NCBI GenBank assembly: GCA_016787045.1
Contig: JAEUVA010000002.1
Span: 1 to 64,000 of the forward strand
Direction: 5' to 3'
DNA length: 64,000 nt
From: Chitinophagales bacterium
GTDB lineage: Bacteria; Bacteroidota; Bacteroidia; Chitinophagales; LD1
In this document: positions 1 through 64,000 of the stretch, in pieces
Numbering within the stretch: position 1 is the stretch's first letter
Layout: each line of letters begins with the position of its first letter
Position numbers and translations under genes: made by a program
Notes under the pieces: generated by a model
Seen by the model: the letters and a program-made list of their open reading frames with translations, nothing else
What the model was told of the DNA's origin: nothing
Databases searched by the model: none

Positions 1-1
1 C

Positions 2-2623
2 GGTGCAGCCGGAGCCCCTGGTGCAGTAGGCCCCACTGGAGCCGCTGGTCAAAACGGAGCAACTGGCCCACAAGGCCCTGCTGGAGTAGCAGGAGCAAAT
101 GGTGCGCCCGGGGCTACGGGTGCAACAGGAGCCACCGGTCCTACTGGTCCAAGTGGTAATGATGGCGCGGCAGGAACGTCAGGAGCCACCGGTTCCACCG
201 GAGTTGGAATAGCCAACATTATAGATAACGGCAATGGCACCATTACAATAGTATTGTCCGATGGCAACACATTCACGGTAGCATCCGGCACTACTGGTGC
301 CACCGGTGCAAACGGAAACGATGGAGCCACTGGGCCTCAAGGATTGGTTGGTCCCACGGGAGCCACAGGCCCACAAGGAGCCACCGGTGCAAACGGAAAT
401 GATGGAGCAACCGGACCACAAGGTCCTACAGGGAATAATGGAGCTACCGGTCCTCAGGGATTGGTTGGTCCCACAGGCGCTACCGGTGCAGCAGGCCCTA
501 CAGGGGTTGGCGCTACCGGCCCCACAGGGAGTGTAGGAGCAACAGGTTCTGTTGGCGCCACCGGTCCTGCGGGAGCTACAGGCGCAGCAGGTGCTACAGG
601 TCCACAAGGCCCAACCGGTAATACCGGAGCTACAGGTTCTGTAGGAGCTACCGGTGCAGCAGGCCCTACAGGGGTTGGCGCTACCGGCCCCACAGGGAGT
701 GTAGGAGCAACAGGTTCTGTTGGAGCCACCGGTCCAGCAGGAGCCACCGGTGTGGGAGCCACCGGCCCAACAGGAAGCACAGGCGCTGCTGGTTCAACGG
801 GCCCTACGGGGTTTCTCTCTAACGGTACTTTAGCCGGCAACACCACTTATTGGGATGGTACGCAATGGGTATTAAACAGTAATAATCTTTACAATAACGG
901 TGGAAATGTGGGTATTGGCTCCGGAGCTACAGCTAATACAAAATTAGATGTGAATGGTGACGTGGCTTTCCGTACTTGGAATCTAACCTTAGTCAATGCC
1001 CAAAATAACAACGTGAATATTGACACAGCTCGTTATGCCTTTTACAGGATTTTGGGGCCAACTGCTGCATTTTCTATCACTGGAATGGCTACGCCCTACA
1101 ATGGCAAAAAAGTTACGCTATACAACTCAACTGCGCAGGTATTAACTGTAGTTAATCAAAGTGGATTTTCAGTAGCAGCAAACCGAATTATTACCGGCAG
1201 CGGAGCAGATATAGCCATCAATGCCGGTGGCTCGGTTACATTTCATTATAGTGCACAAGATACCCGATGGGTGGTTGTTGCCACTGTAAACGCTGCGGGC
1301 GGAGCGGGTTCATTTTGGTCTTTGGCGGGTAATGCTTTGGCCGGCACAGAGTTTATTGGAAGCACCAACGCTCAGGATTTTGCTGTAAGAACGAGCAATG
1401 TAGAGCGTTTGAGAATATTAAACAATGGCCAGTTTGTATACAACAGTGGTTTTACCAATGCAAATGATTTGTTTGCTGTGTGGACTTATGGGCTTCCCAG
1501 TCCATTAGCTGCTGGAAACTGGAATGCTATAAGTGGATATGCGCAATCTGCTCAAGGAAATGCCGGGTACTTTTACACGGGAAATACGAATACTTCTAAT
1601 GCGGTTGTAGTGGAAAAATTTGGTAGTTCGGGCAATGGCATAAACGCTACTATCAATTCGGCAACAAATGCTACCGGAAATGTAATTTTTGCACAAAACT
1701 CATCTGGCACCGGGCGTGTAGTCAACTTTCGCCATGCTAATGCTGCTTCTACAGCCAATGTTCTTTTTGCAGAACATACGGGCAACGGTCGTGTAATAAA
1801 TGCCCAAAATACACTGACCACCACTACTGAGCCGGTGGCCTATTTTACACAAGCATCCACTGGTACGGTATTGGCTACCTATCAAAATGCCGGAAGTGTG
1901 TATGGTTTAAGTTCGGGTATAAGGAGCGGTATATTTTATGCCAATGCGGCAAGTGACGATACCCGTGCAGTATATGCAGAAGTAAACCATACTTCTGCCA
2001 ACAATTCAGTTGCTATTTTAGGCAAATCAACTCCAACTGCCACTACTGGATATGGCGTAGTTGGTGTGGGGAATAATTTTGGTATTTTCTCCAATGGTGC
2101 CTTTGGTGGTGTTGGCGCAAAATCGTTTGTGATAGACCACCCGCTTGACCCCGAAGATAAATTTCTGAAGCACTACACCATTGAATCACCGGAGGTACTT
2201 AACATGTACAGAGGCAATGTGGTGTTGGATGCAAATGGTGAAGCAACAGTGCAACTACCTGATTACTTCTATGCCATTAATAAAGAGTTTTCTTACACAC
2301 TCACTCCAATTGGTCAACAGGCAAATGTTTTTGTAAAAACTGAAGTGAATGCTGATGGTAAGTTTGTGGTAGCCGGTGGAAATGCCGGACAAAAAGTTTC
2401 TTGGTATGTATATGCGGTACGCAACGATAAGTATCTGCAAGTATATCCTCAACAAACGGTGAGTGAACCATTCAAAACTGAAAGCGAGAAAGGAAAATAT
2501 CTCCGCCCGGAGGTGTATGGCCAACCCAAAGAGAAAGGTCTTTTCTACAGCGGTGAATATATACCTATGAAGCGTGAAGAGTCAACCCCAACCGAATTGC
2601 GTGATAATGATTGGGAGAAGTAA
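2..2623 (+). CDS. Collagen-like repeat protein with phage-tail-fibre-type C-terminus (5' end outside the window)
   Basis: The reading frame is open from base 2, so the true start lies upstream. The first ~810 bases encode Gly-X-Y triplets rich in GATGPTG and GPQG, as in bacterial collagen-like stalks. They are interrupted at 205-285 by a short [11 protein letters not shown]...SDGNTFTV module seen in other Bacteroidota collagen-like proteins. A globular part follows: a WDGTQW segment, a [19 protein letters not shown] segment typical of tail-fibre-like proteins of this phylum, and a long Ala/Asn/Thr-rich beta region. The last ~160 residues begin with an [12 protein letters not shown] motif, a C-terminal module I recognise from many fibre-like proteins. 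Role inferred: an extracellular or surface fibre. No T9SS tail is visible, and the N-terminus with any signal peptide is missing. Confidence 0.85.
479..723 (+). repeat. 77-bp perfect direct repeat inside the collagen-like stalk
   Basis: Bases 479-555 recur without mismatch at 647-723. The offset of 168 bases is 56 codons, so the frame is kept. Neighbouring Gly-X-Y segments are similar but not identical. This looks like a recent in-frame tandem duplication and is a candidate site for length variation of the stalk. Confidence 0.85.
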
Positions 2624-2667
2624 TTAGAGCTGCAATAGCTACTATCCATACATAAAAGTATGTACAA

Positions 2668-4782
2668 CTATTGTGGGTGGTAAATCATTGCCGCTTTTTG
2701 CATTACCTCCTCTTTTTTAAGCGATAGTGTTCGCGTTTTTTGTTGTGTAAAAAGCTCCATCTGGTTGGTGTAGTATGGGCTGTTTTCGCGGCTACTGTTG
2801 CCCAGGGGCTGCACCGCTTCTAACTGAGATACACCGTTCTTATCAAATGCCGCGAACATGGTGTAGGTATCGCCATGTTTGGCTTTAAATTGGAAGGGCT
2901 TCTCTTTCATTCTTACCGGAAAAGTAGGGCTAAGTACATCGGCAAATCCACGAAGTGGAAGGTTTACATTGCCACGTACTAATCGGTTTACATCTCCCCA
3001 TTTTACCTTTACGGTTCCAAAATATTTTTTTAACGAATCGCACCCAGAGCGTAACAAGCCAACCAGTTCTTCTTCGTTAGTATTAACGCCCATCACAAAA
3101 CATCCGTCCTCACATTTTTTGGCTTTGATAAGTGGGTCAATAATTGTTCCCAGCAGGGTAGGGGCGTACTCATCAATATTGCATTGCCTGTTCCAGTTTT
3201 TGAGTATGCCAATGGCTTCTGCTATATCCGCATACTTTTTGTCATCTAAGTTAAATAGGGGCGAAATGCTTTCTATAAACTTTCCGCTCTTAGGGAAGGT
3301 AACATCAAACTTCATTTGCTTGAACAATTGCCAACTGAATCGGGAGTAGTTGTCAAAATACTCCATCATGCGGTTAGCACGCATGTTGTTTCCGGGGCGT
3401 TCATCGGCATACGATGGAAGGTTGGCTACACAATTGTTGCCTGTACAAGTAGCATTGTAGGGGGTGTTGTTCGTGTTGAAAATATAGCCACACTCCGGAT
3501 TTTTTACTTGCTGCATTTTAGAAAGTGGCGTGAAAGATGTCCATAATGTTTTAGAGGTATTGCCGGGTAATATCCCCTTCCAATCAAAGCCCGGTTGCCT
3601 GTTGGGCATCATGCCGTGGTGAATGTAAAACAGGTTATCCTCCTTATCGGCATATACTATGTTGAACAATGCTAAACTTTGATGATCTATCGCTTTTCTG
3701 AAATCTTCAAAAGTTTTTGCTTTGTTCATTTCGTAGAGTTGTTGCCCGGTTTTTATGGTCATATTACCGGGGAAACGAATGGCGTAATAGTTTTCGCTTT
3801 TCTTGCTCTTGATAGTCATACCGTACTTACTCCAATAAGCCATTTGTTTTACGGGTAAAACGAATTTGCCCTTCTTAGCTAAGTTTACTTTTAACCACAC
3901 CGGTTTTTTTTCTAAGGTTAGCCACTGGCCATCAAACTCATATTGTAATTTTTTATCGGGGTGCATTTTAAGTTTGTACACATCTAAGCGGTCAAAATAA
4001 TTCCAGGTCATTCCCCAACCTAAGTTTTCATTTACGCCCATGGCCAATGAGGTTGATGCCTGAAACATGGCTCCTTCCATATTTAAACCCTCTTCGCTAT
4101 GTAGGTGTGCTTCATAAAAACTGAGCATGCCTTCCATGTACATGTGCGGGTTAATGCACAAAAATGTTTTGCCGTTTTCGGTAATCTTTGCAGATACCGC
4201 AAAAGCATTTGAACCTATGGGCTCTGTTTTTTGCTCTAACGCTGGTACCGATAACTCATCATATTTGCCGGCAATGGCATCGCCCACATTGTTTTGTGCA
4301 CCACAAAGCAAGCTCATCATGGCCACATAGGCCACCAGCATAGTTTCGTCTTTGAGCGGAAAGGCAGATTTGATGCGTACATCTTTAGGGTGTGCTTTGG
4401 CATACGCATTTAAACCTTGCGTGAAACCGTTTAAATACTTTTTGAATTCGGTACTTAGCTCGTGTTGATGTTGTTTTACAAACTCTCTGGCACCTATGGC
4501 ATGTACAAAATAATCTGATTTTGCTCCCTCAATTCCTTTGTGCCTTCCTCCAAAACCGGCTGCAGCATAAATCAGTTCCTGCGAAATGTGAAACGCATCC
4601 TCAGCATTAGCCCAAGCCAGCCCATAAGCCACTTCTGCGTCTGTTTTTGCAAAAATATGCGGTATGCCGAAACTGTCGCGTACTATTGACACATTTACCG
4701 GATTAATGGTCGGGTATGTGTTTTGTGATTGCGTTTTGAAATAAATGAATGCGATAACCAGTGTAAAAAATATTCTTTTCAT
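2668..4782 (-). CDS. Penicillin acylase family (peptidase S45) N-terminal nucleophile hydrolase
   Basis: A 704-residue protein of the penicillin/acyl-homoserine-lactone acylase family, which cleaves amide bonds after self-processing into two chains. The start at 4782 gives a clear signal peptide (MKRIFFTLVIAFIYF, then TQSQ); an in-frame start 16 codons earlier only adds a polar extension. The expected processing site GSNAF lies near residue 190, with Ser191 as the predicted new N-terminal nucleophile. The N-terminal part has the family pattern RDSFGIPHIFAKT and GLAWANAEDAF. A later YIHHGMMPNR segment fits the beta chain. The protein is probably periplasmic or secreted. The substrate cannot be read from sequence; the family covers beta-lactams, N-acyl-homoserine lactones and other N-acyl amides. 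It converges with the collagen-like gene, 44 bases apart. Confidence 0.85.
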   Translation of the reverse strand: MKRIFFTLVIAFIYFKTQSQNTYPTINPVNVSIVRDSFGIPHIFAKTDAEVAYGLAWANAEDAFHISQELIYAAAGFGGRHKGIEGAKSDYFVHAIGAREFVKQHQHELSTEFKKYLNGFTQGLNAYAKAHPKDVRIKSAFPLKDETMLVAYVAMMSLLCGAQNNVGDAIAGKYDELSVPALEQKTEPIGSNAFAVSAKITENGKTFLCINPHMYMEGMLSFYEAHLHSEEGLNMEGAMFQASTSLAMGVNENLGWGMTWNYFDRLDVYKLKMHPDKKLQYEFDGQWLTLEKKPVWLKVNLAKKGKFVLPVKQMAYWSKYGMTIKSKKSENYYAIRFPGNMTIKTGQQLYEMNKAKTFEDFRKAIDHQSLALFNIVYADKEDNLFYIHHGMMPNRQPGFDWKGILPGNTSKTLWTSFTPLSKMQQVKNPECGYIFNTNNTPYNATCTGNNCVANLPSYADERPGNNMRANRMMEYFDNYSRFSWQLFKQMKFDVTFPKSGKFIESISPLFNLDDKKYADIAEAIGILKNWNRQCNIDEYAPTLLGTIIDPLIKAKKCEDGCFVMGVNTNEEELVGLLRSGCDSLKKYFGTVKVKWGDVNRLVRGNVNLPLRGFADVLSPTFPVRMKEKPFQFKAKHGDTYTMFAAFDKNGVSQLEAVQPLGNSSRENSPYYTNQMELFTQQKTRTLSLKKEEVMQKAAMIYHPQ

Positions 4783-4834
4783 GAAAATATTACGATTGAT
4801 AGTTGGTTGAATTTTAAAATGATTTGTCAATGTG

Positions 4835-5524
4835 TTATATGATAACGGTGTGCCGTTGCGATGGTGGTGAGTAGTGTTCGGGTTTTTGGATAATTACATA
4901 CTCTGCAAACCCCAAAAAATCCCAAAATAAACTGGCCATTACTTTTCGGTAAATAATCAAGTTGTAAACTACCTTTAGTGGCATCAATAATATAGTGGGG
5001 ATGTGTTTTCTTGTACCCCCTGAAATTACTTTCATCCGATTTCGCAAAAACAGGTTCATCAACTCTGCAACAGAGTAAATACGCACGTGTGTAGGGTCGT
5101 CATAAAAATTTAGCGTTCCATACATAGAGGGTAGTTGTGTAGATCTAAAGCCGGGGAACTCTACATACATATACCCACCGGGTTTTAACTTGTCAATCAT
5201 TTTTACCAATACTTCATCACCACGTTGTAAGTGCTCAACAACATGTGCACACATAATAAAATCAAACCTGTTATTCGGAATCTGGTTAAACTGCAAGTGT
5301 TCTAAGTTAAGTTCATAAAATGCATCCATGGAGTTGAAATCATGCTCATCATTGTTGTAAGTTTTATCCAGATCCAAGCCATGATAACTGCACTGCGGGA
5401 ACCACTTTTTAGTTTTTGATGCAGAGTGATTGCCTGCGCCAATGTCTAAGATGGTAAATGCTTTTTTGCCAAAATATTTTTGTACGTATCTGTATTTAGA
5501 AGGTAACAACAGCCAGCGCAGCAT
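4835..5524 (-). CDS. Class I SAM-dependent methyltransferase
   Basis: A 229-residue protein with a Rossmann-type methyltransferase core. Motif I is ILDIGAGN (residues 25-32), followed by the acidic end of strand 2 (HGLDLD). HVVEHL marks the post-motif region and LKPGGYMYVEFPG is typical of Methyltransf_11/23 enzymes. The segment DDPTHVRIYSVAELMNLF resembles methyltransferases found in polysaccharide and glycan clusters. The C-terminal third is hydrophobic (residues ~175-210) and may touch the membrane. Substrate unknown. It lies upstream of the acylase gene on the same strand, 52 bases from that gene's start. The start at 5524 is the first Met and leaves a 158-base gap to the purL ATG-side promoter region. 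Confidence 0.8.
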   Translation of the reverse strand: MLRWLLLPSKYRYVQKYFGKKAFTILDIGAGNHSASKTKKWFPQCSYHGLDLDKTYNNDEHDFNSMDAFYELNLEHLQFNQIPNNRFDFIMCAHVVEHLQRGDEVLVKMIDKLKPGGYMYVEFPGFRSTQLPSMYGTLNFYDDPTHVRIYSVAELMNLFLRNRMKVISGGTRKHIPTILLMPLKVVYNLIIYRKVMASLFWDFLGFAEYVIIQKPEHYSPPSQRHTVII

Positions 5525-5708
5525 GCATTTATTTTTGGGGCTAATGTAAAACTATTGCTTGCTCAAGGTTATTAGTGTAGCGTTTGGCATGTTTAAATGT
5601 AGTTGGGCTATACTTTCTATATTATCATAGTTATTTGAAATAGGTCTTGTGAGCCATGCTACGAAGTTAGCATAACAACTGGGTGGCGTTTTTCTTTTCC
5701 ACAAACCT

Positions 5709-5737
5709 TTTGCGATGCAGCGCAAAAACTATTTTTG
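5709..5737 (+). promoter_or_regulatory. Bacteroidota-type promoter of purL
   Basis: TTTG at 5709-5712, a 17-base spacer, then TATTTTTG at 5730-5737, an exact match to TAnnTTTG. The expected transcription start near 5744 is ~14 bases before the ATG at 5758. This rules out the longer reading frame that opens at 5683. Confidence 0.65.
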
Positions 5738-5757
5738 CCCCGTATCAAAACACACGC

Positions 5758-7992
5758 ATGAGCGCAGCAGCACACTTGGAAGCCACTACCGTAGAACAAG
5801 CCAAACAATTAGGACTATTACCCGAAGAATTTGATAAAATAAAGCAGATATTAGGCCGAGTACCCAATTTTAATGAGTTGAGTATTTTCTCTGTAATGTG
5901 GAGCGAGCATTGTTCCTACAAAAATTCCATCAAGTGGCTTAAGACTCTACCTCGCAAAGGCAAGCATCTTTTAGTAGAGGCCGGAGAAGAAAATGCCGGA
6001 TTAGTAGATTTAGGTGACGGACTTGGCTGTGCCTTTAAAATTGAATCGCACAATCACCCATCGGCATTAGAGCCATATCAAGGCGCTGCTACCGGAGTAG
6101 GAGGCATTCACCGCGATATTTTTACCATGGGTGCACGCCCCATTTGTGCGCTCAATTCTTTGCGCTTTGGCGATTTAGAAAATGATAAAACCAAGCACTT
6201 GCTCAAAGGCGTGGTGAAAGGTATTGGTGATTACGGCAACTGTTTTGGTGTGCCTACTGTAGCCGGTGAAGTTTATTTTGACCCGGTGTATCAAACCAAT
6301 CCGTTAGTAAATGCCATGAGCGTGGGAATTGTAAAAACTAACGAAACCGTATCTGCAATTTCACAGGGAGTAGGAAATCCGGTATACATTGTGGGCAGTG
6401 CTACCGGCAAAGATGGAATTCATGGCGCAGCATTTGCCTCCAAAGACATTACCGAAGATTCTGCCAAAGATTTGCCAGCCGTACAAGTAGGCGATCCTTT
6501 TCAAGAAAAACTATTGCTGGAAGCTACATTGGAAGTAATACAAACCGGAGCCGTAGTGGGTATGCAAGACATGGGAGCAGCGGGCATTACCTGCTCTACA
6601 TCTGAAATGAGCGCAAAGGGGAAAAGTGGTATGAAAGTTTGGTTAGATAAAGTACCTACCCGCCAGCAAAACATGAAACCGTGGGAAATTCTACTCTCCG
6701 AAAGCCAAGAACGGATGCTGATAGTGGTTAAAAAGGGAATGGAGAAAGAAGTGGAAGCCGTATTTGAGAAATGGGATTTGCACTGTGCAATTATTGGCGA
6801 AGTTACAGATACAGGAATTTTAGAATATTATGTAGGCAGTGAACTGGTAGCCCAAGTACCTGCCGAATCTTTGGTGTTAGGCGGTGGAGCACCGGTTTAT
6901 GAGCGCGAATACAAAGAGCCGGCTTATTTCAGCGAGAATAAAAAATTTGATATTGAAAAAATTGCAGAGCCGGACGACTACAAGCAAGTAGCAAAGCAGC
7001 TTACTCAATCGCCAAATATCGCTTCTAAAAAGTGGGTGTACGAGCAATACGACTCTATGGTAGGTGTAGCCAACCTATCCACCAATAAACCCAGCGATGC
7101 GGCTATTGTGCGCGTACTGGGTAGCAACAAACATTTAGCAGTTACAGTCGATTGCAACGCCCGTTATGTTTGGGCCGATCCATTTGTGGGTGGGCAAATT
7201 GCCGTAGCCGAAGCTGCAAGAAACATTGTGTGCAGTGGCGGAGAGCCAAGCGCTATAACCAACTGTTTAAATTTTGGTAACCCATATTTACCCGAAGTGT
7301 ACTGGCAGTTTGTCAACGCCATTAAAGGCATGGGTAAGGCCTGCGAGGCGCTGGATACACCGGTTACGGGTGGTAATGTGTCTTTCTATAATCAAAGTAC
7401 CGAAGGCGGGGCAGTGTTTCCAACTCCTACCATTGGTATGTTGGGCGTGGTAGAGGACAAAGACCTGGTCACCACCATTGATTTTAAAAAGAGCGGACAT
7501 CGCATATATGTGATAGGTGAAATGCGAAATGACATTTCTTCCTCTGAATATTTGGTGAAAGTTCATGGTGTTCAAAATTCACCAGCTCCATATTTTGATT
7601 TATCAACGGAACTCAGCTTGCAGAAAGCCATTAAAAGACTGATCAATGAGCAAGTCATAGAATCTGCGCACGATGTAGCAGAAGGGGGCTTGTTGATTAC
7701 ACTATTAGAATCGGCCATGGCCGGTAAAAAGGGCTTTGAGATTGAAACAGAGAGCGATATTCGTAAAGATGCCTTCTTGTTTGGCGAAGCACAAAGCCGC
7801 GTAGTGGTGAGTGTAAAAACCGAGAAGGAAGATGAGTTTTTGAACGTGCTTTCTAAGTTTGATGTTGAGTTTAGCAATATCGGCATAGTTACCAGCGCTA
7901 TGATTTATGTAGATAAAGATCGTTGGGGAAGTGTAGGAGAGTGGAAAGAAATATACGATAACGCTATTGGTGCAGAAGTAGAAAAAAGTTAA
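5758..7992 (+). CDS. purL: Phosphoribosylformylglycinamidine synthase subunit PurL
   Basis: A 744-residue small-type PurL, the normal length for this form. It converts FGAR, ATP and glutamine-derived ammonia to FGAM in purine synthesis, and needs PurQ and PurS, which are not in this window. Diagnostic segments are WSEHCSYK (residues 48-55), ESHNHPSALEP (96-106), GVGGIHRD and a second AIRS-type half with GGNVSFYNQS and DVAEGGLL. The ATG at 5758 follows a good promoter and matches the usual N-terminus; upstream codons in the same frame lie in or before the promoter. The gene stands alone between a divergent methyltransferase and a short lipoprotein gene with its own promoter. Confidence 0.95.
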   Translation: MSAAAHLEATTVEQAKQLGLLPEEFDKIKQILGRVPNFNELSIFSVMWSEHCSYKNSIKWLKTLPRKGKHLLVEAGEENAGLVDLGDGLGCAFKIESHNHPSALEPYQGAATGVGGIHRDIFTMGARPICALNSLRFGDLENDKTKHLLKGVVKGIGDYGNCFGVPTVAGEVYFDPVYQTNPLVNAMSVGIVKTNETVSAISQGVGNPVYIVGSATGKDGIHGAAFASKDITEDSAKDLPAVQVGDPFQEKLLLEATLEVIQTGAVVGMQDMGAAGITCSTSEMSAKGKSGMKVWLDKVPTRQQNMKPWEILLSESQERMLIVVKKGMEKEVEAVFEKWDLHCAIIGEVTDTGILEYYVGSELVAQVPAESLVLGGGAPVYEREYKEPAYFSENKKFDIEKIAEPDDYKQVAKQLTQSPNIASKKWVYEQYDSMVGVANLSTNKPSDAAIVRVLGSNKHLAVTVDCNARYVWADPFVGGQIAVAEAARNIVCSGGEPSAITNCLNFGNPYLPEVYWQFVNAIKGMGKACEALDTPVTGGNVSFYNQSTEGGAVFPTPTIGMLGVVEDKDLVTTIDFKKSGHRIYVIGEMRNDISSSEYLVKVHGVQNSPAPYFDLSTELSLQKAIKRLINEQVIESAHDVAEGGLLITLLESAMAGKKGFEIETESDIRKDAFLFGEAQSRVVVSVKTEKEDEFLNVLSKFDVEFSNIGIVTSAMIYVDKDRWGSVGEWKEIYDNAIGAEVEKS

Positions 7993-8006
7993 TCAGACCG
8001 CTTAAG

Positions 8007-8038
8007 TTTGTATGATAGCTTACTTAATGTTACTTTAG
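8007..8038 (+). promoter_or_regulatory. Bacteroidota-type promoter before the short lipoprotein gene
   Basis: TTTG at 8007-8010, a 20-base spacer, then TACTTTAG at 8031-8038, one base from TAnnTTTG. It lies between the purL stop and the ATG at 8053. It argues against the longer frame starting at 8008. Confidence 0.5.
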
Positions 8039-8052
8039 ATAAAATTACAGTT

Positions 8053-8247
8053 ATGGCTAAGTCAATTGTTCTGTTGTTTACGTTTGGTACTTGCTTGTTT
8101 TTTTCTTCTTGCCAACAATGTACAGATTGTGTAAAGTATCCCAAGACCAACGATAAAGTAAAACTTTGTAAAAAAGATTTTGCTTCCGATGATTCATACA
8201 ATGCCTACTACCGCCAGTTAGTGTACGATGGCTACCGCTGCGAGTAA
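8053..8247 (+). CDS. Short Cys-rich lipoprotein (64 residues), unknown function
   Basis: A hydrophobic leader (residues 3-17) ends in a lipobox FSSC, so Cys20 would be lipidated. The mature part is only 45 residues and holds four more cysteines, in the pattern C20-x2-C23-x2-C26 then C39 and C63, plus an aromatic-rich tail (YNAYYRQLVYDGYRCE). Such a density suggests disulfides or metal binding; this is inference. It precedes the rhodanese-thioredoxin lipoprotein by 31 bases and probably shares its transcript, so a thiol-related role is plausible but unproven. Not a family I can name with certainty. Confidence 0.65.
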   Translation: MAKSIVLLFTFGTCLFFSSCQQCTDCVKYPKTNDKVKLCKKDFASDDSYNAYYRQLVYDGYRCE

Positions 8248-8278
8248 TCCCTTTTTTATTTCTCCTAATTTTTAACCG

Positions 8279-9025
8279 ATGCTTTCTACCATTTCAGACA
8301 TTCGCCATTTTTTCATAGCTGTATTAATATCTGCTAACTTTTTGAGTTGTAACAGCCAACCCTTTGAGGTAAAAAATATTAGTCCAGCTGAATTTGAGAA
8401 AGGAATATTTTCGGCAGAGACACAGTTGGTAGATGTGCGTACCACAGAAGAATACACAGATAAGCACATCAATGGAGCTAAAAATATTAACTACAACAGT
8501 GCTGATTTTGAAAAAGGAATGTTGGATTTAGATAAGAATAAACCGGTATATATTTATTGCCTTGCTGGAGGTCGCAGTAAACAAGCAGCGAATTGGGCCG
8601 TAAAAAATGGGTTTACGCAGGTGTACAATTTAGAGTTTGGTATCAACTCATGGTTGGCAGAAAATAAACCAGTTGTAAGTGGAAGCGGAGCAGCCGTGCA
8701 ACCGGGTGTTGTGGGTATGACCTATGAAGAGTACCTTCAAAAAGTTAAAGGCAATGGTAAATTAGTGCTGGTAGATTTTAATGCAGTATGGTGTGGCCCT
8801 TGCAAAACCCTTAAGCCAGAAGTGCACAAAGCCATTAAAAAGAATAAAGATGCCGCAGAACTGCTGGACATAGACGTGGATAAAAACAGCACAGTAGCCA
8901 ACAAACTTAACGTGCGCGGTATTCCACTCTTGCTACTATACAAAAATGGTAAAGAAGTTTGGCGCAGCTTAGGCCTTGTGGACGAAGCCACTATTTCTTC
9001 AAAAATTACCGAGTTTGCCAAGTAG
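8279..9025 (+). CDS. Lipoprotein fusing a rhodanese domain to a thioredoxin domain
   Basis: A 248-residue protein. The signal sequence ends in lipobox FLSC (Cys24), which places it on the periplasmic or outer side as a lipoprotein. Residues ~33-130 form a rhodanese domain: VDVRTTEEY, INGAKNI and the active-site loop CLAGGRS with Cys94. Residues ~148-248 form a thioredoxin domain with WCGPC at 171-175 and the cis-Pro segment GIPLLLL. Rhodaneses carry persulfide sulfur and thioredoxin domains exchange disulfides, so the fusion could pass sulfur or electrons between its two cysteine centres in the envelope. That coupling is inference. It is likely co-transcribed with the Cys-rich lipoprotein gene just upstream. 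Confidence 0.88.
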   Translation: MLSTISDIRHFFIAVLISANFLSCNSQPFEVKNISPAEFEKGIFSAETQLVDVRTTEEYTDKHINGAKNINYNSADFEKGMLDLDKNKPVYIYCLAGGRSKQAANWAVKNGFTQVYNLEFGINSWLAENKPVVSGSGAAVQPGVVGMTYEEYLQKVKGNGKLVLVDFNAVWCGPCKTLKPEVHKAIKKNKDAAELLDIDVDKNSTVANKLNVRGIPLLLLYKNGKEVWRSLGLVDEATISSKITEFAK

Positions 9026-9057
9026 CAGCAATTCACAATTGCGCTTTTCTATTCTGC

Positions 9058-9087
9058 TTGCTAAATCCGTTCGCTACATTACTTTCG
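9058..9087 (+). promoter_or_regulatory. Probable promoter of sucC
   Basis: TTG at 9058-9060, a 19-base spacer, then TACTTTCG at 9080-9087, a one-base variant of TAnnTTTG. The ATG at 9109 begins ~15 bases after the expected start of transcription. Confidence 0.5.
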
Positions 9088-9108
9088 CCCAACTCATAAA
9101 GCACTCAC

Positions 9109-10320
9109 ATGAACTTACACGAATATCAGGCAAAAGAATTACTGAAAAAAAATGGCGCTGCCATACAAGAAGGCATAGTTGCAGAAACTCCTGAACAGGC
9201 CGTAGCTGCTGCGCAAGAACTCAAGAAACTTTACAATAGCGATTGGGTGGTTATTAAAAGCCAAATACATGCCGGTGGCAGAGGAAAAGGAACCATTGAA
9301 GGAACTGAGCAGCGCGGTGTGCAACTTGCAAAAAATCATGATGCCGTAAAAGCTATAGCCACCAACATACTTGGCAATATTTTGGTAACCAAACAAACCG
9401 GTGCAGCTGGGCGCAGAGTGAACAAGATATTGGTAGCGCAAGATGTTTATTACCCGGGCGAAAGCGAACCCAAAGAGTTTTATTTCTCTGTATTGCTAGA
9501 CAGAACAAAAGGCACAAATGTGTTTATCTACAGCACCGAAGGCGGTATGGATATTGAAGAAGTGGCAGAGCACACTCCCGAAAAAGTGCATAAAGAATGG
9601 ATAGATCCCAAAGTAGGTCTGCAAGATTTTCAATGCCGCAAAATTGCCTTTAATTTAGGATTGAGCGGAACTGCATTTAAAGACATGACCAAGTTTGTAA
9701 AGGCAGTATATCAGGCATACTTAAACAGCGATGCCAGCATGGTAGAGATTAACCCTTGCCTAAAAACCAGCGACAACCGCATTATAGCAGTAGATGGTAA
9801 AATTTCATTAGATGATAATGCACTATATCGCCATAAGGACTTAGAAGCACAAAAGGATAAAAACGAACAAGACCCTACAGAGATAGAAGCCGAGGAAGCT
9901 GAATTGAATTACGTGAAGTTAGATGGCAACGTGGGCTGTATGGTTAATGGAGCAGGTTTAGCAATGGCTACCATGGATATTATTAAACTGAGTGGTGGCG
10001 ACCCCGCCAACTTTTTGGATGTAGGCGGCACTGCCAATGCAGAGCGGGTAGAAAAGGCCTTTCGTATTATTCTAAAAGACCCGAACGTAAAAGCCATTCT
10101 GGTAAATATTTTTGGTGGAATAGTTCGCTGCGATAGAGTGGCACAAGGTATTGTTGATGCCTACAAGTCTATTGGCAACATTCCGGTGCCGATTATTGTG
10201 CGTTTGCAAGGTACCAATGCCGAAGAGGGTAAAAAAATAATTGATCAAAGCGGCTTGAAAGTACGTGGCGCCATTCAGTTAAAAGAAGCAGCGCAAGCAG
10301 TAAAAGAAGCACTGGGTTAA
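9109..10320 (+). CDS. sucC: Succinate-CoA ligase (ADP-forming) subunit beta
   Basis: A 403-residue protein, full length for SucC. With SucD it interconverts succinyl-CoA and succinate with ADP/ATP phosphorylation in the citric acid cycle. The N-terminus MNLHEYQAKELL is the family signature. KSQIHAGGRGKG is the ATP-grasp nucleotide segment, and GAGLAMATMD, NFLDVGG and NIFGGIVRCD are the conserved ligase-domain segments. sucD is not next to it and is not in this window, so the two subunits are encoded apart here. The next gene starts seven bases after its stop and is probably co-transcribed. Confidence 0.96.
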   Translation: MNLHEYQAKELLKKNGAAIQEGIVAETPEQAVAAAQELKKLYNSDWVVIKSQIHAGGRGKGTIEGTEQRGVQLAKNHDAVKAIATNILGNILVTKQTGAAGRRVNKILVAQDVYYPGESEPKEFYFSVLLDRTKGTNVFIYSTEGGMDIEEVAEHTPEKVHKEWIDPKVGLQDFQCRKIAFNLGLSGTAFKDMTKFVKAVYQAYLNSDASMVEINPCLKTSDNRIIAVDGKISLDDNALYRHKDLEAQKDKNEQDPTEIEAEEAELNYVKLDGNVGCMVNGAGLAMATMDIIKLSGGDPANFLDVGGTANAERVEKAFRIILKDPNVKAILVNIFGGIVRCDRVAQGIVDAYKSIGNIPVPIIVRLQGTNAEEGKKIIDQSGLKVRGAIQLKEAAQAVKEALG

Positions 10321-10327
10321 CACAAGC

Positions 10328-10840
10328 ATGGAAAATCTCTTTTCTAATCTATCCTCTCAAAGTAGAGTTTGGGTGTACCAAAGCTCCAGAGCATTTAACG
10401 CTCAGGAAGCTACAGAGATTGCTGCAATGCTACAGCAGTTTGTGGCACAATGGAATTCGCATAAAATAGATGTAGTAGGTGGTGGCGAGTTATTGCACAA
10501 TTTGTTTGTAGTGTTAGCTGCCGATGAATCACAGGTTGGTGTAAGCGGATGCTCTATTGACTCAACTGTTCGGTTTGTACGTGAGCTTGGAGCTAAATTC
10601 GGAGTAGATTTTTTTAATAGATGGAACATGGCTTATGAGCAGAACAACGAAGTAAAGTGTTGCTCCTATACAGAGTTTGATGCACTACTTAATGCCGGTG
10701 TTGTATCGCCAAGCACAACTGTTTTTAATCCATTAGTGAAAACTATAGAGGAACTGCAAACTCAGTTTCGTATATCCTTTGCGCAAAGTCCGTATAAAAA
10801 TCTGGCAGCAGTAAGTAAAGTTGAAGGGCTTACTCTGTAG
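10328..10840 (+). CDS. Conserved Bacteroidota protein of ~165 residues, unknown function
   Basis: A 170-residue soluble protein without signal peptide or membrane segment. It contains SRVWVYQSSRAFNAQE at the N-terminus and a central GCSIDSTVRFVRELG. I recognise this pattern from a small family in Bacteroidota whose entries are often labelled ABC transporter ATPase. No Walker A or ABC signature is visible here, so that label is not supported. It starts seven bases after sucC on the same strand, consistent with a shared transcript. Function unknown. Confidence 0.75.
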   Translation: MENLFSNLSSQSRVWVYQSSRAFNAQEATEIAAMLQQFVAQWNSHKIDVVGGGELLHNLFVVLAADESQVGVSGCSIDSTVRFVRELGAKFGVDFFNRWNMAYEQNNEVKCCSYTEFDALLNAGVVSPSTTVFNPLVKTIEELQTQFRISFAQSPYKNLAAVSKVEGLTL

Positions 10841-10847
10841 TAAGTGT

Positions 10848-11534
10848 TTATACTCTCTCTATTATTTTTTGAATGTAAGGCGATTTGCCAATCAGCCAGA
10901 TGACAAAGCTATTGATAGTTGATAGTGGAAAAGGTAAAGGCCTTTTGAAATCTACAAAAAGAACTACTCGTATTTCGTCTGTGTTATTTTGAGCGAAGTG
11001 CTCCAAAGTATCATCAAAAATTAAACTTTTTCCGGCTTGCCAGTGGCGTGTTTCATCGCCAATACAAAGTAGGCATCCTTTTTCATTTTTAGGAACTAAG
11101 AGCGCTAAATGATAGCGAAGTACACCCGCATACGTACCCCGATGTGGTGTTAGCCGAGTTTGGGGTTCTAATATGGAATAGAAAGCTGTAACCATTCCCG
11201 GAATATTTTGTAGCGCGTTGTGGGTATGCGGAAATTTGTCACAATTTTTTTTCACCATTTCACCATAGGCGTAAAAGAAAAGTGTTTTCCATTTGTTGCC
11301 TTTTACAATTCGCTGCTGCTCTTCAGAAATTTCCTTTAACTCGGGTATGTTATCGTAGTTGATTAAAGCACGATTAAGATCCTGCAATATCTGAGGGTAT
11401 TTTTCTTCTACCTTTTTATGCCATGGAAATTTTTCTAATGCGTAAAAAGACTGCTGTGGAGTGAAGCGAAACATCAACCATTCTAAAACGGCAATTCCCT
11501 TTTGCCCCAAAACTGAGATAAACTGATACCACAT
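10848..11534 (-). CDS. Aspartyl/asparaginyl beta-hydroxylase-like Fe(II)/2-oxoglutarate dioxygenase
   Basis: A 228-residue protein of the AspH/LpxO family. It has TPHRGTYAGVLRYHLAL, where His142 of RYH aligns with the first iron-ligand His of AspH, and FDDTLEHFAQN, where His179 aligns with the second. Arg189 (DEIRVVLFVD) fits the 2-oxoglutarate-binding Arg. Family members hydroxylate Asp/Asn side chains or the lipid A secondary acyl chain. The substrate here is not determined; a hydrophobic N-terminus (residues ~4-25) and C-terminus (~203-222) suggest membrane association as in LpxO. It lies 16 bases beyond the symporter gene's stop on the same strand. Confidence 0.82.
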   Translation of the reverse strand: MWYQFISVLGQKGIAVLEWLMFRFTPQQSFYALEKFPWHKKVEEKYPQILQDLNRALINYDNIPELKEISEEQQRIVKGNKWKTLFFYAYGEMVKKNCDKFPHTHNALQNIPGMVTAFYSILEPQTRLTPHRGTYAGVLRYHLALLVPKNEKGCLLCIGDETRHWQAGKSLIFDDTLEHFAQNNTDEIRVVLFVDFKRPLPFPLSTINSFVIWLIGKSPYIQKIIERV

Positions 11535-11550
11535 ATTTGTTTACTTTAAC

Positions 11551-12918
11551 TTACCCTGCTGTGGTTGATTCATGAAATTCTCCTTCCCATCGGGCTATTA
11601 CCACAGTGGCTAAACAATTGCCAATTACGTTTACAGATGTACGCGCCATATCCATTAACTCATCTATGCCTAAAATGATGAAGACCGGCTCTACCGGTAA
11701 ACCAAAAGAAGCCAGCGTGCCTAATAGAATAACCAAAGAAGCCCGTGGTACACCTGCCACGCCCTTGCTGGTGAGCATAAGAGTGAAAACAATGGTAAGT
11801 TGGGTGGTAATAGAAAGTTCAATGCCCGCAGCTTGCGCCACAAAAATAGATGCTAAAGAAAGATAAAGTGTAGTGCCATCTAAGTTAAAGCTGTAGCCCA
11901 TTGGCATTACAAAGGCCACAATTTTGCGCGGCACACCCAAATGTTCCATGGCTTTCATGGCCTTTGGCAATGCACTTTCAGAAGATGTGGTAGCAAACGC
12001 AATACTGACCGGCTCAATAATTGCTTGTACAAATTTTTTGATAGGAACTTTAAATGCCAGAGCCACAGGGAGCAATACCGCCAGTATGAAAAAAATCAAT
12101 GCTGCATACAGGGTAAGTAGCAACTTAAGCAGATTGACTAATATACCTAACCCCATGTGGCCAACCGTGTAAGCTATGGCACACCCCACTGCCATCGGAG
12201 CCAAGTACATGATTAACGAGGTAAATTTGAACATTACCTCACTCAACGATTCTACAAACAGAATAATTGGCCTACGGTGATTCTCTGATATCATGGCAGT
12301 AGCCACGCCAAACAAAATACTGAAGATGACAATTTCTAACACCGCTCCATCGTAAATACTCTTAGCAATGTTTTCCGGAAAAATGTGAAGAATAACATCG
12401 GTAAGTGTTTGCTTGTTGGCAGGTAGTACTTCACTATTAGTAGAGGTGGGTAATTGTATGCCTACACCAGCTTTGCTGAGATTTATTGCAGCCAATCCTA
12501 TAAACAGAGCAATGGTGGTTACTACTTCAAAGTACAACAAACTCTTCCACCCCATGCGCCCTACCTGCTTGATGTTGCTATGTCCGGCTATTCCGTATAC
12601 CAATGTACCAAACAGGAGTGGAGCGATGATACTTTTAATCAAGCGCAAAAAAATCTGCGAAAAAATTTTCAGATTTTGCGAGAACTCCGGAAAGTCAATG
12701 CCAACCTCCACACCTACAACCATACTGATGAGAATAGTGGTAGTCAGATTTTTTTTTAGCCAGCCATAGTAGAGTAATGCGCCTATGCCCATACAGCGCA
12801 TAGTGGTTAGCAATCTTTCGGGGGGGCTTATGGTTCCGTTGTTTGCCAAAAATGAAAACAAAAGCGCTACGATGAAGATTACAGCGGCAAAGACAGCTAT
12901 TATCCACGGTTTTCTCAT
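11551..12918 (-). CDS. Dicarboxylate/amino acid:cation symporter (DAACS family)
   Basis: A 455-residue inner-membrane protein of the GltP/DctA type, which imports glutamate, aspartate or C4-dicarboxylates with protons or sodium. Hydrophobic segments cover most of the length. Two hallmark loops are clear: the Ser-rich hairpin TTSSESALPKAM and the substrate/cation segment GYSFNLDGTTLYLS, followed by the MLTSKGVAGVP tip. An extra N-terminal membrane segment precedes the usual first helix (residues 5-27). Which substrate is carried cannot be decided from these motifs. Confidence 0.9.
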   Translation of the reverse strand: MRKPWIIAVFAAVIFIVALLFSFLANNGTISPPERLLTTMRCMGIGALLYYGWLKKNLTTTILISMVVGVEVGIDFPEFSQNLKIFSQIFLRLIKSIIAPLLFGTLVYGIAGHSNIKQVGRMGWKSLLYFEVVTTIALFIGLAAINLSKAGVGIQLPTSTNSEVLPANKQTLTDVILHIFPENIAKSIYDGAVLEIVIFSILFGVATAMISENHRRPIILFVESLSEVMFKFTSLIMYLAPMAVGCAIAYTVGHMGLGILVNLLKLLLTLYAALIFFILAVLLPVALAFKVPIKKFVQAIIEPVSIAFATTSSESALPKAMKAMEHLGVPRKIVAFVMPMGYSFNLDGTTLYLSLASIFVAQAAGIELSITTQLTIVFTLMLTSKGVAGVPRASLVILLGTLASFGLPVEPVFIILGIDELMDMARTSVNVIGNCLATVVIARWEGEFHESTTAG

Positions 12919-12960
12919 GGGTGCAAGATAGAAAACGGTTTTACTGTAAACAGTTACGTA

Positions 12961-15900
12961 CTATTTGAGTAGTGTAACTGTTCCTTTGTGCTGTGTTTTT
13001 TTACTGTTGAGGTATGTAATATCGGCCACGTAAGTAAATACACCGGGGTTTTGAAGCACGCTTTTGTAGGTACCATCCCAACCGGTAAAACGTTCGTTTT
13101 GTGAGTCAAATATTTTTTCGCCCCAGCGGTTGTAAACCGTGAGCATCACATTTAGAATGCTCTCACCGTACACCATAAACACATCGTTGTTTCCATCTCC
13201 ATTTGGAGAGAATGCGTTAGGTATATATACGGGAGGCAAACCCTCTACAATAATTTTTGTTGCAGCTGTAGCGGTACATCCGTTGTGATAAGTGATGGTT
13301 AGATAGTAGGTATTTGTAACGTATCCTTGCATCACCGGATTGGGGCAATCTGTGCAGCTCAATCCTTCTGACGGCTGCCAATCGTAGCCGGTAATGGCGT
13401 TTGTATTGTACCCCGATAGAATGCCGCTCAACGTAAGTTGCTCACCTAACTGTATGGTAGAGTCAAGTGGCAACGCAGTGGCAATGCCTTGTGTGGGTTG
13501 GGGTACAAAAACGATAGTGTCTGTAACGCATCCATTTTTGTTGATGAGTTGCAGTTGGTGTACACCTGCCGAAAGAGAAGAAAAGTCAGGCGAAATTTGG
13601 TTGCCGCCATTATCAATAGAAAAATAATACGGCTGATTAATAGTAGAAATTACCTGTATGTGTACTTCGCCATCATTATATTCTGAACCATAGCATGAAG
13701 TAGAGTCAACGGTGTAAGTGAATTCATCTGGGTATGGAGGCAATATGTTTATAGTAGATGAAGTGGTGCAGTTGGTAACATCAGTTACTTTAACGGTATA
13801 TGTACTTGCTGTAAGATTTCCGAACGTTCCGGTGCCATTCGTTTGTTGCAGCGTGTTGCTCCACATCAAATCGTAAGTGTAAGGAGCAAAACCATTTATC
13901 ATAGTTGTGCTTATTGTACCATCGGTAGAGTAAGTGCAAGTAACCGGGGTAGAAGCTAACACAGCACTTAACTCTGCCGGCTCACTGGTAGAGGTTATTG
14001 CTGAGGCAGTACAAGATTTGCTATCGGTTACAGTTACTAAGTAGTTAGTGGGGTATAAGCCGTTGATGGATGGTGTACTCTGGCCACTATTCCATGCATA
14101 GCTATAAGGTGTAGTGCCACCGGTAGCTATTACAGTAGCAGTGCCATTATCTGCAGCAAAACAGGTACTGTTAGTAGAAGTAGCAGTAGCTTGCAATAAT
14201 GGCGGCTCTATAACTGTGGCAGATGTACTGTTGGGGCAATTATTAGCATCAGTAGCAGTAACCGTATAAATGCCTGCCGCCAGCGAACTGGCTGTTGTAC
14301 CTGTTCCTCCAATATTCCACACGTAGTTAAAACTTCCGGCACCGCCATTAGCAGTAATGGTCATAGTACCATCATTTCCTCCAAAGCAAGATACATGCGA
14401 GATGATAGGTTGGCTGAATGTAACTGCATTAGCTGCATTAACCACGCCCGATGCAGATGCCGTACAGCCATTGTTATCGGTTACAGAAATAGAATATGTG
14501 TTTCCGGTTAGTGAACTGATGTTTAGTGTAGTGGCATTATTACTCCATAAGTAAGTGTAGAAAGGGGTTCCTCCCGAAACGGTAGCACTGGCTGTACCAT
14601 TACTTGCTGCAAAACAAGTTTCGGCAGTAGTAGATATGCTCACACTTACCGGTGATGATGGAGCTGTGATGGTAAATCCGGCACTAACGGTACACGAGTT
14701 GGCATCGGTTACTGTGAAGTTGTAACTACCTGCACCAAGGTTGCTGATAGAATTTGTGGTGGCGCTATTGCTCCACGCATACCCGTATGGTGTGGTGCCA
14801 CCTGTAACGGTTACTGTACCCGTACCATTGGTAGCCCCAAAGCATGAAATATTTGTTGAATTCATCATTACCGATAACTGTGGTGGTTCATTAACGGTGA
14901 TACTTGTTTCGGCAGTACAACCTTTGGTGTCAGAAGCGGTAACGCTGTAGGTACCGGCAGTAAGTTGGTTTGGAGAGTTACCGGTAAAACTATTACTCCA
15001 CACGTATCCACTTATCCCAGAGCCGCCATTTGCAGAGATGCTTATGCTGCCGGTATTATCACCAAAACAAATCACATGTGTAATACTTGGAGTGCTAAAA
15101 TTGATGGGTGCAGCCGCTGCCACGGTAGCAGTGGCGGTGGCGGTACAACCAAGCGCATCACTTACGTTTACGGTGTAGGTACCTCCACCTAAGTTGCTAA
15201 TATTTTGAGTTGTAGCGTTGTTGCTCCAAGAATATGTAATAGGCGCTGTACCCGTGTTGAGGGTAAGTGTTACCGTACCATCATTTACGCCAAAACAATT
15301 TTGGTCGGTAGAAGAAAGAGAGATGGAAAGATTACCGAGTAAGACGGCAATAGTATCACTAGCTATACATCCGCCACTACTTACTTGAATTACGTAGTTG
15401 GTTTGGGCAGTAGGGTTTGCTTGCGGGTTCGGAATGATGGTGCTGCTCAAACCGGTATTAGGTGACCAAGAGTAGGTAAATGGATTTCCGTTTACTGGAG
15501 CACCGGTAACCACCGCGTTGAGTGTGGGTGCTGCTCCAGTACAAATAGTTACATCTGGCCCAGCGTTTACACTAAACGGAGCAGGCATAATGGTAACAAT
15601 AGCTGAGTCATATCGCTGGCATGCACCAATGGTGGCATTGCAACGGTAAACTGTTGTAGCGGTTGGAGTAGCTAAAGGGTTGTAAATATTGGTAGCGTTA
15701 AGTGAAGCTGACGGAGTCCATGCATAAGTAGAGGCCAAGCTGCCTAATAGCTGAACCTGTTGACCCGCACATACAGAAGTATCTGGACCTACTAAAAAGG
15801 GAAGTGAATCCACAATTAGCAATACTGCACTATCATAAGGCACATTGTTACATGGGCTATTGAGATAAATCACCAACGTTTCATTGCCTTCAACAATTCC

Positions 15901-16908
15901 ATCTGCGGTAGGGATAATATTTAGTGTGGTTGTAGTTTGTCCGGCCGGTATTACGATGGTGCCATTTAGGTTGTTGTAATCAACTCCGTTGGTAGCACTG
16001 CCGCCAATGGTGTAGTTTACTGTGGTGGGCACTGTTACGGGCTGTTGTAGTCTAAAGCGGATAACGCCATTTACACAACCTTCCATAGCATTAGAAGTAG
16101 CCGGGTCATTAGTTTCGGCATCATCTACAGATACAAAGTTTGAGGTCAAGCTGTTTTCTGCCAAAAACACACCGGAGTCATAAATGCCATCACCGGCATC
16201 GGCCACCATCAGGCGCATGTGGTAGGTTTGGCAGGGCTGAAGGTTTTTGCGCTTAGCAGTTAATACAGTTGTAAATCCATCATATTGTATGTAATAGTTA
16301 CTTGTATTTTGAGGGGCGGTGAAACCTGTACCGTTATTAACATAATACATAGAGTTAGCAGTAGAGTTTACGTTGTCTATGCTCACTGGTGTGGCAACTG
16401 TGCCCGGTACAATGGCTATATTTTGTTGTCCGGCAATACCGGGGCCGCTAATAAAAAACGCAAACGCATCGTTAAAACTGGCGTTTACCCACTCTAAGTA
16501 TTCTTCTGATCCAAAAACATATCTAAACTCCACACTATCGCTTTGCACTTGCATATCAAACTCCAATACACAAGCATCGTATGTGGTACTATTAGCTAGA
16601 GTATTTAGTTGTGCGTTGCCTGCTGCAAGGTTGTTAACGCCAGCTGACCCGCTGTTGTTTGGCCCGGGGATGCTGTTAACACTACCGCTAGTTAAAGCAA
16701 TGCCGGTGGTCATACCAAGGTTACAGTTTTGGCAGTTAAATGTTCCCGCACTGGTTCCTGGGCAATTCATTACAGCATTTGTAATGGTTACACCATTACC
16801 GGCAAGTATTTGGGCTAACTGCGTAGCGTTGTTTACAGGAACAGTAACAATCTGTGCGGATATGCTTATTGTGCATAGCAGCAGTAGAGAACCAAGAAGT
16901 TTATTCAT
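12961..16908 (-). CDS. SprB-like secreted adhesin with choice-of-anchor L domain and type B T9SS sorting tail
   Basis: A 1,315-residue secreted protein. A signal peptide (about residues 1-19, ending SISAQ) is followed by a choice-of-anchor L domain (~40-235; FDMQVQSD, FVFGSEEYLEWVN-like segment as YVFGSEEYLEWVN, NDAFAFFISGPG). A Calx-beta-like domain spans ~255-370. Two PKD/Ig-like modules (~370-525) have GPDTSVCAG and GPDVTICTG. About eight SprB-type repeats of ~75 residues follow (CFG...DGT...YxWSN...LxxGTYTVxVTDxxGCT). The C-terminal ~85 residues carry IPNAFSPNGDGNNDVF and VYNRWGEKIFDS, the gliding-associated type B sorting domain. Expected fate: export by T9SS to the cell surface; SprB proteins serve as adhesins in gliding. 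No gliding operon is nearby. A perfect palindrome lies 63 bases upstream of the start. Confidence 0.9.
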   Translation of the reverse strand: MNKLLGSLLLLCTISISAQIVTVPVNNATQLAQILAGNGVTITNAVMNCPGTSAGTFNCQNCNLGMTTGIALTSGSVNSIPGPNNSGSAGVNNLAAGNAQLNTLANSTTYDACVLEFDMQVQSDSVEFRYVFGSEEYLEWVNASFNDAFAFFISGPGIAGQQNIAIVPGTVATPVSIDNVNSTANSMYYVNNGTGFTAPQNTSNYYIQYDGFTTVLTAKRKNLQPCQTYHMRLMVADAGDGIYDSGVFLAENSLTSNFVSVDDAETNDPATSNAMEGCVNGVIRFRLQQPVTVPTTVNYTIGGSATNGVDYNNLNGTIVIPAGQTTTTLNIIPTADGIVEGNETLVIYLNSPCNNVPYDSAVLLIVDSLPFLVGPDTSVCAGQQVQLLGSLASTYAWTPSASLNATNIYNPLATPTATTVYRCNATIGACQRYDSAIVTIMPAPFSVNAGPDVTICTGAAPTLNAVVTGAPVNGNPFTYSWSPNTGLSSTIIPNPQANPTAQTNYVIQVSSGGCIASDTIAVLLGNLSISLSSTDQNCFGVNDGTVTLTLNTGTAPITYSWSNNATTQNISNLGGGTYTVNVSDALGCTATATATVAAAAPINFSTPSITHVICFGDNTGSISISANGGSGISGYVWSNSFTGNSPNQLTAGTYSVTASDTKGCTAETSITVNEPPQLSVMMNSTNISCFGATNGTGTVTVTGGTTPYGYAWSNSATTNSISNLGAGSYNFTVTDANSCTVSAGFTITAPSSPVSVSISTTAETCFAASNGTASATVSGGTPFYTYLWSNNATTLNISSLTGNTYSISVTDNNGCTASASGVVNAANAVTFSQPIISHVSCFGGNDGTMTITANGGAGSFNYVWNIGGTGTTASSLAAGIYTVTATDANNCPNSTSATVIEPPLLQATATSTNSTCFAADNGTATVIATGGTTPYSYAWNSGQSTPSINGLYPTNYLVTVTDSKSCTASAITSTSEPAELSAVLASTPVTCTYSTDGTISTTMINGFAPYTYDLMWSNTLQQTNGTGTFGNLTASTYTVKVTDVTNCTTSSTINILPPYPDEFTYTVDSTSCYGSEYNDGEVHIQVISTINQPYYFSIDNGGNQISPDFSSLSAGVHQLQLINKNGCVTDTIVFVPQPTQGIATALPLDSTIQLGEQLTLSGILSGYNTNAITGYDWQPSEGLSCTDCPNPVMQGYVTNTYYLTITYHNGCTATAATKIIVEGLPPVYIPNAFSPNGDGNNDVFMVYGESILNVMLTVYNRWGEKIFDSQNERFTGWDGTYKSVLQNPGVFTYVADITYLNSKKTQHKGTVTLLK

Positions 16909-16970
16909 AAGTCAGGGGTGCTTATTTGCCCTCTAAGTTAAAACTATTTTAAGTAGGTGTCAATTTTTTT

Positions 16971-16986
16971 TAAACAGGCCTGTTTA
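16971..16986. promoter_or_regulatory. Perfect 16-bp palindrome upstream of the SprB-like adhesin gene
   Basis: TAAACAGGCCTGTTTA is its own reverse complement with no mismatch. It sits 63 bases upstream of the adhesin start codon (16908) and 16 bases beyond the stop of the M1 peptidase gene, next to a run of eight T (16963-16970). Read on the minus strand it is followed by A, not T, so it is not a terminator for the peptidase gene. A repressor or activator site for the adhesin gene is the simplest reading. Confidence 0.4.
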
Positions 16987-17001
16987 CAGCAAAAATGTGT
17001 A

Positions 17002-18669
17002 CTATTTCAACTTGGTAACAGTGATGTAAGCTAAATCGGTACGAATAGAAAAATCAGTGTCCTTTTTTAGCGTTAGATTCATTTGCTGAAATTCGTTGGA
17101 TGGAGCAATTTGTGTGCTACTGTTTTTATCTGTAGAAACAAATACAGGCATGTTAAAGTCCTTTACGTCTGTTTTCCAACGGTAGGTTAAGGTGTAGTTA
17201 GTTTTATCTTTTTTCTTGAGCGAATACTCTAACTCCGGTATTGCTGCATGCTTAATATACTGTTCAAAAATTGGCCTGTAGTTGGTGTTTCCGGCACGGC
17301 AAAAATATTCTACCACATCGTTGTAATCTATATTTGTTAGCTTAAAGGTGCGGTTAGCCATGCTTTTAAAAGTACTCCACCAAAGTGAATCATCGTTAAA
17401 AACATGCCGTAGGGTGTTTAGAAACAACATTCCTTTAGCATACATATCGCCATCGCCTTCTTCATTTACACCATACATGCCAATGATGGGGCTTTTGTTA
17501 CCTACAGATGGTTTAGCAGCATTTACGTATTTTAATGCTTTATCATATCCGTACATGCACTCTACGTAAACAGCTTCTGTATAGGTGCAAAAACTTTCGT
17601 GTATCCACATATCGGCAATATCGCGGCAGCTTACGGAGTTGCCCCACCACTCATGTCCGGTTTCGTGGATGATGATATAGTCAAAATCTAAACCAATTCG
17701 CGAGTGGTCGCGACCCGCATAGCCCGTTAGAAACCTGTTGCCGTAAGCAATAGCCCCTTGGTGTTCCATGCCAAGATAGGGAGTTTCTACAAGGGCATAA
17801 CCATCTTTCCAAAAGGGGTATTTGCCCAAATATTTTTCGTAGCAACTGAGCATGGGCTTCACTTGTTCAAAATGTTTAATGGCCAGGTCTTTGTTGTAGC
17901 TCAGCACGTAGTAGTCCAACGCTAACGAATCTCCATCTGTAGCAATGTAGGTATCGTGTATCTGTACATAGTCGCCTATGTTGAGCGTTACGTTGTAGTT
18001 GTTTATGGGATAGTTCACTTTCCAGCGAAAAGTTGTGGTGCTGTTTTGCTCTGCTGTGCTGCGTTCTTCAGTACCATTGGCCACGCACCGCAAACCATTG
18101 GGTACATTGCAGGCAATACGCATACTATCGGGCTCATCGCCTAAGTAATCTTTGTTGGGCCACCACAAACTGGCGCCAATACCCTCGCAGGAAACCGCTA
18201 CCCATAGCTTACCGTTTCTATCATAAGTCCAGGTAAAGCCGCCATCCCACGGTGCACGTTTGGCAGTGATAGGTTTACCATAAAAGTTAACGGTAAATTC
18301 TCCTTGTGTGCCTTCTTCAAACCGGATGGGCATATCTACAAACACGGCATTGTACTCTCTACGGTACCGCAACTCTTTGCCGTTCATGGTAATGTTTACC
18401 ACTTTCATGTTTTCAAACAAATCCAGTTGCAGGGTTTGGAAATCGCGGATAGATGTAAAATAAAATGTATTGCTTCCGCTAATGGTGCGGTTCAGAGTAT
18501 CAACGGTAATGTTTAAATCATAAAAGGTAACATCATAACAGGCGCGCTCCGGCAAAAGAGTACCGCGCAGAGTATCGGCTCGGGTATATGTTTTTTTCTG
18601 TTCCAGCAACGATTGAGAAAAAATTGTGCTGCAACAAGCAATAAACAGTAGGGCAAATAGGTGCTTCAT
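17002..18669 (-). CDS. M1 family zinc metallopeptidase (aminopeptidase-like)
   Basis: A 555-residue secreted gluzincin. The zinc site is HETGH at 335-339 with the third ligand Glu358 exactly 18 residues further on (IADMWIHESF), the standard HExxH-x18-E spacing. GMEHQG at 300-305 corresponds to the GxMEN substrate-binding motif. The signal peptide is MKHLFALLFIACCSTIFSQ. At 555 residues it has the N-terminal beta domain and catalytic domain but lacks the long C-terminal helical domain of PepN. It probably releases N-terminal amino acids in the periplasm or outside the cell. It starts three bases after the upstream gene's stop, so the two are likely co-translated. Confidence 0.9.
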   Translation of the reverse strand: MKHLFALLFIACCSTIFSQSLLEQKKTYTRADTLRGTLLPERACYDVTFYDLNITVDTLNRTISGSNTFYFTSIRDFQTLQLDLFENMKVVNITMNGKELRYRREYNAVFVDMPIRFEEGTQGEFTVNFYGKPITAKRAPWDGGFTWTYDRNGKLWVAVSCEGIGASLWWPNKDYLGDEPDSMRIACNVPNGLRCVANGTEERSTAEQNSTTTFRWKVNYPINNYNVTLNIGDYVQIHDTYIATDGDSLALDYYVLSYNKDLAIKHFEQVKPMLSCYEKYLGKYPFWKDGYALVETPYLGMEHQGAIAYGNRFLTGYAGRDHSRIGLDFDYIIIHETGHEWWGNSVSCRDIADMWIHESFCTYTEAVYVECMYGYDKALKYVNAAKPSVGNKSPIIGMYGVNEEGDGDMYAKGMLFLNTLRHVFNDDSLWWSTFKSMANRTFKLTNIDYNDVVEYFCRAGNTNYRPIFEQYIKHAAIPELEYSLKKKDKTNYTLTYRWKTDVKDFNMPVFVSTDKNSSTQIAPSNEFQQMNLTLKKDTDFSIRTDLAYITVTKLK

Positions 18670-18672
18670 GTA

Positions 18673-19182
18673 TTAGTATCTTCTGCGAAGGTAAAATAGT
18701 ATAGAGTAAACCTTCTCGGCTACTTTTTCGGAGGCAATTGTTAAAAAGAATTCCAGATTTTGCACACTAATGGTTTGGTGTTCGGTAATGAATACTGTGC
18801 TGCTATCATCACCAACTGTTGGGGGCATTATTTTCCATTTGGAAGTGTCTAAGCATGAATAGACAAAATCTTTGTAATCGTTGAACTGTATAACAGAAGT
18901 AAGTGAGTCCATATTCAGATTAGTTTTTGCTATAAACCGCTTGTCTTTGTCTACATAAATAACCGGAAATTTAGGCAAGTGGATGCTGTACCCGGGCACT
19001 ACTAGTATAGCACTCTGTTTGGCATTTGTGCCCGATATGGATTCAAAATTTTCTTTGCGTCCGCTTTCTAAAACTTGTTCTAAATTCTTACAAAATTTTT
19101 GTTGCTCGTAAGGAGTAGCAAATTGTGCCATTACAATGTTGGCGAATAAAAAAGTTCCAGTAATCAAATAAACTATTTTCAT
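18673..19182 (-). CDS. Secreted protein of unknown function (169 residues)
   Basis: A signal peptide (about residues 1-19, ending NIVMAQ) precedes a mixed alpha/beta protein without motifs I recognise. Features visible are a basic/hydrophobic central strand region (FPVIYVDKDKRFIAK), a CLDTSKWKIMPP segment and a C-terminus YLRRRY. It sits between the TonB-receptor-like gene (18 bases upstream) and the M1 peptidase gene (three bases downstream) on the same strand, so it probably belongs to one operon with them. Confidence 0.65.
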   Translation of the reverse strand: MKIVYLITGTFLFANIVMAQFATPYEQQKFCKNLEQVLESGRKENFESISGTNAKQSAILVVPGYSIHLPKFPVIYVDKDKRFIAKTNLNMDSLTSVIQFNDYKDFVYSCLDTSKWKIMPPTVGDDSSTVFITEHQTISVQNLEFFLTIASEKVAEKVYSILFYLRRRY

Positions 19183-19200
19183 ATTTCTTGTAAATATGGA

Positions 19201-22035
19201 TTATGGAGCAGACTTAGTTTTTTGGCTAAGCATTTGTTTGAGATTGTAGGTTAATGTTACCATAAAATATCGCTGTAGAATAACACTCTTAGTATCTTCA
19301 ATGTATGTTTCGGTTACTGAGCGATTGACCGCTCTGTTCTGGTTTAGTATATCGTTTACACTCACCCGTATATCCAGCGATTTGTCTTTCAAAAATTTGT
19401 ACCCCAATGCTGCGTTCCACAAGATTACATTTTGATTGAACCCTTGAGAAATACCCGAGTAGAGTGTGTTTGTAAATGTAGTGTTGAAAACAAATCCTTT
19501 CCAAAACATCCAGTTGAAACGGACATTGGCATTATGGTTAAAAAAGTTGTTGTTGGATTGTCTTTGCAAGCTATTGCGCACTACATTGTAGCTGGCATTG
19601 TAGCTAATAGTAAAATCTATTTTATCGCTGATGTTACTACTTAGGTTAGTGCCAACATTTGGTGCAATGGTGTTAGATATGTTTTTTGTACCGTTAATAA
19701 AACTTGGATTTCGGTTGTAACTCACTCCTACATTAAAACTCCAGTTTGATTTCATTTTTTTTACCGGAAAAGAGTAGGTAGCAAAGGCATTTGCTGTCAT
19801 GTTCCCATTAATGTTTACCGGTATGCTCAGTTGAGAGCCGCTGGGTAATAACGTACCGTTTATACTGGTATCTTTTGTAGCGATGATGGTAGTGTTAGAG
19901 ATGTTGTTTTGCATAATGTTGAAAGACGAAAACAAAAAGAAGCTCTGCGCTTTTTTTACATTGGTGATATTATACCGTGCAAAAACGGAATGCGTAAATG
20001 ACTGTTGCAAATCAGGGTTACCGGTGCTGAGCAAAAGCGGGTTGCTATTATCTACTACATTTTGTAGCTGTTGTACAGATGGAGCGGTGGTGAAAGTACG
20101 GTAGTTTAATCTAAAGCTACTGGTGGTAGAAAATTTATAGTTGAAAGAGGCAATGGGTAGCACATTTAAGAAGCTCTTAGTAATTCGAAATGTATTGGGT
20201 ATTAACTGCTCACCGGTAAGCAATGCGTATTGCCCGTTTGCGCCAAAAGTAACCACCACTTTTCCCTCGCGATACTTGTAGTTGAACCCGGCTTTTTGGG
20301 TCATGTACTCGTTATTGAATTGGTTAGTCAAAGCGGTATCTGTTACATCGTACTCACCGGTATTTTGGTTGTAGTTGTAAGTTTTTTTGTTTGATAAGCT
20401 TTTAGAGTAAGAGGGGTTGTAGGTAAAAAGCATAATGCCATTTTCTCCAATAGGTTCAGTATAGTTGATGGTGGCAGATGTGGTGTAATTTTGGCTGGCA
20501 GTTTGCCCGTTTTGATTCAATTCTACTGTATCTGCAATGGCGCTAAATTGGTTTTGTGAGAGCAAAGATGAGTTATTGAAACGATTGCTTGCTGTGAATG
20601 AAAGGTTAGCAGAGAAAGTCCGCCAGGCAGATTTGAATTTGTGCTGAAAGAGCACATCTGTTGAAGCATTGTATCCGGTATTCTTAGAACTACTTCCGGT
20701 TAAACTACTACTCAAAAACTCGCTTTTGCCAATAGTATTGATACCGTTCACCGTACTGCCTGGCAAATTTTGTTGCCAGCTAAATCTCGGAGAAATAATC
20801 AAACTGTTTGATGTGTCAATAGCGTATTCAATCTTTAGATTCAAGCGGTGATTGAAATTTTTGGTATTGGAAGATGTAGTTTCGTTGTAGGTAATGGAAC
20901 TATCGCCCCGATTAAAATATTGTCGGGTTACTTCTTTCTGCGTAACGTTAGTAGATGCATTAAAAAAGTAACTACCCGTTAGCCGTACATTTTTTTTCTT
21001 GCCCACTACATCAGTATAATTGGTGCCAATAGCATGAGATGTAGATATACCGTCTGAATTGCCCACCATAAAACTTCCGGCCGGTGAATTAGACATCATG
21101 TTGTTTCTGCCACCACCACCCATTGGCCGGCCCATACCTCCACCGCCCCTGCCACCGCCACTACCCCCGGTCATACCTACAATATCTTGCATAGAAAAAT
21201 TTTGTTCATTGATATTGTTGCTCATCGCTAAGAGCGAGATGCGTCTGTTGCCATCAAACCAGTTGATAGTGGCGCCCCCATTGTATCGCGAGCTGTTGAG
21301 GTATCCGTACCCGGCATATACTTTACCAAAAACACTTTTGTTCATGCCGGCTCGGGTTACTATGTTCATTTGTTTTTGCGAGTTGCCATCGTCAAAACTG
21401 CTGAATGCTCCTTGGTCACTTAGCCCATCAAACACCTGCACTTTATCTACTGCATCTGCCGGAAGATTTTTGAGCGCCATAGAGGCATCATCACCAAAAA
21501 AGTTTTTGCCGTCAACGGTTACCTTTTTTATTTCCTCACCGTTGCTTTTTATAGTGCCATTTTCACTGGTGATGCCCGGCATTTTTTTAACTAAGTCTTC
21601 GGCAGTAGCATCCGGATTTGTTTTAAATGCTTTTGCATTGTACTCGGTGGTATCATCTTTAATTTCTACCCGCACTTGATTTTCTACAATCTCTACGGCT
21701 TTGAGTAATTTATCATCGCTGCTCAGGTAAACTTTACCAAGGTTCTTATCCGCATTCTCTACTTTAAAAACTTTAGAAAATGGCGCTAGACTCATGCCTG
21801 AAATTGCAGCACGGTACATTCCATTGCTTAGATGACCAATTTCAAAATATCCGTTATCATCTGTAGCGGTGCCTATGGTTTTTGTGGTATCGCTTAGCGA
21901 GGTGATCTTGACCAATGCACCAGGTACAACTGTAGAGTCTGCCTGAGCATATACATACCCTTGCACGTGGTATGTTTGGGCTTTTGTACTTAAGCAAACA
22001 ACTAAAACGCTGATAAGCAGTAACCACTTTTGCAT
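19201..22035 (-). CDS. TonB-dependent-receptor-like outer membrane beta-barrel protein
   Basis: A 944-residue outer-membrane protein. The start at 22035 gives a good signal peptide (about residues 2-20, ending STKAQ); an in-frame Met nine codons earlier does not. Residues ~22-105 form a carboxypeptidase-regulatory-like domain (VPGALVKITSLSD, DDNGYFEIGHL). A plug-like domain follows with TAEDLVKKMPGI and VTVDGKNFFGDDASMALKNLPADAVDKVQV. The rest is a barrel rich in NYN/NxSF strands, as in the OMP_b-brl_3 group. A Gly/Met-rich insert occupies about residues 285-315. The final residues do not show the classical barrel-ending Phe. Such proteins lack a SusD partner and their substrates are unknown. 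It heads an operon with the secreted 169-residue protein and the M1 peptidase. Confidence 0.85.
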   Translation of the reverse strand: MQKWLLLISVLVVCLSTKAQTYHVQGYVYAQADSTVVPGALVKITSLSDTTKTIGTATDDNGYFEIGHLSNGMYRAAISGMSLAPFSKVFKVENADKNLGKVYLSSDDKLLKAVEIVENQVRVEIKDDTTEYNAKAFKTNPDATAEDLVKKMPGITSENGTIKSNGEEIKKVTVDGKNFFGDDASMALKNLPADAVDKVQVFDGLSDQGAFSSFDDGNSQKQMNIVTRAGMNKSVFGKVYAGYGYLNSSRYNGGATINWFDGNRRISLLAMSNNINEQNFSMQDIVGMTGGSGGGRGGGGMGRPMGGGGRNNMMSNSPAGSFMVGNSDGISTSHAIGTNYTDVVGKKKNVRLTGSYFFNASTNVTQKEVTRQYFNRGDSSITYNETTSSNTKNFNHRLNLKIEYAIDTSNSLIISPRFSWQQNLPGSTVNGINTIGKSEFLSSSLTGSSSKNTGYNASTDVLFQHKFKSAWRTFSANLSFTASNRFNNSSLLSQNQFSAIADTVELNQNGQTASQNYTTSATINYTEPIGENGIMLFTYNPSYSKSLSNKKTYNYNQNTGEYDVTDTALTNQFNNEYMTQKAGFNYKYREGKVVVTFGANGQYALLTGEQLIPNTFRITKSFLNVLPIASFNYKFSTTSSFRLNYRTFTTAPSVQQLQNVVDNSNPLLLSTGNPDLQQSFTHSVFARYNITNVKKAQSFFLFSSFNIMQNNISNTTIIATKDTSINGTLLPSGSQLSIPVNINGNMTANAFATYSFPVKKMKSNWSFNVGVSYNRNPSFINGTKNISNTIAPNVGTNLSSNISDKIDFTISYNASYNVVRNSLQRQSNNNFFNHNANVRFNWMFWKGFVFNTTFTNTLYSGISQGFNQNVILWNAALGYKFLKDKSLDIRVSVNDILNQNRAVNRSVTETYIEDTKSVILQRYFMVTLTYNLKQMLSQKTKSAP

Positions 22036-22094
22036 CTTGGCAATGATAATGTAAAGCGCCAAGTGTTTAGTTGCTTAACTTTTTTTGGGATGTT

Positions 22095-23630
22095 TTACGG
22101 CTGAAACAACACTTCGTAACTGTAGTTAAGTGTAGCTTTTTGGCCGGCAGGTATTTTTACTTCCCATTTAATTTCTGAAGACGGGTTGGTGTAATTGTAG
22201 GCATTCAGTTTTGCTGCTTTACCATTATTAGTTACCTCTGTAACCGTGCCGCTTAGTGATTTTTTTACGCTCACTACTACATCTTTACTCTGGTAGTTAT
22301 CTAACAAAATACTGCCTTTGAGCACCACTTTACTGTACGTTATTTTACCAATCTTTTTTGCATTGTCTGTTCGGTTAATTTCTTCCTCTGTATTTTTCAT
22401 GTGAATGTCTATGGCTTTGGAGAGCCGTATGTTTCCGGTGGCTCCAGCCGGAGTATATTTTAGTTCGTCTTGTGCTACTAATTGGTCTTTTTCGTTGATG
22501 ACCATTACTGAGGCAGTGGTTAGTGGTACGGTAGAGGTATTCTTTATTTCTAATGAGTGATAAACATCAAATTTCTGCTCCTCTTGCGGCACAAAACGGT
22601 TGCTGTAGTAGTTGGTAATGTCTGAAATGCTTCCCTCGTATTTGTCTTTGTACTCTATGTTTCCGGCAAAAATCGGGAAACTGCCTTTGCTGTTTTGTGG
22701 TACCGATATTTTGCCCAATTTGTAAATGTACATGTCACCGGTTTTTTCACCTTCGGTGGTGAAGTTTTGGTCAAAGAATCCATCGGCATCAGGGGCGGCT
22801 TCAAACACTATACCATTATTTTGCATGTAATTTTTTGCTGCGTAGCCGCCTCCCGCCCCATCATTTACTGAAGTTGTCAGGTAGTCGTAGGTCATGGGGT
22901 CAAGTTGGCTATAGCTCATTTGTGGGGCGCCAACAACTAATTCTACCTCGGCATTACTTATTTCTTCCGCATAGTTTTCTACGGTGGCTTTCATTTCTAA
23001 GCGGGCGTTTTTGTCGTCTTTCAGCTTTAAGAAATAGGAGGGAAGCCAATTTATGCCATTAGTCATGTACAGTTCTTGCAATTGCACTTCGCTGGCAGGT
23101 TTATCTAACTTGATAACCATCATCCGTTTGATGCTATCAGCCATGTAAGTATTGTTGATGGCTTCTTTAAAATCTACAGTATAAACATTGCCTACATGCA
23201 TTACCATCGTCTTTCCGGCATCAGTAGTAAAGCGAAGCATACCACTGTGTAAATCGTAGTCGGTTACTTTGCCCGAAACAGTTTTTTCAATTCCTTGTGT
23301 GGGTATGTATGAAAGTGCCACGGGTTTGTTGATGTTACCCGCCAGATACTGCCAAATGGATGCGCATTGCTCGGGCTTTTTTAAGGTATCGTTTTTAAAA
23401 AGGATGCTTTTGATGCTGTTGTCTTTAGATGCACCAATAAAATAGGAGCCAAAAATGGTTTGCGAGGGTATGGGTAGTGTTATTTGATTGTTTTTGGCAG
23501 AGGCAGTGCCCTCTCGCAGCATAAGCGCAGTGCTGTTTTTGAAAATGGTAATTTTTTTAGCGGGCAGCGAATTTTGTGCCAGTAAAGGTAGAGTTGTAAT
23601 ATACACAAGTATTGATAAAACCTTATTCAT
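22095..23630 (-). CDS. DUF4139 domain protein (MuiA-like), secreted
   Basis: A 511-residue protein with signal peptide MNKVLSILVYITTLPLLAQ. The start resembles DUF4139 proteins (KKITIFKNSTALMLREG), and the central segment MTNGINWLPSYFLKLKDDKNA with NAEVELVVGAPQ is diagnostic. The end NAYNYTNPSSEIKWEVKIPAGQ and LNYSYEV matches the family's beta-sandwich C-terminus. The family is widespread but has no proven biochemical role; the name mucoidy inhibitor comes from one member. Likely periplasmic or outer-membrane associated. It is followed on the same strand by the TonB-receptor-like gene, 59 bases away. Confidence 0.8.
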   Translation of the reverse strand: MNKVLSILVYITTLPLLAQNSLPAKKITIFKNSTALMLREGTASAKNNQITLPIPSQTIFGSYFIGASKDNSIKSILFKNDTLKKPEQCASIWQYLAGNINKPVALSYIPTQGIEKTVSGKVTDYDLHSGMLRFTTDAGKTMVMHVGNVYTVDFKEAINNTYMADSIKRMMVIKLDKPASEVQLQELYMTNGINWLPSYFLKLKDDKNARLEMKATVENYAEEISNAEVELVVGAPQMSYSQLDPMTYDYLTTSVNDGAGGGYAAKNYMQNNGIVFEAAPDADGFFDQNFTTEGEKTGDMYIYKLGKISVPQNSKGSFPIFAGNIEYKDKYEGSISDITNYYSNRFVPQEEQKFDVYHSLEIKNTSTVPLTTASVMVINEKDQLVAQDELKYTPAGATGNIRLSKAIDIHMKNTEEEINRTDNAKKIGKITYSKVVLKGSILLDNYQSKDVVVSVKKSLSGTVTEVTNNGKAAKLNAYNYTNPSSEIKWEVKIPAGQKATLNYSYEVLFQP

Positions 23631-23677
23631 TAGCGTTGCTTGTTTTATTCAGAAAATTTTTTTTTGTGGTGAAATCC

Positions 23678-24415
23678 TTAATACAAATCACTTTTTAGCC
23701 ATCCCCACTTGCATAAGCGGTGCAGTGCTGAAACTTTAAGGCAACCTATACCATAAGTAACACTACGGCTAAAGTTAATGGAGCTAGCTTCGTCAAAATA
23801 TTTGGTGGGGCAGGTTACTTCTGCAATCTGAAAACCGGCATAAAAAATTTGCGAGAGCATTTGGTTGTCAAACACAAAATCGTCAGAGTTATTGGTGTAT
23901 TTGATGCTAGTCAATACCTGTTTATTGAAAGCTCTGTAACCGGTGTGATACTCCGAAAGTTTTTCGCCCAGCAAAATATTTTGCGTGAGCGTGAGCATGC
24001 GGTTAAAAATGTATTTGTAAAGCGGCATACCTCCTTTAAGTGCGCCACCGCCCAATATGCGCGAACCCAGCACCACCGGGTAAACATCATTACCTATTAT
24101 GCTGATCATGGCGGTGAGTAGCTTTGGCGTGTATTGATAATCGGGATGAAGCATGACTACAATATCGGCACCAATTTCCAACGCCTTGTTGTAGCAGGTT
24201 TTTTGATTACCGCCATAGCCCTTGTTTTTTTCGTGCTTTATTACATGGTGTATGCCTAACTGTTTGGCCAGTTCTACGGTATTGTCTTTACTGGCATCAT
24301 CTACCAAAATCACTTCATCCACAATATCCATGGGTATTTCACTATAGGTTACTTCCAGCGTTTGGGCTGCGTTGTATGCAGGAAGAACCACTACTACTTT
24401 CTTGCCGTTGTACAT
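23678..24415 (-). CDS. Glycosyltransferase family 2 (DPM1/polyprenyl-phosphate sugar type)
   Basis: A 245-residue GT-A fold enzyme. It has VVVLPAYNAAQTLE at the N-terminus, VDDASKDNT for nucleotide-sugar binding, and ADIVVMLHPDYQYTP in the DxD position, here with the HPD form. GSRILGGGALKGGMP and LGEKLSEYHTGYRAF match the group of bacterial DPM1-like enzymes that move a sugar to undecaprenyl phosphate or a lipid acceptor. No membrane helices are evident, so it would work at the cytoplasmic face. It is divergent from the two-gene glycosyltransferase operon, with the promoter of the latter overlapping its start. Confidence 0.87.
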   Translation of the reverse strand: MYNGKKVVVVLPAYNAAQTLEVTYSEIPMDIVDEVILVDDASKDNTVELAKQLGIHHVIKHEKNKGYGGNQKTCYNKALEIGADIVVMLHPDYQYTPKLLTAMISIIGNDVYPVVLGSRILGGGALKGGMPLYKYIFNRMLTLTQNILLGEKLSEYHTGYRAFNKQVLTSIKYTNNSDDFVFDNQMLSQIFYAGFQIAEVTCPTKYFDEASSINFSRSVTYGIGCLKVSALHRLCKWGWLKSDLY

Positions 24416-24431
24416 GGGGTTGCTACTTTCG
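24402..24431 (+). promoter_or_regulatory. Probable promoter of the glycosyltransferase pair
   Basis: TTG at 24402-24404, a 19-base spacer, then TACTTTCG at 24424-24431. The same spacing and the same TACTTTCG element occur before sucC. The first half lies inside the 5' end of the divergent GT2 gene. The GTG start at 24453 is ~14 bases after the expected transcription start. Confidence 0.45.
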
Positions 24432-24452
24432 TGCGCTAATCTAAAATAACCT

Positions 24453-25652
24453 GTGAGTGCGTTGCGTATTTTGATGTTGATGAACCGAATCCCTTTTCCG
24501 CTAAACGATGGAGGGGCTATTGGCTCGTATAACTTTATTAAGGGCTATGCCGAGGCAGGAGCAGAAGTTACTGTGTTGGCGATGAACACGGCCAAGCATT
24601 TTGTAGAGCGCGATAAGTTGAAAGGCAGTATTTTGAAATATGCTCAACTCCACGATGTATATGTAGATAACCGCATAAAACCGGTTCCTGCACTGCTGAA
24701 TCTTTTAAAGTCAAAATCATACATCACCGAGCGCTTTGAGTCCGGGAGTTTTGAGCGTAAACTGGTGAGGTTACTTAAGGATAATACTTATGATTGGGTG
24801 CATGTAGATGGACTTCCATCGGCTTTATACATAGATGTTGTTCGCCAACACAGTAATGCCAAGATTTCTATGCGGGCGCACAATGTGGAGTACAACATTT
24901 GGAGGCGAATAGCACAGCAAGAAACAAATTTCTTTAAAAAATGGTATCTGCAACTGCAATCGGAGCGGCTGCAAAATTTTGAGAACGAGGCATGGCGAAA
25001 AGTGGATGTTACCTTAGCCATTAGCCGCGAAGACGAGCAAATGATTTTGGCAGACGTACCCAATGCCAACACTATCATAGTACCTGCCGGGTGGGACATA
25101 CCAGAAGAAAAACCAACAGGAAACAACGAAGTGTTCCCACTATTCTTTATCGGCTCATTTGACTGGATGCCCAATCTGCAAGGAATGAAATGGTTTGTAG
25201 AGGAAGTAATGCCCGCGCTCACAAAACAAATACCGGATTTACGTTTAAACGTTGCGGGAAAAAAGATACCACAAGAAGTTATCAATTATCAATCACCCAA
25301 CATTAATATAGTAGGAGAGGTGCCCGATGCTAAATCATTTATGCTGGCCAATGGTGTGATGATTGTACCTATCATTTCAGGTAGTGGTATACGAATAAAA
25401 ATTTTGGAGGCAATGGCACTGGGCAAATGTGTAATATCCACTACAATTGCAGCCGAGGGTCTTGGACTTACTAATGGAGAAAATGTATTGATAGCCGATG
25501 ATGTGGATGGGTTTGTAAAATGTTTAAACGATTGCATGAGTAGCGAAATTTTGACAAAACAAGTGGGGAAAAAAGCGTATCAGTTTGTTCGTAATAAATA
25601 TAACAATCGCTCGGTAATTGAACAATTACTTCACTACTATTGCTCTCAATGA
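24453..25652 (+). CDS. Glycosyltransferase, GT-B fold, family 4-like
   Basis: A 399-residue protein beginning with GTG (MSALRILMLMNRIPFPL). The N-terminal half has the family pattern GGAIGSYNFIKG for acceptor binding, and MRAHNVEYNIWRR. The C-terminal half carries FIGSFDWMPNLQGMKWF, then PIISGSGIRIKILEAMALGK, the nucleotide-sugar-binding signature with the E-x7-E style Glu residues, and CVISTTIAAEGL. It would transfer a sugar from an NDP-sugar in surface polysaccharide or glycolipid synthesis. An alternative start is the ATG at 24474, which would remove part of the first strand and is less likely. Its stop overlaps the next gene's start as ATGA. Confidence 0.88.
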   Translation: MSALRILMLMNRIPFPLNDGGAIGSYNFIKGYAEAGAEVTVLAMNTAKHFVERDKLKGSILKYAQLHDVYVDNRIKPVPALLNLLKSKSYITERFESGSFERKLVRLLKDNTYDWVHVDGLPSALYIDVVRQHSNAKISMRAHNVEYNIWRRIAQQETNFFKKWYLQLQSERLQNFENEAWRKVDVTLAISREDEQMILADVPNANTIIVPAGWDIPEEKPTGNNEVFPLFFIGSFDWMPNLQGMKWFVEEVMPALTKQIPDLRLNVAGKKIPQEVINYQSPNINIVGEVPDAKSFMLANGVMIVPIISGSGIRIKILEAMALGKCVISTTIAAEGLGLTNGENVLIADDVDGFVKCLNDCMSSEILTKQVGKKAYQFVRNKYNNRSVIEQLLHYYCSQ

Positions 25653-26836
25653 TAGCGTTGTTGATTATCTATTTGATATGCATTGTATTGATTGGCTACT
25701 CTTATGTGGTTTATCCGGCACTGTTGCGTGTTTTATCAGGAGGTAAAAAGTTTTCACACGAACAATTCACTCAGCATGAATCACTACCGGATGTTATCAT
25801 ATTTTTTGCGGTGTACAATGGCGAAAAAGTACTGCGCGAAAAATTGCAGAGCATGCTACAATCCGACTATCCGGCTCAGCAAATCAAAATCTTAGTGGGC
25901 TCCGATGAGTCAACTGATCAAACAGATGCCATAGTGAATGAATTTGCCCAAGTAGATCATCGCGTTGAGCTGCATCGGTTTTCAAGAAGAGGTAAAGCAA
26001 ATGTACTTAACTCATTAAGCGAAATTTTGCAGAAACGTCCACTTAAAAACGATACCATATTTATCTTGACTGATGCTTATGCCATTTTTGAACCCCAAAC
26101 TGTTTTTGAACTTGTTAAACATTTCAAATCTGATGAAATAGGTATTGTAGGCGCAAAGTACATCAATACAAATGTGCAGGAAGGTGGAATATCTATACAA
26201 GAAAAAGCATATATACAAAGAGAGAATTTGATGAAATATCACGAAAGTGTTGTGTTTGGTAGTATGATGGGAGTTTATGGTGCTTGCTATGCTATCAGAG
26301 CAGTTGATTATCCGCAGTTTCCCACCAATATTCTAATGGAAGATTTTTATGTTACAATGTTGACCCTTCTGAATAATAAAAAGAGCATCTTGTCATTAGA
26401 TGCGAAATTTTATGAGAGCATTCCCAACTCAATGGATATTGAATACAACAGAAAACGTAGAATAGCAGCCGGTAATTTTCAGAATTTATTCCATTTTCCA
26501 TCACTACTCAGCCCTTTGCGTTTTAAAGTTGCATTTCCTTATTGGTCGCACAAGGTAATTAGATGGATGGGGCCGTTACTGCTATTTGCAAGCTATGTTT
26601 GTATTTTACTTTTACCATTCTACTCTACCGCCTATTGGGTAATAGGATTATTGGCTATCCACTTGTTTGTGTTGTTTATTCCAATGCTTGATTTTGTATC
26701 TAAAAAAGTAGAATTAGATATTGCCCTTTTGCGTTATGCCAACTATTTTTTGCAAATGAATGTAGCTGTTGCATCCGGCTTCTTATGGTTCGTAAGGGGG
26801 ATTAAAACAAACGTGTGGCAACCCACAGCACGCTAA
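25649..26836 (+). CDS. Membrane glycosyltransferase family 2
   Basis: A 395-residue membrane enzyme. I chose the ATG at 25649 because it overlaps the upstream stop as ATGA, giving translational coupling; a TTG nine bases earlier is the only alternative. One membrane helix lies at residues ~2-22 and two or three more in the last 100 residues. The GT-A domain has IIFFAVYNGEKVLREKLQSML, VGSDESTDQT, then LTDAYAIFEP at the DxD position and MEDFYVTMLTL with the catalytic ED. RKRRIAAGNFQNL resembles the QxxRW region of processive synthases, though it is not identical. It probably makes or extends an envelope polysaccharide with its partner gene. Its stop overlaps the stop of the convergent gene by four bases. 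Confidence 0.88.
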   Translation: MIALLIIYLICIVLIGYSYVVYPALLRVLSGGKKFSHEQFTQHESLPDVIIFFAVYNGEKVLREKLQSMLQSDYPAQQIKILVGSDESTDQTDAIVNEFAQVDHRVELHRFSRRGKANVLNSLSEILQKRPLKNDTIFILTDAYAIFEPQTVFELVKHFKSDEIGIVGAKYINTNVQEGGISIQEKAYIQRENLMKYHESVVFGSMMGVYGACYAIRAVDYPQFPTNILMEDFYVTMLTLLNNKKSILSLDAKFYESIPNSMDIEYNRKRRIAAGNFQNLFHFPSLLSPLRFKVAFPYWSHKVIRWMGPLLLFASYVCILLLPFYSTAYWVIGLLAIHLFVLFIPMLDFVSKKVELDIALLRYANYFLQMNVAVASGFLWFVRGIKTNVWQPTAR

Positions 26837-29097
26837 TATGTCCTCTCCAACACAAACCAACTAAACGCTCTCAGGTTCAGCTTCACCATGCTATCGCGTA
26901 GCAGTGGATCCATTTTGCGCCAGGCGTTTTCTAAAATGGTTTTGGCCTCGTGTTCGCAGGTTTCAATTACGCGGTGTTTATCCAGCATGGCTATGGCCTC
27001 GCCAATCAGTTTCATATCGCTGGTTTTGGCGCTAACAATTTGCCACAAGCGTTTACGCTCTGCTTTATTCATTACTGCCATGGCCTTGGCTATGGGGTAA
27101 GTTATCTTACCTGCAGTAATGTCCTCTGCCTTGGTTTTCAGGTTGTCTTTAAAACCTTTTAGGTTGAGGGTGTCATCAATAATCTGAAACGAAATTCCCA
27201 GCGCTTCAAAATAGTTGCCCATGGCCTCTACTTGCTCTTGGCTGCCTTGCCCGAGGAGTACGCCTATGCGAGCCAAATATGCAGCCGGTGCTGCTGATTT
27301 GAGGCGATGTGTAGCAATTACTCGTTGCTGCAAGAGTTTTGCAGTTTTATCTTCTTTCAATGCAGCAGGCATCATATAATCTAAACCATATATGTCCATG
27401 GCCTGACCGCTGTGTGAGGCGCGCATGGCTTCAAAATACCAGTTGTAAATCTGTACTTTTTCTTCAAACGATTTATCTACATGATAAATACAGTACTGCC
27501 CCAAAAAGTAAGCCGCTGTACCGCTGTTAATGGCTGTGGCCTCGCCATGCACCACGTGTGCCGCTGGGCCGCCTCTGCGCACCAGTGATTTATCTTGTAC
27601 ATCATCTACCATGAGCGAGCCCACATGCATCATTTCCGGTAATGCCAACCAATCAATAGCTACTTGCGAATTACCACCCACAGCATCGCAGCAGGCAATA
27701 GTGGCATAGCTGCGCCAACTCTTGCCACTGCGGTCGGTAATTTCGCGTATAGGTTTAATGAATTTTTCAATATATGCCTGTTTATCCAATCCTCTGGTGA
27801 GGTGGGTATTTCCTTTTTTAGAAACCAGTTCTTCAAATTTTTCTTGACCAAATGCCAGCGGAATAATTTGTTGTACGGAGTTGAGCGTAGCTTTAGAAAC
27901 CGCTTTCAAAAACTCTTTCATATTGCTACTGTTTACAAACCCGTGGCGCTCTATGTACCCGGGTCCGCTTACTTTTTTGCCTTTGAGAGTACCGGTAATA
28001 TTCATACGGCCTTCCCAAAATGCGGGCTTAGAAATAACAGTGGCAAATTCTTGGTTGGGGAAGGCCGCTTCGGCTTTTACTTTTAGCCCTAACTCAGGGG
28101 CTTCCAGAGTCCAATGGGTAGGGTATTCATTAAAGGTTCGTGTGCTGGTCCATAACTCACCGTGTTGTTTCAATTTAAACTTATTGGAGTGATGGCGCTT
28201 TCCTTTTTCATCAATCAATATCACAAAAGAGCCACAATCTTCACCGGTTTTTAAATCTATCAAATCATAAGCCGTTAGTTCGCAGCCATTATCTAACTGC
28301 ATGGCAATCCAGTTCCAGCTCACATCTTTTTTTGCTTCATCTTTTCCGGCATCTTCTTTTTTAGCATGGCAGCCAAACTCATGGTCGTACCAGCCGGTGG
28401 CCGATGTGATTTCTAACTTCTCTTTTTTGAGTTTAACACTGCCGGTTACCTTACATTTTGGTATAAAGTAATAAAACATGTCCTCGGCACTTACACCACG
28501 CACCACGCCATTATCTCCATGCCGTGTAGGTGGTTTTTGCGGCTTAAAGTTGATGTCAACACCAAGTTGTAACTCTTTGTGCAATAAGTGTAGTTGATAT
28601 GTACCATCATCTAACTTTTTAAACGTATTGCCATCGTAGTTCAGGTGCAATTCTTTTTGTGATATGGTGGGGTCTTTCACCAGCAATTCATCTGGATAGG
28701 GCATTACGCCTTTGCTCAGCATTTCTATAGCTGCTCTGCGGATAAATGGGTCTTTCACCAGTTCCCCCTTCTTTAACCTCTCCAGACCAAGTTTTGGAGC
28801 ACGTTTATCTACTAAAGAAACGGTGTGATACTTCTTATTATCTATATCAGAAATTCCCCATATTACCGAGTGGGCATAATTGGGGGCCTTGGTCTTTTTA
28901 TCAAAACTAATGGCGTGGCGAAAGAAGGAGGCAAACAAAGAAAGGTTCCTACCACCTTTTGCTCTGATGTGGCTATGCATGTACCACCATTCGGTAGTAG
29001 ATGATGCATGCGGTAAGTCATGAATGTTTAAATCAATGGGGCCATCTTTAGGCCAATCGGCAGCAAAAAATTTTTCAGCAGCGGGTTTCTTTTTCAT
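26833..29097 (-). CDS. Fusion of CrtC/AttH lipocalin-like domain with polyprenyl synthase domain
   Basis: A 754-residue protein with two clear halves. Residues ~15-395 match the CrtC/AttH lipocalin-like fold: TEWWYMHSH near 35, WYDHEFG at 236-242, WNWIAMQLDNG at 271 and GPGYIERHGF at ~388. CrtC-type enzymes add water to carotenoid double bonds. Residues ~415-750 are an all-alpha isoprenyl diphosphate synthase: GKSWRS at 458, the first Asp-rich motif DDVQD at 498-502 with RRGGPAAH after it, and the second motif as DDTLN at 641-645. The last position of the second motif is Asn instead of Asp. No signal peptide is seen. The fusion suggests one polypeptide making and modifying an isoprenoid, which is inference. 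Confidence 0.82.
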   Translation of the reverse strand: MKKKPAAEKFFAADWPKDGPIDLNIHDLPHASSTTEWWYMHSHIRAKGGRNLSLFASFFRHAISFDKKTKAPNYAHSVIWGISDIDNKKYHTVSLVDKRAPKLGLERLKKGELVKDPFIRRAAIEMLSKGVMPYPDELLVKDPTISQKELHLNYDGNTFKKLDDGTYQLHLLHKELQLGVDINFKPQKPPTRHGDNGVVRGVSAEDMFYYFIPKCKVTGSVKLKKEKLEITSATGWYDHEFGCHAKKEDAGKDEAKKDVSWNWIAMQLDNGCELTAYDLIDLKTGEDCGSFVILIDEKGKRHHSNKFKLKQHGELWTSTRTFNEYPTHWTLEAPELGLKVKAEAAFPNQEFATVISKPAFWEGRMNITGTLKGKKVSGPGYIERHGFVNSSNMKEFLKAVSKATLNSVQQIIPLAFGQEKFEELVSKKGNTHLTRGLDKQAYIEKFIKPIREITDRSGKSWRSYATIACCDAVGGNSQVAIDWLALPEMMHVGSLMVDDVQDKSLVRRGGPAAHVVHGEATAINSGTAAYFLGQYCIYHVDKSFEEKVQIYNWYFEAMRASHSGQAMDIYGLDYMMPAALKEDKTAKLLQQRVIATHRLKSAAPAAYLARIGVLLGQGSQEQVEAMGNYFEALGISFQIIDDTLNLKGFKDNLKTKAEDITAGKITYPIAKAMAVMNKAERKRLWQIVSAKTSDMKLIGEAIAMLDKHRVIETCEHEAKTILENAWRKMDPLLRDSMVKLNLRAFSWFVLERTY

Positions 29098-29631
29098 TAG
29101 TAAATGAGAATTTTTAAAAACAGCGCAAGAAAAGTTTTTTATTTAAAGCGGTGTAAACAAGTATCTTATCTGTACTCAAAATACTTAAAAAAATTTCTGT
29201 GCTATGTAGCACATGTAACACAAACATGCCTATCATTATTATGCAATAATGAGTTTTTGCTATTTATTTGAAGTGTTACTCATGCATTGCTCACCAAGCA
29301 GTTCAATTGGTTTCAACATTCCTTCACATCTTATGCAGTGTAGATAAACACTTCAAATGTAGTTAACCGCAAGTTTTGTTGTTTAAAACTCTTCATAGCT
29401 CATTTGGTGCTTACCTTACCTCCGTTCATCAAGCCATTCTATATTGTAATATCTATATTTATTAGCCCCTTGCTCATTTCAAACCCTCTGTTATCTTTGC
29501 GCGCTCTAAAAAAGGAATGTTGAGGCAAAACTTCAGGTTGGGTAGTATGCAAGCCGGCAGGCGCGAAACCCACCAAACCGCCAAAGACAGCCCGGTTTTT
29601 CGCTATACGTATCTCTTAAAACAACCATTTT
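29098..29631. other. 534-base intergenic region with an AT-rich hairpin and the rpoC promoter and leader
   Basis: No gene is supported here. It separates two divergent genes. A perfect 8-bp stem (29233-29240 with 29245-29252, loop ATGC) is followed on the plus strand by GTTTTTG, so it looks like a small terminator although no plus-strand gene precedes it. The rpoC promoter lies at 29470-29499. The leader of ~125 bases holds a weaker hairpin (AAACCG at 29575-29580 with CGGTTT at 29593-29598, followed by TT). Confidence 0.5.
29470..29499 (+). promoter_or_regulatory. Bacteroidota-type promoter of rpoC
   Basis: TTG at 29470-29472, a 19-base spacer, then TATCTTTG at 29492-29499, an exact match to TAnnTTTG. 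The leader to the ATG at 29632 would be ~125 bases, much longer than for the other promoters found here. Confidence 0.6.
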
Positions 29632-32600
29632 ATGGCATTTAAAAAAGACCAGAAAAGTAAAGCCGATTTTTCAAAAATCACCATCATGTTGGCATCGCCC
29701 GATGTGATTCTCAGCCGCTCAAACGGTGAGATTAAGAAGCCAGAAACCATTAACTACCGTACCTACAAACCCGAAATGGAGGGCTTGTTTTGCGAGCGCG
29801 TTTTCGGTCCAACTAAAGATTATGAGTGCTACTGCGGTAAGTACAAGCGCATTCGCTATAAAGGTATAGTGTGCGACCGCTGCGGTGTAGAAGTGACCGA
29901 AAAGAAAGTACGCAGAGACCGCATGGGGCACATTAAACTAACAGTGCCGGTGGTGCATATCTGGTATTTCAAATCATTGCCCAATAAAATCGGTTACCTG
30001 TTGGGTATTTCATCTAAAAAGATGGAAAGCATTATCTACTACGAAAAATACGTAGTAGTACAGCCCGGCAATGCAGGCAAAGAGATAAACGTACTTACAG
30101 AGAAAGGAGAGGAGCGCAAAGCCATTCAGTACTTAGATTTACTTTCAGAAGAAGAATACCAGAGTGTATTGGAAAACGAAGAGTTGAAAAACAACTATGC
30201 GTTAGACGATACTGATCCTAATAAATTTATTGCCAAAATGGGTGCCGAGGCCATCAAAGAATTGTTGGCTCGCCTCAATTTAGATGAACTCTCTTACCAA
30301 CTTCGCCACTCTGCGGCTAACGAAACTTCTCGCCAGCGCAAGAGCGAAGCCCTTAAGCGCTTAAGTGTAGTAGAGCTTTTCCGCTCTGCCAACGAGCACG
30401 TAGAAAACCGCCCCGAGTGGATGGTTATTCAGTACTTACCGGTAATACCACCTGAACTTCGTCCGTTAGTTCCGTTGGATGGTGGCCGTTTTGCATCATC
30501 CGACTTGAACGATTTATACCGCAGAGTAATTATCCGCAACAACCGTTTAAAGCGATTGGTGGAAATTAAAGCGCCAGAGGTGATTTTGCGTAACGAAAAG
30601 CGCATGTTGCAAGAAGCAGTGGACTCTTTGTTTGATAATAGCCGTAAGTCTAATGCAGTAAAAGCAGAAGGCGGGCGCCAGTTAAAATCTTTATCAGATG
30701 TACTCAAAGGCAAGCAAGGTCGTTTCCGCCAAAACTTATTAGGTAAGCGTGTAGATTACTCCGGTCGTTCAGTTATTGTGGTTGGCCCTGAGTTAAAACT
30801 GCATGAGTGCGGTTTGCCAAAAGACATGGCGGCTGAGTTATTTAAGCCGTTTATCATCCGCAAGTTGATTGAAAGAGGCGTTGTAAAAACAGTGAAAAGT
30901 GCCAAGAAACTGGTAGATAAAAAAGAACCCATCATTTGGGATATTTTAGAGAACGTGTTGAAAGGCCATCCGGTACTTTTGAACCGTGCCCCTACACTTC
31001 ACCGTTTATCTATTCAGGCGTTCCTTCCCAAACTTATTGAAGGCAAAGCCATTCAGCTTCACCCGTTGGTATGTACCGCCTTTAACGCTGACTTTGACGG
31101 TGACCAAATGGCAGTGCACGTGCCGCTAAGCAATGCTTCAATTCTTGAGGCGCAGTTGCTCATGCTTTCGTCACACAACATTTTGAACCCGCAAAACGGT
31201 ACACCTATCACCCTTCCTTCGCAGGATATGGTTTTGGGTCTGTACTACATGAGTAAAGAGCGCAAAAGCACCAAAGACGTAAAAGTAATTGGCGAGGGCC
31301 TTACCTTCTACGGTGCAGAAGAAGCCATTATCGCCTTTAACGAAGGCCGTGCAGAACTGCACGCTCCGGTAAAGTGCCGTGTGAGTGTGAAAAACGAGAA
31401 AGGTAAACTGGTACAAAAAGTAGTAGAAACCTCTTTGGGTAAAATACTTTTCAATCAGGTAGTACCAACAAGCGTTGGTTATGTGAACAAAGTATTGACC
31501 AAAAAGCAACTTAAAGACGTAATCGGTCAGATATTGGCCGAAACGGATATTCCCACCACTGCCAAGTTTTTGGATGATATCAAGAAGCTCGGATTCTTCT
31601 ACTCCTTTAGAGGTGGTTTGAGCTTTAACTTGAGCGATGTGGTAGTGCCTACCAACAAAGAAAAGTTAGTAGCCGAAGCACAGCAACGTGTGGATGAGGT
31701 GTTTGATAGCTACCAAAACGGTTTCATTACCGATAAAGAGCGTTTTAACCAGGTTGTAGATATTTGGTCTAGCACCGATAACCGCCTTACTTCTCAGCTT
31801 ATGAAACAGATTGCTGAAGATCGTCAGGGCTTCAACTCTATTTACATGATGTTGGATTCTGGTGCTCGTGGTTCCAAGCAGCAGATTAAGCAGCTTTCGG
31901 GTATGCGGGGTATTATGGCTAAACCACGTAAGAGTGGCAGCACCGGACAGGAGGTAATTGAAAACCCGGTATTGGCAAACTTTAAAGAAGGTCTGTCGGT
32001 ATTAGAGTACTTTATCTCTACTCACGGTGCGCGTAAAGGTCTGTCCGATACGGCTCTTAAAACGGCAGATGCCGGTTACCTGACCCGTAGGTTGGTAGAT
32101 GTGGCGCAAGACGTGGTTATTTCTGAAGAAGATTGCGGAACACTACGTGGTATTGCTGTATCACCTCTCAAAGACAACGAGGAGATTCTTGAACCGCTAT
32201 ACGATCGTATTTTGGGTCGTACATCGCTCAACGATGTTTATCACCCCGAAAACGATGAGTTGCTGGCAGAAGCCGGACAACACATTGATGAAAATACTGC
32301 TCGCAAGATTGAGGCATCGGGTGTAGATCAAATAGAAATCCGTTCGGTACTTACCTGCGAAGCCAAAACCGGCTGCTGCGTAAAATGCTACGGACGCAAT
32401 TTGGCCACTAACCGTATAGCCGAAACCGGTGATGCTGTAGGTATCATAGCCGCACAAAGTATTGGTGAGCCGGGTACTCAGCTTACACTTCGTACCTTCC
32501 ACGTGGGTGGTATTGCCAGCTTGGGTCAAAGCGAATCGCAGATTGCTGCCCGATTTGATGGTTTGGTACAGTTTGATGGTATTCGTACAACTACCGGTAT

Positions 32601-33969
32601 TGATGAAAATGGTGAAAAGGTAAACATCGTAATTGGCCGTACCGGTGAATTACGTATCGTAAAAGACGATAACCCTGATAAAGTGCTTATCTCTTACCAC
32701 ATTCCATACGGTTCACACATTGCTGTAAAAGATGGCAAGCCGGTTAAAAAAGGCGATGTTATTTGCAAGTGGGATCCATACAACAACGTTATTGTATCAG
32801 AAGTAAACGGTAAGGTGAAGTTTGAGCACATTATTGAAAACGTAACCTACCGCGATGAGATGGATGAACAAACCGGCCACCGCGAAAAAGTGATAGTGGA
32901 AACCAAAGACAAAACCAAAATTCCATCTATCCTCATTGAGCATGGCAAAGATGGTAAAGTATACAACCTACCCGTGGGCGCTCACATTGTAATAGATAAT
33001 GGTGTAGAGGTGAAACATGGCGATATTTTAGCCAAAATACCGCGCGTAATGGGTAAAGTGAAGGATATAACCGGTGGTCTTCCTCGCGTTACCGAATTGT
33101 TTGAAGCCCGTAACCCTAGCAACCCGGCCACAGTAGCTGAGATTGATGGTGTAGTGCGCTTTGGCGGTGTTAAGCGTGGTAACCGCGAAATTATTGTAGA
33201 AAGCCGCGATGGCGAAGTAAGAAAGTACTTGGTACCTCTTTCTAAGCACATCTTGGTACAAGAGCAAGATTTTGTACGTGCCGGTACGCCACTTTCAGAC
33301 GGAGCTATTACGCCTACCGATATTTTGGCCATCAAAGGACCGTTTGCCGTACAAGAGTATCTGGTGAATGAAATACAGGATGTGTACCGCTTACAGGGTA
33401 TCAAAATCAACGATAAGCACATTGAGGTGATTGTTCGCCAGATGATGAGTAAGATGATTATTGAAGACCCGGGCGATACCCGCTTCCTGGAAGGTACTTC
33501 GGTAGAGAAGTTTGAATTGCTACGCGTGAATGACGAGTTGCACGATAAAAAAGTGGTAGATGAAGCCGGTGAATCAGAACATCTGCGCCCCGGCCAGATT
33601 GTTACGGTACGTCAGGTTCGTGAAGAGAACTCTATACTAAAGCGTGCCGATAAAAAACTGGTTACTTTCCGCGATGCCATACCGGCTACTGCCACACCGC
33701 AGTTGCAAGGTATTACCCGCGCCTCACTTTCTACTTACTCTTGGATTTCTGCGGCTTCGTTCCAGGAAACTACCAAGGTACTTAGCACCGCCTCTATAGC
33801 AGCAAAGCGCGACTACTTAGAGGGCTTGAAAGAAAACGTAATCGTAGGTCACCGCATACCAGCCGGTACCGGATTGCCACAGTTCAAGCAAATAGTGGTA
33901 AATGCCAAAGATGAGTTAGAAACCTTTGAACGCAAACAGCCCAACAGCAACGTAGAGTTGATAGGATAA
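29632..33969 (+). CDS. rpoC: DNA-directed RNA polymerase subunit beta'
   Basis: A 1,445-residue beta' subunit, full length for Bacteroidota. The N-terminal zinc finger has Cys66, Cys68, Cys81 and Cys84. RRPEL-region residues and the catalytic [12 protein letters not shown] begin at residue 485, with the three Mg-binding Asp at 487, 489 and 491. The bridge-helix and trigger-loop region is present ([26 protein letters not shown]-type as [29 protein letters not shown]). The second zinc site has CGTLRG, then [13 protein letters not shown]. Normally rpoC follows rpoB directly. Here the upstream neighbour is a divergent gene, rpoB is not in the window, and a promoter precedes rpoC. A strong terminator follows the stop. 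Confidence 0.97.
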
Positions 33970-33999
33970 TTTATCTGGTTAATTCTTCGGTACATTATG

Positions 34000-34033
34000 C
34001 GAGCCGCGCCCTTTGGGTGCGGCTCGCTGTTTT
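34000..34033 (+). terminator. Rho-independent terminator after rpoC
   Basis: An 8-bp perfect stem (34000-34007 with 34019-34026) extends through one G-T pair and three G-C pairs to a TTT loop, 12 pairs in all, followed by CTGTTTTA. It lies 31 bases past the rpoC stop. Confidence 0.75.
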
Positions 34034-34097
34034 AGGGTGATGATAGGAAAGGGGGCAGGTTCTGAAATTTACTCGCTTCAATTGCCATCGTACTTCC

Positions 34098-34424
34098 TCA
34101 CTCCGCCATCCGCAACACAAGCCCTGCGGCCAGTGGTGCAAGGCCGGCATAGAGAATAATGTTTGCCCCCGGCCAGTGCATGAGTTGGTACAGCACACCA
34201 AGCAGCAAAATACCTATACCCACATTAAGCAGCAGGTGAGCAAGTTTTGCTTTGCCCTGAGCTGTGTTTAAAAAAATGGCTTTAATGATATGTGCCAAAC
34301 TCAATGAACTTAACCCGCAAATGAGCATGATGTTGGCACCATTCCAGTGCATGGTTTTAAACAACGCACCCATTAGCGAAACACCTAAGCCCAATATTTG
34401 AATGTATCTGAACGATTTTTCCAT
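34098..34424 (-). CDS. Small GldL-like membrane protein with a duplicated MHWxGAN motif
   Basis: A 108-residue protein with four predicted membrane segments (about 8-22, 30-48, 62-79 and 87-104). The motif LFKTMHWNGANIML at 21-34 and its copy LYQLMHWPGANIIL at 78-91 are 57 residues apart, so the protein is an internal duplication of a two-helix hairpin. The FKxMHWPGA pattern is that of the membrane part of GldL, the T9SS/gliding motor protein. GldL's cytoplasmic coiled-coil region is absent. It may be a truncated relative or a separate small family. It starts nine bases after the stop of the cleavage-enzyme gene and is probably co-transcribed with it. Confidence 0.75.
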   Translation of the reverse strand: MEKSFRYIQILGLGVSLMGALFKTMHWNGANIMLICGLSSLSLAHIIKAIFLNTAQGKAKLAHLLLNVGIGILLLGVLYQLMHWPGANIILYAGLAPLAAGLVLRMAE

Positions 34425-34433
34425 GGGGTAAAT

Positions 34434-35291
34434 TTACTTTTGAGTAATACCTAGCATTTGCCTTGTTTCTTCAATACCGGCCACCTCACGGCCTAACATA
34501 CGCACCATTTGTGCAGCCGCATCTATCAATTCGCCATTACTTTTGGCCATTTCTCCGTTGGGCAAGTAAAAGTTGTCTTCTAGACCGGCACGAATGTGGC
34601 CGTCTATAGTGATAGCAGCGGCAATCAACTGCCATTGCTTACGGCCAATGCCTATTACCTGCCAATGCGACCCCTCGGGCACACTGGCCGCTTGGTGAAG
34701 CAGGTTTTGAGTAGAAATAGGAATGCCGCCAAGTACACCCATCACAAAACTAAACACATACGGTTTAGCTATTAAGCCCATGTCTACAAGGGGCATGGCG
34801 TTGTTAATGTGGCCGTTATCAAACACCTCCATTTCGGGCAGGGTGCCGGCTTCTTTCATTTTTTCCAGATAAAATTTGATGTCGCTAAACGGATTTTGAA
34901 ACACAAAATCGTGGTAAAATTCTTTGGTTTTTGGGGAGTAAATACCATAGTTCATGCTCCCCATGTTTAGCGCAGCCATATCAGGTTTTAGCGCTGTAAT
35001 ATGTTGTATGCGTTCTTCGCGGCTTAACCCCACAGCACCGGTGCTGTAGTTAATAATTGCAGTGGGGCAAAGGGAGCGCACTTCTTCGCCAATTTGTTTG
35101 TAGGTTTCAATATCGTATGCCGGTGCGCCATCGGGCTGGCGGGCATGTATGTGCAATACACTGGCTCCGGCATCAACGGCACGTTTGCCTTCTTCGGCAA
35201 TTTCTTTAGGGGTGTAGGGAATATAAGGGCACTGCGAGCGGGTAGCCAGCACACCGGTGAGCGAAGCAGTAATCACAATTTTTTTTGCCAT
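34434..35291 (-). CDS. Beta-keto acid cleavage enzyme (BKACE, DUF849; Kce-like)
   Basis: A 285-residue TIM-barrel enzyme. It has VLHIHARQPDG with the two zinc-ligand His at 47 and 49, INYSTG, LNMGSMNYG, and EVFDNGH. The C-terminal GLEDNFYLPNGEMAKSNGELI is a hallmark. The family condenses a beta-keto acid with acetyl-CoA to give acetoacetate and a CoA ester; 3-keto-5-aminohexanoate cleavage in lysine fermentation is the founding case. None of the other lysine-fermentation genes are nearby, so that substrate should not be assumed. Confidence 0.88.
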   Translation of the reverse strand: MAKKIVITASLTGVLATRSQCPYIPYTPKEIAEEGKRAVDAGASVLHIHARQPDGAPAYDIETYKQIGEEVRSLCPTAIINYSTGAVGLSREERIQHITALKPDMAALNMGSMNYGIYSPKTKEFYHDFVFQNPFSDIKFYLEKMKEAGTLPEMEVFDNGHINNAMPLVDMGLIAKPYVFSFVMGVLGGIPISTQNLLHQAASVPEGSHWQVIGIGRKQWQLIAAAITIDGHIRAGLEDNFYLPNGEMAKSNGELIDAAAQMVRMLGREVAGIEETRQMLGITQK

Positions 35292-35357
35292 GCACTAAAT
35301 TTATTTGTGCAAGAAAAGCAAAACGTGTGAAACGTTGAAAATTTATTGGTGCAGAAA

Positions 35358-35930
35358 CTATAAACCAGATGTTTCTTTAGAGGCAGTAACACCTGGGCTG
35401 GTGTAGTCAATAGACGGGCAATCGGCACCTGTGGTATTTACCCGTAAAATGAGTTTGCCTGTTTTGCTTATGATGTTGTAGTTTACATCTGTGCGGTCAA
35501 ATTTGCCATCGCCATTGGTGTCAAAACTCATGACCATAGTTAGGTTATACTGGCCGGGGTTATCTATCACCACTCCGCTAAACTGCAAAATGCCGCCTTC
35601 TCCAGGTTTAAACATGTTGTTGGCGCTTGTTGTAGCCCAACATAAACCGGCTGGCAGGTTACTTATCTTATCAATGCGCATGGCATACACGGTATCTTCG
35701 CCATTGAGGTGTGCAATAGTGGTAAAGGTTTGAAACGGTACATTAATTTCTGCTTGATAATCTTTTTGAATACAAGGCAGAGCATAACTGCCGCTAAAAC
35801 CGCTGCCTTTTTTTAGTTTAAGGTAAGAGCTATTGTCGGCTACCTGCTTACCGGCACACGATTGTGCCGCCAAATAATTTGTGCCTAAAATCAAAACAGA
35901 CAAAATTGTAATCAAGAAGTGCTTTTTCAT
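35358..35930 (-). CDS. Secreted protein with a Ca-binding-like loop, unknown function
   Basis: A 190-residue protein with signal peptide (about 1-22, ending YLAAQ). It contains a beta-rich core with NLPAGLCWATTSANNMFKPGEGGILQF-type sequence and a DTNGDGKFDRTD segment (near residue 137) that matches the Dx[DN]xDG calcium-binding loop of EF-hand or dockerin-like proteins. Four cysteines at about 25, 53, 97 and 176 could form two disulfides. I recognise the general type from Bacteroidota exported proteins but cannot name a family. It is a single gene between the cleavage enzyme and a membrane-anchored protein. Confidence 0.6.
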   Translation of the reverse strand: MKKHFLITILSVLILGTNYLAAQSCAGKQVADNSSYLKLKKGSGFSGSYALPCIQKDYQAEINVPFQTFTTIAHLNGEDTVYAMRIDKISNLPAGLCWATTSANNMFKPGEGGILQFSGVVIDNPGQYNLTMVMSFDTNGDGKFDRTDVNYNIISKTGKLILRVNTTGADCPSIDYTSPGVTASKETSGL

Positions 35931-35989
35931 ATCACCGAAGATTTACCCTCTTGTTACGAAAAACAAATCTGCTTTGTTACTAATAATTT

Positions 35990-36448
35990 TCAGGGGTTTT
36001 CCACATAGCCATCGCTGTAAACACGAGTTTGGCCATTGGGGGTAATAGTCAGTATAATCGCCTCATTGAGCAGGTCAACCAACACAACAGTACGACAATC
36101 GGAAGGTAAGGTAGAGTCGCATTTAAACACAGCGCTAACCATGTTGTGTTGCACATGTATAGTGTCTCCAAATGCAGTATATTTTCTAAAAGCCACTAAA
36201 TCCATACTATCCTTAATTAGATTGGCTATTCTGCGTTCAAGAATATGATTGGTTAAAAATCCTACTTCATCAGGCATCCGTCCATCATACTGGGCTAAAA
36301 ATGCTAGCTCGCCTTTGGGTATGCGTTGTTCTTCTACCCAAACGGTGTTTTTTTCTACAAGCAGATAAGCTGCTCCGGCAATTATTGTAGAAGCAATAAT
36401 GGCAATGTACCAAAAGCGTTTTGTGAAAAGCAAATCGGAGTGTGGCAT
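35990..36448 (-). CDS. Single-pass membrane protein of unknown function (152 residues)
   Basis: One N-terminal membrane helix (about residues 11-30) is followed by a ~120-residue domain with no recognised motif. It has an acidic/hydrophobic mix and a terminal beta region ending in TITPNGQTRVYSDGYVENP. With a short basic N-terminus, the domain would lie outside the cytoplasm. Its ATG overlaps the stop of the SDR gene by one base (TAATG), so the two are translationally coupled. Confidence 0.6.
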   Translation of the reverse strand: MPHSDLLFTKRFWYIAIIASTIIAGAAYLLVEKNTVWVEEQRIPKGELAFLAQYDGRMPDEVGFLTNHILERRIANLIKDSMDLVAFRKYTAFGDTIHVQHNMVSAVFKCDSTLPSDCRTVVLVDLLNEAIILTITPNGQTRVYSDGYVENP

Positions 36449-37221
36449 TACAACTTTTTATCCCACACATATACACTGCGCTGTGCGGTGGGGTACATTA
36501 CTAAGTTAGTAATGTTTACATGCGGAAGGGTTTGCAATACATACAAAATAGCATCGGCAATATCTTCAGCAGCAAGCGGAGTGTACCCCTTGTACACTTT
36601 CTTAGCTTTCTCTTCATCGCCATGAAAACGTACCACCGAAAATTCGGTTTCTGCTGCACCCGGGTCTATGCTGCAGCAGCGCACATTTGTGCCTGCCAAA
36701 TCTAAGTTGATGGCTTCGTTGAGTGCTTTTACAGCAAATTTGGTTGCGTTATATACATTGCCCTCGGGGTACACCGTATGCCCGGCAGTAGAACCAATGT
36801 TGATGACGTGCCCTTCGTTTTTATCTATCATAGCCGGTAGAATACATCGGGTGATATATAATAATCCCTTAATGTTTGTGTCAATCATTTTTTCCCACTC
36901 GGCAATTAACCCTTCCTGTATTTTGCTTTTGCCGGAGGCCAAGCCGGCATTGTTGATGAGGATGTCAGGTACTATTTCGCGCTCACTTAAATCGTTGGCT
37001 AACTCGGCACACTGGTTCAGATTGCGTACATCAAAACAGTAGGAGAGTACCTTGATTCCATATTTTTCTTCAATAATATGATGAGTGGCCTCTAACTTAT
37101 CGGCTCTGCGCCCGGTTATGATAATGTTGCAGCCATTTTTGGCTAACAAATCGGACGTAGCTTTGCCAATACCGGAGGTGGCACCGGTGATAAGTGCCCA
37201 TTTTCCACGTACAGAATTCAT
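36448..37221 (-). CDS. SDR family NAD(P)-dependent oxidoreductase (YdfG-like)
   Basis: A 257-residue classical short-chain dehydrogenase. The cofactor motif TGATSGIGK is at 12-20, NNAG at 90-93, and the catalytic Ser144, Tyr157 and Lys161 are present (YNATKFA). TGRRADKLE after strand 2 favours NADP. The closest type I recognise is the serine/3-hydroxy acid dehydrogenase YdfG, with the C-terminal ADAILYVLQTLPHVNI segment of that group. Substrate not determined. It is divergent from the outer-membrane protein gene, 45 bases apart. Confidence 0.85.
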   Translation of the reverse strand: MNSVRGKWALITGATSGIGKATSDLLAKNGCNIIITGRRADKLEATHHIIEEKYGIKVLSYCFDVRNLNQCAELANDLSEREIVPDILINNAGLASGKSKIQEGLIAEWEKMIDTNIKGLLYITRCILPAMIDKNEGHVINIGSTAGHTVYPEGNVYNATKFAVKALNEAINLDLAGTNVRCCSIDPGAAETEFSVVRFHGDEEKAKKVYKGYTPLAAEDIADAILYVLQTLPHVNITNLVMYPTAQRSVYVWDKKL

Positions 37222-37228
37222 AGCTCTT

Positions 37229-37258
37229 TTTGAAAAGTTGAAATAGCAAGTATTTTAG
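37229..37258 (+). promoter_or_regulatory. Probable promoter of the outer-membrane barrel gene
   Basis: TTTG at 37229-37232, an 18-base spacer, then TATTTTAG at 37251-37258, one base from TAnnTTTG. The ATG at 37267 follows only eight bases later, so the transcript would be nearly leaderless. Confidence 0.4.
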
Positions 37259-37266
37259 ACACAGCG

Positions 37267-38109
37267 ATGATAAAGCATTTACTTGTAGTTTTTTTTCTGT
37301 TGTATGGCTTAGCGGTACTTGCCGGAGGCGATAATTATACAGCCGGGGCACGCGCCACAGCATTAGGCGATGCATCAGTTACACTTAGCGATGTATTTGC
37401 TACTACAACTAACCAGGCGGGTTTAGGTTTTTTAGAAAATTACACTGGAGGTATTTATACTGACCGCAAGTTTCTCAATGCATCTATCAATAATTTTAAT
37501 GCTGCAGTAGCACTTCCGTTTGGTAATAAAATAGGCACCTTCGGGTTAAGTACAAATTATTTTGGTTATAAGTTATACAACGAAACCAAAATTGGTTTGG
37601 CGTATGCCCGAAAATTGGGCAGCAAGTTTTCGCTGGGTATGCAGTTTGATTATTTACGCATGTTTATTGCCGAGAACGGCCAACGCAATTTTTTTACTTT
37701 TGAATTGGGGATGCAATATCGCCCTTGGAAAGTACTTACCTTTGGTGCACACATTTACAACCCCATACCCTACAAGGTTGAAAAAGTGTATGGTGAGCGC
37801 CTGCCCACTATTATGAAATTTGGCTTGGGTTATGAGCCATCACCAAAGGTGCTGATTGCGGCAGAGTATCAGCAGGATATTCATTACAAGCCGCAGTTTA
37901 AAGGTGGGGTAGAGTACCGCCCTATTAAGTACTTTACACTGCGTGGGGGTGTACAAACCACGCCTTTTAGCGCGTCTTTTGGTTTTGGAGGAAATGTGGC
38001 CGGAGCTAAGTTAGATGTAGCTGCGAGTTACCATCCGGTGCTGGGCTTTACCCCGCAGCTAAGTTTTATCTACGAACATCAGAAGAAGAAAAAGCAGCCA
38101 CCGCAGTAA
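37267..38109 (+). CDS. PorV/FadL-like outer membrane beta-barrel protein
   Basis: A 280-residue protein with signal peptide MIKHLLVVFFLLYGLAVLA. The N-terminus of the mature part, GARATALGDASVTLSDVFATTTNQAGL, is the hallmark of the PorV/PorQ and FadL-like barrel group in Bacteroidota. About twelve amphipathic strands follow (for example KIGTFGLSTNYFGYKLYNETKIGLAYARKLG). A Lys-rich tail ends the protein. Some relatives are T9SS components; others have no known role. No other T9SS genes are near, so a component role is only possible. A terminator follows immediately. Confidence 0.75.
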   Translation: MIKHLLVVFFLLYGLAVLAGGDNYTAGARATALGDASVTLSDVFATTTNQAGLGFLENYTGGIYTDRKFLNASINNFNAAVALPFGNKIGTFGLSTNYFGYKLYNETKIGLAYARKLGSKFSLGMQFDYLRMFIAENGQRNFFTFELGMQYRPWKVLTFGAHIYNPIPYKVEKVYGERLPTIMKFGLGYEPSPKVLIAAEYQQDIHYKPQFKGGVEYRPIKYFTLRGGVQTTPFSASFGFGGNVAGAKLDVAASYHPVLGFTPQLSFIYEHQKKKKQPPQ

Positions 38110-38120
38110 TGTATAATAGC

Positions 38121-38151
38121 TACCCGCTCATTTGCAGCGGGTTTTTATTTT
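38121..38151 (+). terminator. Rho-independent terminator after the barrel gene
   Basis: CCCGCT (38123-38128) pairs with AGCGGG (38136-38141) around a seven-base loop and is followed by TTTTTATTTT. It separates the barrel gene from the aldolase gene and excludes the longer aldolase frame that would start at 38132. Confidence 0.75.
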
Positions 38152-38176
38152 AGCCCACTCAAATTTTAAACAAGAC

Positions 38177-39238
38177 ATGAAACGCGAAGACATTGAAAAA
38201 CTACTGGGAACAGAAAAATCTAACTTTCTGCTTAACCACGAATCAAAAACCATTTCTAAAGAACAACTGCATTTGCCCAACAAAAAATTTATTGATAAAG
38301 TATGGGTAAACAGCAACCGCAATATTCAAACCTTGCGCAACCTGCAATGGATTGCTGACAATGGCCGCTTAGGAAACACAGGTTATGTTTCTATTCTACC
38401 CGTTGACCAAGGCATAGAGCATAGTGCCAGTGCATCTTTCGCTCCCAATGTGCCCATGTTTGACCCAGAGAATATTGTGCAGTTAGCTGTGGAGGGTGGC
38501 TGCAATGCAGTGGCTTCTACGTATGGTGTGTTGGGCATAGTAGCCAGAAAGTACGCCCATAAAATCCCGTTTATAGTTAAGATAAATCATAATGAGTTTA
38601 TCAGCTATCCCAACTCGTTTGACCAAATTATGTTTGGTAAAATAAAAGATGCTTGGAACATGGGTGCTGCGGCTGTTGGAGCCACTATTTATTTTGGCAG
38701 CGAAGAGAGCAAGCGTCAGATTGTACAGGTAGCCGAAGCGTTTGAGTATGCACACGAGTTAGGCATGGCTACAGTGTTGTGGTGTTATTTGCGCAATTCT
38801 TCATTTAAAAAAGACGGTATAGATTATCATGTAGCAGCCGACCTTACCGGGCAAGCCAATCATTTAGGAGTAACTATACAAGCCGATATTATCAAGCAAA
38901 AATTACCCGAAAACAATGGTGGATACAATGCCATCAATTTTGGTAAAACACATAAAAAAGTTTATAGCGAGCTAACCACCGATCATCCAATTGACCTGTG
39001 CCGTTATCAGGTAGCCAATTGCTACATGGGTCGCGTAGGTTTGATTAACAGTGGTGGAGCCAGCAGTGGAGATACCGATTTGGCTGAGGCAGTAACTACT
39101 GCCATTATCAACAAACGCGCAGGTGGCATGGGGCTTATCAGTGGACGTAAAGCATTTCAACGCCCGTTAAAAGAGGGTGTGGCACTGCTCAATGCCATAC
39201 AAGATGTGTATTTGAGTAAAGAGGTAACTATCGCATAG
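38177..39238 (+). CDS. Fructose-bisphosphate aldolase class I (FbaB/DhnA type)
   Basis: A 353-residue enzyme of the DhnA/FbaB class I aldolases, which split fructose 1,6-bisphosphate via a Schiff base. [13 protein letters not shown] and [17 protein letters not shown] are characteristic. The likely Schiff-base lysine is Lys240 in [11 protein letters not shown], by analogy with Fba[20 protein letters not shown] and [15 protein letters not shown] form the phosphate-binding end. The ATG at 38177 is chosen because the longer frame overlaps the terminator. Cofactor-free class I aldolases of this type often serve gluconeogenesis; the role here is inferred. Confidence 0.9.
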
Positions 39239-39275
39239 TCTAATTAGGTAATGTGATGATATGAAAATATAATAA

Positions 39276-39288
39276 GGTAAGCATTACC
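39276..39288. promoter_or_regulatory. 13-bp dyad upstream of accD
   Basis: GGTAA-GCA-TTACC is a perfect inverted repeat with a three-base centre. It lies just before a TATCTTCG element (39294-39301) that resembles the -7 box, ~45 bases before the accD ATG. An AGGTAATG half-site also occurs at 39246-39253. A regulator binding site is possible; no matching -33 element was found. Confidence 0.3.
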
Positions 39289-39332
39289 CTAAATATCTTC
39301 GCATCTTACCCCATCAATTCGTAAACACACAA

Positions 39333-40190
39333 ATGGAAAATAAGCTCCCTTGGTGGAAAAGGTTTCAGAAAGGAGTGCAAACTTCTACTGAGGAGAAAAT
39401 GGAAACTCCTGAGGGCATTTGGCATTTGTGTGAAAACTGCAAGGCCACTATGCTTACCACCAAGTTGGTAGAAAATTTGCACGTGTGCCCCGAGTGTAAC
39501 TATCATGAAAAAATTGATGCATCAGATTATTTAGATATATTATTTGGCGAAGATAAATACACCGAACTATTTGCTGATTTAGTACCGGTGGATGCGTTGG
39601 GCTTTGTAGATTCTAAACCTTATACACAGCGCATTGAAACTACCACAAAGAGCACAGGATTAAATGAAGCCATGCGCGTGGCACATGGTGTATGTACTGA
39701 GCACGAGCTGGTGGTGGCAGCTATGGATTTTCGGTTTATTGGTGGCTCTATGGGGTCTGTAATGGGGGAGAAGATTGCTCTTGCCATTGATTTTGCTTTG
39801 CAAAATAAAATGCCCCTACTCATCATCTCTAAAAGTGGTGGCGCCCGTATGCAAGAAAGTGCTTACTCACTGATGCAAATGGCTAAAACAGCAGCTAAAC
39901 TCAACCAACTGGCCGAAGCGAAAATTCCATATATTAGTTTATTAACAAATCCAACCACCGGAGGTGTAACCGCCTCTTTTGCCATGTTAGGTGATTTTAA
40001 TATTGCAGAGCCGGGTGCGCTAATCGGTTTTGCCGGCCCACGGGTAATAGAGGAAACCATCAAGAAAAAATTGCCCGAAGGTTTTCAAACATCAGAGTTT
40101 CAATTAGAAAATGGATTTTTAGATTTTATCGTTAATCGCAATGAACTAAAAAGCAAAATTGGATCGCTTTTAAGTTTGTTGAAGAGTTAA
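39333..40190 (+). CDS. accD: Acetyl-CoA carboxylase carboxyltransferase subunit beta
   Basis: A 285-residue AccD. With AccA it transfers the carboxyl group from biotin to acetyl-CoA, the committed step of fatty acid synthesis. The N-terminal zinc ribbon has Cys33, Cys36, Cys52 and Cys55. The start MENKLPWWKR is typical. FRFIGGSMGSVMGEKI appears as FRFIGGSMGSVMG, then SGGARMQES and TNPTTGGVTASFAMLGD, and the C-terminal GFAGPRVIEETIKKKLPEGFQ completes the crotonase-like fold. accA is not adjacent, which is common. Confidence 0.96.
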   Translation: MENKLPWWKRFQKGVQTSTEEKMETPEGIWHLCENCKATMLTTKLVENLHVCPECNYHEKIDASDYLDILFGEDKYTELFADLVPVDALGFVDSKPYTQRIETTTKSTGLNEAMRVAHGVCTEHELVVAAMDFRFIGGSMGSVMGEKIALAIDFALQNKMPLLIISKSGGARMQESAYSLMQMAKTAAKLNQLAEAKIPYISLLTNPTTGGVTASFAMLGDFNIAEPGALIGFAGPRVIEETIKKKLPEGFQTSEFQLENGFLDFIVNRNELKSKIGSLLSLLKS

Positions 40191-40197
40191 AAGAAAA

Positions 40198-40222
40198 ACA
40201 GAGGTGTAAACTTTTACTCTGT
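40198..40222. terminator. Bidirectional terminator between accD and the SDR gene
   Basis: ACAGAG (40198-40203) pairs with CTCTGT (40217-40222), with an inner GTAAA/TTTAC pairing possible. The left flank is AAAAGAAAAA (T-rich for the minus strand) and the right flank TCGTTT. It fills the 36-base gap between two convergent genes. Confidence 0.5.
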
Positions 40223-40226
40223 TCGT

Positions 40227-41000
40227 TTAATCGAAAAACTTTGCAGCTACCGGTACTACCATATCGTGCGGAAAAAGTTTGGCAGAAAGGGCTCCGGCCT
40301 TATTGGTGAAGCCGGGTATCACTACACTTTTATTTTTTAGCACACCGTTTATTCCCAGTTTAGCTACTTCTTCCGCTTTCATCATAAACTGAGCATTTTT
40401 TTTCACTACTTCTTCCATTTGAGCGGGACCAAAAAAATCGGATTCGGTACCACCGGGGCAGAGTGCAGTTACGTTTACTTTTTCTTTGCGCAATTCGTGC
40501 CGCAAGCCACGAGAGAAGAACAGCATAAATGCTTTAGTGGCGGCATAGATGGTCATGTTAGGTACCGGTTGGTAAGCTGCAGTGCTGGCCACATTGAGGA
40601 GGTATCGTTTTTCTTTTTTATCAGAGCGTTGCAAAAATTCGTGCGCCATGCGTACGCAAGCATCCATATTTAATTGCATTACCCGTATGTGGTTTTGCAA
40701 GTCAGTTTCGTGAAACACGCCATAAAACCCCATGCCGGCATTGTTGACGAGCATATTGATGTTCATCTGATGTTGTGTGGCAAATTCAAATATTCTTTGT
40801 GGTGCATCAGGGCTAAATAAATCTGTGGATAGAAATTTTACTTGCACTTTGCTGCTTAGCTCTTGAGCAAGACCTTGCAGCAGGTTTTCAGAGCGGGCCA
40901 CTAAATACAGATCCATACCACGCGATGCACATTCATGCGCCATGGCTTTGCCTATGCCTTTGCTGGCTCCGGTTATTAGCGTAAAATTTTTGGTTGGCAT
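40227..41000 (-). CDS. SDR family oxidoreductase
   Basis: A 257-residue classical short-chain dehydrogenase. The cofactor loop GASKGIGKA is at 11-19, NNAG at 86-89, and the catalytic Ser139, Tyr152 and Lys156 are in place (IYAATKAF). VARSENLL after strand 2 favours NADPH. ALCPGGTESDF follows the active site. Members of this DltE-like group act on various acyl or sugar ketones; the substrate is not known. Its start codon overlaps the stop of the upstream lipoprotein gene by one base (TAATG). Confidence 0.85.
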   Translation of the reverse strand: MPTKNFTLITGASKGIGKAMAHECASRGMDLYLVARSENLLQGLAQELSSKVQVKFLSTDLFSPDAPQRIFEFATQHQMNINMLVNNAGMGFYGVFHETDLQNHIRVMQLNMDACVRMAHEFLQRSDKKEKRYLLNVASTAAYQPVPNMTIYAATKAFMLFFSRGLRHELRKEKVNVTALCPGGTESDFFGPAQMEEVVKKNAQFMMKAEEVAKLGINGVLKNKSVVIPGFTNKAGALSAKLFPHDMVVPVAAKFFD

Positions 41001-41416
41001 TACTTGGTGCCTGTAAAGGTATAATAGAGTACGTCAGAGGAGTTAGCTTTGTTGGTTGCCACCCCGTTGAGTGTAAGTGTGTTGCCGTTGAGTTTACCTG
41101 TACCCGAAAAACGATAGGTGTTCGTATTGGCAGGCACGGTTACTATAGTACCGTCTTCATCTATTATTACTGTAGTGGCATCGGTCAGTTTACCCTTGCT
41201 GATAGTAGCAAACGCATAGTAACTGCCTGCAATGTTTGTTTGTAGTTCCATTTTTACAGTTTTCTTATCTACAATGGTTACTACTACACGTTGTACGGTA
41301 CTACTGCCGGCTATACCAGTGTAGGTGCCGCCCCAGTTTTTAGACAAATCTTTTTGGCAGGAATTGAGCAGTAAAATAAATGTTGCAGCAAGGAATAAAA
41401 GGAATTGCTTTCTCAT
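41000..41416 (-). CDS. Small lipoprotein, lipocalin-like, unknown function
   Basis: A 138-residue protein whose signal sequence ends in lipobox LNSC (Cys20). The mature part is beta-rich: WGGTYTG, then RVVVTIVDKKTVKMELQ, a VPANTNTYRFSGTGKLNGNTL hairpin and a final YYTFTGTK strand. This resembles the small lipocalin-like lipoproteins of Bacteroidota that begin with a GTY/GTW segment after the lipid anchor. It is coupled to the SDR gene through a TAATG overlap. Function unknown. Confidence 0.65.
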   Translation of the reverse strand: MRKQFLLFLAATFILLLNSCQKDLSKNWGGTYTGIAGSSTVQRVVVTIVDKKTVKMELQTNIAGSYYAFATISKGKLTDATTVIIDEDGTIVTVPANTNTYRFSGTGKLNGNTLTLNGVATNKANSSDVLYYTFTGTK

Positions 41417-41435
41417 TGTTAATTATTTTTATGTG

Positions 41436-41831
41436 TTATTTTTCGTTTTTTACCTTTTGCTTAGCTTCTTTTACCGCTGCTTTTTCTTTCTCTTTTTGTA
41501 GCTTTAGGTATGTTTCCCATTTTTTCCATTGGTCAGCAGTTAGGGCTTGCTTTAACGCCTTATCGCGCTTGGCTTTTAGGGCATCTTCTTTGTCTTCGCG
41601 GTCTTGCTTGGCTAACTTGGTATTCGCTTTTAGGGCGTCTTTTTGGGTGTAGTAATCAATATAAATGGTGTTGGCCTTGTTAAACTGCTCGGTGCTTAAC
41701 TGCACTGCGCTATTCAGGTTGCTCAATTGGCGCTTGGCTTTTGCCTGAGGTAATTCTTTGTCGCTACCTTGCGCAAACGAAAATTGAGAGATGGTTAACA
41801 ATACTCCGAATGCAAAAAGTAATTTTTTCAT
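41436..41831 (-). CDS. Periplasmic Spy/LTXXQ-like helical protein
   Basis: A 131-residue protein starting at 41831 (MKKLLFAFGVLLTISQFSFAQ signal, split before GSDKELP); a TTG three codons earlier is less likely. The mature chain is almost wholly helical and very Lys/Ala/Asp-rich. It has LSTEQFNKANTIYIDYYTQKD and ALTADQWKKWETYLKLQ, which resemble the LTxxQ repeats of Spy/CpxP-type proteins. Those proteins act as periplasmic chaperones or stress sensors. The assignment to that group is tentative. It sits 19 bases from the lipoprotein gene on the same strand. Confidence 0.6.
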   Translation of the reverse strand: MKKLLFAFGVLLTISQFSFAQGSDKELPQAKAKRQLSNLNSAVQLSTEQFNKANTIYIDYYTQKDALKANTKLAKQDREDKEDALKAKRDKALKQALTADQWKKWETYLKLQKEKEKAAVKEAKQKVKNEK

Positions 41832-41918
41832 TGATTTCAATTTTGGTTAAAGCGAATGTAAGTGATTTGCCGGAATGCAAAGTAGTGATGCAGGATTTTT
41901 AATTTTATTCGCACTTTC

Positions 41919-42365
41919 ATGAGTCCGCAAATCATTTTTTTTGACACTAAGAGCAATTGGTATGCCAAAGCTTTAGAATTAAGGTATAAGATATTGCGTG
42001 AGCCGTTGGGTTTAGAGTTTACAGAAGAAGAGTTGATGAAAGATGAGGCAGATGTACATGTTTGCGCGCAAATGGGAGACAAGGTTGTAGCTTGCCTTAC
42101 CTTAACCAATGGTGGAGACAATACATTAAAAATTAGGCAAGTAGCAGTCGATACGGAACATCAAAGTAAGGGCTTTGGTAAACTACTGAATGATGCCGCA
42201 GAAGAATATGCAGTGAAAAACGGTTATGTTGAACTAAATTGCCATGCCCGAAAAACGGCAGTTCCTTTTTATCAAAAGCAAGGATACAGAGTAGTTGGTG
42301 ACGAGTTTACCGAAGTTACCATACCACATTGCAAAATGAAAAAGAGTTTGTATGAACAGAAATAA
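41919..42365 (+). CDS. GNAT family N-acetyltransferase
   Basis: A 148-residue GNAT enzyme. RYKILREPLGLEF at the N-terminus is typical of the ElaA/YitI-like branch. The acetyl-CoA loop is VAVDTEHQSKGFGKLL, matching the (Q/R)xxGx(G/A) pattern. NCHARKTAVPFYQKQGYRVVGDEF completes the fold, with the conserved Tyr near the end. The acceptor is unknown. The last 14 bases overlap the next gene. Confidence 0.85.
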   Translation: MSPQIIFFDTKSNWYAKALELRYKILREPLGLEFTEEELMKDEADVHVCAQMGDKVVACLTLTNGGDNTLKIRQVAVDTEHQSKGFGKLLNDAAEEYAVKNGYVELNCHARKTAVPFYQKQGYRVVGDEFTEVTIPHCKMKKSLYEQK

Positions 42366-42897
42366 AACTATAGCCATAGCAGTTGTACTTATTGGGGCGA
42401 TTGCCATTGGTGGTGGATGGTATTGGTACAAGAGCAGCAAAAATCAGCAGCCGGTGCTGCCGGTTATTGATACAACTGGTATGAGCAAAGTAGATGTAAT
42501 AACCGCACCACATGCCGATACTTCCTTGATTCCTATTTTGAGTAAAGTGTTGGAAGAAGCATTTGCATACAGTCAAGCAAAGGAATACGATAAGCTGGCG
42601 GCCATGTTGGTTTACCGGGGTGCCGATCAGCAGAGGTACGGTTATGATGTGTTTAATGTAAGGGATAAATCTGAAAAAGAAACGGTACGAATTACCGCAG
42701 AAGTTTTTGCTAAATGGAATACCGGACTATCTTCCGTAGAGTACCCCCGGGTTTTTGATTTAGACCTGCCAGACGGGCGGAAAATGACAGTACTGGAAGT
42801 GATTTTTATATCAGAAAAAAATATTAACCGAAAATTTTTTGCGTTTGTAGAAATTGGTGGTCAGTACAAGATTGGTGATGTTACTTCTTACCTGTAG
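42352..42897 (+). CDS. Membrane-anchored protein of unknown function (181 residues)
   Basis: One N-terminal membrane helix (about 7-27; AIAVVLIGAIAIGGGWYWY) with a short positive N-terminus, then an extra-cytoplasmic domain of ~145 residues. The domain contains a helix (VLEEAFAYSQAKEYDKLAAMLVYRG) and a beta sheet (RKMTVLEVIFISEKNINRKFFAFVEIG). This shape recalls NTF2-like or DUF-type accessory domains, but I cannot assign a family. It overlaps the GNAT gene by 14 bases and the convergent lipoprotein gene by 17. Confidence 0.65.
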   Translation: MNRNKTIAIAVVLIGAIAIGGGWYWYKSSKNQQPVLPVIDTTGMSKVDVITAPHADTSLIPILSKVLEEAFAYSQAKEYDKLAAMLVYRGADQQRYGYDVFNVRDKSEKETVRITAEVFAKWNTGLSSVEYPRVFDLDLPDGRKMTVLEVIFISEKNINRKFFAFVEIGGQYKIGDVTSYL

Positions 42898-43312
42898 CAT
42901 CTGGCCGGCAGTAGATGGCTTCTATGTTGTTGCCATAGCCACTTGGGCGAAATACAAAATATTTTTTATTGAGCGTAATAATGTCTGACTGTGTAGTTTG
43001 CCCGTAAATAGTGGTGTTTAATTGTTTTAGTTTAGTATTAAAGTTCCACGTGCCTAAGGTGGTGTCGTACCCTTTTATCACTCTGTATACACTGTCACGC
43101 ATAAACTGAAATTGGAATTCATTGATGAGCTGATACAAAATTTTACGTTGCTCTGTTGTGGTGAGGTTGGTGCTGCGTACGTTAAACTTTACATCATATA
43201 CCTTCCATTCAGAGCATAGTAGTTTTGTTGGGTTTGAACAACTGCTGATAAATACGAACAGAGTTATTGGAAAAACAAGAGTGTAATAGAAAACAGAGTT
43301 ACGTAACTTCAT
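42881..43312 (-). CDS. Small lipoprotein, lipocalin-like, unknown function
   Basis: A 143-residue protein. I chose the ATG at 43312 because it overlaps the upstream stop as ATGA; a Met three codons earlier lies inside that gene. The signal sequence ends in lipobox ISSC near residue 25. The mature part, CSEWKVYDVKF, then FQFMRDSVYRVIKGYDTTLGTWNF and a TLNKKYFVFRPSG strand, fits the small lipocalin-like lipoproteins of this phylum. It is translationally coupled to the helical-repeat gene. Confidence 0.65.
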   Translation of the reverse strand: MKLRNSVFYYTLVFPITLFVFISSCSNPTKLLCSEWKVYDVKFNVRSTNLTTTEQRKILYQLINEFQFQFMRDSVYRVIKGYDTTLGTWNFNTKLKQLNTTIYGQTTQSDIITLNKKYFVFRPSGYGNNIEAIYCRPDATGKK

Positions 43313-44799
43313 ATAGTCCATTCATTTAGTTTTTTAGTGAGCCACCATTTGTAAATATCTTCATCCAAAAAATCGGGCATGTTTGTTTCGTGCAGCAAAT
43401 AATGAATTTGTTTTTTGATTTCTCTTGTTTTGTTTTCTGCAACAGCAACGTTCAGTTTTTGAATGCCACTCGCAAAGTCTTGAAGCCCCACTGAATTAAA
43501 CTGATGTTTTAGTGCAAAGTTTTGAAAAACTTTTAGCAAGCGCTTAACCAATGTATGATTTTTTAGATCTAAGTGAACCAATACATTAGCTGCATGTGCG
43601 GCTATTACAATGTCTTTTCTGATGTTGTCAAAATTGTCATTGACCAATCGGTTAATTCTATGTAGCGCATCTTTGTGTTTGTCTAACCCAAAGTAACATA
43701 GCGCACTAAAATAAAGAATGGTTGCCTGGAGTTCTGCTCGGATGGGTTTATTGCCAATGTACTTCATTAAGGTCTGTTCGGTATTTACTGCTTCTTCAAA
43801 CTTGTATAGGCCACCAAGTACAATCAGTTTTTTTTCTAGCATTTGTGTAGCTATCTCAAACCGTTGACTATCACTAAGCGGAAGTTGCTCGTTTTGCAAT
43901 ACTTGGTTTATCTCTTCAATGTGTAATTCTGCTTCGGTGTAATTGAAAACGGAGATACATCTATTGGCTAATGAGTTGAGTGCTACAAAGTAATTGTAGG
44001 GGAGTGTCTTTATCTTTTCGGAATTGTTTTTAAATAATAGGCAAAGTTCAGTTGCGCTCTGATATGCTTTTTGTGCATCTCCAATTTTTAAGTAACATTT
44101 ATTTAGTATTTCATATCTGTGCATTTTTGCTTTGAAGGACAACGCCATTTTCTCATTTGCGAGCAACGGATGCTTTAGCAGCAGTTTCATTTCATTGGCA
44201 AAATCAGTTTTAGTATAGCCATCTATTTGCGTTTTGCTCATACTTATACTCTGTAAGTAACGGTACTCACAAAGGTTTTTATATCGCTCAATTTCTGCCA
44301 GCTCGGTTTGCAATTTATCATCATTAGTAGCTAAAATTTCTTCATACATACCTTTGCGCAGCATAATTTGGTATTGCATCTGTATGGCTTGAAGGTGCGC
44401 AAGTTGGGTTTCTTGCACACTCATTTTTTCTCGTGCTTTTTGCAGGTAACGATATGCCGTATCGTACATGTGTTTTTTTATGAGCATGTGCGCTTCAACC
44501 AATGTATTTAAGCGTTCAATATCGGGGTCGGTGTCGGTATGGTAGTTTCTCAACGACCTTACAATCATTTTTTGTAGGTATAGTTTGGTTACATTCAACT
44601 GCTGTAAAAATTTTTCACCGGCAAATTTTTTGCGAATCTGGTTTTCGTCATATTCTTCCATTTGATCTATACAGTCAAATAAACGGATGTAATTGCCCTC
44701 GCCCTTTTTACTGTTGATAGAGGCAAACTTTTTGAAATATCCTTTCTCATTCTTGTTAAGCGATTTGATGAGCAAAAACAGTTCGTTGGTTGGTTTCAT
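43309..44799 (-). CDS. Helical-repeat (TPR-like) protein, unknown function; paralogue of the gene at 63621
   Basis: A 496-residue, almost wholly helical protein without signal peptide or membrane segment. Pairs of ~34-residue helices such as DTAYRYLQKAREKMSVQETQLAHLQ and FEIATQMLEKKLIVLGGLYKFEEAVNTEQ suggest TPR-like solenoid structure, though no canonical TPR consensus is strict. The N-terminus ELFLLIKSLNKNEKGYFKK (residues 6-24) is nearly repeated in the partial gene at 63621. That conserved start could be a family signature. Likely a cytoplasmic scaffold or regulator, by fold only. It is followed by the coupled lipoprotein gene. Confidence 0.7.
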   Translation of the reverse strand: MKPTNELFLLIKSLNKNEKGYFKKFASINSKKGEGNYIRLFDCIDQMEEYDENQIRKKFAGEKFLQQLNVTKLYLQKMIVRSLRNYHTDTDPDIERLNTLVEAHMLIKKHMYDTAYRYLQKAREKMSVQETQLAHLQAIQMQYQIMLRKGMYEEILATNDDKLQTELAEIERYKNLCEYRYLQSISMSKTQIDGYTKTDFANEMKLLLKHPLLANEKMALSFKAKMHRYEILNKCYLKIGDAQKAYQSATELCLLFKNNSEKIKTLPYNYFVALNSLANRCISVFNYTEAELHIEEINQVLQNEQLPLSDSQRFEIATQMLEKKLIVLGGLYKFEEAVNTEQTLMKYIGNKPIRAELQATILYFSALCYFGLDKHKDALHRINRLVNDNFDNIRKDIVIAAHAANVLVHLDLKNHTLVKRLLKVFQNFALKHQFNSVGLQDFASGIQKLNVAVAENKTREIKKQIHYLLHETNMPDFLDEDIYKWWLTKKLNEWTI

Positions 44800-44861
44800 T
44801 TGCTATTAATGTGCGTCAATAATATACTCAAACTGCCTCATTTTAAACCACATTTAACTTG

Positions 44862-44940
44862 TCGGAATTTATGGTTTATATTTTTCTGCTATTAGGAGAT
44901 GCCGGGTATATGTAACCTAATGTACTTTTCGGAATTTATG
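44862..44940 (+). repeat. 12-bp direct repeat in the 264-base region upstream of the giant gene
   Basis: TCGGAATTTATG occurs at 44862-44873 and at 44929-44940, 67 bases apart start to start. Both copies lie in the gap (44800-45063) between the helical-repeat gene and the giant surface-protein gene. A -7-like TATATTCG lies at 45002-45009 without a convincing -33 partner. The repeats could be regulator sites for either gene. Confidence 0.4.
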
Positions 44941-45063
44941 ATGTGCGTAATTTTTTATTCCCTCAAACGGATATATACAATGTTAGAGTGAACGGCAATT
45001 CTATATTCGCGCTCCGCTTTGTAAGGACACACTTAGCGGATACAAAAAACAAAACTCAAATTC

Positions 45064-48000
45064 ATGAAGAAGATTCTTTTCTTTTTCCTCTCGGCTTTTG
45101 CCGTCTTCACTTCATTTGCGCAATCGGTAACCGTTACTCAACCCAATGGCGGAGAAACACTCTATGGCTGCCAAACCTACCAGATTCGCTGGACAGCCAC
45201 CGGTGTTTCAAACTTTTGGAACATTGAGTACTCGCTCAACAACGGCAGTACATGGACTACCGATGCTACCAATCTTTCTGTAACTCCAAGCGGTGGTTTT
45301 TATACCTACAATTGGACAGTACCGGCTATTACCTCGGCACAATGCTTAGTGCGTGTAACCGATTTCAGCGATAACCTAAAAACTGACCAAAGCAATGCTG
45401 TTTTTACTGTGGCACAAGCAATAGTAGTTACAGCACCAAATGGTGGAGAAACTTGGCAAGGGCTTACTAACCAAAGCATAACTTGGAATAGCCCAGGTAC
45501 TTCCGGCCCATTCAATATTGCGTATAGCACTAATAATGGTACTTCATGGACAAACATACAAACCAGCTACAGTGGTAACTCACTTACCTGGACGGTGCCT
45601 AACATTCCTTCCACACAAGCATTGATACGTGTTCAAAACACTTCTAACACTTGCCAAACAGACAATAGCAACGCTAATTTTACAATTTCGGCTGCCACAC
45701 CTGTAGTAACTGCTCCAAATGGCGGACAGGTTTGGACAATTGGCACTCTTCAAAACATTACATGGACTCCTTCTACCTACTACTCTAATGTAGATATAGA
45801 ATACAGTACCAACAACGGCAGTACCTGGACTACCATAGTAACCAACGATGCGAATGACGGCACCTATTCTTGGACTATTCCTAATGCGCCCACCTCGCAG
45901 GCATTGGTACGCGTGAGCAACAATGCGAACCCGGCAATTAACGATGTTAGCAACGCGGTCTTTAGCATAGTGCCCGGCTCTGTTACTATAACACAGCCCA
46001 ATGGCGGAGAAACTTTATATGGTTGCCAGAGTTACCAAATCCGTTGGACGGCTTCAGGTACTTCTAATTTTTGGAATATTGAATATTCGCTCAATAACGG
46101 TGCTACATGGACATCTGAAGCCACTAACTTATCTATAGCCCCAAGTGGCGGTATTTACATTTATGGTTGGACGGTGCCTACCGTTACCTCTAACCAAGTG
46201 TTAGTGCGCGTAACCGATTTTAATGATAATGCAAAAACGGATGTTAGTAATGCAGTATTTACCATAGCTGCTGCTATTACAGTTACTTTCCCTAATGGTG
46301 GTGAAAGTTTGCAGGGTCTTACTTCACAAACCATCACATGGAATAGCCCTGGTACTGTAGGGCCATTTCCAATTCAATACTCCGTAAACAATGGCACTAA
46401 CTGGACTACCATAGCCAGTAGCGTTAGTGGCAATACATATGTATGGACAGTGCCTAACAACCCAAGTGCCTTGGCACTGGTGCGTGTGTTAAATCAAAAT
46501 AATACGTGTCAGCAAGATCAGAGCAATGCTAATTTTACCATTACTCCAGCCACACCTATTATGACTTTACCAAATGGTGGAGAAAGTTTGGTAGTAGGCA
46601 CCAGCTACAATATTACTTGGAACTCTTCAACGTATTACTCTACTGTTAATATTGAATACAGCACTAATAACGGATCTACGTGGACACCAATTGCCACTGC
46701 TGACCCTAACGATGGCACTTACACATGGACTGTACCCAACACGCCTACCTCGCAAGCTATAGTGCGGGTGAGTAATAACGCCAACCCATCAGTAAATGAT
46801 GTGAGCAATGCAGTTTTCTCTATTGTGCCCGGCTCTGTAACCGTAACTGCACCTAATGGTGGAGAGTTGTATTACAGTTGCCGCACATATAGTATTACTT
46901 GGACAGCCGTAGGTACTTCAAATTTTTGGAATTTGGATTACTCGCTCAACAACGGTGCAACATGGATTTCTATTGCCACTAACCTTTCTGTATCACCAAG
47001 CGGTGGCACTTACACCTACAACTGGGTAGTGCCGTTTGTAGCTTCAACTCAAGCATTAGTTCGTGTTCGCGATTTTAACGACTTAGCCAAAACAGATGTG
47101 AGCAATGCTAATTTCACCATTCAATACCCTATAACTGTATTGACCAATAACGGTGGAAGTACATGGCAGGGCAATACCGTACAAAATATTACCTGGACCG
47201 CAGCCGGTTTAATTTCAGGTACACTTACGCTGGAATACTCTATCAACAACGGTACTACATGGACTACTATTTCTAGTGGAGAAACCAATGATGGCACCTA
47301 CAACTGGACAGTACCAAATACTCCAAGTACTCAGGCACTTATCCGTGTAAGAGATAATACAAATACCTGTCAAAACGATATTAGCGATGCGGTGTTTACT
47401 ATTTCTGAACCAACACCCATACTAACAGCCCCTAACGGTGGAGAAACATGGACAGTAAACAGCAGCCGCTCTATTACATGGAACAGTAATTCATTCTACT
47501 CTACCGTTAATTTAGACTACTCTATTAATAACGGCAGCACTTGGACAAACATTGCCACCGGAGTAAGCAACACCGGCAGCTATAGCTGGTTAATTCCATA
47601 TACTCCGTCTGCTCAGGCGTTGGTACGCGCCAGCAACAGTGCAAATACAGCCATCAACGATGTAAGCAATGCAGTGTTTACCATCTTAATGCCTACACCT
47701 GTATTAATTGCACCAAACGGTGGTGAAACTTGGAATGTAGCCACCACTCAAAACATTACTTGGAACTCTACCACATTTGTATCTAATGTGCGCATTGAGT
47801 ATAGCATAGATAATGGTGTAACTTACAACCTAATAACCAGCAGCACCCCTAACACTGGTTCTTATGCGTGGACCATTCCGGCCACACCTTCAACACAAGC
47901 ATTAGTACGAATCTTTAATACTTTAAGTGGCGCTACAACTGTTGGCGATACCAGCAATGGTGTATTTACAATAGCCAACCCGGCTATTGCTGTAACAAAT

Positions 48001-51000
48001 CCTACAGCCGCCACTCAATGGCAGGTTGGCCAGTCGGTTACTTTGCAGTGGACCAACGGTGCGGGTATTTCTAGCGTGCGCTTAGAGTATTCTACCAATG
48101 GTGGCACTACCTGGACATTGATTACAAGTTCTACGAGCACTACCAGTACTGGCGGCAGCTATGCTTGGACAGTACCAAACATACCCGGCACACAGAATGT
48201 GATAAAAGTAAGCAATACAGCAAACCTAAGTGTAAATGGCAGCAGTCCGTTCTTTACTGTATTGCCTCCAATGACAGTTACACTGCCAAATGGCGGAGAA
48301 GTACTCAACGGTTGCCAGACTTATGCTATACAACTTACCAAAACTCCGTTTTTAACCACGGGTTGGATACAAGTAGAATATACATTGGATGGTGGCGCTA
48401 ACTGGATTAATTTTTCTAACCCAAGCAATAACGGATTAACTACACAAACCGTAAACTGGAGTGTACCAAATTTACCAACTAACATTGCTTCTATACGCGC
48501 ATTTTTTAGCAATACACCTGCTGCGCGCGATAGCAGCGATGGGTATTTCACGATTAACCTCTCTAACGATATAACGGTGCTTACACCTGCTGCTCCGGTT
48601 AATTACACTCCGGGGCAAACGGTTACCATTTCTTGGAGCAACACGGCCAATGTAAGTGGTTTGTTTACGCTGGCTTGGAGAGATAGTTTGGGGAATTTTT
48701 CTACCATAGCCAGTAGTGTATCGGGTAATAATTATATATGGACTGTACCCAATACTCCGGGCAATGCAAACCGTTTCCGTGTGCGTGATAGTGGCAATAG
48801 TTGCCGCGAAGATTTGAGTGATACTACGTTCAGAATTTTGCCTAATTCTCCATTACTCACATATCCAAATGGGGGAGAAGTATTTGATGTAAACGATGCA
48901 GTAACCATTACATGGAACACAGCTACCTACTATACTCCACTGCGTTTGGAATATTCTACCAACAACGGATTTACCTGGAATTTGATTGTGAGCAGTACCT
49001 CAAACTCTGGTAGTTACTCGTGGACAGTTCCCAACGCTATTTCTACCCAATGTTTAGTTCGTGCACAAAGCACTACCAATTTATTTTTGGGAGATACGAG
49101 CAATGCGTTCTTCACCATTCGCAGGCCTGTACAACTTTTAACCCCACTGGCTACAGATACTTTTATAGCATGTAATAGTATACCATACAGCTTCCGGAAA
49201 GGGGCTAACGTTGGTACCTTGTATAGCGTTTTTGCTTCTACTGACAATGGTGCAAACTGGACGCAGGTAATTACTAATGCAGCTTTGGCTAATGGCGCTT
49301 ACACAGAAAGTAATTCGTTCACTGTACCGGTAGCTAATTATGTAGGGCCAATGAAAATTCGTGTGGTAACCAGTTTTGGAAGTGTGTATGCCGATACATT
49401 GGCGTATAACTTTTACATTAAACCATTTACCGGAATTAATGTGGTAACCCCTAATGGTGGGCAAACTTTTAATGCCGGTACACAGCAGTTAATTGGGTGG
49501 AATAACACACTAGGCCTTACTTCCTTTAACTTGCAGTACTCGCAAGATGGCGGTACCAACTGGAGCAATATTGCCAGCAGCGTGGGCTGTTGCAGCTACA
49601 CTTGGACAGTGCCAAACGTAAACAGTAACCAGGTATTGGTTCGTGTGCGCGATCAAAGCAATACTTGCCGAGCAGATAGTAGCAATGCGTTTTTCACTAT
49701 CATTCCTACGGCACCTATACTTATTTCACCTAACGGGGGAGAAGTGTTGAGTGTAGGTACTACTCCAAACATTACATGGAACAGTGCCACATTCTTTTCT
49801 GCTGTTCGTTTAGCATATTCAATTGATAACGGAGTGAACTGGATTTTGATAACCAGTTCTACACCAAATACCGGCAGCTATTCATGGACGGTGCCTAACG
49901 GAGTATCTACTCAATGTTTAGTACGCGCCAGCAATGTTAGTGATACTACTTGGTTTGATGTAAGCAATGCGGTGTTTACTATCAATCAACCTAAACCTGT
50001 GTTGATTTCTCCAAATGGTGGTGAGGTGTATGATATCAACACAGCATACAGCATCAACTGGAACTCATCTACTGTAAATAGTACAACTGTTCGCTTAGAG
50101 TACTCTATAAATTCCGGATTAACATGGGCAACGATAGTTTCGTCTACCACAAATAATGGCAGTTACTCATGGACTGCACCTGCCGTTCCTTCTAACCAGT
50201 GTTTGGTGCGTATTGTCAATCTGTCCTTCCCGGCACAGATGGATACCAGTGATAATGTGTTTACCATACTAACTCCGGTACAGGTATTATATCCTAACTT
50301 AACTTCAGATAGTTTAAAATCTTGTCAAACAGTATCGGTTACCTTCCGCAAAAACTTTAACAACAGTGGTACTTATTATTTCTACTATACTTTAGATAAT
50401 GGCGCTGTATGGAATTTTGTTAATTCTAACACATTTGCATCTACTACCTCCGGTAGTTTTAGCTGGACAGTACCACAAGTTGCCGGCTCTAACAATGCCC
50501 GTGTAAAAATTTCGCAGAGTAGCGACCCATACAATACATCTACTATATATCAGGATAGTAGCGATCAGGTATTTAGTATAAAAATGCCGGTAGCTGATAT
50601 TACGGTTACTGCACCCAACGGTGGGCAAGTGATTAACGCATTAACTAACTATACGATTACATGGACCAATGGTGCTACCGCCTCTGGCTTGTACCGCATA
50701 CGCTACCGCAACTCTGCCGGCAGCAATACTACCATTGCATCAAACATTACAGGAAATGCCTATATATGGTCTGTGCCAAACCTTGTAGGCGATTACAAGA
50801 TTTGGGTAGAAGACCAAAACAACACTTGTAAGTTTGATACCAGTGATGCTTTCTTTACTATCAACCCTGCTACACCGGTACTTACCGCACCAAATGGTGG
50901 AGAGTTTTGGGGTGCAGGTACATCCCAAAACATCACATGGACTACCAATACCATTTATAGCGGTGCTACCGTTCGCTTGGACTACTCATTGGATAGTGGC

Positions 51001-54000
51001 TTGACATGGAACTTGATTCAAACCGGCCTGAGCAATACCGGTAGCTACAACTGGACAGTGCCAAACGTGCAATCTAATTTAGCTTTAGTACGCATTAGCA
51101 CAGTAGGTACGGTTAACTTAACAGATGTAAGCAATGCTATATTTACTATTGGCTACCCTACACCGGTGCTCACCACTCCTAACAGTGGTACATTTGAGTA
51201 TGGCGAACCTATTTCTATTGGTTGGACTCCTTCATCGTTTAACTCAACAACGGTACGCTTAGAGTATTCGGTAGATAGCGGCACCACTTGGACATTAATT
51301 ACTACACAAACCACTTCAGCGGGATCATATGCGTGGAACGCTCCATACATCACCAGTACAGCTAAGTTTTTTATCCGGGTAATGAACACACTGAACCTGA
51401 GTGTTTGGGATGCCAATAACAACCCACTAAGCATTAACCGTCCGGTGCGCTTGAATGTAATGAATACTCCTACCACATTGACTGGATGCCAGACCTATAC
51501 ATTTAACGTAAGTCGCACACCGTACTATAGTAGCACACTTTATATTCAGTACTCTACAAATGGCGGTGCTACATGGACTACAGCTACAACCATTAGTAGT
51601 GGTGGAGCAGTAACCCAAAATGCCACATGGACGGTTCCGAACATTAGTTCTCCCAATACGATTTTTAATGCCTACTTCATAAATAATCCGAGTTACAACG
51701 ATACAGCAGATGCCAATGTGGTGATAAATCCGGATTATCCGATTGCGGTTACTGCTCCTAACTCTAATGTGCAGTTGATACCCGGCCAGTTGTTTACCAT
51801 TAGTTGGAGCAACACCGCCAACGTGAGTGGCTTGTATAGAATTCAATTATGGAATGGTGGCTCGCTTACCTCTACGCTCGCCACTAACATTACCGGCAAC
51901 AACTGGGTATGGACTGTGCCCAACTCTCCGGGTACTAACTGGAAGATAAGAGTATTGGATGATCAAGCTACTTGTAAGTTTGATAGCAGTGATGTTTCAT
52001 TTACCATAGTGCCAAAAACACCTTTGCTTACGGCACCAAACGGAGGGCAAACTTGGTGGGCCGGCCAAACGCAAGCCATTACTTGGGATAACACTACTTT
52101 CTACGATAACGTGCGCTTAGATTACTCTTTGGATAATGGCTTTACTTGGATAAACATCACAACAGCTACTGCAAACGATGGTTCTGAGTCATGGACACTA
52201 CCTTGGACAATTACACGATCCACACAAGCGTTGGTTCGTGTTAGCAATGCAGTTAATTTGAGCTTAAATGATGTGAGTGATGCAGTATTTACTATCAACC
52301 CGGCCATACGCATACTTACACCAAACGGTGGTTTGCAATTGGGGGCTTGTACCAATAGTTCTATTTCGTTTGAGCACTCACCGCAAATACAAACCAACGG
52401 TTGGACATTCCGTATTGAGTACTCGCTCAATAACGGTGTAAACTGGACAACGCTCATTACCAACCAATCGCCACAAACCAGTTCGCTCACCACATACAAT
52501 TACAGTATTCCTAACTCTTCATCAACACAATACGTGGCCAGAGTTTCGGTTACTTCTGTTTCGTCATATAATGACGTAAGTGATTCGCTCAATACCATCA
52601 AGCCGGCTGTAACTATTATTCAACCAAACTTTGGTGGTGTGTTGCAGGTGGGTAGCACTTACCAAATAAAGTGGAGCAGTGATGGTATATCTAACTTGTA
52701 CAATCTGTATTATTCCACCACAGGTTATGCCGGGCCGTACTCTACTATTCAATTGAACTACAACACTGCCACCAACCAGTATAACTGGACGGTGCCAAAC
52801 ACACCATCTAATAACTGCTACTTGGTGATACAAGATGCTACAGCCGCTTGTAAGTCAGATACCAGCAACCTTGCCTTTATTATTTCATCTACTTCATCGC
52901 AAATTACGGTAACAGCACCAAACGGTGGCGATTCGCTTAGCGGATGCCAGAGCTACAACATTACCTGGACAGATGCCGGTGCTAACGGGCCATATAATGT
53001 GGCTTATACCACAGATGGTGCGGCCTCTTACAATACTATTGCTACTAATGTGAGCGGTACCAGCTACAATTGGGTTGTGCCTAACAACATCAACAGCAGT
53101 AATGTGCTGGTGCGTGTACAAAGTGCAGGTACACCTACCGTGTTTGACTTGAGCAATGCATTGTTTACTATTCAGAATGGTAAAGTAATCGCATCGCCAG
53201 ATACTACCATTTGTCAAGGCCAAAGTGCACAATTGATGGCAACCGGTGGAAACGGAATTTACAGCTGGACTCCATCTGCCACACTCAGCAACCCTAACAT
53301 TCCGAACCCCGTAGCTACGCCAAGTGTTACTACTACATATACCGCTACTTCTAACAACAGCGGATGTATATTGAGCGATACTGCTCGTGTAACTGTGATA
53401 CCCGGTGGGGTAGTAGCTCCTACGGTAAGTATTGCGGTTTCGCCATCTACGGGTATTTGCAGCGGTACATCAGTTACGTTTAGCGCTACTGCTACCAATG
53501 GTGGCGGCTCACCAATCTACCAATGGAAAAAGAATGGTACTAACGTAGGTACAAACAGTTCTACTTACACCACCAATACCATTGCCAACAACGACCAGAT
53601 TACCTGTGTGATGACCAGCAGTGCGGCTTGTGTTAGCCCGCTTTCAGCTACTTCTAACGCCATTACCATGACTGTGTTCCCAACAGTAGCGCCTTCTGTT
53701 TCTATTTCAGCTTCTTCTACAAACGTTTGTACAGGAGCAAACATCACCTTTACGGCTACGGCTACGAATGGTGGCGGCTCACCTGTTTATCAATGGAAGT
53801 TGAATGGAAATAACGTAGGTACAAACAGTGCCACATACAGTAACAACGCGCTTGCTAACAACGATATAGTGGTTTGCCAGTTAACCAGCAGCGCTAACTG
53901 TGCCACACCGGTTACTGTTACTTCTAACTCTTTAGTAATAACGGTAAATAGTTTTGTAACTCCTTCAATTACTATTAGCGTGCCAAGTACAACAGTATGC

Positions 54001-57000
54001 TCAGGTCAAAGTGTAGTGTTTAGTTCATCTATCACCAACGGTGGTGCCGCTCCGGTTTATCAGTGGAAGAAAAACGGTAGCAATGTGGGTACAGGTTTAA
54101 GCACTTATACCACCAGCACATTGGCTAATAACGATGTGATAACTTGTGAACTTACTTCAAATGCAGCTTGCCCAAGTCCGGCAACTGTTACCAGCAATTC
54201 ACTGACCATGAGTGTAGTGAGCAGCGCAGTGCCATCGGTAAGTGTAAGTGCTAGTGCAACCAATGTTTGTGCGGGAACTACAGTGTTATTTACAGCCACT
54301 CCAACCAATGGCGGCTCTACCCCAAGCTACCAATGGAAAGTAAACGGCAACAACACCGGCACCAACTCCGCTACATATTCTACCAATGCGTTAGCGAATA
54401 ATGACGTGGTAACTGTAGTGATGACTTCAAACTTTGCTTGTGTATCGCCTACTTCGGCTACTTCAACAGGTATTACCATGACGGTGAACCCAACCAGTGC
54501 TCCAACTGTATCTATTGCTGCATTACCAAGTGGTGCGGTTTGTACCGGTACTTCGGTTACGTTTACGGCTACGGCCTCTAACGCAGGAGGCACCCCAAGC
54601 TACCAATGGAAAGTGAATGGTAGTAACGTAGGCGGTAATTCATCTACGTACAACTCTTCATCTCTGGTAAGTAGCGATGTGGTAACCTGTGTGGTAACCA
54701 GCAGTAGCACTTGTGCTTCGCCAAACACTGCTACCTCTAATGCTGTTACCATGACGGTGAATAGTAATGTTGTACCAACTATCAGCATTAACACAAGCAA
54801 TACCAACGTTTGTGCTGGAGCTAACGTGGTGTTTACATCTACCATTACCAATGGTGGTACCACACCTGTTTACCAGTGGAGAAGAAACGGTACTGTAGTG
54901 GGCACCAACTCTGCATCGTACAGTTCAACTACTTTGTCTAACAATGATGTGATTACTTGCCGCTTGACATCTAATGCAGCATGTGTCACACCGGATAGCG
55001 CTATCTCAAACGCTGTTACAATGACTATTAATCCTGTAGTGGCTCCTTCAGTAACCATTGCTACTACAACTACCACAGTTTGTGCAGGCACCTTAGTCAA
55101 CTTTACGGCAACCCCCACTAATGGCGGCAGCAACCCTGCCTATCAGTGGAAAGTGAATGGCAGCAACGTGGGGACTAACAGTAACACCTTTAGCTCATCT
55201 ACATTAGCCAATAACGATGCAGTGAGTGTAGTGCTTACCAGTAATGCTACCTGCGCTTCGCCTGTTTCGGCTACCTCTAACACGCTGAACATGACGGTGA
55301 ACCCGAATGTAACACCTACCGTAAGCATCAACGCATCGGCTACGAGCATTTGTACCGGAGGTAGTGTTACTTTCACTGCATCTGCTACCAATGGTGGCGC
55401 ATCGCCAGTTTACCAATGGAGAGTTAACGGCTCACCTAGCGGAACCAACAGCAATACATTCACTACTACTACCTTAGCCAATAGCGATGTGGTAACTTGT
55501 GTGTTGACAAGCAATGCAACTTGTGCCACTACCACTACTGCTAATTCTAACGCCATTACTATTACCGTAAATTCGGCAGTTACTCCTTCGGTTACTATTG
55601 CCACAGGTAGCAGCACTATCTGCTCGGGTACATCAGTTACGTTTACCGCCACACCAACCAATGGTGGCGGAACTCCTGCTTACCAATGGAGAGTGAATGG
55701 CAATAACGTAGGTACAAACTCTGCCTCTTACACTACCAATACATTAACCAATAGCGATGTGGTAAGTGCAGTGCTTACCAGCAATGCCAACTGTGCCTCA
55801 CCGGCATCGGTTACATCTAACAGTATAACCATGACAGTAACGCCTAGTGTTACCCCAAGTGTGAGCATTAGCGCATCATCTACTAATATTTGCGCAGGTA
55901 CATCGGTTACCTTTACAGCTACACCTACTAATGGCGGCACTACACCAAGCTACCAATGGAAAGTAAACGGTAGCAATGCAGGTACTAACTCTGCTACGTT
56001 CTCTTCTTCTACACTAAATAACAATGATTTGATAAGTGTAGTGATGACCAGCAACGCCTCCTGTGCCTCACCTGTTTCTGTAACCTCTAATGCCATCGCT
56101 ATTACCGTGAACTCTCTAAGTGCACCTACCATCAGCATTAGCACAGGTGCTAATACAGTATGTGCCGGAGCAAACGTTACGTTTAATGCCACGGTTACTA
56201 ATGCAGGTTCATCACCGGTTTACCAATGGAAAGTGAACGGCAACAACGCAGGCACTAATGCGGCATCTTTCTCTACTACTGCTTTAGTGAGTGGAGATGT
56301 GGTAAGTTGCCAGTTTACATCAACCAGCCCATGTGCGGGTACTACTACTGTAAGTTCAAATAACGTTACCATGACGGTGAACCCAAGTGTGGCTCCGGCA
56401 GTTAGCATCAGCGCATCGGCAACTAACATTTGTGCCGGTGCATCAGTTACGTTTACTGCCACGCCTACTAATGGTGGTAGCACTCCGGCTTATCAATGGA
56501 AAGTGAACGGAAACAATGCGGGCACTAATAGCGCTACGTTTACCACTTCTACACTAGTAAATAATGATGTTGTAACTGTAGTGTTGACCTCAAACGCTAC
56601 TTGTGCAGTACCTGCTACTGCCACTTCAAACAGTGTAACTATTACAGTGGGTTCTAATGCCACACCTACCATTAATATCAGTACCGCTTCAACAAGTATT
56701 TGTGCAGGAGCAAACGTTACGTTCAATGCAACTATTACCAACGGTGGAAGCAACCCTGCATATCAGTGGAAAGTGAATGGCAATAATGCCGGCACTAATG
56801 CTCCATCATTCACCTCAAATACGTTACCGAATGGTGCGGTGGTAAGTTGTGTGCTAACCTCTAACGCAAGTTGCGTAACACAAAGTACAGCCAACTCTAA
56901 CAACATTACCCTTACGGTATCTCCGGTAGTAACTCCTGCTGTAAGTATCAGCGCCAGCAGCAGCACAATTTGTGCAGGTGTTAGCGTAACGTTTACGGCC

Positions 57001-59559
57001 TCACCAACCAATGGTGGCAGTACACCTACTTATCAATGGAAAGTGAATGGCAACAATGCGGGTACCAATAGCGCCACTTTCACTACGGTTTCATTAGCCA
57101 ATGGCGATTTAGTAACCTGTGAGTTGACAAGCAGTGCAACCTGCCCAAGTGTGCCTACGGCTACTTCAAACACTGTTACTATGACTGTGAATAGTGCGGT
57201 AACACCTTTAGTTTCTGTAAGCGCAAGTGTAAATAACATTTGTGCCGGTACATCGGTTACTTTTACAGCCACTCCATCAAATGGTGGCACTACACCTTCT
57301 TATCAGTGGAAAGTAAATGGCAATAACACCGGTACCAATAGCAATACTTTTGTTTCTACCACTCTGGCAAATAACGATGTTGTAACCGTTGTTATGACTA
57401 GTAACGCAGCGTGTGCTGCTCCGGTTACTGCCACATCTAATGCGGTAACCATGGTAGTAACTCCAAATGTGGCACCAACTATAACAATAACCGGAAACGG
57501 TGCTGTTTGTGCGGGTGCTGTGGTTAACTATAGCGCTACCATTACCAATGGCGGAGCTGCTCCAGTTTACCAATGGAAAGTAAACGGAAACAATGCAGGA
57601 ACAAACAACGCTGCTTTCTCTACTTCATCATTAACCAATGGTGATGTGGTAACGTGTGTGCTAACCTCTTCGGCTAATTGTGCTTCACCGGTTTCAGCTA
57701 CATCTAATCAAATTACTCAAGTGGTCAATGCCAATATTACTCCTTCTGTTAGCATCAGCACGCCAAGTACTACAATATGCAGCGGTGCCTCAGTTACGTT
57801 TACAGCAACAGCTACCAACGGAGGTAATGCTCCTGCATATCAGTGGAAAGTAAATGGCAACAATGCCGGTACTAACTCAGCTACATTTACATCTTCAGCA
57901 CTTGCAAGTGGCGATGTAGTGAGCGTAGTGATGACCAGCAATGCCGCTTGCTTAACTACAGCTACTGCGTTATCTAACACAATAACCATTACTGTAGTAA
58001 CTGCCGCTGCGCCTACCATCAATATTTCTGCTAGTGCTACAGCAATCTGTGCGGGTACCTCTGTAACCTTTACGGCTACTTCTACCAATGGTGGGTCTGC
58101 TCCGGTTTACCAATGGAAAGTGAACGGGTTTAATGTGGGAACCAACAGCAGCTCATTTGCTTCAAGCACTTTAAGTAACAACGATGTGGTTACTTGTGTG
58201 CTTACTTCAAATTCAAGTTGTGCTATACCAAACACAGCTACTTCAAATAGTGTTACCATAACGGTGAACAGCACTACAGCTCCTACCGTGAGCATTAGCG
58301 CATCACAAAACCCGGTTTGTGTGGGTGGCTCGGTAACCTTTACCGCCACTGCGGCTAACGCAGGTAATGCCCCGGTATATCAATGGAAAGTGAATGGTGC
58401 AAATGCCGGAAGCAACAGCAGTACTTATTCAACTTCTACTCTAAGCGATGGTGACGTAGTACTTTGCGAAGTAACTTCTAACGCGCAATGTACATCTGGC
58501 ACAACTGCTACATCCAATTCGGTAACTATACAAGTAGGTACTGCGGGAGCAGCGGGAGTGAGCATTACTGCATCGGCAACTGTAGTTTGTACAGGTACAG
58601 TGGTTACGTTTACCGCTACACCTGCTAATGGCGGCACGACCCCTGCTTACCAGTGGAAAGTGAATGGTGTAAATGCCGGAACCAACTCACCGGTGTACAA
58701 CAGTACAACGTTGAGTAACAACGATGTGGTAGTTTGTGAAATGACCAGCAGCAATACCTGCGCTTCGCCACAAACCGCTACATCTAACAGTATAACTATA
58801 GCTGTATATGCTCAGGTTACGCCTACTGTAACCATTACGCCTAACCCTTCTGCTAATGTATGCGCTGGTACCACGGTAGTATTTACCGCTACCGCCACCA
58901 ACGCGGGCACCTCTCCGGTATATCAGTGGAAACTGAATGGTGCAAACGTAGGCGTAGGTGGAGCAATATACTCTAACAGCGGCCTTGCCGATAATGATGT
59001 GGTTACTGTACAGTTAACCAGCAATGCTACTTGTGTAACCACACCAACTGTATTATCACCATCGGTAGTTATGAATGTGAACCCCATACCAGCCAAGCCA
59101 ACAGTTTCGGTGAATGGCAATGTGCTCACCAGCAGCGCAGTGAGTGGTAACCAGTGGTTGCAAACCGGTAGCCCCATTACCGGAGCCATCAACCAAAGCT
59201 ATACCGCTGTTACTTCCGGTTGGTATAGCGTACAAGTGAATGATGTTAACGGTTGTAGCAATCGCTCAGACTCTGTACAGGTAACAGTTACCGGAATAGA
59301 AGATGTAGTAATTAGCGAAGTAGTGAACGTGTATCCTAATCCATTTACCGATGAGTTGATGGTGCAAATCAGCACTGATGTGAAATCGGTAGAAGGATGG
59401 ACACTGACTATTACCGATATTGCCGGAAGATTGATTAACTCAACAAAAATTCATGAAATGACCACCGGACTAGATATGAAAGAACAAGCTGCCGGAGTGT
59501 ATTTTGTACGGATATCTAACAACCATCAACACCATGTGGTGCGAGTGGTGAAGCAATAA
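45064..59559 (+). CDS. Giant (4,831-residue) repetitive surface protein with type A T9SS sorting tail
   Basis: A single uninterrupted frame of 14.5 kb. The signal peptide is residues 1-20 (ending FTSFAQ). Residues 21-~2705 hold 28 modules of ~95 residues with the core PNGGETW...NITWNS...VxIEYSxNNGxTWT...YxWTVPNxPSxQALVRVSN...SNAxFTI, similar to the Kre9/KNH-type Ig-like group. One PKD-like module follows (SPDTTICQG; ~2706-2780). Then come 21 Ig-like modules averaging exactly 90 residues, with VCAGxxVTFTATxTNGG, YQWKVNG, SNxxC and ATSNxxTxTV. After a short beta module the chain ends in VYPNPFTDELMVQIS...TDIAGRLI...GVYFVRI, the type A Por_Secre_tail. Expected: export by T9SS and attachment to the surface, as an adhesin or matrix protein. 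A terminator follows. Confidence 0.93.
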   Translation: MKKILFFFLSAFAVFTSFAQSVTVTQPNGGETLYGCQTYQIRWTATGVSNFWNIEYSLNNGSTWTTDATNLSVTPSGGFYTYNWTVPAITSAQCLVRVTDFSDNLKTDQSNAVFTVAQAIVVTAPNGGETWQGLTNQSITWNSPGTSGPFNIAYSTNNGTSWTNIQTSYSGNSLTWTVPNIPSTQALIRVQNTSNTCQTDNSNANFTISAATPVVTAPNGGQVWTIGTLQNITWTPSTYYSNVDIEYSTNNGSTWTTIVTNDANDGTYSWTIPNAPTSQALVRVSNNANPAINDVSNAVFSIVPGSVTITQPNGGETLYGCQSYQIRWTASGTSNFWNIEYSLNNGATWTSEATNLSIAPSGGIYIYGWTVPTVTSNQVLVRVTDFNDNAKTDVSNAVFTIAAAITVTFPNGGESLQGLTSQTITWNSPGTVGPFPIQYSVNNGTNWTTIASSVSGNTYVWTVPNNPSALALVRVLNQNNTCQQDQSNANFTITPATPIMTLPNGGESLVVGTSYNITWNSSTYYSTVNIEYSTNNGSTWTPIATADPNDGTYTWTVPNTPTSQAIVRVSNNANPSVNDVSNAVFSIVPGSVTVTAPNGGELYYSCRTYSITWTAVGTSNFWNLDYSLNNGATWISIATNLSVSPSGGTYTYNWVVPFVASTQALVRVRDFNDLAKTDVSNANFTIQYPITVLTNNGGSTWQGNTVQNITWTAAGLISGTLTLEYSINNGTTWTTISSGETNDGTYNWTVPNTPSTQALIRVRDNTNTCQNDISDAVFTISEPTPILTAPNGGETWTVNSSRSITWNSNSFYSTVNLDYSINNGSTWTNIATGVSNTGSYSWLIPYTPSAQALVRASNSANTAINDVSNAVFTILMPTPVLIAPNGGETWNVATTQNITWNSTTFVSNVRIEYSIDNGVTYNLITSSTPNTGSYAWTIPATPSTQALVRIFNTLSGATTVGDTSNGVFTIANPAIAVTNPTAATQWQVGQSVTLQWTNGAGISSVRLEYSTNGGTTWTLITSSTSTTSTGGSYAWTVPNIPGTQNVIKVSNTANLSVNGSSPFFTVLPPMTVTLPNGGEVLNGCQTYAIQLTKTPFLTTGWIQVEYTLDGGANWINFSNPSNNGLTTQTVNWSVPNLPTNIASIRAFFSNTPAARDSSDGYFTINLSNDITVLTPAAPVNYTPGQTVTISWSNTANVSGLFTLAWRDSLGNFSTIASSVSGNNYIWTVPNTPGNANRFRVRDSGNSCREDLSDTTFRILPNSPLLTYPNGGEVFDVNDAVTITWNTATYYTPLRLEYSTNNGFTWNLIVSSTSNSGSYSWTVPNAISTQCLVRAQSTTNLFLGDTSNAFFTIRRPVQLLTPLATDTFIACNSIPYSFRKGANVGTLYSVFASTDNGANWTQVITNAALANGAYTESNSFTVPVANYVGPMKIRVVTSFGSVYADTLAYNFYIKPFTGINVVTPNGGQTFNAGTQQLIGWNNTLGLTSFNLQYSQDGGTNWSNIASSVGCCSYTWTVPNVNSNQVLVRVRDQSNTCRADSSNAFFTIIPTAPILISPNGGEVLSVGTTPNITWNSATFFSAVRLAYSIDNGVNWILITSSTPNTGSYSWTVPNGVSTQCLVRASNVSDTTWFDVSNAVFTINQPKPVLISPNGGEVYDINTAYSINWNSSTVNSTTVRLEYSINSGLTWATIVSSTTNNGSYSWTAPAVPSNQCLVRIVNLSFPAQMDTSDNVFTILTPVQVLYPNLTSDSLKSCQTVSVTFRKNFNNSGTYYFYYTLDNGAVWNFVNSNTFASTTSGSFSWTVPQVAGSNNARVKISQSSDPYNTSTIYQDSSDQVFSIKMPVADITVTAPNGGQVINALTNYTITWTNGATASGLYRIRYRNSAGSNTTIASNITGNAYIWSVPNLVGDYKIWVEDQNNTCKFDTSDAFFTINPATPVLTAPNGGEFWGAGTSQNITWTTNTIYSGATVRLDYSLDSGLTWNLIQTGLSNTGSYNWTVPNVQSNLALVRISTVGTVNLTDVSNAIFTIGYPTPVLTTPNSGTFEYGEPISIGWTPSSFNSTTVRLEYSVDSGTTWTLITTQTTSAGSYAWNAPYITSTAKFFIRVMNTLNLSVWDANNNPLSINRPVRLNVMNTPTTLTGCQTYTFNVSRTPYYSSTLYIQYSTNGGATWTTATTISSGGAVTQNATWTVPNISSPNTIFNAYFINNPSYNDTADANVVINPDYPIAVTAPNSNVQLIPGQLFTISWSNTANVSGLYRIQLWNGGSLTSTLATNITGNNWVWTVPNSPGTNWKIRVLDDQATCKFDSSDVSFTIVPKTPLLTAPNGGQTWWAGQTQAITWDNTTFYDNVRLDYSLDNGFTWINITTATANDGSESWTLPWTITRSTQALVRVSNAVNLSLNDVSDAVFTINPAIRILTPNGGLQLGACTNSSISFEHSPQIQTNGWTFRIEYSLNNGVNWTTLITNQSPQTSSLTTYNYSIPNSSSTQYVARVSVTSVSSYNDVSDSLNTIKPAVTIIQPNFGGVLQVGSTYQIKWSSDGISNLYNLYYSTTGYAGPYSTIQLNYNTATNQYNWTVPNTPSNNCYLVIQDATAACKSDTSNLAFIISSTSSQITVTAPNGGDSLSGCQSYNITWTDAGANGPYNVAYTTDGAASYNTIATNVSGTSYNWVVPNNINSSNVLVRVQSAGTPTVFDLSNALFTIQNGKVIASPDTTICQGQSAQLMATGGNGIYSWTPSATLSNPNIPNPVATPSVTTTYTATSNNSGCILSDTARVTVIPGGVVAPTVSIAVSPSTGICSGTSVTFSATATNGGGSPIYQWKKNGTNVGTNSSTYTTNTIANNDQITCVMTSSAACVSPLSATSNAITMTVFPTVAPSVSISASSTNVCTGANITFTATATNGGGSPVYQWKLNGNNVGTNSATYSNNALANNDIVVCQLTSSANCATPVTVTSNSLVITVNSFVTPSITISVPSTTVCSGQSVVFSSSITNGGAAPVYQWKKNGSNVGTGLSTYTTSTLANNDVITCELTSNAACPSPATVTSNSLTMSVVSSAVPSVSVSASATNVCAGTTVLFTATPTNGGSTPSYQWKVNGNNTGTNSATYSTNALANNDVVTVVMTSNFACVSPTSATSTGITMTVNPTSAPTVSIAALPSGAVCTGTSVTFTATASNAGGTPSYQWKVNGSNVGGNSSTYNSSSLVSSDVVTCVVTSSSTCASPNTATSNAVTMTVNSNVVPTISINTSNTNVCAGANVVFTSTITNGGTTPVYQWRRNGTVVGTNSASYSSTTLSNNDVITCRLTSNAACVTPDSAISNAVTMTINPVVAPSVTIATTTTTVCAGTLVNFTATPTNGGSNPAYQWKVNGSNVGTNSNTFSSSTLANNDAVSVVLTSNATCASPVSATSNTLNMTVNPNVTPTVSINASATSICTGGSVTFTASATNGGASPVYQWRVNGSPSGTNSNTFTTTTLANSDVVTCVLTSNATCATTTTANSNAITITVNSAVTPSVTIATGSSTICSGTSVTFTATPTNGGGTPAYQWRVNGNNVGTNSASYTTNTLTNSDVVSAVLTSNANCASPASVTSNSITMTVTPSVTPSVSISASSTNICAGTSVTFTATPTNGGTTPSYQWKVNGSNAGTNSATFSSSTLNNNDLISVVMTSNASCASPVSVTSNAIAITVNSLSAPTISISTGANTVCAGANVTFNATVTNAGSSPVYQWKVNGNNAGTNAASFSTTALVSGDVVSCQFTSTSPCAGTTTVSSNNVTMTVNPSVAPAVSISASATNICAGASVTFTATPTNGGSTPAYQWKVNGNNAGTNSATFTTSTLVNNDVVTVVLTSNATCAVPATATSNSVTITVGSNATPTINISTASTSICAGANVTFNATITNGGSNPAYQWKVNGNNAGTNAPSFTSNTLPNGAVVSCVLTSNASCVTQSTANSNNITLTVSPVVTPAVSISASSSTICAGVSVTFTASPTNGGSTPTYQWKVNGNNAGTNSATFTTVSLANGDLVTCELTSSATCPSVPTATSNTVTMTVNSAVTPLVSVSASVNNICAGTSVTFTATPSNGGTTPSYQWKVNGNNTGTNSNTFVSTTLANNDVVTVVMTSNAACAAPVTATSNAVTMVVTPNVAPTITITGNGAVCAGAVVNYSATITNGGAAPVYQWKVNGNNAGTNNAAFSTSSLTNGDVVTCVLTSSANCASPVSATSNQITQVVNANITPSVSISTPSTTICSGASVTFTATATNGGNAPAYQWKVNGNNAGTNSATFTSSALASGDVVSVVMTSNAACLTTATALSNTITITVVTAAAPTINISASATAICAGTSVTFTATSTNGGSAPVYQWKVNGFNVGTNSSSFASSTLSNNDVVTCVLTSNSSCAIPNTATSNSVTITVNSTTAPTVSISASQNPVCVGGSVTFTATAANAGNAPVYQWKVNGANAGSNSSTYSTSTLSDGDVVLCEVTSNAQCTSGTTATSNSVTIQVGTAGAAGVSITASATVVCTGTVVTFTATPANGGTTPAYQWKVNGVNAGTNSPVYNSTTLSNNDVVVCEMTSSNTCASPQTATSNSITIAVYAQVTPTVTITPNPSANVCAGTTVVFTATATNAGTSPVYQWKLNGANVGVGGAIYSNSGLADNDVVTVQLTSNATCVTTPTVLSPSVVMNVNPIPAKPTVSVNGNVLTSSAVSGNQWLQTGSPITGAINQSYTAVTSGWYSVQVNDVNGCSNRSDSVQVTVTGIEDVVISEVVNVYPNPFTDELMVQISTDVKSVEGWTLTITDIAGRLINSTKIHEMTTGLDMKEQAAGVYFVRISNNHQHHVVRVVKQ
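45124..53178 (+). repeat. Array 1: 28 PNGGE/YSxNNGxTW modules in an A-B-C super-repeat
   Basis: Each module is ~285 bases. By their cysteines they fall into three kinds. A has one Cys near the front (GCQTY, SCRTY, SCQTV). B has one Cys near the end (NTCQTD, NTCKFD, ATCKFD). C has neither, or only a QCLVR Cys. The order is A-B-C, A-B-C, A-B-C-C-C, A-B-C, A-B-C-C, A-B-C-C, A-B-C, A-B, A. Codon choices differ between copies, so the array is old. Confidence 0.8.
53413..59082 (+). repeat. Array 2: 21 Ig-like YQWK modules
   Basis: 5,670 bases for 21 copies gives exactly 270 bases (90 residues) on average. All copies keep the VC(A/S/T)G cysteine and the SN/S-x-x-C cysteine, the NGG, YQW(K/R) and NG motifs. 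Copies are near-identical in protein in places but differ at many third codon positions. Confidence 0.88.
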
Positions 59560-59584
59560 CCCCACTACTGCTAACCTGGTAGTT

Positions 59585-59616
59585 AAGCCGCTCAAGCAAT
59601 TGGGCGGCTTTTTTAT
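59585..59616 (+). terminator. Rho-independent terminator after the giant gene
   Basis: AAGCCGCTC (59585-59593) pairs with GGGCGGCTT (59602-59610; one T-G pair) around an eight-base loop, followed by TTTTTTATTT. It lies 26 bases past the stop and could also serve the convergent operon. Confidence 0.75.
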
Positions 59617-59645
59617 TTAGTATAGTATAATTATGGAGTTTTTGG

Positions 59646-60212
59646 TTACCTCTTCGTTTGCATAGCGAATGCTTGCAACGATTCACAGTGATAATCTACA
59701 AGTGATATTTCTACTTCTTTTAATTTCTGCTCATCGCCCACATATACGGTAATCATACCGGCATTTTTGCCAAACTGCATATCGCTGCCGGTATCGCCAA
59801 TCATAATGCTTTTAGAAAAATCAATTTCAGGAAAATCTTTTTTGGCTTGCTTGGCCATGCCCGTTGCCGGTTTGCGCAGGTGCTTGGTATCGTTGGCAAT
59901 CAAATCTGTTGCGGCATAAATGGCATGTATGCGTCCACCGTATTTGCGAACTTCACGAAGCATTTCAGCATGTATATATTCTAAATCTTCATTGCTCATT
60001 AATGCTTTGCCTACGCCTTGCTGGTTGGTCACTACAATAATTCTCCTAAATATATGCGATAAATCTTTTAGCGCATCCAGCACACCCTCCAAGAAAAAAA
60101 ACTCTTCCCACTTTTTTACATAGTCGTTGGGATAATGAAGATTAATGACTCCATCGCGGTCTAAAAACAGCGTCCAGGTTTTATCAATTGGCAGTTGGTT
60201 GAGCGGAGTCAT
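59646..60212 (-). CDS. HAD-IIIA family phosphatase (GmhB/HisB-like) without the zinc loop
   Basis: A 188-residue HAD phosphatase. Motif I is FLDRDGVIN with Asp18 and Asp20, motif II VTNQQGVGK, motif III RKPATGMAKQA, and motif IV MIGDTGSDMQFGKNAG. This order matches D-glycero-D-manno-heptose-1,7-bisphosphate 7-phosphatase and histidinol-phosphatase. Those enzymes usually carry a Cys-x-His...Cys-x-Cys zinc loop before motif III. Here that region reads YAATDLIANDTKHLRKP with no Cys, so the substrate may differ. The start codon abuts the mutS stop with no gap, so it is the last gene of a pth-mutS-HAD unit. Confidence 0.8.
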   Translation of the reverse strand: MTPLNQLPIDKTWTLFLDRDGVINLHYPNDYVKKWEEFFFLEGVLDALKDLSHIFRRIIVVTNQQGVGKALMSNEDLEYIHAEMLREVRKYGGRIHAIYAATDLIANDTKHLRKPATGMAKQAKKDFPEIDFSKSIMIGDTGSDMQFGKNAGMITVYVGDEQKLKEVEISLVDYHCESLQAFAMQTKR

Positions 60213-62831
60213 CTACTCTTGAGATAGTATTTTTTTTAATTCATTCAGTTTCATGATGGCTTCTACGGGTGTAATTGCGTTTATCTCTACTTTTTCTAAC
60301 TCAGCAGCCAGTTGCTTCATTTTAGGATCGCTCACATCAAAAAAACTGAGTTGAAAATTTTGAGCAGGCATTTTCTTAACGGCACTTTTTACATCGGTAT
60401 GTTGTTGTCGCTGGCTTTCTAATTCGTACAGCATTTCTTTTGCACGCTCAACTATTTCTTTGGGCATGCCTGCCATTTTGGCTACGTGTATGCCAAAGCT
60501 GTGCTCGGTACCCCCCTCCACTAACTTTCGTAAAAAAATCACTTTAGTTCCGGTTTCTTTCACACTCACATGAAAGTTTTTGATGCGAGGATATTTTTCG
60601 GCTAGCTCGTTCAGTTCATGGTAGTGTGTGGCAAAGAGGGTGCGGGGTTTTGCCTGGTTATTATTGTGCAGGTATTCTGCTAAACTCCAGGCAATGGATA
60701 TGCCATCGTAGGTAGATGTACCTCTGCCTATTTCATCTAAAAGAATTAAGCTGCGTGGTGAGAGGTTGTTCATAATGCTGGCGGTCTCATTCATTTCCAC
60801 CATAAAAGTGGACTCACCGGCACTGAGGTTATCACTGGCGCCTACACGCGTAAATATTTTGTCCACCAATCCAATTTTTGCAACGGCAGCCGGAACAAAA
60901 CTTCCCATTTGAGCCATTAGTGCTATGAGAGCAGTTTGCCGAAGTAAGGCACTTTTACCGCTCATGTTTGGTCCGGTAATAATCAGTACTTGTTGCGTTT
61001 CGGCATCTAACAGCACATCGTTTGCAATATATTTTTCGCTAACGGCTAACTGTTGCTCTATCACCGGATGGCGCCCATCTTTAATTTCAATAATGTATGA
61101 TTCATTGATTTCGGGCTTAGTGTAGTTTTGTTGTACCGCTACTTCGGCCATACTGAGCAACACATCTATTTGCGCAATGGCTATTGCGTTTTGCTGAATG
61201 GATACTACATAGTCTTTTGCATAGAGTACCAACAGGCGAAACAGTTGCTCTTCAAGCGCTTGAATTTTTTCTTCCGCCCCCAGTACCTTTTGCTCGTATT
61301 CTTTTAGTTCTTCGGTAATATACCGCTCGGCATTAGACAAGGTTTGCTTGCGAATCCAGTCAGATGGTACTTTATGCTTGTGTGTATGTGTTACCTCTAA
61401 AAAATATCCAAACACATTGTTGAATCCCACTTTTAGCGAACTGATGCCGGTGCGTTGTTGTTCTTTTTGTTGTATGCCGGTAATGTATTCTTTACTGTTG
61501 TTTTTGATGAGGCGCAAATCATCTAACTCAACATTAAATCCGCTCTTGATAAAATTTCCTTTGGCAATCACCGGTCCGGCTTCCTCAGCTACTTCGCTTT
61601 CGATCTTATCGATCAATTCTTGCAAGATTTGTAACTGGCCGGCTAACTTTATCAGTTCTGTATTGTTGGATTGGGTTAACAAAGTTTGAATAGGAGAGAT
61701 GGCCTGTAACGCGCGCTTGAGTTGCAGCATCTCGCGCGGGTTTACTTTCTCTAAACTCACTTTTGAAATCAAACGCTCCAAATCGCCAATAGTGCGGATA
61801 TGTTTTTTGAGTTCGTCTGCCAGCGAATTTTGTTCAACAAAACTAGCTACTGCATTTTGCCTCTGTGCAATTTGATTTCTATCTATTAGCGGCATTACCA
61901 TCCAGCGTTTCAACAATCGCGCACCCATGGGCGAGGTGGTATGGTCTAATACTTCTAACAATGATTTACCGCCTGGATGCGGGGAGTATATCAACTCTAA
62001 ATTGCGGATGGTAAACCGGTCTAACCAAACGTACTGCTCACTATTTAGTTTGGTAATTTTGTTAATGTGCGATAAGTTGTTGTGCTCCGTATCTTTAAGA
62101 TATTGAATAGCAGCACCGGCAGCTATGATGCTGGTTTGTTCGTCTTCTATACCAAATCCTTTAAGCGAGTTGGTGCCAAATAGTTTGAGAAGAGTTTCTA
62201 ACCCATAGTCGTAGGTGTACACCCAGTCCTCTAACTTAAATGCATAATACTTTGAGCCAAACTGCTGAACAAAATCCTTCTGTTTGTTTTTCGGGTACAA
62301 CACTTCAGAAGGAGCAAAGCTCTGCAACATTTTTTCAGCGTATGCCGCATTACCTTCTGCAATAAAAAACTCACCGGTACTAATATCAATAAAAGCAAGA
62401 CCATACATATCGCGGTCTATGTGTACAGAGGCCAAGAAGTTGTTGCTCTTAGCTTGTAAGATGTTATCGCCCAGCGCTACTCCGGGGGTAACCATTTCGG
62501 TAACTCCTCTCTTAACAATGCCTTTGGCAAATTTGGGGTCTTCTATCTGGTCGCACACGGCTACCCGGTGCCCGGCACGCACTAACTTGGGCAAGTAGGT
62601 ATCTAACGCATGGTATGGAAAACCGGCCAGTTCTACTTCGCTGGCTTTGCCATTACTCCGCTTGGTTAATGTGATGCCCAAAACAGCCGATGCAGTGCGG
62701 GCATCTGAGGCAAATGTTTCGTAAAAATCACCTACTCTAAACAGCAAAATGGCATCCGGATACTTGGCTTTGAAGCTATTGTATTGCTTCATAAGCGGAG
62801 TTTCGGTTTCGCTGGTAGCGCTCTTAATCAT
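60213..62831 (-). CDS. mutS: DNA mismatch repair ATPase MutS
   Basis: A MutS1 protein of 872 residues from the chosen start. It binds mismatches and couples to MutL through ATP. The mismatch-recognition motif is LLFRVGDFYETF with the Phe-x-Glu (FYE) near residue 32, matching the E. coli GDFYELF. Walker A is GPNMSGKS at 620-627, and the later LLDEIGRGTSTYDG and ATHYHELNEL are the Walker B and His-loop regions. The longest frame starts at 62909, but the N-terminal homology begins at MIKSATSETETPLMKQY, so 62831 (or 62849) is more likely. A -7-like element at 62878-62885 agrees with this. Confidence 0.95.
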   Translation of the reverse strand: MIKSATSETETPLMKQYNSFKAKYPDAILLFRVGDFYETFASDARTASAVLGITLTKRSNGKASEVELAGFPYHALDTYLPKLVRAGHRVAVCDQIEDPKFAKGIVKRGVTEMVTPGVALGDNILQAKSNNFLASVHIDRDMYGLAFIDISTGEFFIAEGNAAYAEKMLQSFAPSEVLYPKNKQKDFVQQFGSKYYAFKLEDWVYTYDYGLETLLKLFGTNSLKGFGIEDEQTSIIAAGAAIQYLKDTEHNNLSHINKITKLNSEQYVWLDRFTIRNLELIYSPHPGGKSLLEVLDHTTSPMGARLLKRWMVMPLIDRNQIAQRQNAVASFVEQNSLADELKKHIRTIGDLERLISKVSLEKVNPREMLQLKRALQAISPIQTLLTQSNNTELIKLAGQLQILQELIDKIESEVAEEAGPVIAKGNFIKSGFNVELDDLRLIKNNSKEYITGIQQKEQQRTGISSLKVGFNNVFGYFLEVTHTHKHKVPSDWIRKQTLSNAERYITEELKEYEQKVLGAEEKIQALEEQLFRLLVLYAKDYVVSIQQNAIAIAQIDVLLSMAEVAVQQNYTKPEINESYIIEIKDGRHPVIEQQLAVSEKYIANDVLLDAETQQVLIITGPNMSGKSALLRQTALIALMAQMGSFVPAAVAKIGLVDKIFTRVGASDNLSAGESTFMVEMNETASIMNNLSPRSLILLDEIGRGTSTYDGISIAWSLAEYLHNNNQAKPRTLFATHYHELNELAEKYPRIKNFHVSVKETGTKVIFLRKLVEGGTEHSFGIHVAKMAGMPKEIVERAKEMLYELESQRQQHTDVKSAVKKMPAQNFQLSFFDVSDPKMKQLAAELEKVEINAITPVEAIMKLNELKKILSQE

Positions 62832-62877
62832 GCTTCGGTGAACAGCCATTAAACAGGTAGTGTGGTTGCGTGCAGGG

Positions 62878-62885
62878 CAAATGTA
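62878..62885 (-). promoter_or_regulatory. Possible -7 element before mutS
   Basis: Minus-strand TACATTTG matches TAnnTTTG exactly. No TTG is found at the usual distance upstream, so support is partial. An identical element lies before pth. Confidence 0.3.
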
Positions 62886-62960
62886 TTTTTTTGCGCTATT
62901 AGGTGGCATACATCTATATATGCCTAAAGTTGAAAACTATATCAGCTACCTTAAATATAC

Positions 62961-63524
62961 TTACCCCTTGTTGTACTTGCTCATGGCGCGTTCAATGCCT
63001 TCAAACATAAAACTGTTTACCGCTTGTGTGGCAGTCTTTACCTTTTCATTTAATGTTTGCATTTCTTCCGAACTCCATTTCCCCAGCACATAGTTCACTT
63101 GTTTGCCTTTTGCAAATTCATTGCCAATGCCAAACCGTAGCCGGGCATAGTTGTTATTACCCAGCGTAGCATCAATATCTTTTAATCCATTATGGCCTCC
63201 ATCGCTGCCCTTACCCCTAAGCCGAAGGGCGCCAAAAGGTATGGCTAAGTCATCTAACACCACTAAAATGTTTTGTTGAGGGATGTTTAACTCGTTCATC
63301 CAATACCGCACTGCTTTGCCGGAGAGATTCATGTAAGTAGTAGGTTTGATAACAAAAACTCCTTTGCCTCTGCTGCGGTACTCTGCCACAAATGCCAACC
63401 GCTGTAAACTAAATTTTGTGTTGTTGATTAACGCAAGTTCATCTGCAATACTAAAGCCGATGTTGTGGCGGGTATTATCGTATTCTTCTCCTATATTTCC
63501 TAGGCCGGCTATTAAAAAATTCAT
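62961..63524 (-). CDS. pth: Aminoacyl(peptidyl)-tRNA hydrolase
   Basis: A 187-residue bacterial Pth, which frees tRNA from peptidyl-tRNA that drops off ribosomes. The start at 63524 (MNFLIAGLGNIG) is the family N-terminus; a TTG two codons earlier is not needed. Asn10, the catalytic His20 (TRHNIGF), the KPTTYMNLSG segment with Asn68, and VVLDDLAIPFG with the conserved Asp are all present. GSDGGHNGLKDI and RLRFGIG complete the fold. It lies 129 bases upstream of the chosen mutS start on the same strand. Confidence 0.95.
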   Translation of the reverse strand: MNFLIAGLGNIGEEYDNTRHNIGFSIADELALINNTKFSLQRLAFVAEYRSRGKGVFVIKPTTYMNLSGKAVRYWMNELNIPQQNILVVLDDLAIPFGALRLRGKGSDGGHNGLKDIDATLGNNNYARLRFGIGNEFAKGKQVNYVLGKWSSEEMQTLNEKVKTATQAVNSFMFEGIERAMSKYNKG

Positions 63525-63554
63525 GGTCAAATTTGAGCAATACTACTGAGTGCA

Positions 63555-63562
63555 CAAATGTA
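63555..63562 (-). promoter_or_regulatory. Possible -7 element before pth
   Basis: Minus-strand TACATTTG, an exact TAnnTTTG match 31 bases upstream of the pth ATG. No -33 partner at the usual spacing. The region is shared with the divergent gene at 63621. Confidence 0.3.
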
Positions 63563-63620
63563 ATGCTGTACATTTTATTTCGGTACTTATTTTAGCATTG
63601 CCACTCACTAATTCACATCA

Positions 63621-64000
63621 ATGGCTCGCGCTTCAGGTTCAGACGAACTATTTCTACTCATAAAATCACTTACCCCAAACGAAAAGGGCTACTTTAAAAA
63701 GTATGCTCAGCGGCATGTAACCCGAAAAAGCAATTATCTGCAACTATTTACTGCATTAGATAAAATGGAAGTGTATGATGAGCCCGCACTTAAAAGCAGA
63801 TTTAAATACTTAGCGGTAGAAAAAGTTTACCTCTTTGACATGATTTTGAATTCGCTCATGGTTTCTGATGAGGGAGATACTGTGGCAATAGCTATCTACC
63901 GCGATTTGATTAAAGTTCATTTGCTGATAAAAAAAGGGTTAACACAACGTGCCGTAAAGTTGATTGATAAATCGCTTGACATGGCCGAGCAGCATTTTTT
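63621..64000 (+). CDS. Helical-repeat protein, paralogue of the 43309-44799 gene (3' end outside the window)
   Basis: An open frame from ATG 63621 to the window end, 126 complete codons. It begins MARASGSDELFLLIKSLTPNEKGYFKKYA, with ELFLLIKSL..NEKGYFKK shared with the 43309-44799 protein. The later LFTALDKMEVYDEPALKSRF also aligns with LFDCIDQMEEYDENQIRKKF of that protein. The chain is helical with no signal peptide. The rest of the gene is missing. Function unknown; the pair shows that this family has at least two members in the genome. Confidence 0.75.
   Translation, partial: MARASGSDELFLLIKSLTPNEKGYFKKYAQRHVTRKSNYLQLFTALDKMEVYDEPALKSRFKYLAVEKVYLFDMILNSLMVSDEGDTVAIAIYRDLIKVHLLIKKGLTQRAVKLIDKSLDMAEQHF

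Follow-up and report, generated by a model that had tools for sequence, protein, structure and literature searches.

A CrtC/AttH-type lipocalin domain fused to an isoprenyl diphosphate synthase in bacteria: a candidate bifunctional isoprenoid enzyme

Introduction

CrtC from Rubrivivax gelatinosus is a free-standing enzyme that acts on carotenoids through a PF07143 domain. Its mutagenesis identified four essential residues, His239, Trp241, Tyr266, and Asp268, the last of which is conserved and has been proposed to be the proton donor to the terminal isoprenoid double bond (PMC4717167). Short terpenes are hydrated by CrtC at their tail, and geranylgeraniol weakly (PMC12402844). The same two-lobed CrtC fold with a WYD motif is present in kievitone hydratase from Nectria haematococca (7A0Q), a secreted fungal single-domain enzyme that hydrates the prenyl group of a prenylated isoflavonoid (PMC5805349). 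AttH NE1406 (2ICH), equally a single-domain protein, brings together an EWWY and a W-x-D motif.

A different type of relative is represented by the fungal bifunctional terpene synthases PvCPS and PaFS, in which a prenyltransferase is joined to a domain acting on its product, in this case an alpha-helical class I/II cyclase. To our knowledge, wherever a prenyl-chain synthase is combined with a product-acting domain in one enzyme, this second role falls to a helical cyclase domain. Contrary to them, the protein described here is bacterial, and its second domain is a beta-barrel lipocalin of the CrtC/AttH type. This fusion was not described in the CC-licensed PMC papers searched and, as far as found in that literature, a CrtC-type second domain has not previously been paired with a prenyl synthase. 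Its plasmid copies in RefSeq are labelled only as "polyprenyl synthetase family protein", a name under which the second domain can readily be missed. If the lipocalin in this conserved fusion of several phyla does act as an acid catalyst, terpene enzymology would extend to another fold.

Architecture of the fusion protein

The window, that is, the whole stretch of 64,000 nucleotides from a Chitinophagales bacterium (JAEUVA010000002.1:1-64000), holds on its minus strand an ORF of 754 amino acids (26833-29097) with an ATG start and zero internal stops. Three Pfam matches, all exceeding their cut-offs, account for most of it: the CrtC N-terminal lipocalin lobe PF07143 at residues 35-242 (28372-28995, E 7e-21), the second lobe Lipocalin_9, PF17186, at residues 256-385 (27943-28332, E 1e-21), and the isoprenyl diphosphate synthase (IDS) core PF00348 (polyprenyl_synt) at residues 446-703 (26989-27762, E 5e-45, 154 bits against a cut-off of 27). 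Residues 386-445 (27763-27942) form an inter-domain region that is mostly helical and partly conserved, according to the alignment and the AF2 model. The fusion of a CrtC/AttH lipocalin domain with a prenyl synthase, which the initial annotation had proposed, is therefore confirmed, with both domains complete in one ORF and the stretch that it assigned to the CrtC/AttH half, residues 15-395, matched by the profiles of the two lipocalin lobes. The motifs that it had read, EWWY, WYDHEFG, DDVQD, and DDTLN, lie at residues 36-39, 236-242, 498-502, and 641-645, respectively. The overlap with the stop of a convergent glycosyltransferase gene, also reported there, amounts to 4 bases (26833-26836) and is trivial and ordinary.

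The AF2 model of the whole fusion reaches a mean pLDDT of 89 and a pTM of 0.87, a value that, for two domains of similar size, suggests a defined domain arrangement. No alpha-helical terpene cyclase domain was matched by Pfam in the fusion, and its N-terminal half is an all-beta lipocalin by both AF2 and Foldseek. The PF07143 match is the only CrtC match in the window's genome, and an Rfam scan of positions 24000-31000 gave no matches.

Distribution and joint evolution of the two halves

A genome scan detected 67 loci in other genomes, most of them complete fusion ORFs of about 730-880 amino acids, the shorter copies being mostly cut by contig ends. The carriers belong to Bacteroidota (Chitinophagales, Saprospiraceae, Flavobacterium, Telluribacter), Myxococcota (myxobacterial MAGs), Verrucomicrobiota (a Verrucomicrobia MAG), Cyanobacteria (Iningainema), and one Thermoplasmata MAG, the last to be taken with caution because it is a single bin. 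Plasmid searches add copies from Tolypothrix PCC 7601/7712 and Streptomyces canus. The fusion is present in only 6 of 396 Bacteroidota genomes at E < 1e-60, as opposed to 16 of the 18 genomes of the window's genus (fragments counted), so that, with its several phyla, the distribution is patchy but broad. Some carriers are in culture (Flavobacterium hydatis DSM 2063, Telluribacter, Iningainema, and Tolypothrix PCC 7601), which opens a direct way to look for the product. Of the six carriers in the scan of the phylum, four (G035, G119, G327, and G337; loci L077-L080 and L086-L089) constitute a divergent second Bacteroidota subfamily, whose loci L077-L079 encode the same three Pfam domains with WxDHQWG, DDIxD, and DDIxN/DDVHN motifs (a DDIHN-type second motif).

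This distribution also decides on whether two separate genes might have been joined here by a lost stop codon, an accidental read-through, or an assembly error. Nothing was found in favour of such a joining, and assemblies made independently of each other, some of them from isolates, show the full-length architecture in different phyla, which rules it out for practical purposes. In one locus, that of Flavobacterium sp. Root935 (L064:7947-10216), the fusion is found as two ORFs in different frames, probably through a frameshift or a sequencing error.

The two halves have evolved together. Distances from their separate maximum-likelihood trees (46 rows) correlate with r 0.976, the largest value of 1000 permutations being 0.52, and still with 0.867 once the five most divergent rows are removed; 25 of 43 splits are common to both trees. 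The join is old and has been inherited as a unit. Of the two halves, the N-terminal one evolves at a slightly higher rate (distance ratio 1.27).

Two further observations come from plasmids. A Nitrosomonas stercoris plasmid (L074:11449-14951) encodes an IDS protein in whose N-terminal half Pfam finds no CrtC domain and the WYD motif is apparently missing; the next two genes encode, in this order, a flavin monooxygenase and an LCM-type methyltransferase. Besides, of the plasmid genes annotated as "carotenoid 1,2-hydratase", at least one is AttH-like and belongs to an ABC-permease operon.

The lipocalin half

The closest fold to the lipocalin half alone in the PDB is AttH 2ICH (Foldseek E 2e-24, TM 0.84 to target), which is also its best profile match. 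It is followed by kievitone hydratase (7A0Q/7A0T, E 2e-17 to 2e-18, TM 0.77 to target for 7A0Q, with 14% identity), the 25-phosphosteroid lyase (9FZN/9G4C, E about 1e-11 to 2e-12), and the Diels-Alderases Fsa2 and Phm7 (E 1e-7 to 4e-9, TM about 0.5). Even though the fold is common to Fsa2 and Phm7, a Diels-Alderase reading was rejected, since AttH and kievitone hydratase are the nearer relatives by both sequence and structure. What the relatives of this half have in common is a tertiary cation at the tail of the isoprenoid; the name and ligand of the 25-phosphosteroid lyase suggest that its chemistry would take place at the same tail carbon.

Residue counts given here out of 46 refer to the aligned fusions of both subfamilies, whereas the main alignment, A1, has 41 members. 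The stretch EDMFYYFIP (residues 205-213, 28459-28485, minus strand) is invariant in A1. In the WYDHEFG motif (28372-28392, minus strand), W236 is found in 46/46 fusions and D238, the putative acid matching Asp268 of CrtC, in 45/46, with Glu in Streptomyces. By spacing, an indirect mapping, His239, Trp241, Tyr266, and Asp268 of CrtC correspond to Y209, F211, W236, and D238, so that only the Asp, one of the four essential residues, is kept, the others being Tyr, Phe, and Trp. The equivalence of D238 and Asp268 was assigned by this spacing plus alignment to 2ICH and 7A0Q, rather than to the CrtC sequence itself; in the profile alignment, the matching Asp is present in both AttH (WLD) and kievitone hydratase (WYD). 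Kievitone hydratase aligns Trp, Phe, and Trp at the Y209, F211, and W236 positions, which places the window's protein nearer to it than to CrtC at Y209 and F211.

The synthase half

The C-terminal half, which matches GGPP and polyprenyl synthases in structure, would be an active trans-isoprenyl diphosphate synthase, judging from its residues. Its first Asp-rich motif, DDVQD (27592-27606, minus strand), has D498, D499, and D502 in 46/46 fusions, and the second, DDTLN (27163-27177, minus strand), has D641 and D642 in 46/46. R462, H491, R507, R508, K600, and Q638 are likewise invariant (46/46), and K459 is found in 45/46; R462, H491, and K459 are the residues that we take to bind IPP.

The initial annotation had called DDTLN a variant second motif whose Asn could shift chain length or activity. 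N645 is a family trait, kept in 45/46 fusions (only Streptomyces has DDxxD), which speaks against a degenerate IDS on account of this motif. Eukaryotic GGPP synthases also have a second motif with Asn replacing the third Asp, so this residue by itself signals no loss of activity. These type III enzymes are further characterized by a first DDxxD motif without insertion and by small residues preceding it, features that the fused IDS shares, even though they are single-domain enzymes of primary metabolism with about 22% identity to it in the structural alignment. Ahead of the first motif, positions -5 and -4 are occupied by the small residues G493 and S494, invariant in the 41 members of A1. As a rule, the absence of a bulky residue before the first motif leads to a longer product, of C20 or more, which suggests, at the level of sequence, a product of C20 or longer for the fusion. 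The window's genome has two ordinary IDS genes besides the fusion, as do most of the relatives tested, which makes the fused IDS an extra, dedicated enzyme.

Gene neighbours and the carotenoid question

The window's own neighbours, glycosyltransferase genes (23678-26836) and rpoC, are not conserved beside the fusion in relatives, and a function read from them was therefore dropped. No biosynthetic cluster was seen beside the fusion in the window, in Flavobacterium, or in most myxobacterial loci. Other lineages are more informative. Genes for HMG-CoA reductase, a GHMP kinase, and mevalonate diphosphate decarboxylase adjoin the fusion in three relatives of the window (L006, L007, and L028), and an HMG-CoA synthase gene follows it in Verrucomicrobia (L052). 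At five divergent loci (L035, L038, L052, L053, and L062), the fusion adjoins a glycosyltransferase gene of the GT28 type, different from that of the window, and three of these loci (L035, L053, and L062) have an LMF-like gene and two P450 genes downstream. The weak NCBIfam matches of these P450s include pentalenene oxygenase and albaflavenone monooxygenase, with a RiPP P450 scoring higher. On a plasmid of Tolypothrix sp. PCC 7601 (L072:9646-14172), the fusion is part of a 1509-amino acid sulfotransferase-glycosyltransferase-CrtC-IDS protein, encoded between the gene for an ABC-exporter membrane fusion protein and the devC/ATPase genes. Taken together, the mevalonate, GT28, P450, and Tolypothrix contexts point to a hydroxylated, glycosylated isoprenoid. 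With these mevalonate genes beside several relatives, plus the conserved fusion and the congruent trees, the earlier suggestion that the product is handed over to the fused domain is a reasonable one. In the myxobacterial and deltaproteobacterial loci L032 (10281-10886), L033, L040, L042, and L059, an unannotated protein of about 205 amino acids is encoded directly downstream of the fusion; the copies tested have no Pfam or NCBIfam match.

The similarity to CrtC would also be consistent with a role in carotenoid synthesis, in which GGPP from the IDS would end up in a carotenoid that is then hydrated by the CrtC domain. The window's genome does have carotenoid genes elsewhere: contig C20, at about 92124-98323, encodes two CrtI-family desaturases, a CruF-type match, and a CrtB-like synthase. 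However, this cluster, which lies far from the fusion gene, includes its own CruF (one internal stop is reported in the CruF-type frame), and within the window no other carotenoid or terpene gene accompanies the fusion, as had been noted before. Furthermore, among 26 genomes tested, four carriers of the same genus (G404, G410, G411, and G412, 93-99% complete) have no SQS_PSY match, and four others (G407, G413, G414, and G419) have SQS_PSY and no fusion. Among the matches listed, none is a CrtI-family match above cut-off in those four carriers. Contrary to CrtC, the fusion thus occurs without carotenoid genes, and a carotenoid hydratase is largely ruled out for the window's subfamily by these SQS_PSY-free carriers and by the CruF of the window's genome. 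A CrtI/CrtD-family desaturase is encoded two genes from the fusion in the divergent-subfamily loci of G119 and G337, and a carotenoid link may therefore hold in that subfamily. Overall, we consider the carotenoid role very improbable, and the product is probably not a carotenoid. Of the "carotenoid-hydratase-like" description in the initial annotation, the fold and the catalytic Asp stand, while the substrate does not, given the four carriers devoid of phytoene/squalene synthase and the separate CruF cluster.

Proposed function and alternatives

The reading that we favour, with a probability of roughly 45%, is that of a bifunctional isoprenoid enzyme whose IDS builds the chain and whose lipocalin half hydrates it through D238 to an omega-hydroxy isoprenoid. 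We infer both activities, the chain length, the order of the steps, and the hydration outcome as follows. The C-terminal IDS would build a prenyl diphosphate of C20 or longer, which, as such or in its dephosphorylated form, would be taken up by the N-terminal double lipocalin. There, D238 would protonate the terminal trisubstituted double bond and the tertiary cation would be captured, at best guess by water, to give the omega-hydroxy isoprenoid, an internal alkene being the alternative nucleophile. In several lineages, the hydroxyl may later be glycosylated, P450-oxidised, or sulfated. In favour of this reading count the Pfam domains with their motifs, the acidic, K/R, and H residues of the IDS, invariant or nearly so, as are W236 and D238, the congruent trees of the halves, the nearest folds (AttH, kievitone hydratase, and the 25-phosphosteroid lyase), the essential Asp268 of CrtC and the tail hydration of short terpenes by that enzyme, and the mevalonate, GT28, P450, and Tolypothrix contexts. 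Against it count the absence of the other three essential CrtC residues, the fact that AttH, the closest solved relative, has no known reaction, the many lineages without biosynthetic neighbours, and the Nitrosomonas plasmid copy without a CrtC match.

The same acid chemistry could serve a different outcome if internal double bonds, rather than water, captured the cation that D238 generates, the lipocalin half being then, like class II cyclases, a protonation-initiated terpene cyclase yielding a cyclic prenyl diphosphate or alcohol. The CrtC authors liken their enzyme to squalene-hopene cyclase (PMC4717167). The aromatic side chains that replace catalytic residues of CrtC and the weak terpene-oxygenase matches of the adjoining P450s are in agreement with a cyclase, as is a structure match to the fungal copalyl diphosphate synthase PvCPS (8V0F), which we take to be a precedent for an IDS joined to a cyclase of this kind. 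However, the CC-licensed PMC literature searched yielded no CrtC-fold enzyme that cyclises an isoprenoid chain, and kievitone hydratase, the nearest characterised relative, hydrates its prenyl group, which leaves cyclisation a rather unlikely outcome. A little less likely still is that the lipocalin half has no catalytic role and binds or carries the hydrophobic product, delivering it to the membrane or the enzyme that acts next. Hydrophobic ligands are common among lipocalin folds, and both AttH, for which no reaction is known, and the somewhat faster evolution of the N-terminal half would suit such a role, but D238 and W236 are near-invariant across two subfamilies, at a position essential in CrtC. 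Leaving hydration and cyclisation side by side, we propose, somewhat more tentatively than the hydration reading, a class of bacterial terpene synthases in which one polypeptide would both make a prenyl diphosphate and protonate it, the second step falling to a beta-barrel CrtC-type lipocalin, instead of a helical domain, as cyclase or hydratase. Its products would be an undescribed family of glycosylated isoprenoids which, in Tolypothrix, may be sulfated and exported.

Other features of the window

Two further ORFs of the window have a marked repeat structure. Positions 45064-59559 encode a secreted-looking protein of 4831 amino acids with long runs of similar repeat modules, and positions 254-2623 hold an ORF of 789 amino acids whose N-terminal part consists of collagen-like Gly-X-Y repeats of the GATGPQGP type.

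Follow-up and report, generated by a model that had tools for sequence, protein, structure and literature searches.

The window analysed here, a stretch of 64,000 nucleotides from a Chitinophagales bacterium, contains on its forward strand a gene for a giant modular protein (Table 1). The modules are arranged in the order 28 A, one seam module S (residues 2705-2782), 21 B, one pre-tail module T (residues 4671-4755) and a T9SS type A tail, giving 51 Ig/Fn3-like modules in a single chain. All 82 cysteines of the protein lie inside A, S, B, T or tail modules. The sequence-only reading had proposed a single 4,831-residue frame with 28 and 21 modules, a type A tail and a terminator of its own. The frame proved to be open over all 4,831 codons, and profile HMMs built from the protein itself detected exactly 28 A modules (residues 23-2704) and 21 B modules (residues 2783-4670), with weak cross-matches between the two families (<5 bits). 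The tail exceeded the cut-offs of both PF18962 (41.9 bits versus 27) and TIGR04183 (38.4 versus 23). The terminator-like hairpin 3' of the gene had the longest stem found in the scan (11 pairs, 6 of them G-C), which returned 10 sites versus 13.4 expected in shuffles. The proposal of a secreted fibre made of two module families also stood, except that it had overlooked the pre-tail Ig-like module.

Table 1. Positions of the gene, its parts and neighbouring features in the window
Feature	Position	Strand	Remarks
Divergent neighbour	43309..44799	-	496 aa; distant BT_2802_fam match
Whole gene	45064..59559	+	Single ATG-started open frame, 4831 aa
Signal-peptide-like N-terminal segment	45064..45123	+	MKKILFFFLSAFAVFTSFAQ; by-eye reading of sequence
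A unit 1 (A1-A3)	45130..45969	+	a-b-c, N-cap; predicted staple Cys36(A1)-Cys197(A2)
A unit 2 (A4-A6)	45985..46824	+	Modules 69-79% identical to unit 1
A unit 3 (A7-A11)	46840..48261	+	
A unit 4 (A12-A14)	48274..49119	+	
A unit 5 (A15-A18)	49135..50268	+	
A unit 6 (A19-A22)	50284..51438	+	
A unit 7 (A23-A25)	51463..52299	+	
A unit 8 (A26-A28)	52312..53175	+	C-cap; best match to positions 19-21 of 21-module arrays
Seam module S	53176..53409	+	Ig_7-like; Cys2717 and Cys2768
B array	53410..59073	+	21 Ig-like YQWK/R modules of ~90 aa, each with an A-B-turn and an F-G-turn cysteine
Pre-tail module T	59074..59328	+	Ig-like; F-G-turn cysteine only (Cys4731)
T9SS type A C-terminal sorting domain and stop codon	59329..59559	+	
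Intrinsic-terminator-like hairpin	59585..59610	+	Followed by a T run

The length of 4,831 residues had been considered rare in Bacteroidota. It is large, yet neither unique nor exceptional: the same genome encodes a T9SS ORF of 6,031 residues (contig C38, locus L018:1243-19335, minus strand), A-module ORFs of 4,638-5,432 residues occur in other genomes of the phylum, and SprB has 6,497 residues. A single weak B-type match was found in the 6,031-residue ORF. A split or collapsed frame had been named as what would undo the proposal. An assembly artefact or collapsed repeat is extremely improbable, since the longest exact direct repeat is 26 bp in the ORF (17 bp within the A array) and no pair of modules exceeds 71% DNA identity; a single frame also runs through 14.5 kb, although orthologue contigs in other genomes do end inside arrays.

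The similarity of A modules to one another was maximal at a spacing of three (z 3.7) and four (z 2.1) modules, not one, and three module types (a, b, and c) were distinguished, with an early cysteine in a and a late cysteine in b. Units 1-3 are mutually closest, their corresponding modules being 53-79% identical. B modules showed a weaker preference, for partners two (z 3.0) or five (z 2.4) modules away. In Pfam, the A modules matched Reelin_subrepeat-B most strongly, which we ascribe to an Asp-box motif, present in its loose form in 22 of 28 A modules (mean of 0.12 in shuffled modules) and in its strict form in 4 of 28. Kre9_KNH, the domain that had been suggested for a check, was rejected as the identity of the A modules because it scored 18.5 bits, under the gathering cut-off of 24.6. 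Fibrillar adhesins are described as a stalk plus an adhesive domain (PMC8286594). No adhesive domain was recognised among the seven Pfam families matched, and an adhesive module could lack a Pfam model.

The genome encodes the SprA translocon (TIGR04189, 2,447 bits versus a cut-off of 200) and has 150 matched T9SS tails. On the strength of its tail and of the encoded SprA, the gene product is a predicted T9SS type A cargo. VKOR, a possible disulfide generator, was considered as a source of disulfides and discarded because its gene is absent from the genome. In a tblastn comparison of seven window neighbours, a homologue close to an orthologue was located for the divergent neighbour alone, and in a single other genus, where the 496-residue homologue (L033:3348-4838, minus strand, 27% identity) is likewise divergent and upstream; no homologue of it was found beside other A-array genes. 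Elsewhere in the window, positions 12961-16908 (minus strand) encode a 1,315-residue protein with seven SprB-repeat stretches, Calx-beta and a CHU_C type IX signal, and an ORF at positions 2-2623 (plus strand), which extends beyond the first position of the window, has collagen-like GXX repeats (PF01391).

Cysteines at the module joints

We examined the positions of the cysteines in AF2 models. In the model of A1-A3 (pLDDT 94.9), Cys14 falls after strand 10-12 and before strand 16-21, and Cys175 after strand 161-170 and before strand 177-179; the model of A28-S-B1-B2 (pLDDT 92.6) has its cysteines in the same turns. The early cysteine thus occupies the A-B turn and the late cysteine the F-G turn of the Ig/Fn3 sandwich. 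In the usual topology of this fold, the two turns are at opposite ends of a module, so that two such cysteines can meet only across a joint.

The joints were then counted in 36 non-redundant arrays out of 64 A arrays, with six further arrays without a late cysteine excluded. At 191 of 196 joints with an early cysteine, the next module carried a top one (F-G or B-C turn), and at 191 of 199 joints with a top cysteine, the preceding module carried an early one. When the module order was shuffled, these proportions were 0.45 and 0.51 (maxima of 0.53 and 0.59). None of 508 A modules carried both an early and a late cysteine. This joint-wise pairing, together with the separation of the two cysteines in A modules, points to disulfides between modules, and the models suggest that these would cross the joints. 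The rule had 13 exceptions. At seven of them (four in L110, the others in L082, L088, and L104), the cysteine was a few columns off; five fell where the joint is truncated, split or gapped (L035, L090, L112 twice, and L120); and one, the joint from module 20 to module 21 of L089, remained. In one lineage, an extra B-C-turn cysteine would also link c to the next a. B-C-turn cysteines followed an early cysteine in 70 of 77 cases, with relatives retained in this count.

In the window protein, manual pairing gave 31 joints consistent with the rule and left no early or late cysteine unpaired. The A array accounts for eight of these joints and the B array for 20, and the others are A28-S, S-B1, and B21-T. 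Every B module has both cysteines, and those of the seam module are placed to bond A28 before it and B1 after it. At the ends of this run, A28 has an early cysteine only and T a late cysteine only. The latter pattern was shared by all 10 T modules that end the chain after a B module, a count that includes the window protein and from which redundancy was removed for identical N-termini only. In L108 and L110, the final matched module of the pre-tail type carries both cysteines, and the L110 ORF runs off its locus. The rule leaves twenty cysteines of the window protein unpaired. Thirteen of them are in strand F of B modules and five in strand F of A modules (A1, A14, A17, A18, and A27), and the other two are a CC pair in A16. 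A strand F cysteine, likewise without a partner under the joint rule, is present in 437 of 863 A modules of the redundant set. Our literature search brought up no report of disulfides linking the modules of T9SS or PKD/Ig arrays, and the original description of GhpA may cover them.

Relatives and the A-seam-B junction

We next turned to the distribution of the modules. Elsewhere in the same genome, A modules were found in two ORFs only, a metalloprotease-like protein of 1,787 residues with one A module, five B modules and a T9SS tail (L017:7279-12606, plus strand) and a 1,242-residue ORF with a single weak match. A protein at L043 has the same module order as the metalloprotease-like protein. 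The first-unit profile matched 80 loci in named genomes, mostly of Bacteroidota; the carriers include MAGs labelled Chitinophagales, Flavobacteriales, Bacteroidales, Cytophagales, Saprospiraceae, and others, as well as Aureispira, and at its weak end the profile matched modules in other phyla too. A-type triplets were present in 38 of 392 sampled genomes of the phylum (E<=1e-45). A Planctomycetota MAG contig (L121) encodes 38-40 A-type modules in one open frame, with no rule cysteine. Two distinct N-termini of A-array proteins occur in a single genome (L052 and L053 of G007), so that some species would have two A-array genes.

The sequence-only reading had placed a join of two ancestral proteins at the seam and suggested a search for homologues that keep both arrays in this order. 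Such homologues exist. The A28-seam-B junction was detected in 4 of 30 genomes of the family (E<=1e-30) and, when 396 genomes were sampled across the order, in nine, from three families (E<=1e-35; one of the nine matches covers query residues 1-165 only, and its protein has no B module). The seam region is 42-61% identical in nine other loci that were aligned, one of which is cut off in B2. One other genus has 15 A modules, S and at least 14 B modules, with the contig ending inside the B array, and a third genus has at least five A modules (contig end inside the array), S, 23 B modules, T and the tail. In the genus of Aureispira sp. CCB-QB1, the order is A21-S-B2 followed by other domains, in genomes of two and three contigs. 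We infer the genus because G364 and the Aureispira record share a 1,813-residue ORF at the same place in the contig.

Because other families of the order share the A-seam-B layout, the junction is old. It is thus very unlikely that two proteins were joined at ~53,180 in this lineage and left the seam module as a scar. Such a join would accord with the occurrence of B arrays without an A array and of A arrays with other C-terminal parts, but the junction is found in other families, and its seam is 42-61% conserved in the nine other loci aligned. Moreover, the seam module, which had been called PKD-like, is not specially so: on its own it matched Ig_7 (PF19081) at 25.9 bits, just under the cut-off of 27.3, and Ig_7 is also the best match of a single B module. 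By family, S belongs to the B side. In other lineages, A arrays precede cohesin- or dockerin-like domains, PKD_6 arrays or Ig_7 arrays, and the A array and the C-terminal stalk have thus been exchanged in evolution. In L097 and L101, seven-unit arrays are followed by cohesin-like domains (in L097 also dockerin-like) and then by a T9SS tail. An old modular layout replaces the account of two proteins joined at a seam; what survives of the two-part origin is the exchange of array and stalk, not a join peculiar to this protein.

Number and turnover of A-array units

Among 27 intact arrays, 16 had 21 modules, four had 24 and two had 23. Seven units, some of them with four modules, were present in 22 of the 27, and four units in four arrays; the window protein has eight units by the cysteine parse. 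In the non-redundant set (60% identity of the first unit; n = 15), seven units were found in 10 arrays, four in 4, and eight in 1, that of the window. These counts leave aside arrays that stop at a contig or locus boundary, four frame-split arrays (L088, L090, L100, and L112) and L119, whose array of 10 modules is intact but lacks the cysteines. L095, which has only 22 residues after its last module, was included. L104 has three detected pairs only, and in L116 further modules may be concealed in three gaps of ~165 residues. In the four frame-split loci, the A array is divided over two ORFs in different frames, by frameshift or assembly error; reading over both frames gives seven units for L100 and four for L088 and L090. 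A part of the four-unit arrays could be assembly collapses.

The modules at the ends of the array keep their place across orders. The best match was at the same position in 178, 150, 107, and 175 of 240 comparisons for positions 1, 2, 19, and 20, respectively, whereas internal modules mostly lose position (1,363 of 5,040 same-place best matches overall). One-to-one orthology of all A modules was rejected on this ground, as position is retained by the caps alone. For the internal units of 12 non-redundant 21-module arrays, identity was 0.695 within a protein; between proteins it was 0.433 when the positions were equal and 0.431 when they differed. Because equal and unequal positions are alike and identity within a protein is higher, internal units turn over. 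Close array pairs still hold position (0.76 versus 0.54 at 77% overall identity), and turnover is therefore slow, though nearly complete at about 55% identity.

In the window protein, modules 26-28 best matched positions 19-21, the C-cap, and modules 1, 4, and 7 all best matched position 1, the N-cap; modules 12, 15, 19, and 23 did so too, with lower identity. The match of modules 1, 4, and 7 to the N-cap makes it most likely that the eighth unit arose by copying unit 1. The array shares with the seven-unit A-array family the N- and C-caps that match by position across orders, and it has eight a-b-c units instead of seven. The window protein is thus a variant, not a typical member, of that family. 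With its a-b-c units and conserved end caps, the A array defines a family of Bacteroidota.

The number of units bears on a plainer explanation, an ordinary T9SS repeat adhesin of variable length, in which module number drifts and the cysteine pattern, inherited from an ancestral a-b pair, is unbonded. We consider this rather unlikely. Unit number does vary (four, seven or eight), and many of the A-type triplets found across the phylum are in ORFs of very different length. However, the units turn over and yet 10 of 15 arrays keep seven, and the cysteine rule survives insertions, the extra module of 24-module arrays carrying a B-C-turn and an early cysteine. The usually constant number of units suggests that length matters. 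A bolder reading, which we offer tentatively and at less than even odds, is that these proteins form a family of surface filaments found throughout Bacteroidota, the distal half of which is a counted device of seven disulfide-stapled a-b-c units between two caps, fixed in number while the units are replaced, and that such stapling is a general means of stiffening the Ig fibres of the phylum, grappling hooks included. A number held fixed despite replaced units would point to selection on length or to a closed sevenfold arrangement.

A proposed contact fibre and the known giant fibres

GhpA, grappling hook protein A of Aureispira (PDB 9FLP, 9FLS, 9FLW, and others), was reportedly described by Lien et al. 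(2024, Science 386:eadp0614). A Foldseek search of the PDB with the seam model gave GhpA fragments as the six best matches (best E 4.6e-13), ahead of the next unrelated chain (E 1.8e-9). The seam profile matched GhpA (E 1.7e-5) and an animal Dscam chain (E 1.3e-5) about equally. Both searches thus found an Ig-like stalk resembling GhpA. With VIA-align, both models matched generic tandem Ig and Fn3 chains, and GhpA was not among the best 50, although it may match farther down. The C-terminal part of the A-array protein from the Aureispira genus matched GhpA by phmmer (E 2.2e-30, with a large composition bias). Given the VIA-align result and the equal match to Dscam, the link to GhpA is carried mainly by Foldseek and the Aureispira relative. 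The A profile had no GhpA match at E<=0.01 in the PDB set, which includes the 5,898-residue GhpA, and no homology to GhpA was found in the N-terminal, distal part.

GhpA is described as a monomer of 5,898 residues that assembles into a heptamer, is secreted by the T9SS and attaches to prey flagella (PMC13319060, PMC11205867). Like the window protein, it is a giant T9SS-secreted chain of Ig-like modules, and the GhpA stretch matched by the Aureispira-genus protein has ICEG-type and GC-type cysteines at similar positions. It differs in that no A-type module was found in it, and the heptamer and hook are described for GhpA. That the window protein is itself a true grappling-hook protein, a GhpA-like multimer forming a hooked filament that catches other cells, seems improbable to us. 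The structural matches of the seam model, the T9SS tail and translocon, the comparable size (4,831 versus 5,898 residues) and the A-array protein in the Aureispira genus would fit it, but the A array does not match GhpA at E<=0.01, and that Aureispira-genus protein (3,273 residues) is separate from the 5,898-residue GhpA.

Other giant proteins offer partial parallels. SprB, a T9SS-exported protein, belongs to a class set apart by SprB repeats and a CHU_C tail; in a Pfam scan of the window protein, neither the SprB repeat (PF13573) nor the CHU_C type B tail (PF13585) was matched. Like the window protein, SprB, the gliding adhesin of Flavobacterium johnsoniae (6,497 residues), is described as a giant filamentous surface protein of Bacteroidetes (PMC9870892). 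The GhpA-like GhlA of Litorilinea aerophila (6,596 residues, 49 DUF11 domains, about 180 nm; PMC13319060) is described as a giant filament of the beads-on-a-string type with a similar number of modules; it differs in coming from Chloroflexota and in its DUF11 modules, for which the Pfam scan gave no match in the window protein. The giant adhesin of Mobiluncus mulieris has, according to its description, 7,651 residues and 51 Ig-like domains, the latter as in the window protein, and is stiffened by covalent cross-links (PMC10619420). Those cross-links (ester, isopeptide, disulfide, and thioester) are described as intradomain, whereas the cysteines of the window protein point across joints.

We propose, with a probability of roughly 60%, that the gene encodes a T9SS-exported, disulfide-stapled contact fibre of ~190 nm that is kin to grappling hooks in its stalk and not in its head. 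The protein would be exported by Sec, pass the SprA translocon and be recognised by its C-terminal domain. It would then stand on the cell surface as one continuous chain, 51 Ig/Fn3-like modules long, in which the A array is the end most distant from the tail. Staples would connect the A-B-turn cysteine at the bottom of one module to the F-G-turn cysteine at the top of the next, with eight a-b staples in the A array followed by an unbroken run through A28, S, all B modules and T. The outcome would be a stiff stalk, for which the ratio described for GhlA predicts ~190 nm from 51 modules. The A array, with usually seven (here eight) a-b-c units and caps, is the conserved part and probably has a distal contact function, and the B array would be a lineage-specific extension of the stalk. 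In this proposal, the anatomy, the family, the cysteine rule, the tail and the translocon stand on observation, and the disulfide bonds, the orientation, the length and the function are predictions. As the A array has no GhpA match, we infer a long contact or adhesion fibre that is comparable to GhpA in stalk and export route and different in its distal part, not a GhpA.

What is surprising in the window protein is its counted and apparently stapled array. If the proposal is correct, a stiff single-chain fibre of >100 nm would be built in Bacteroidota by a simple sequence code that can be read from the genome, a bottom cysteine followed by a top cysteine. A constant count in a repeat whose units turn over would likewise be a rare natural case of selection on repeat number, and would open the length that such fibres require to direct test.
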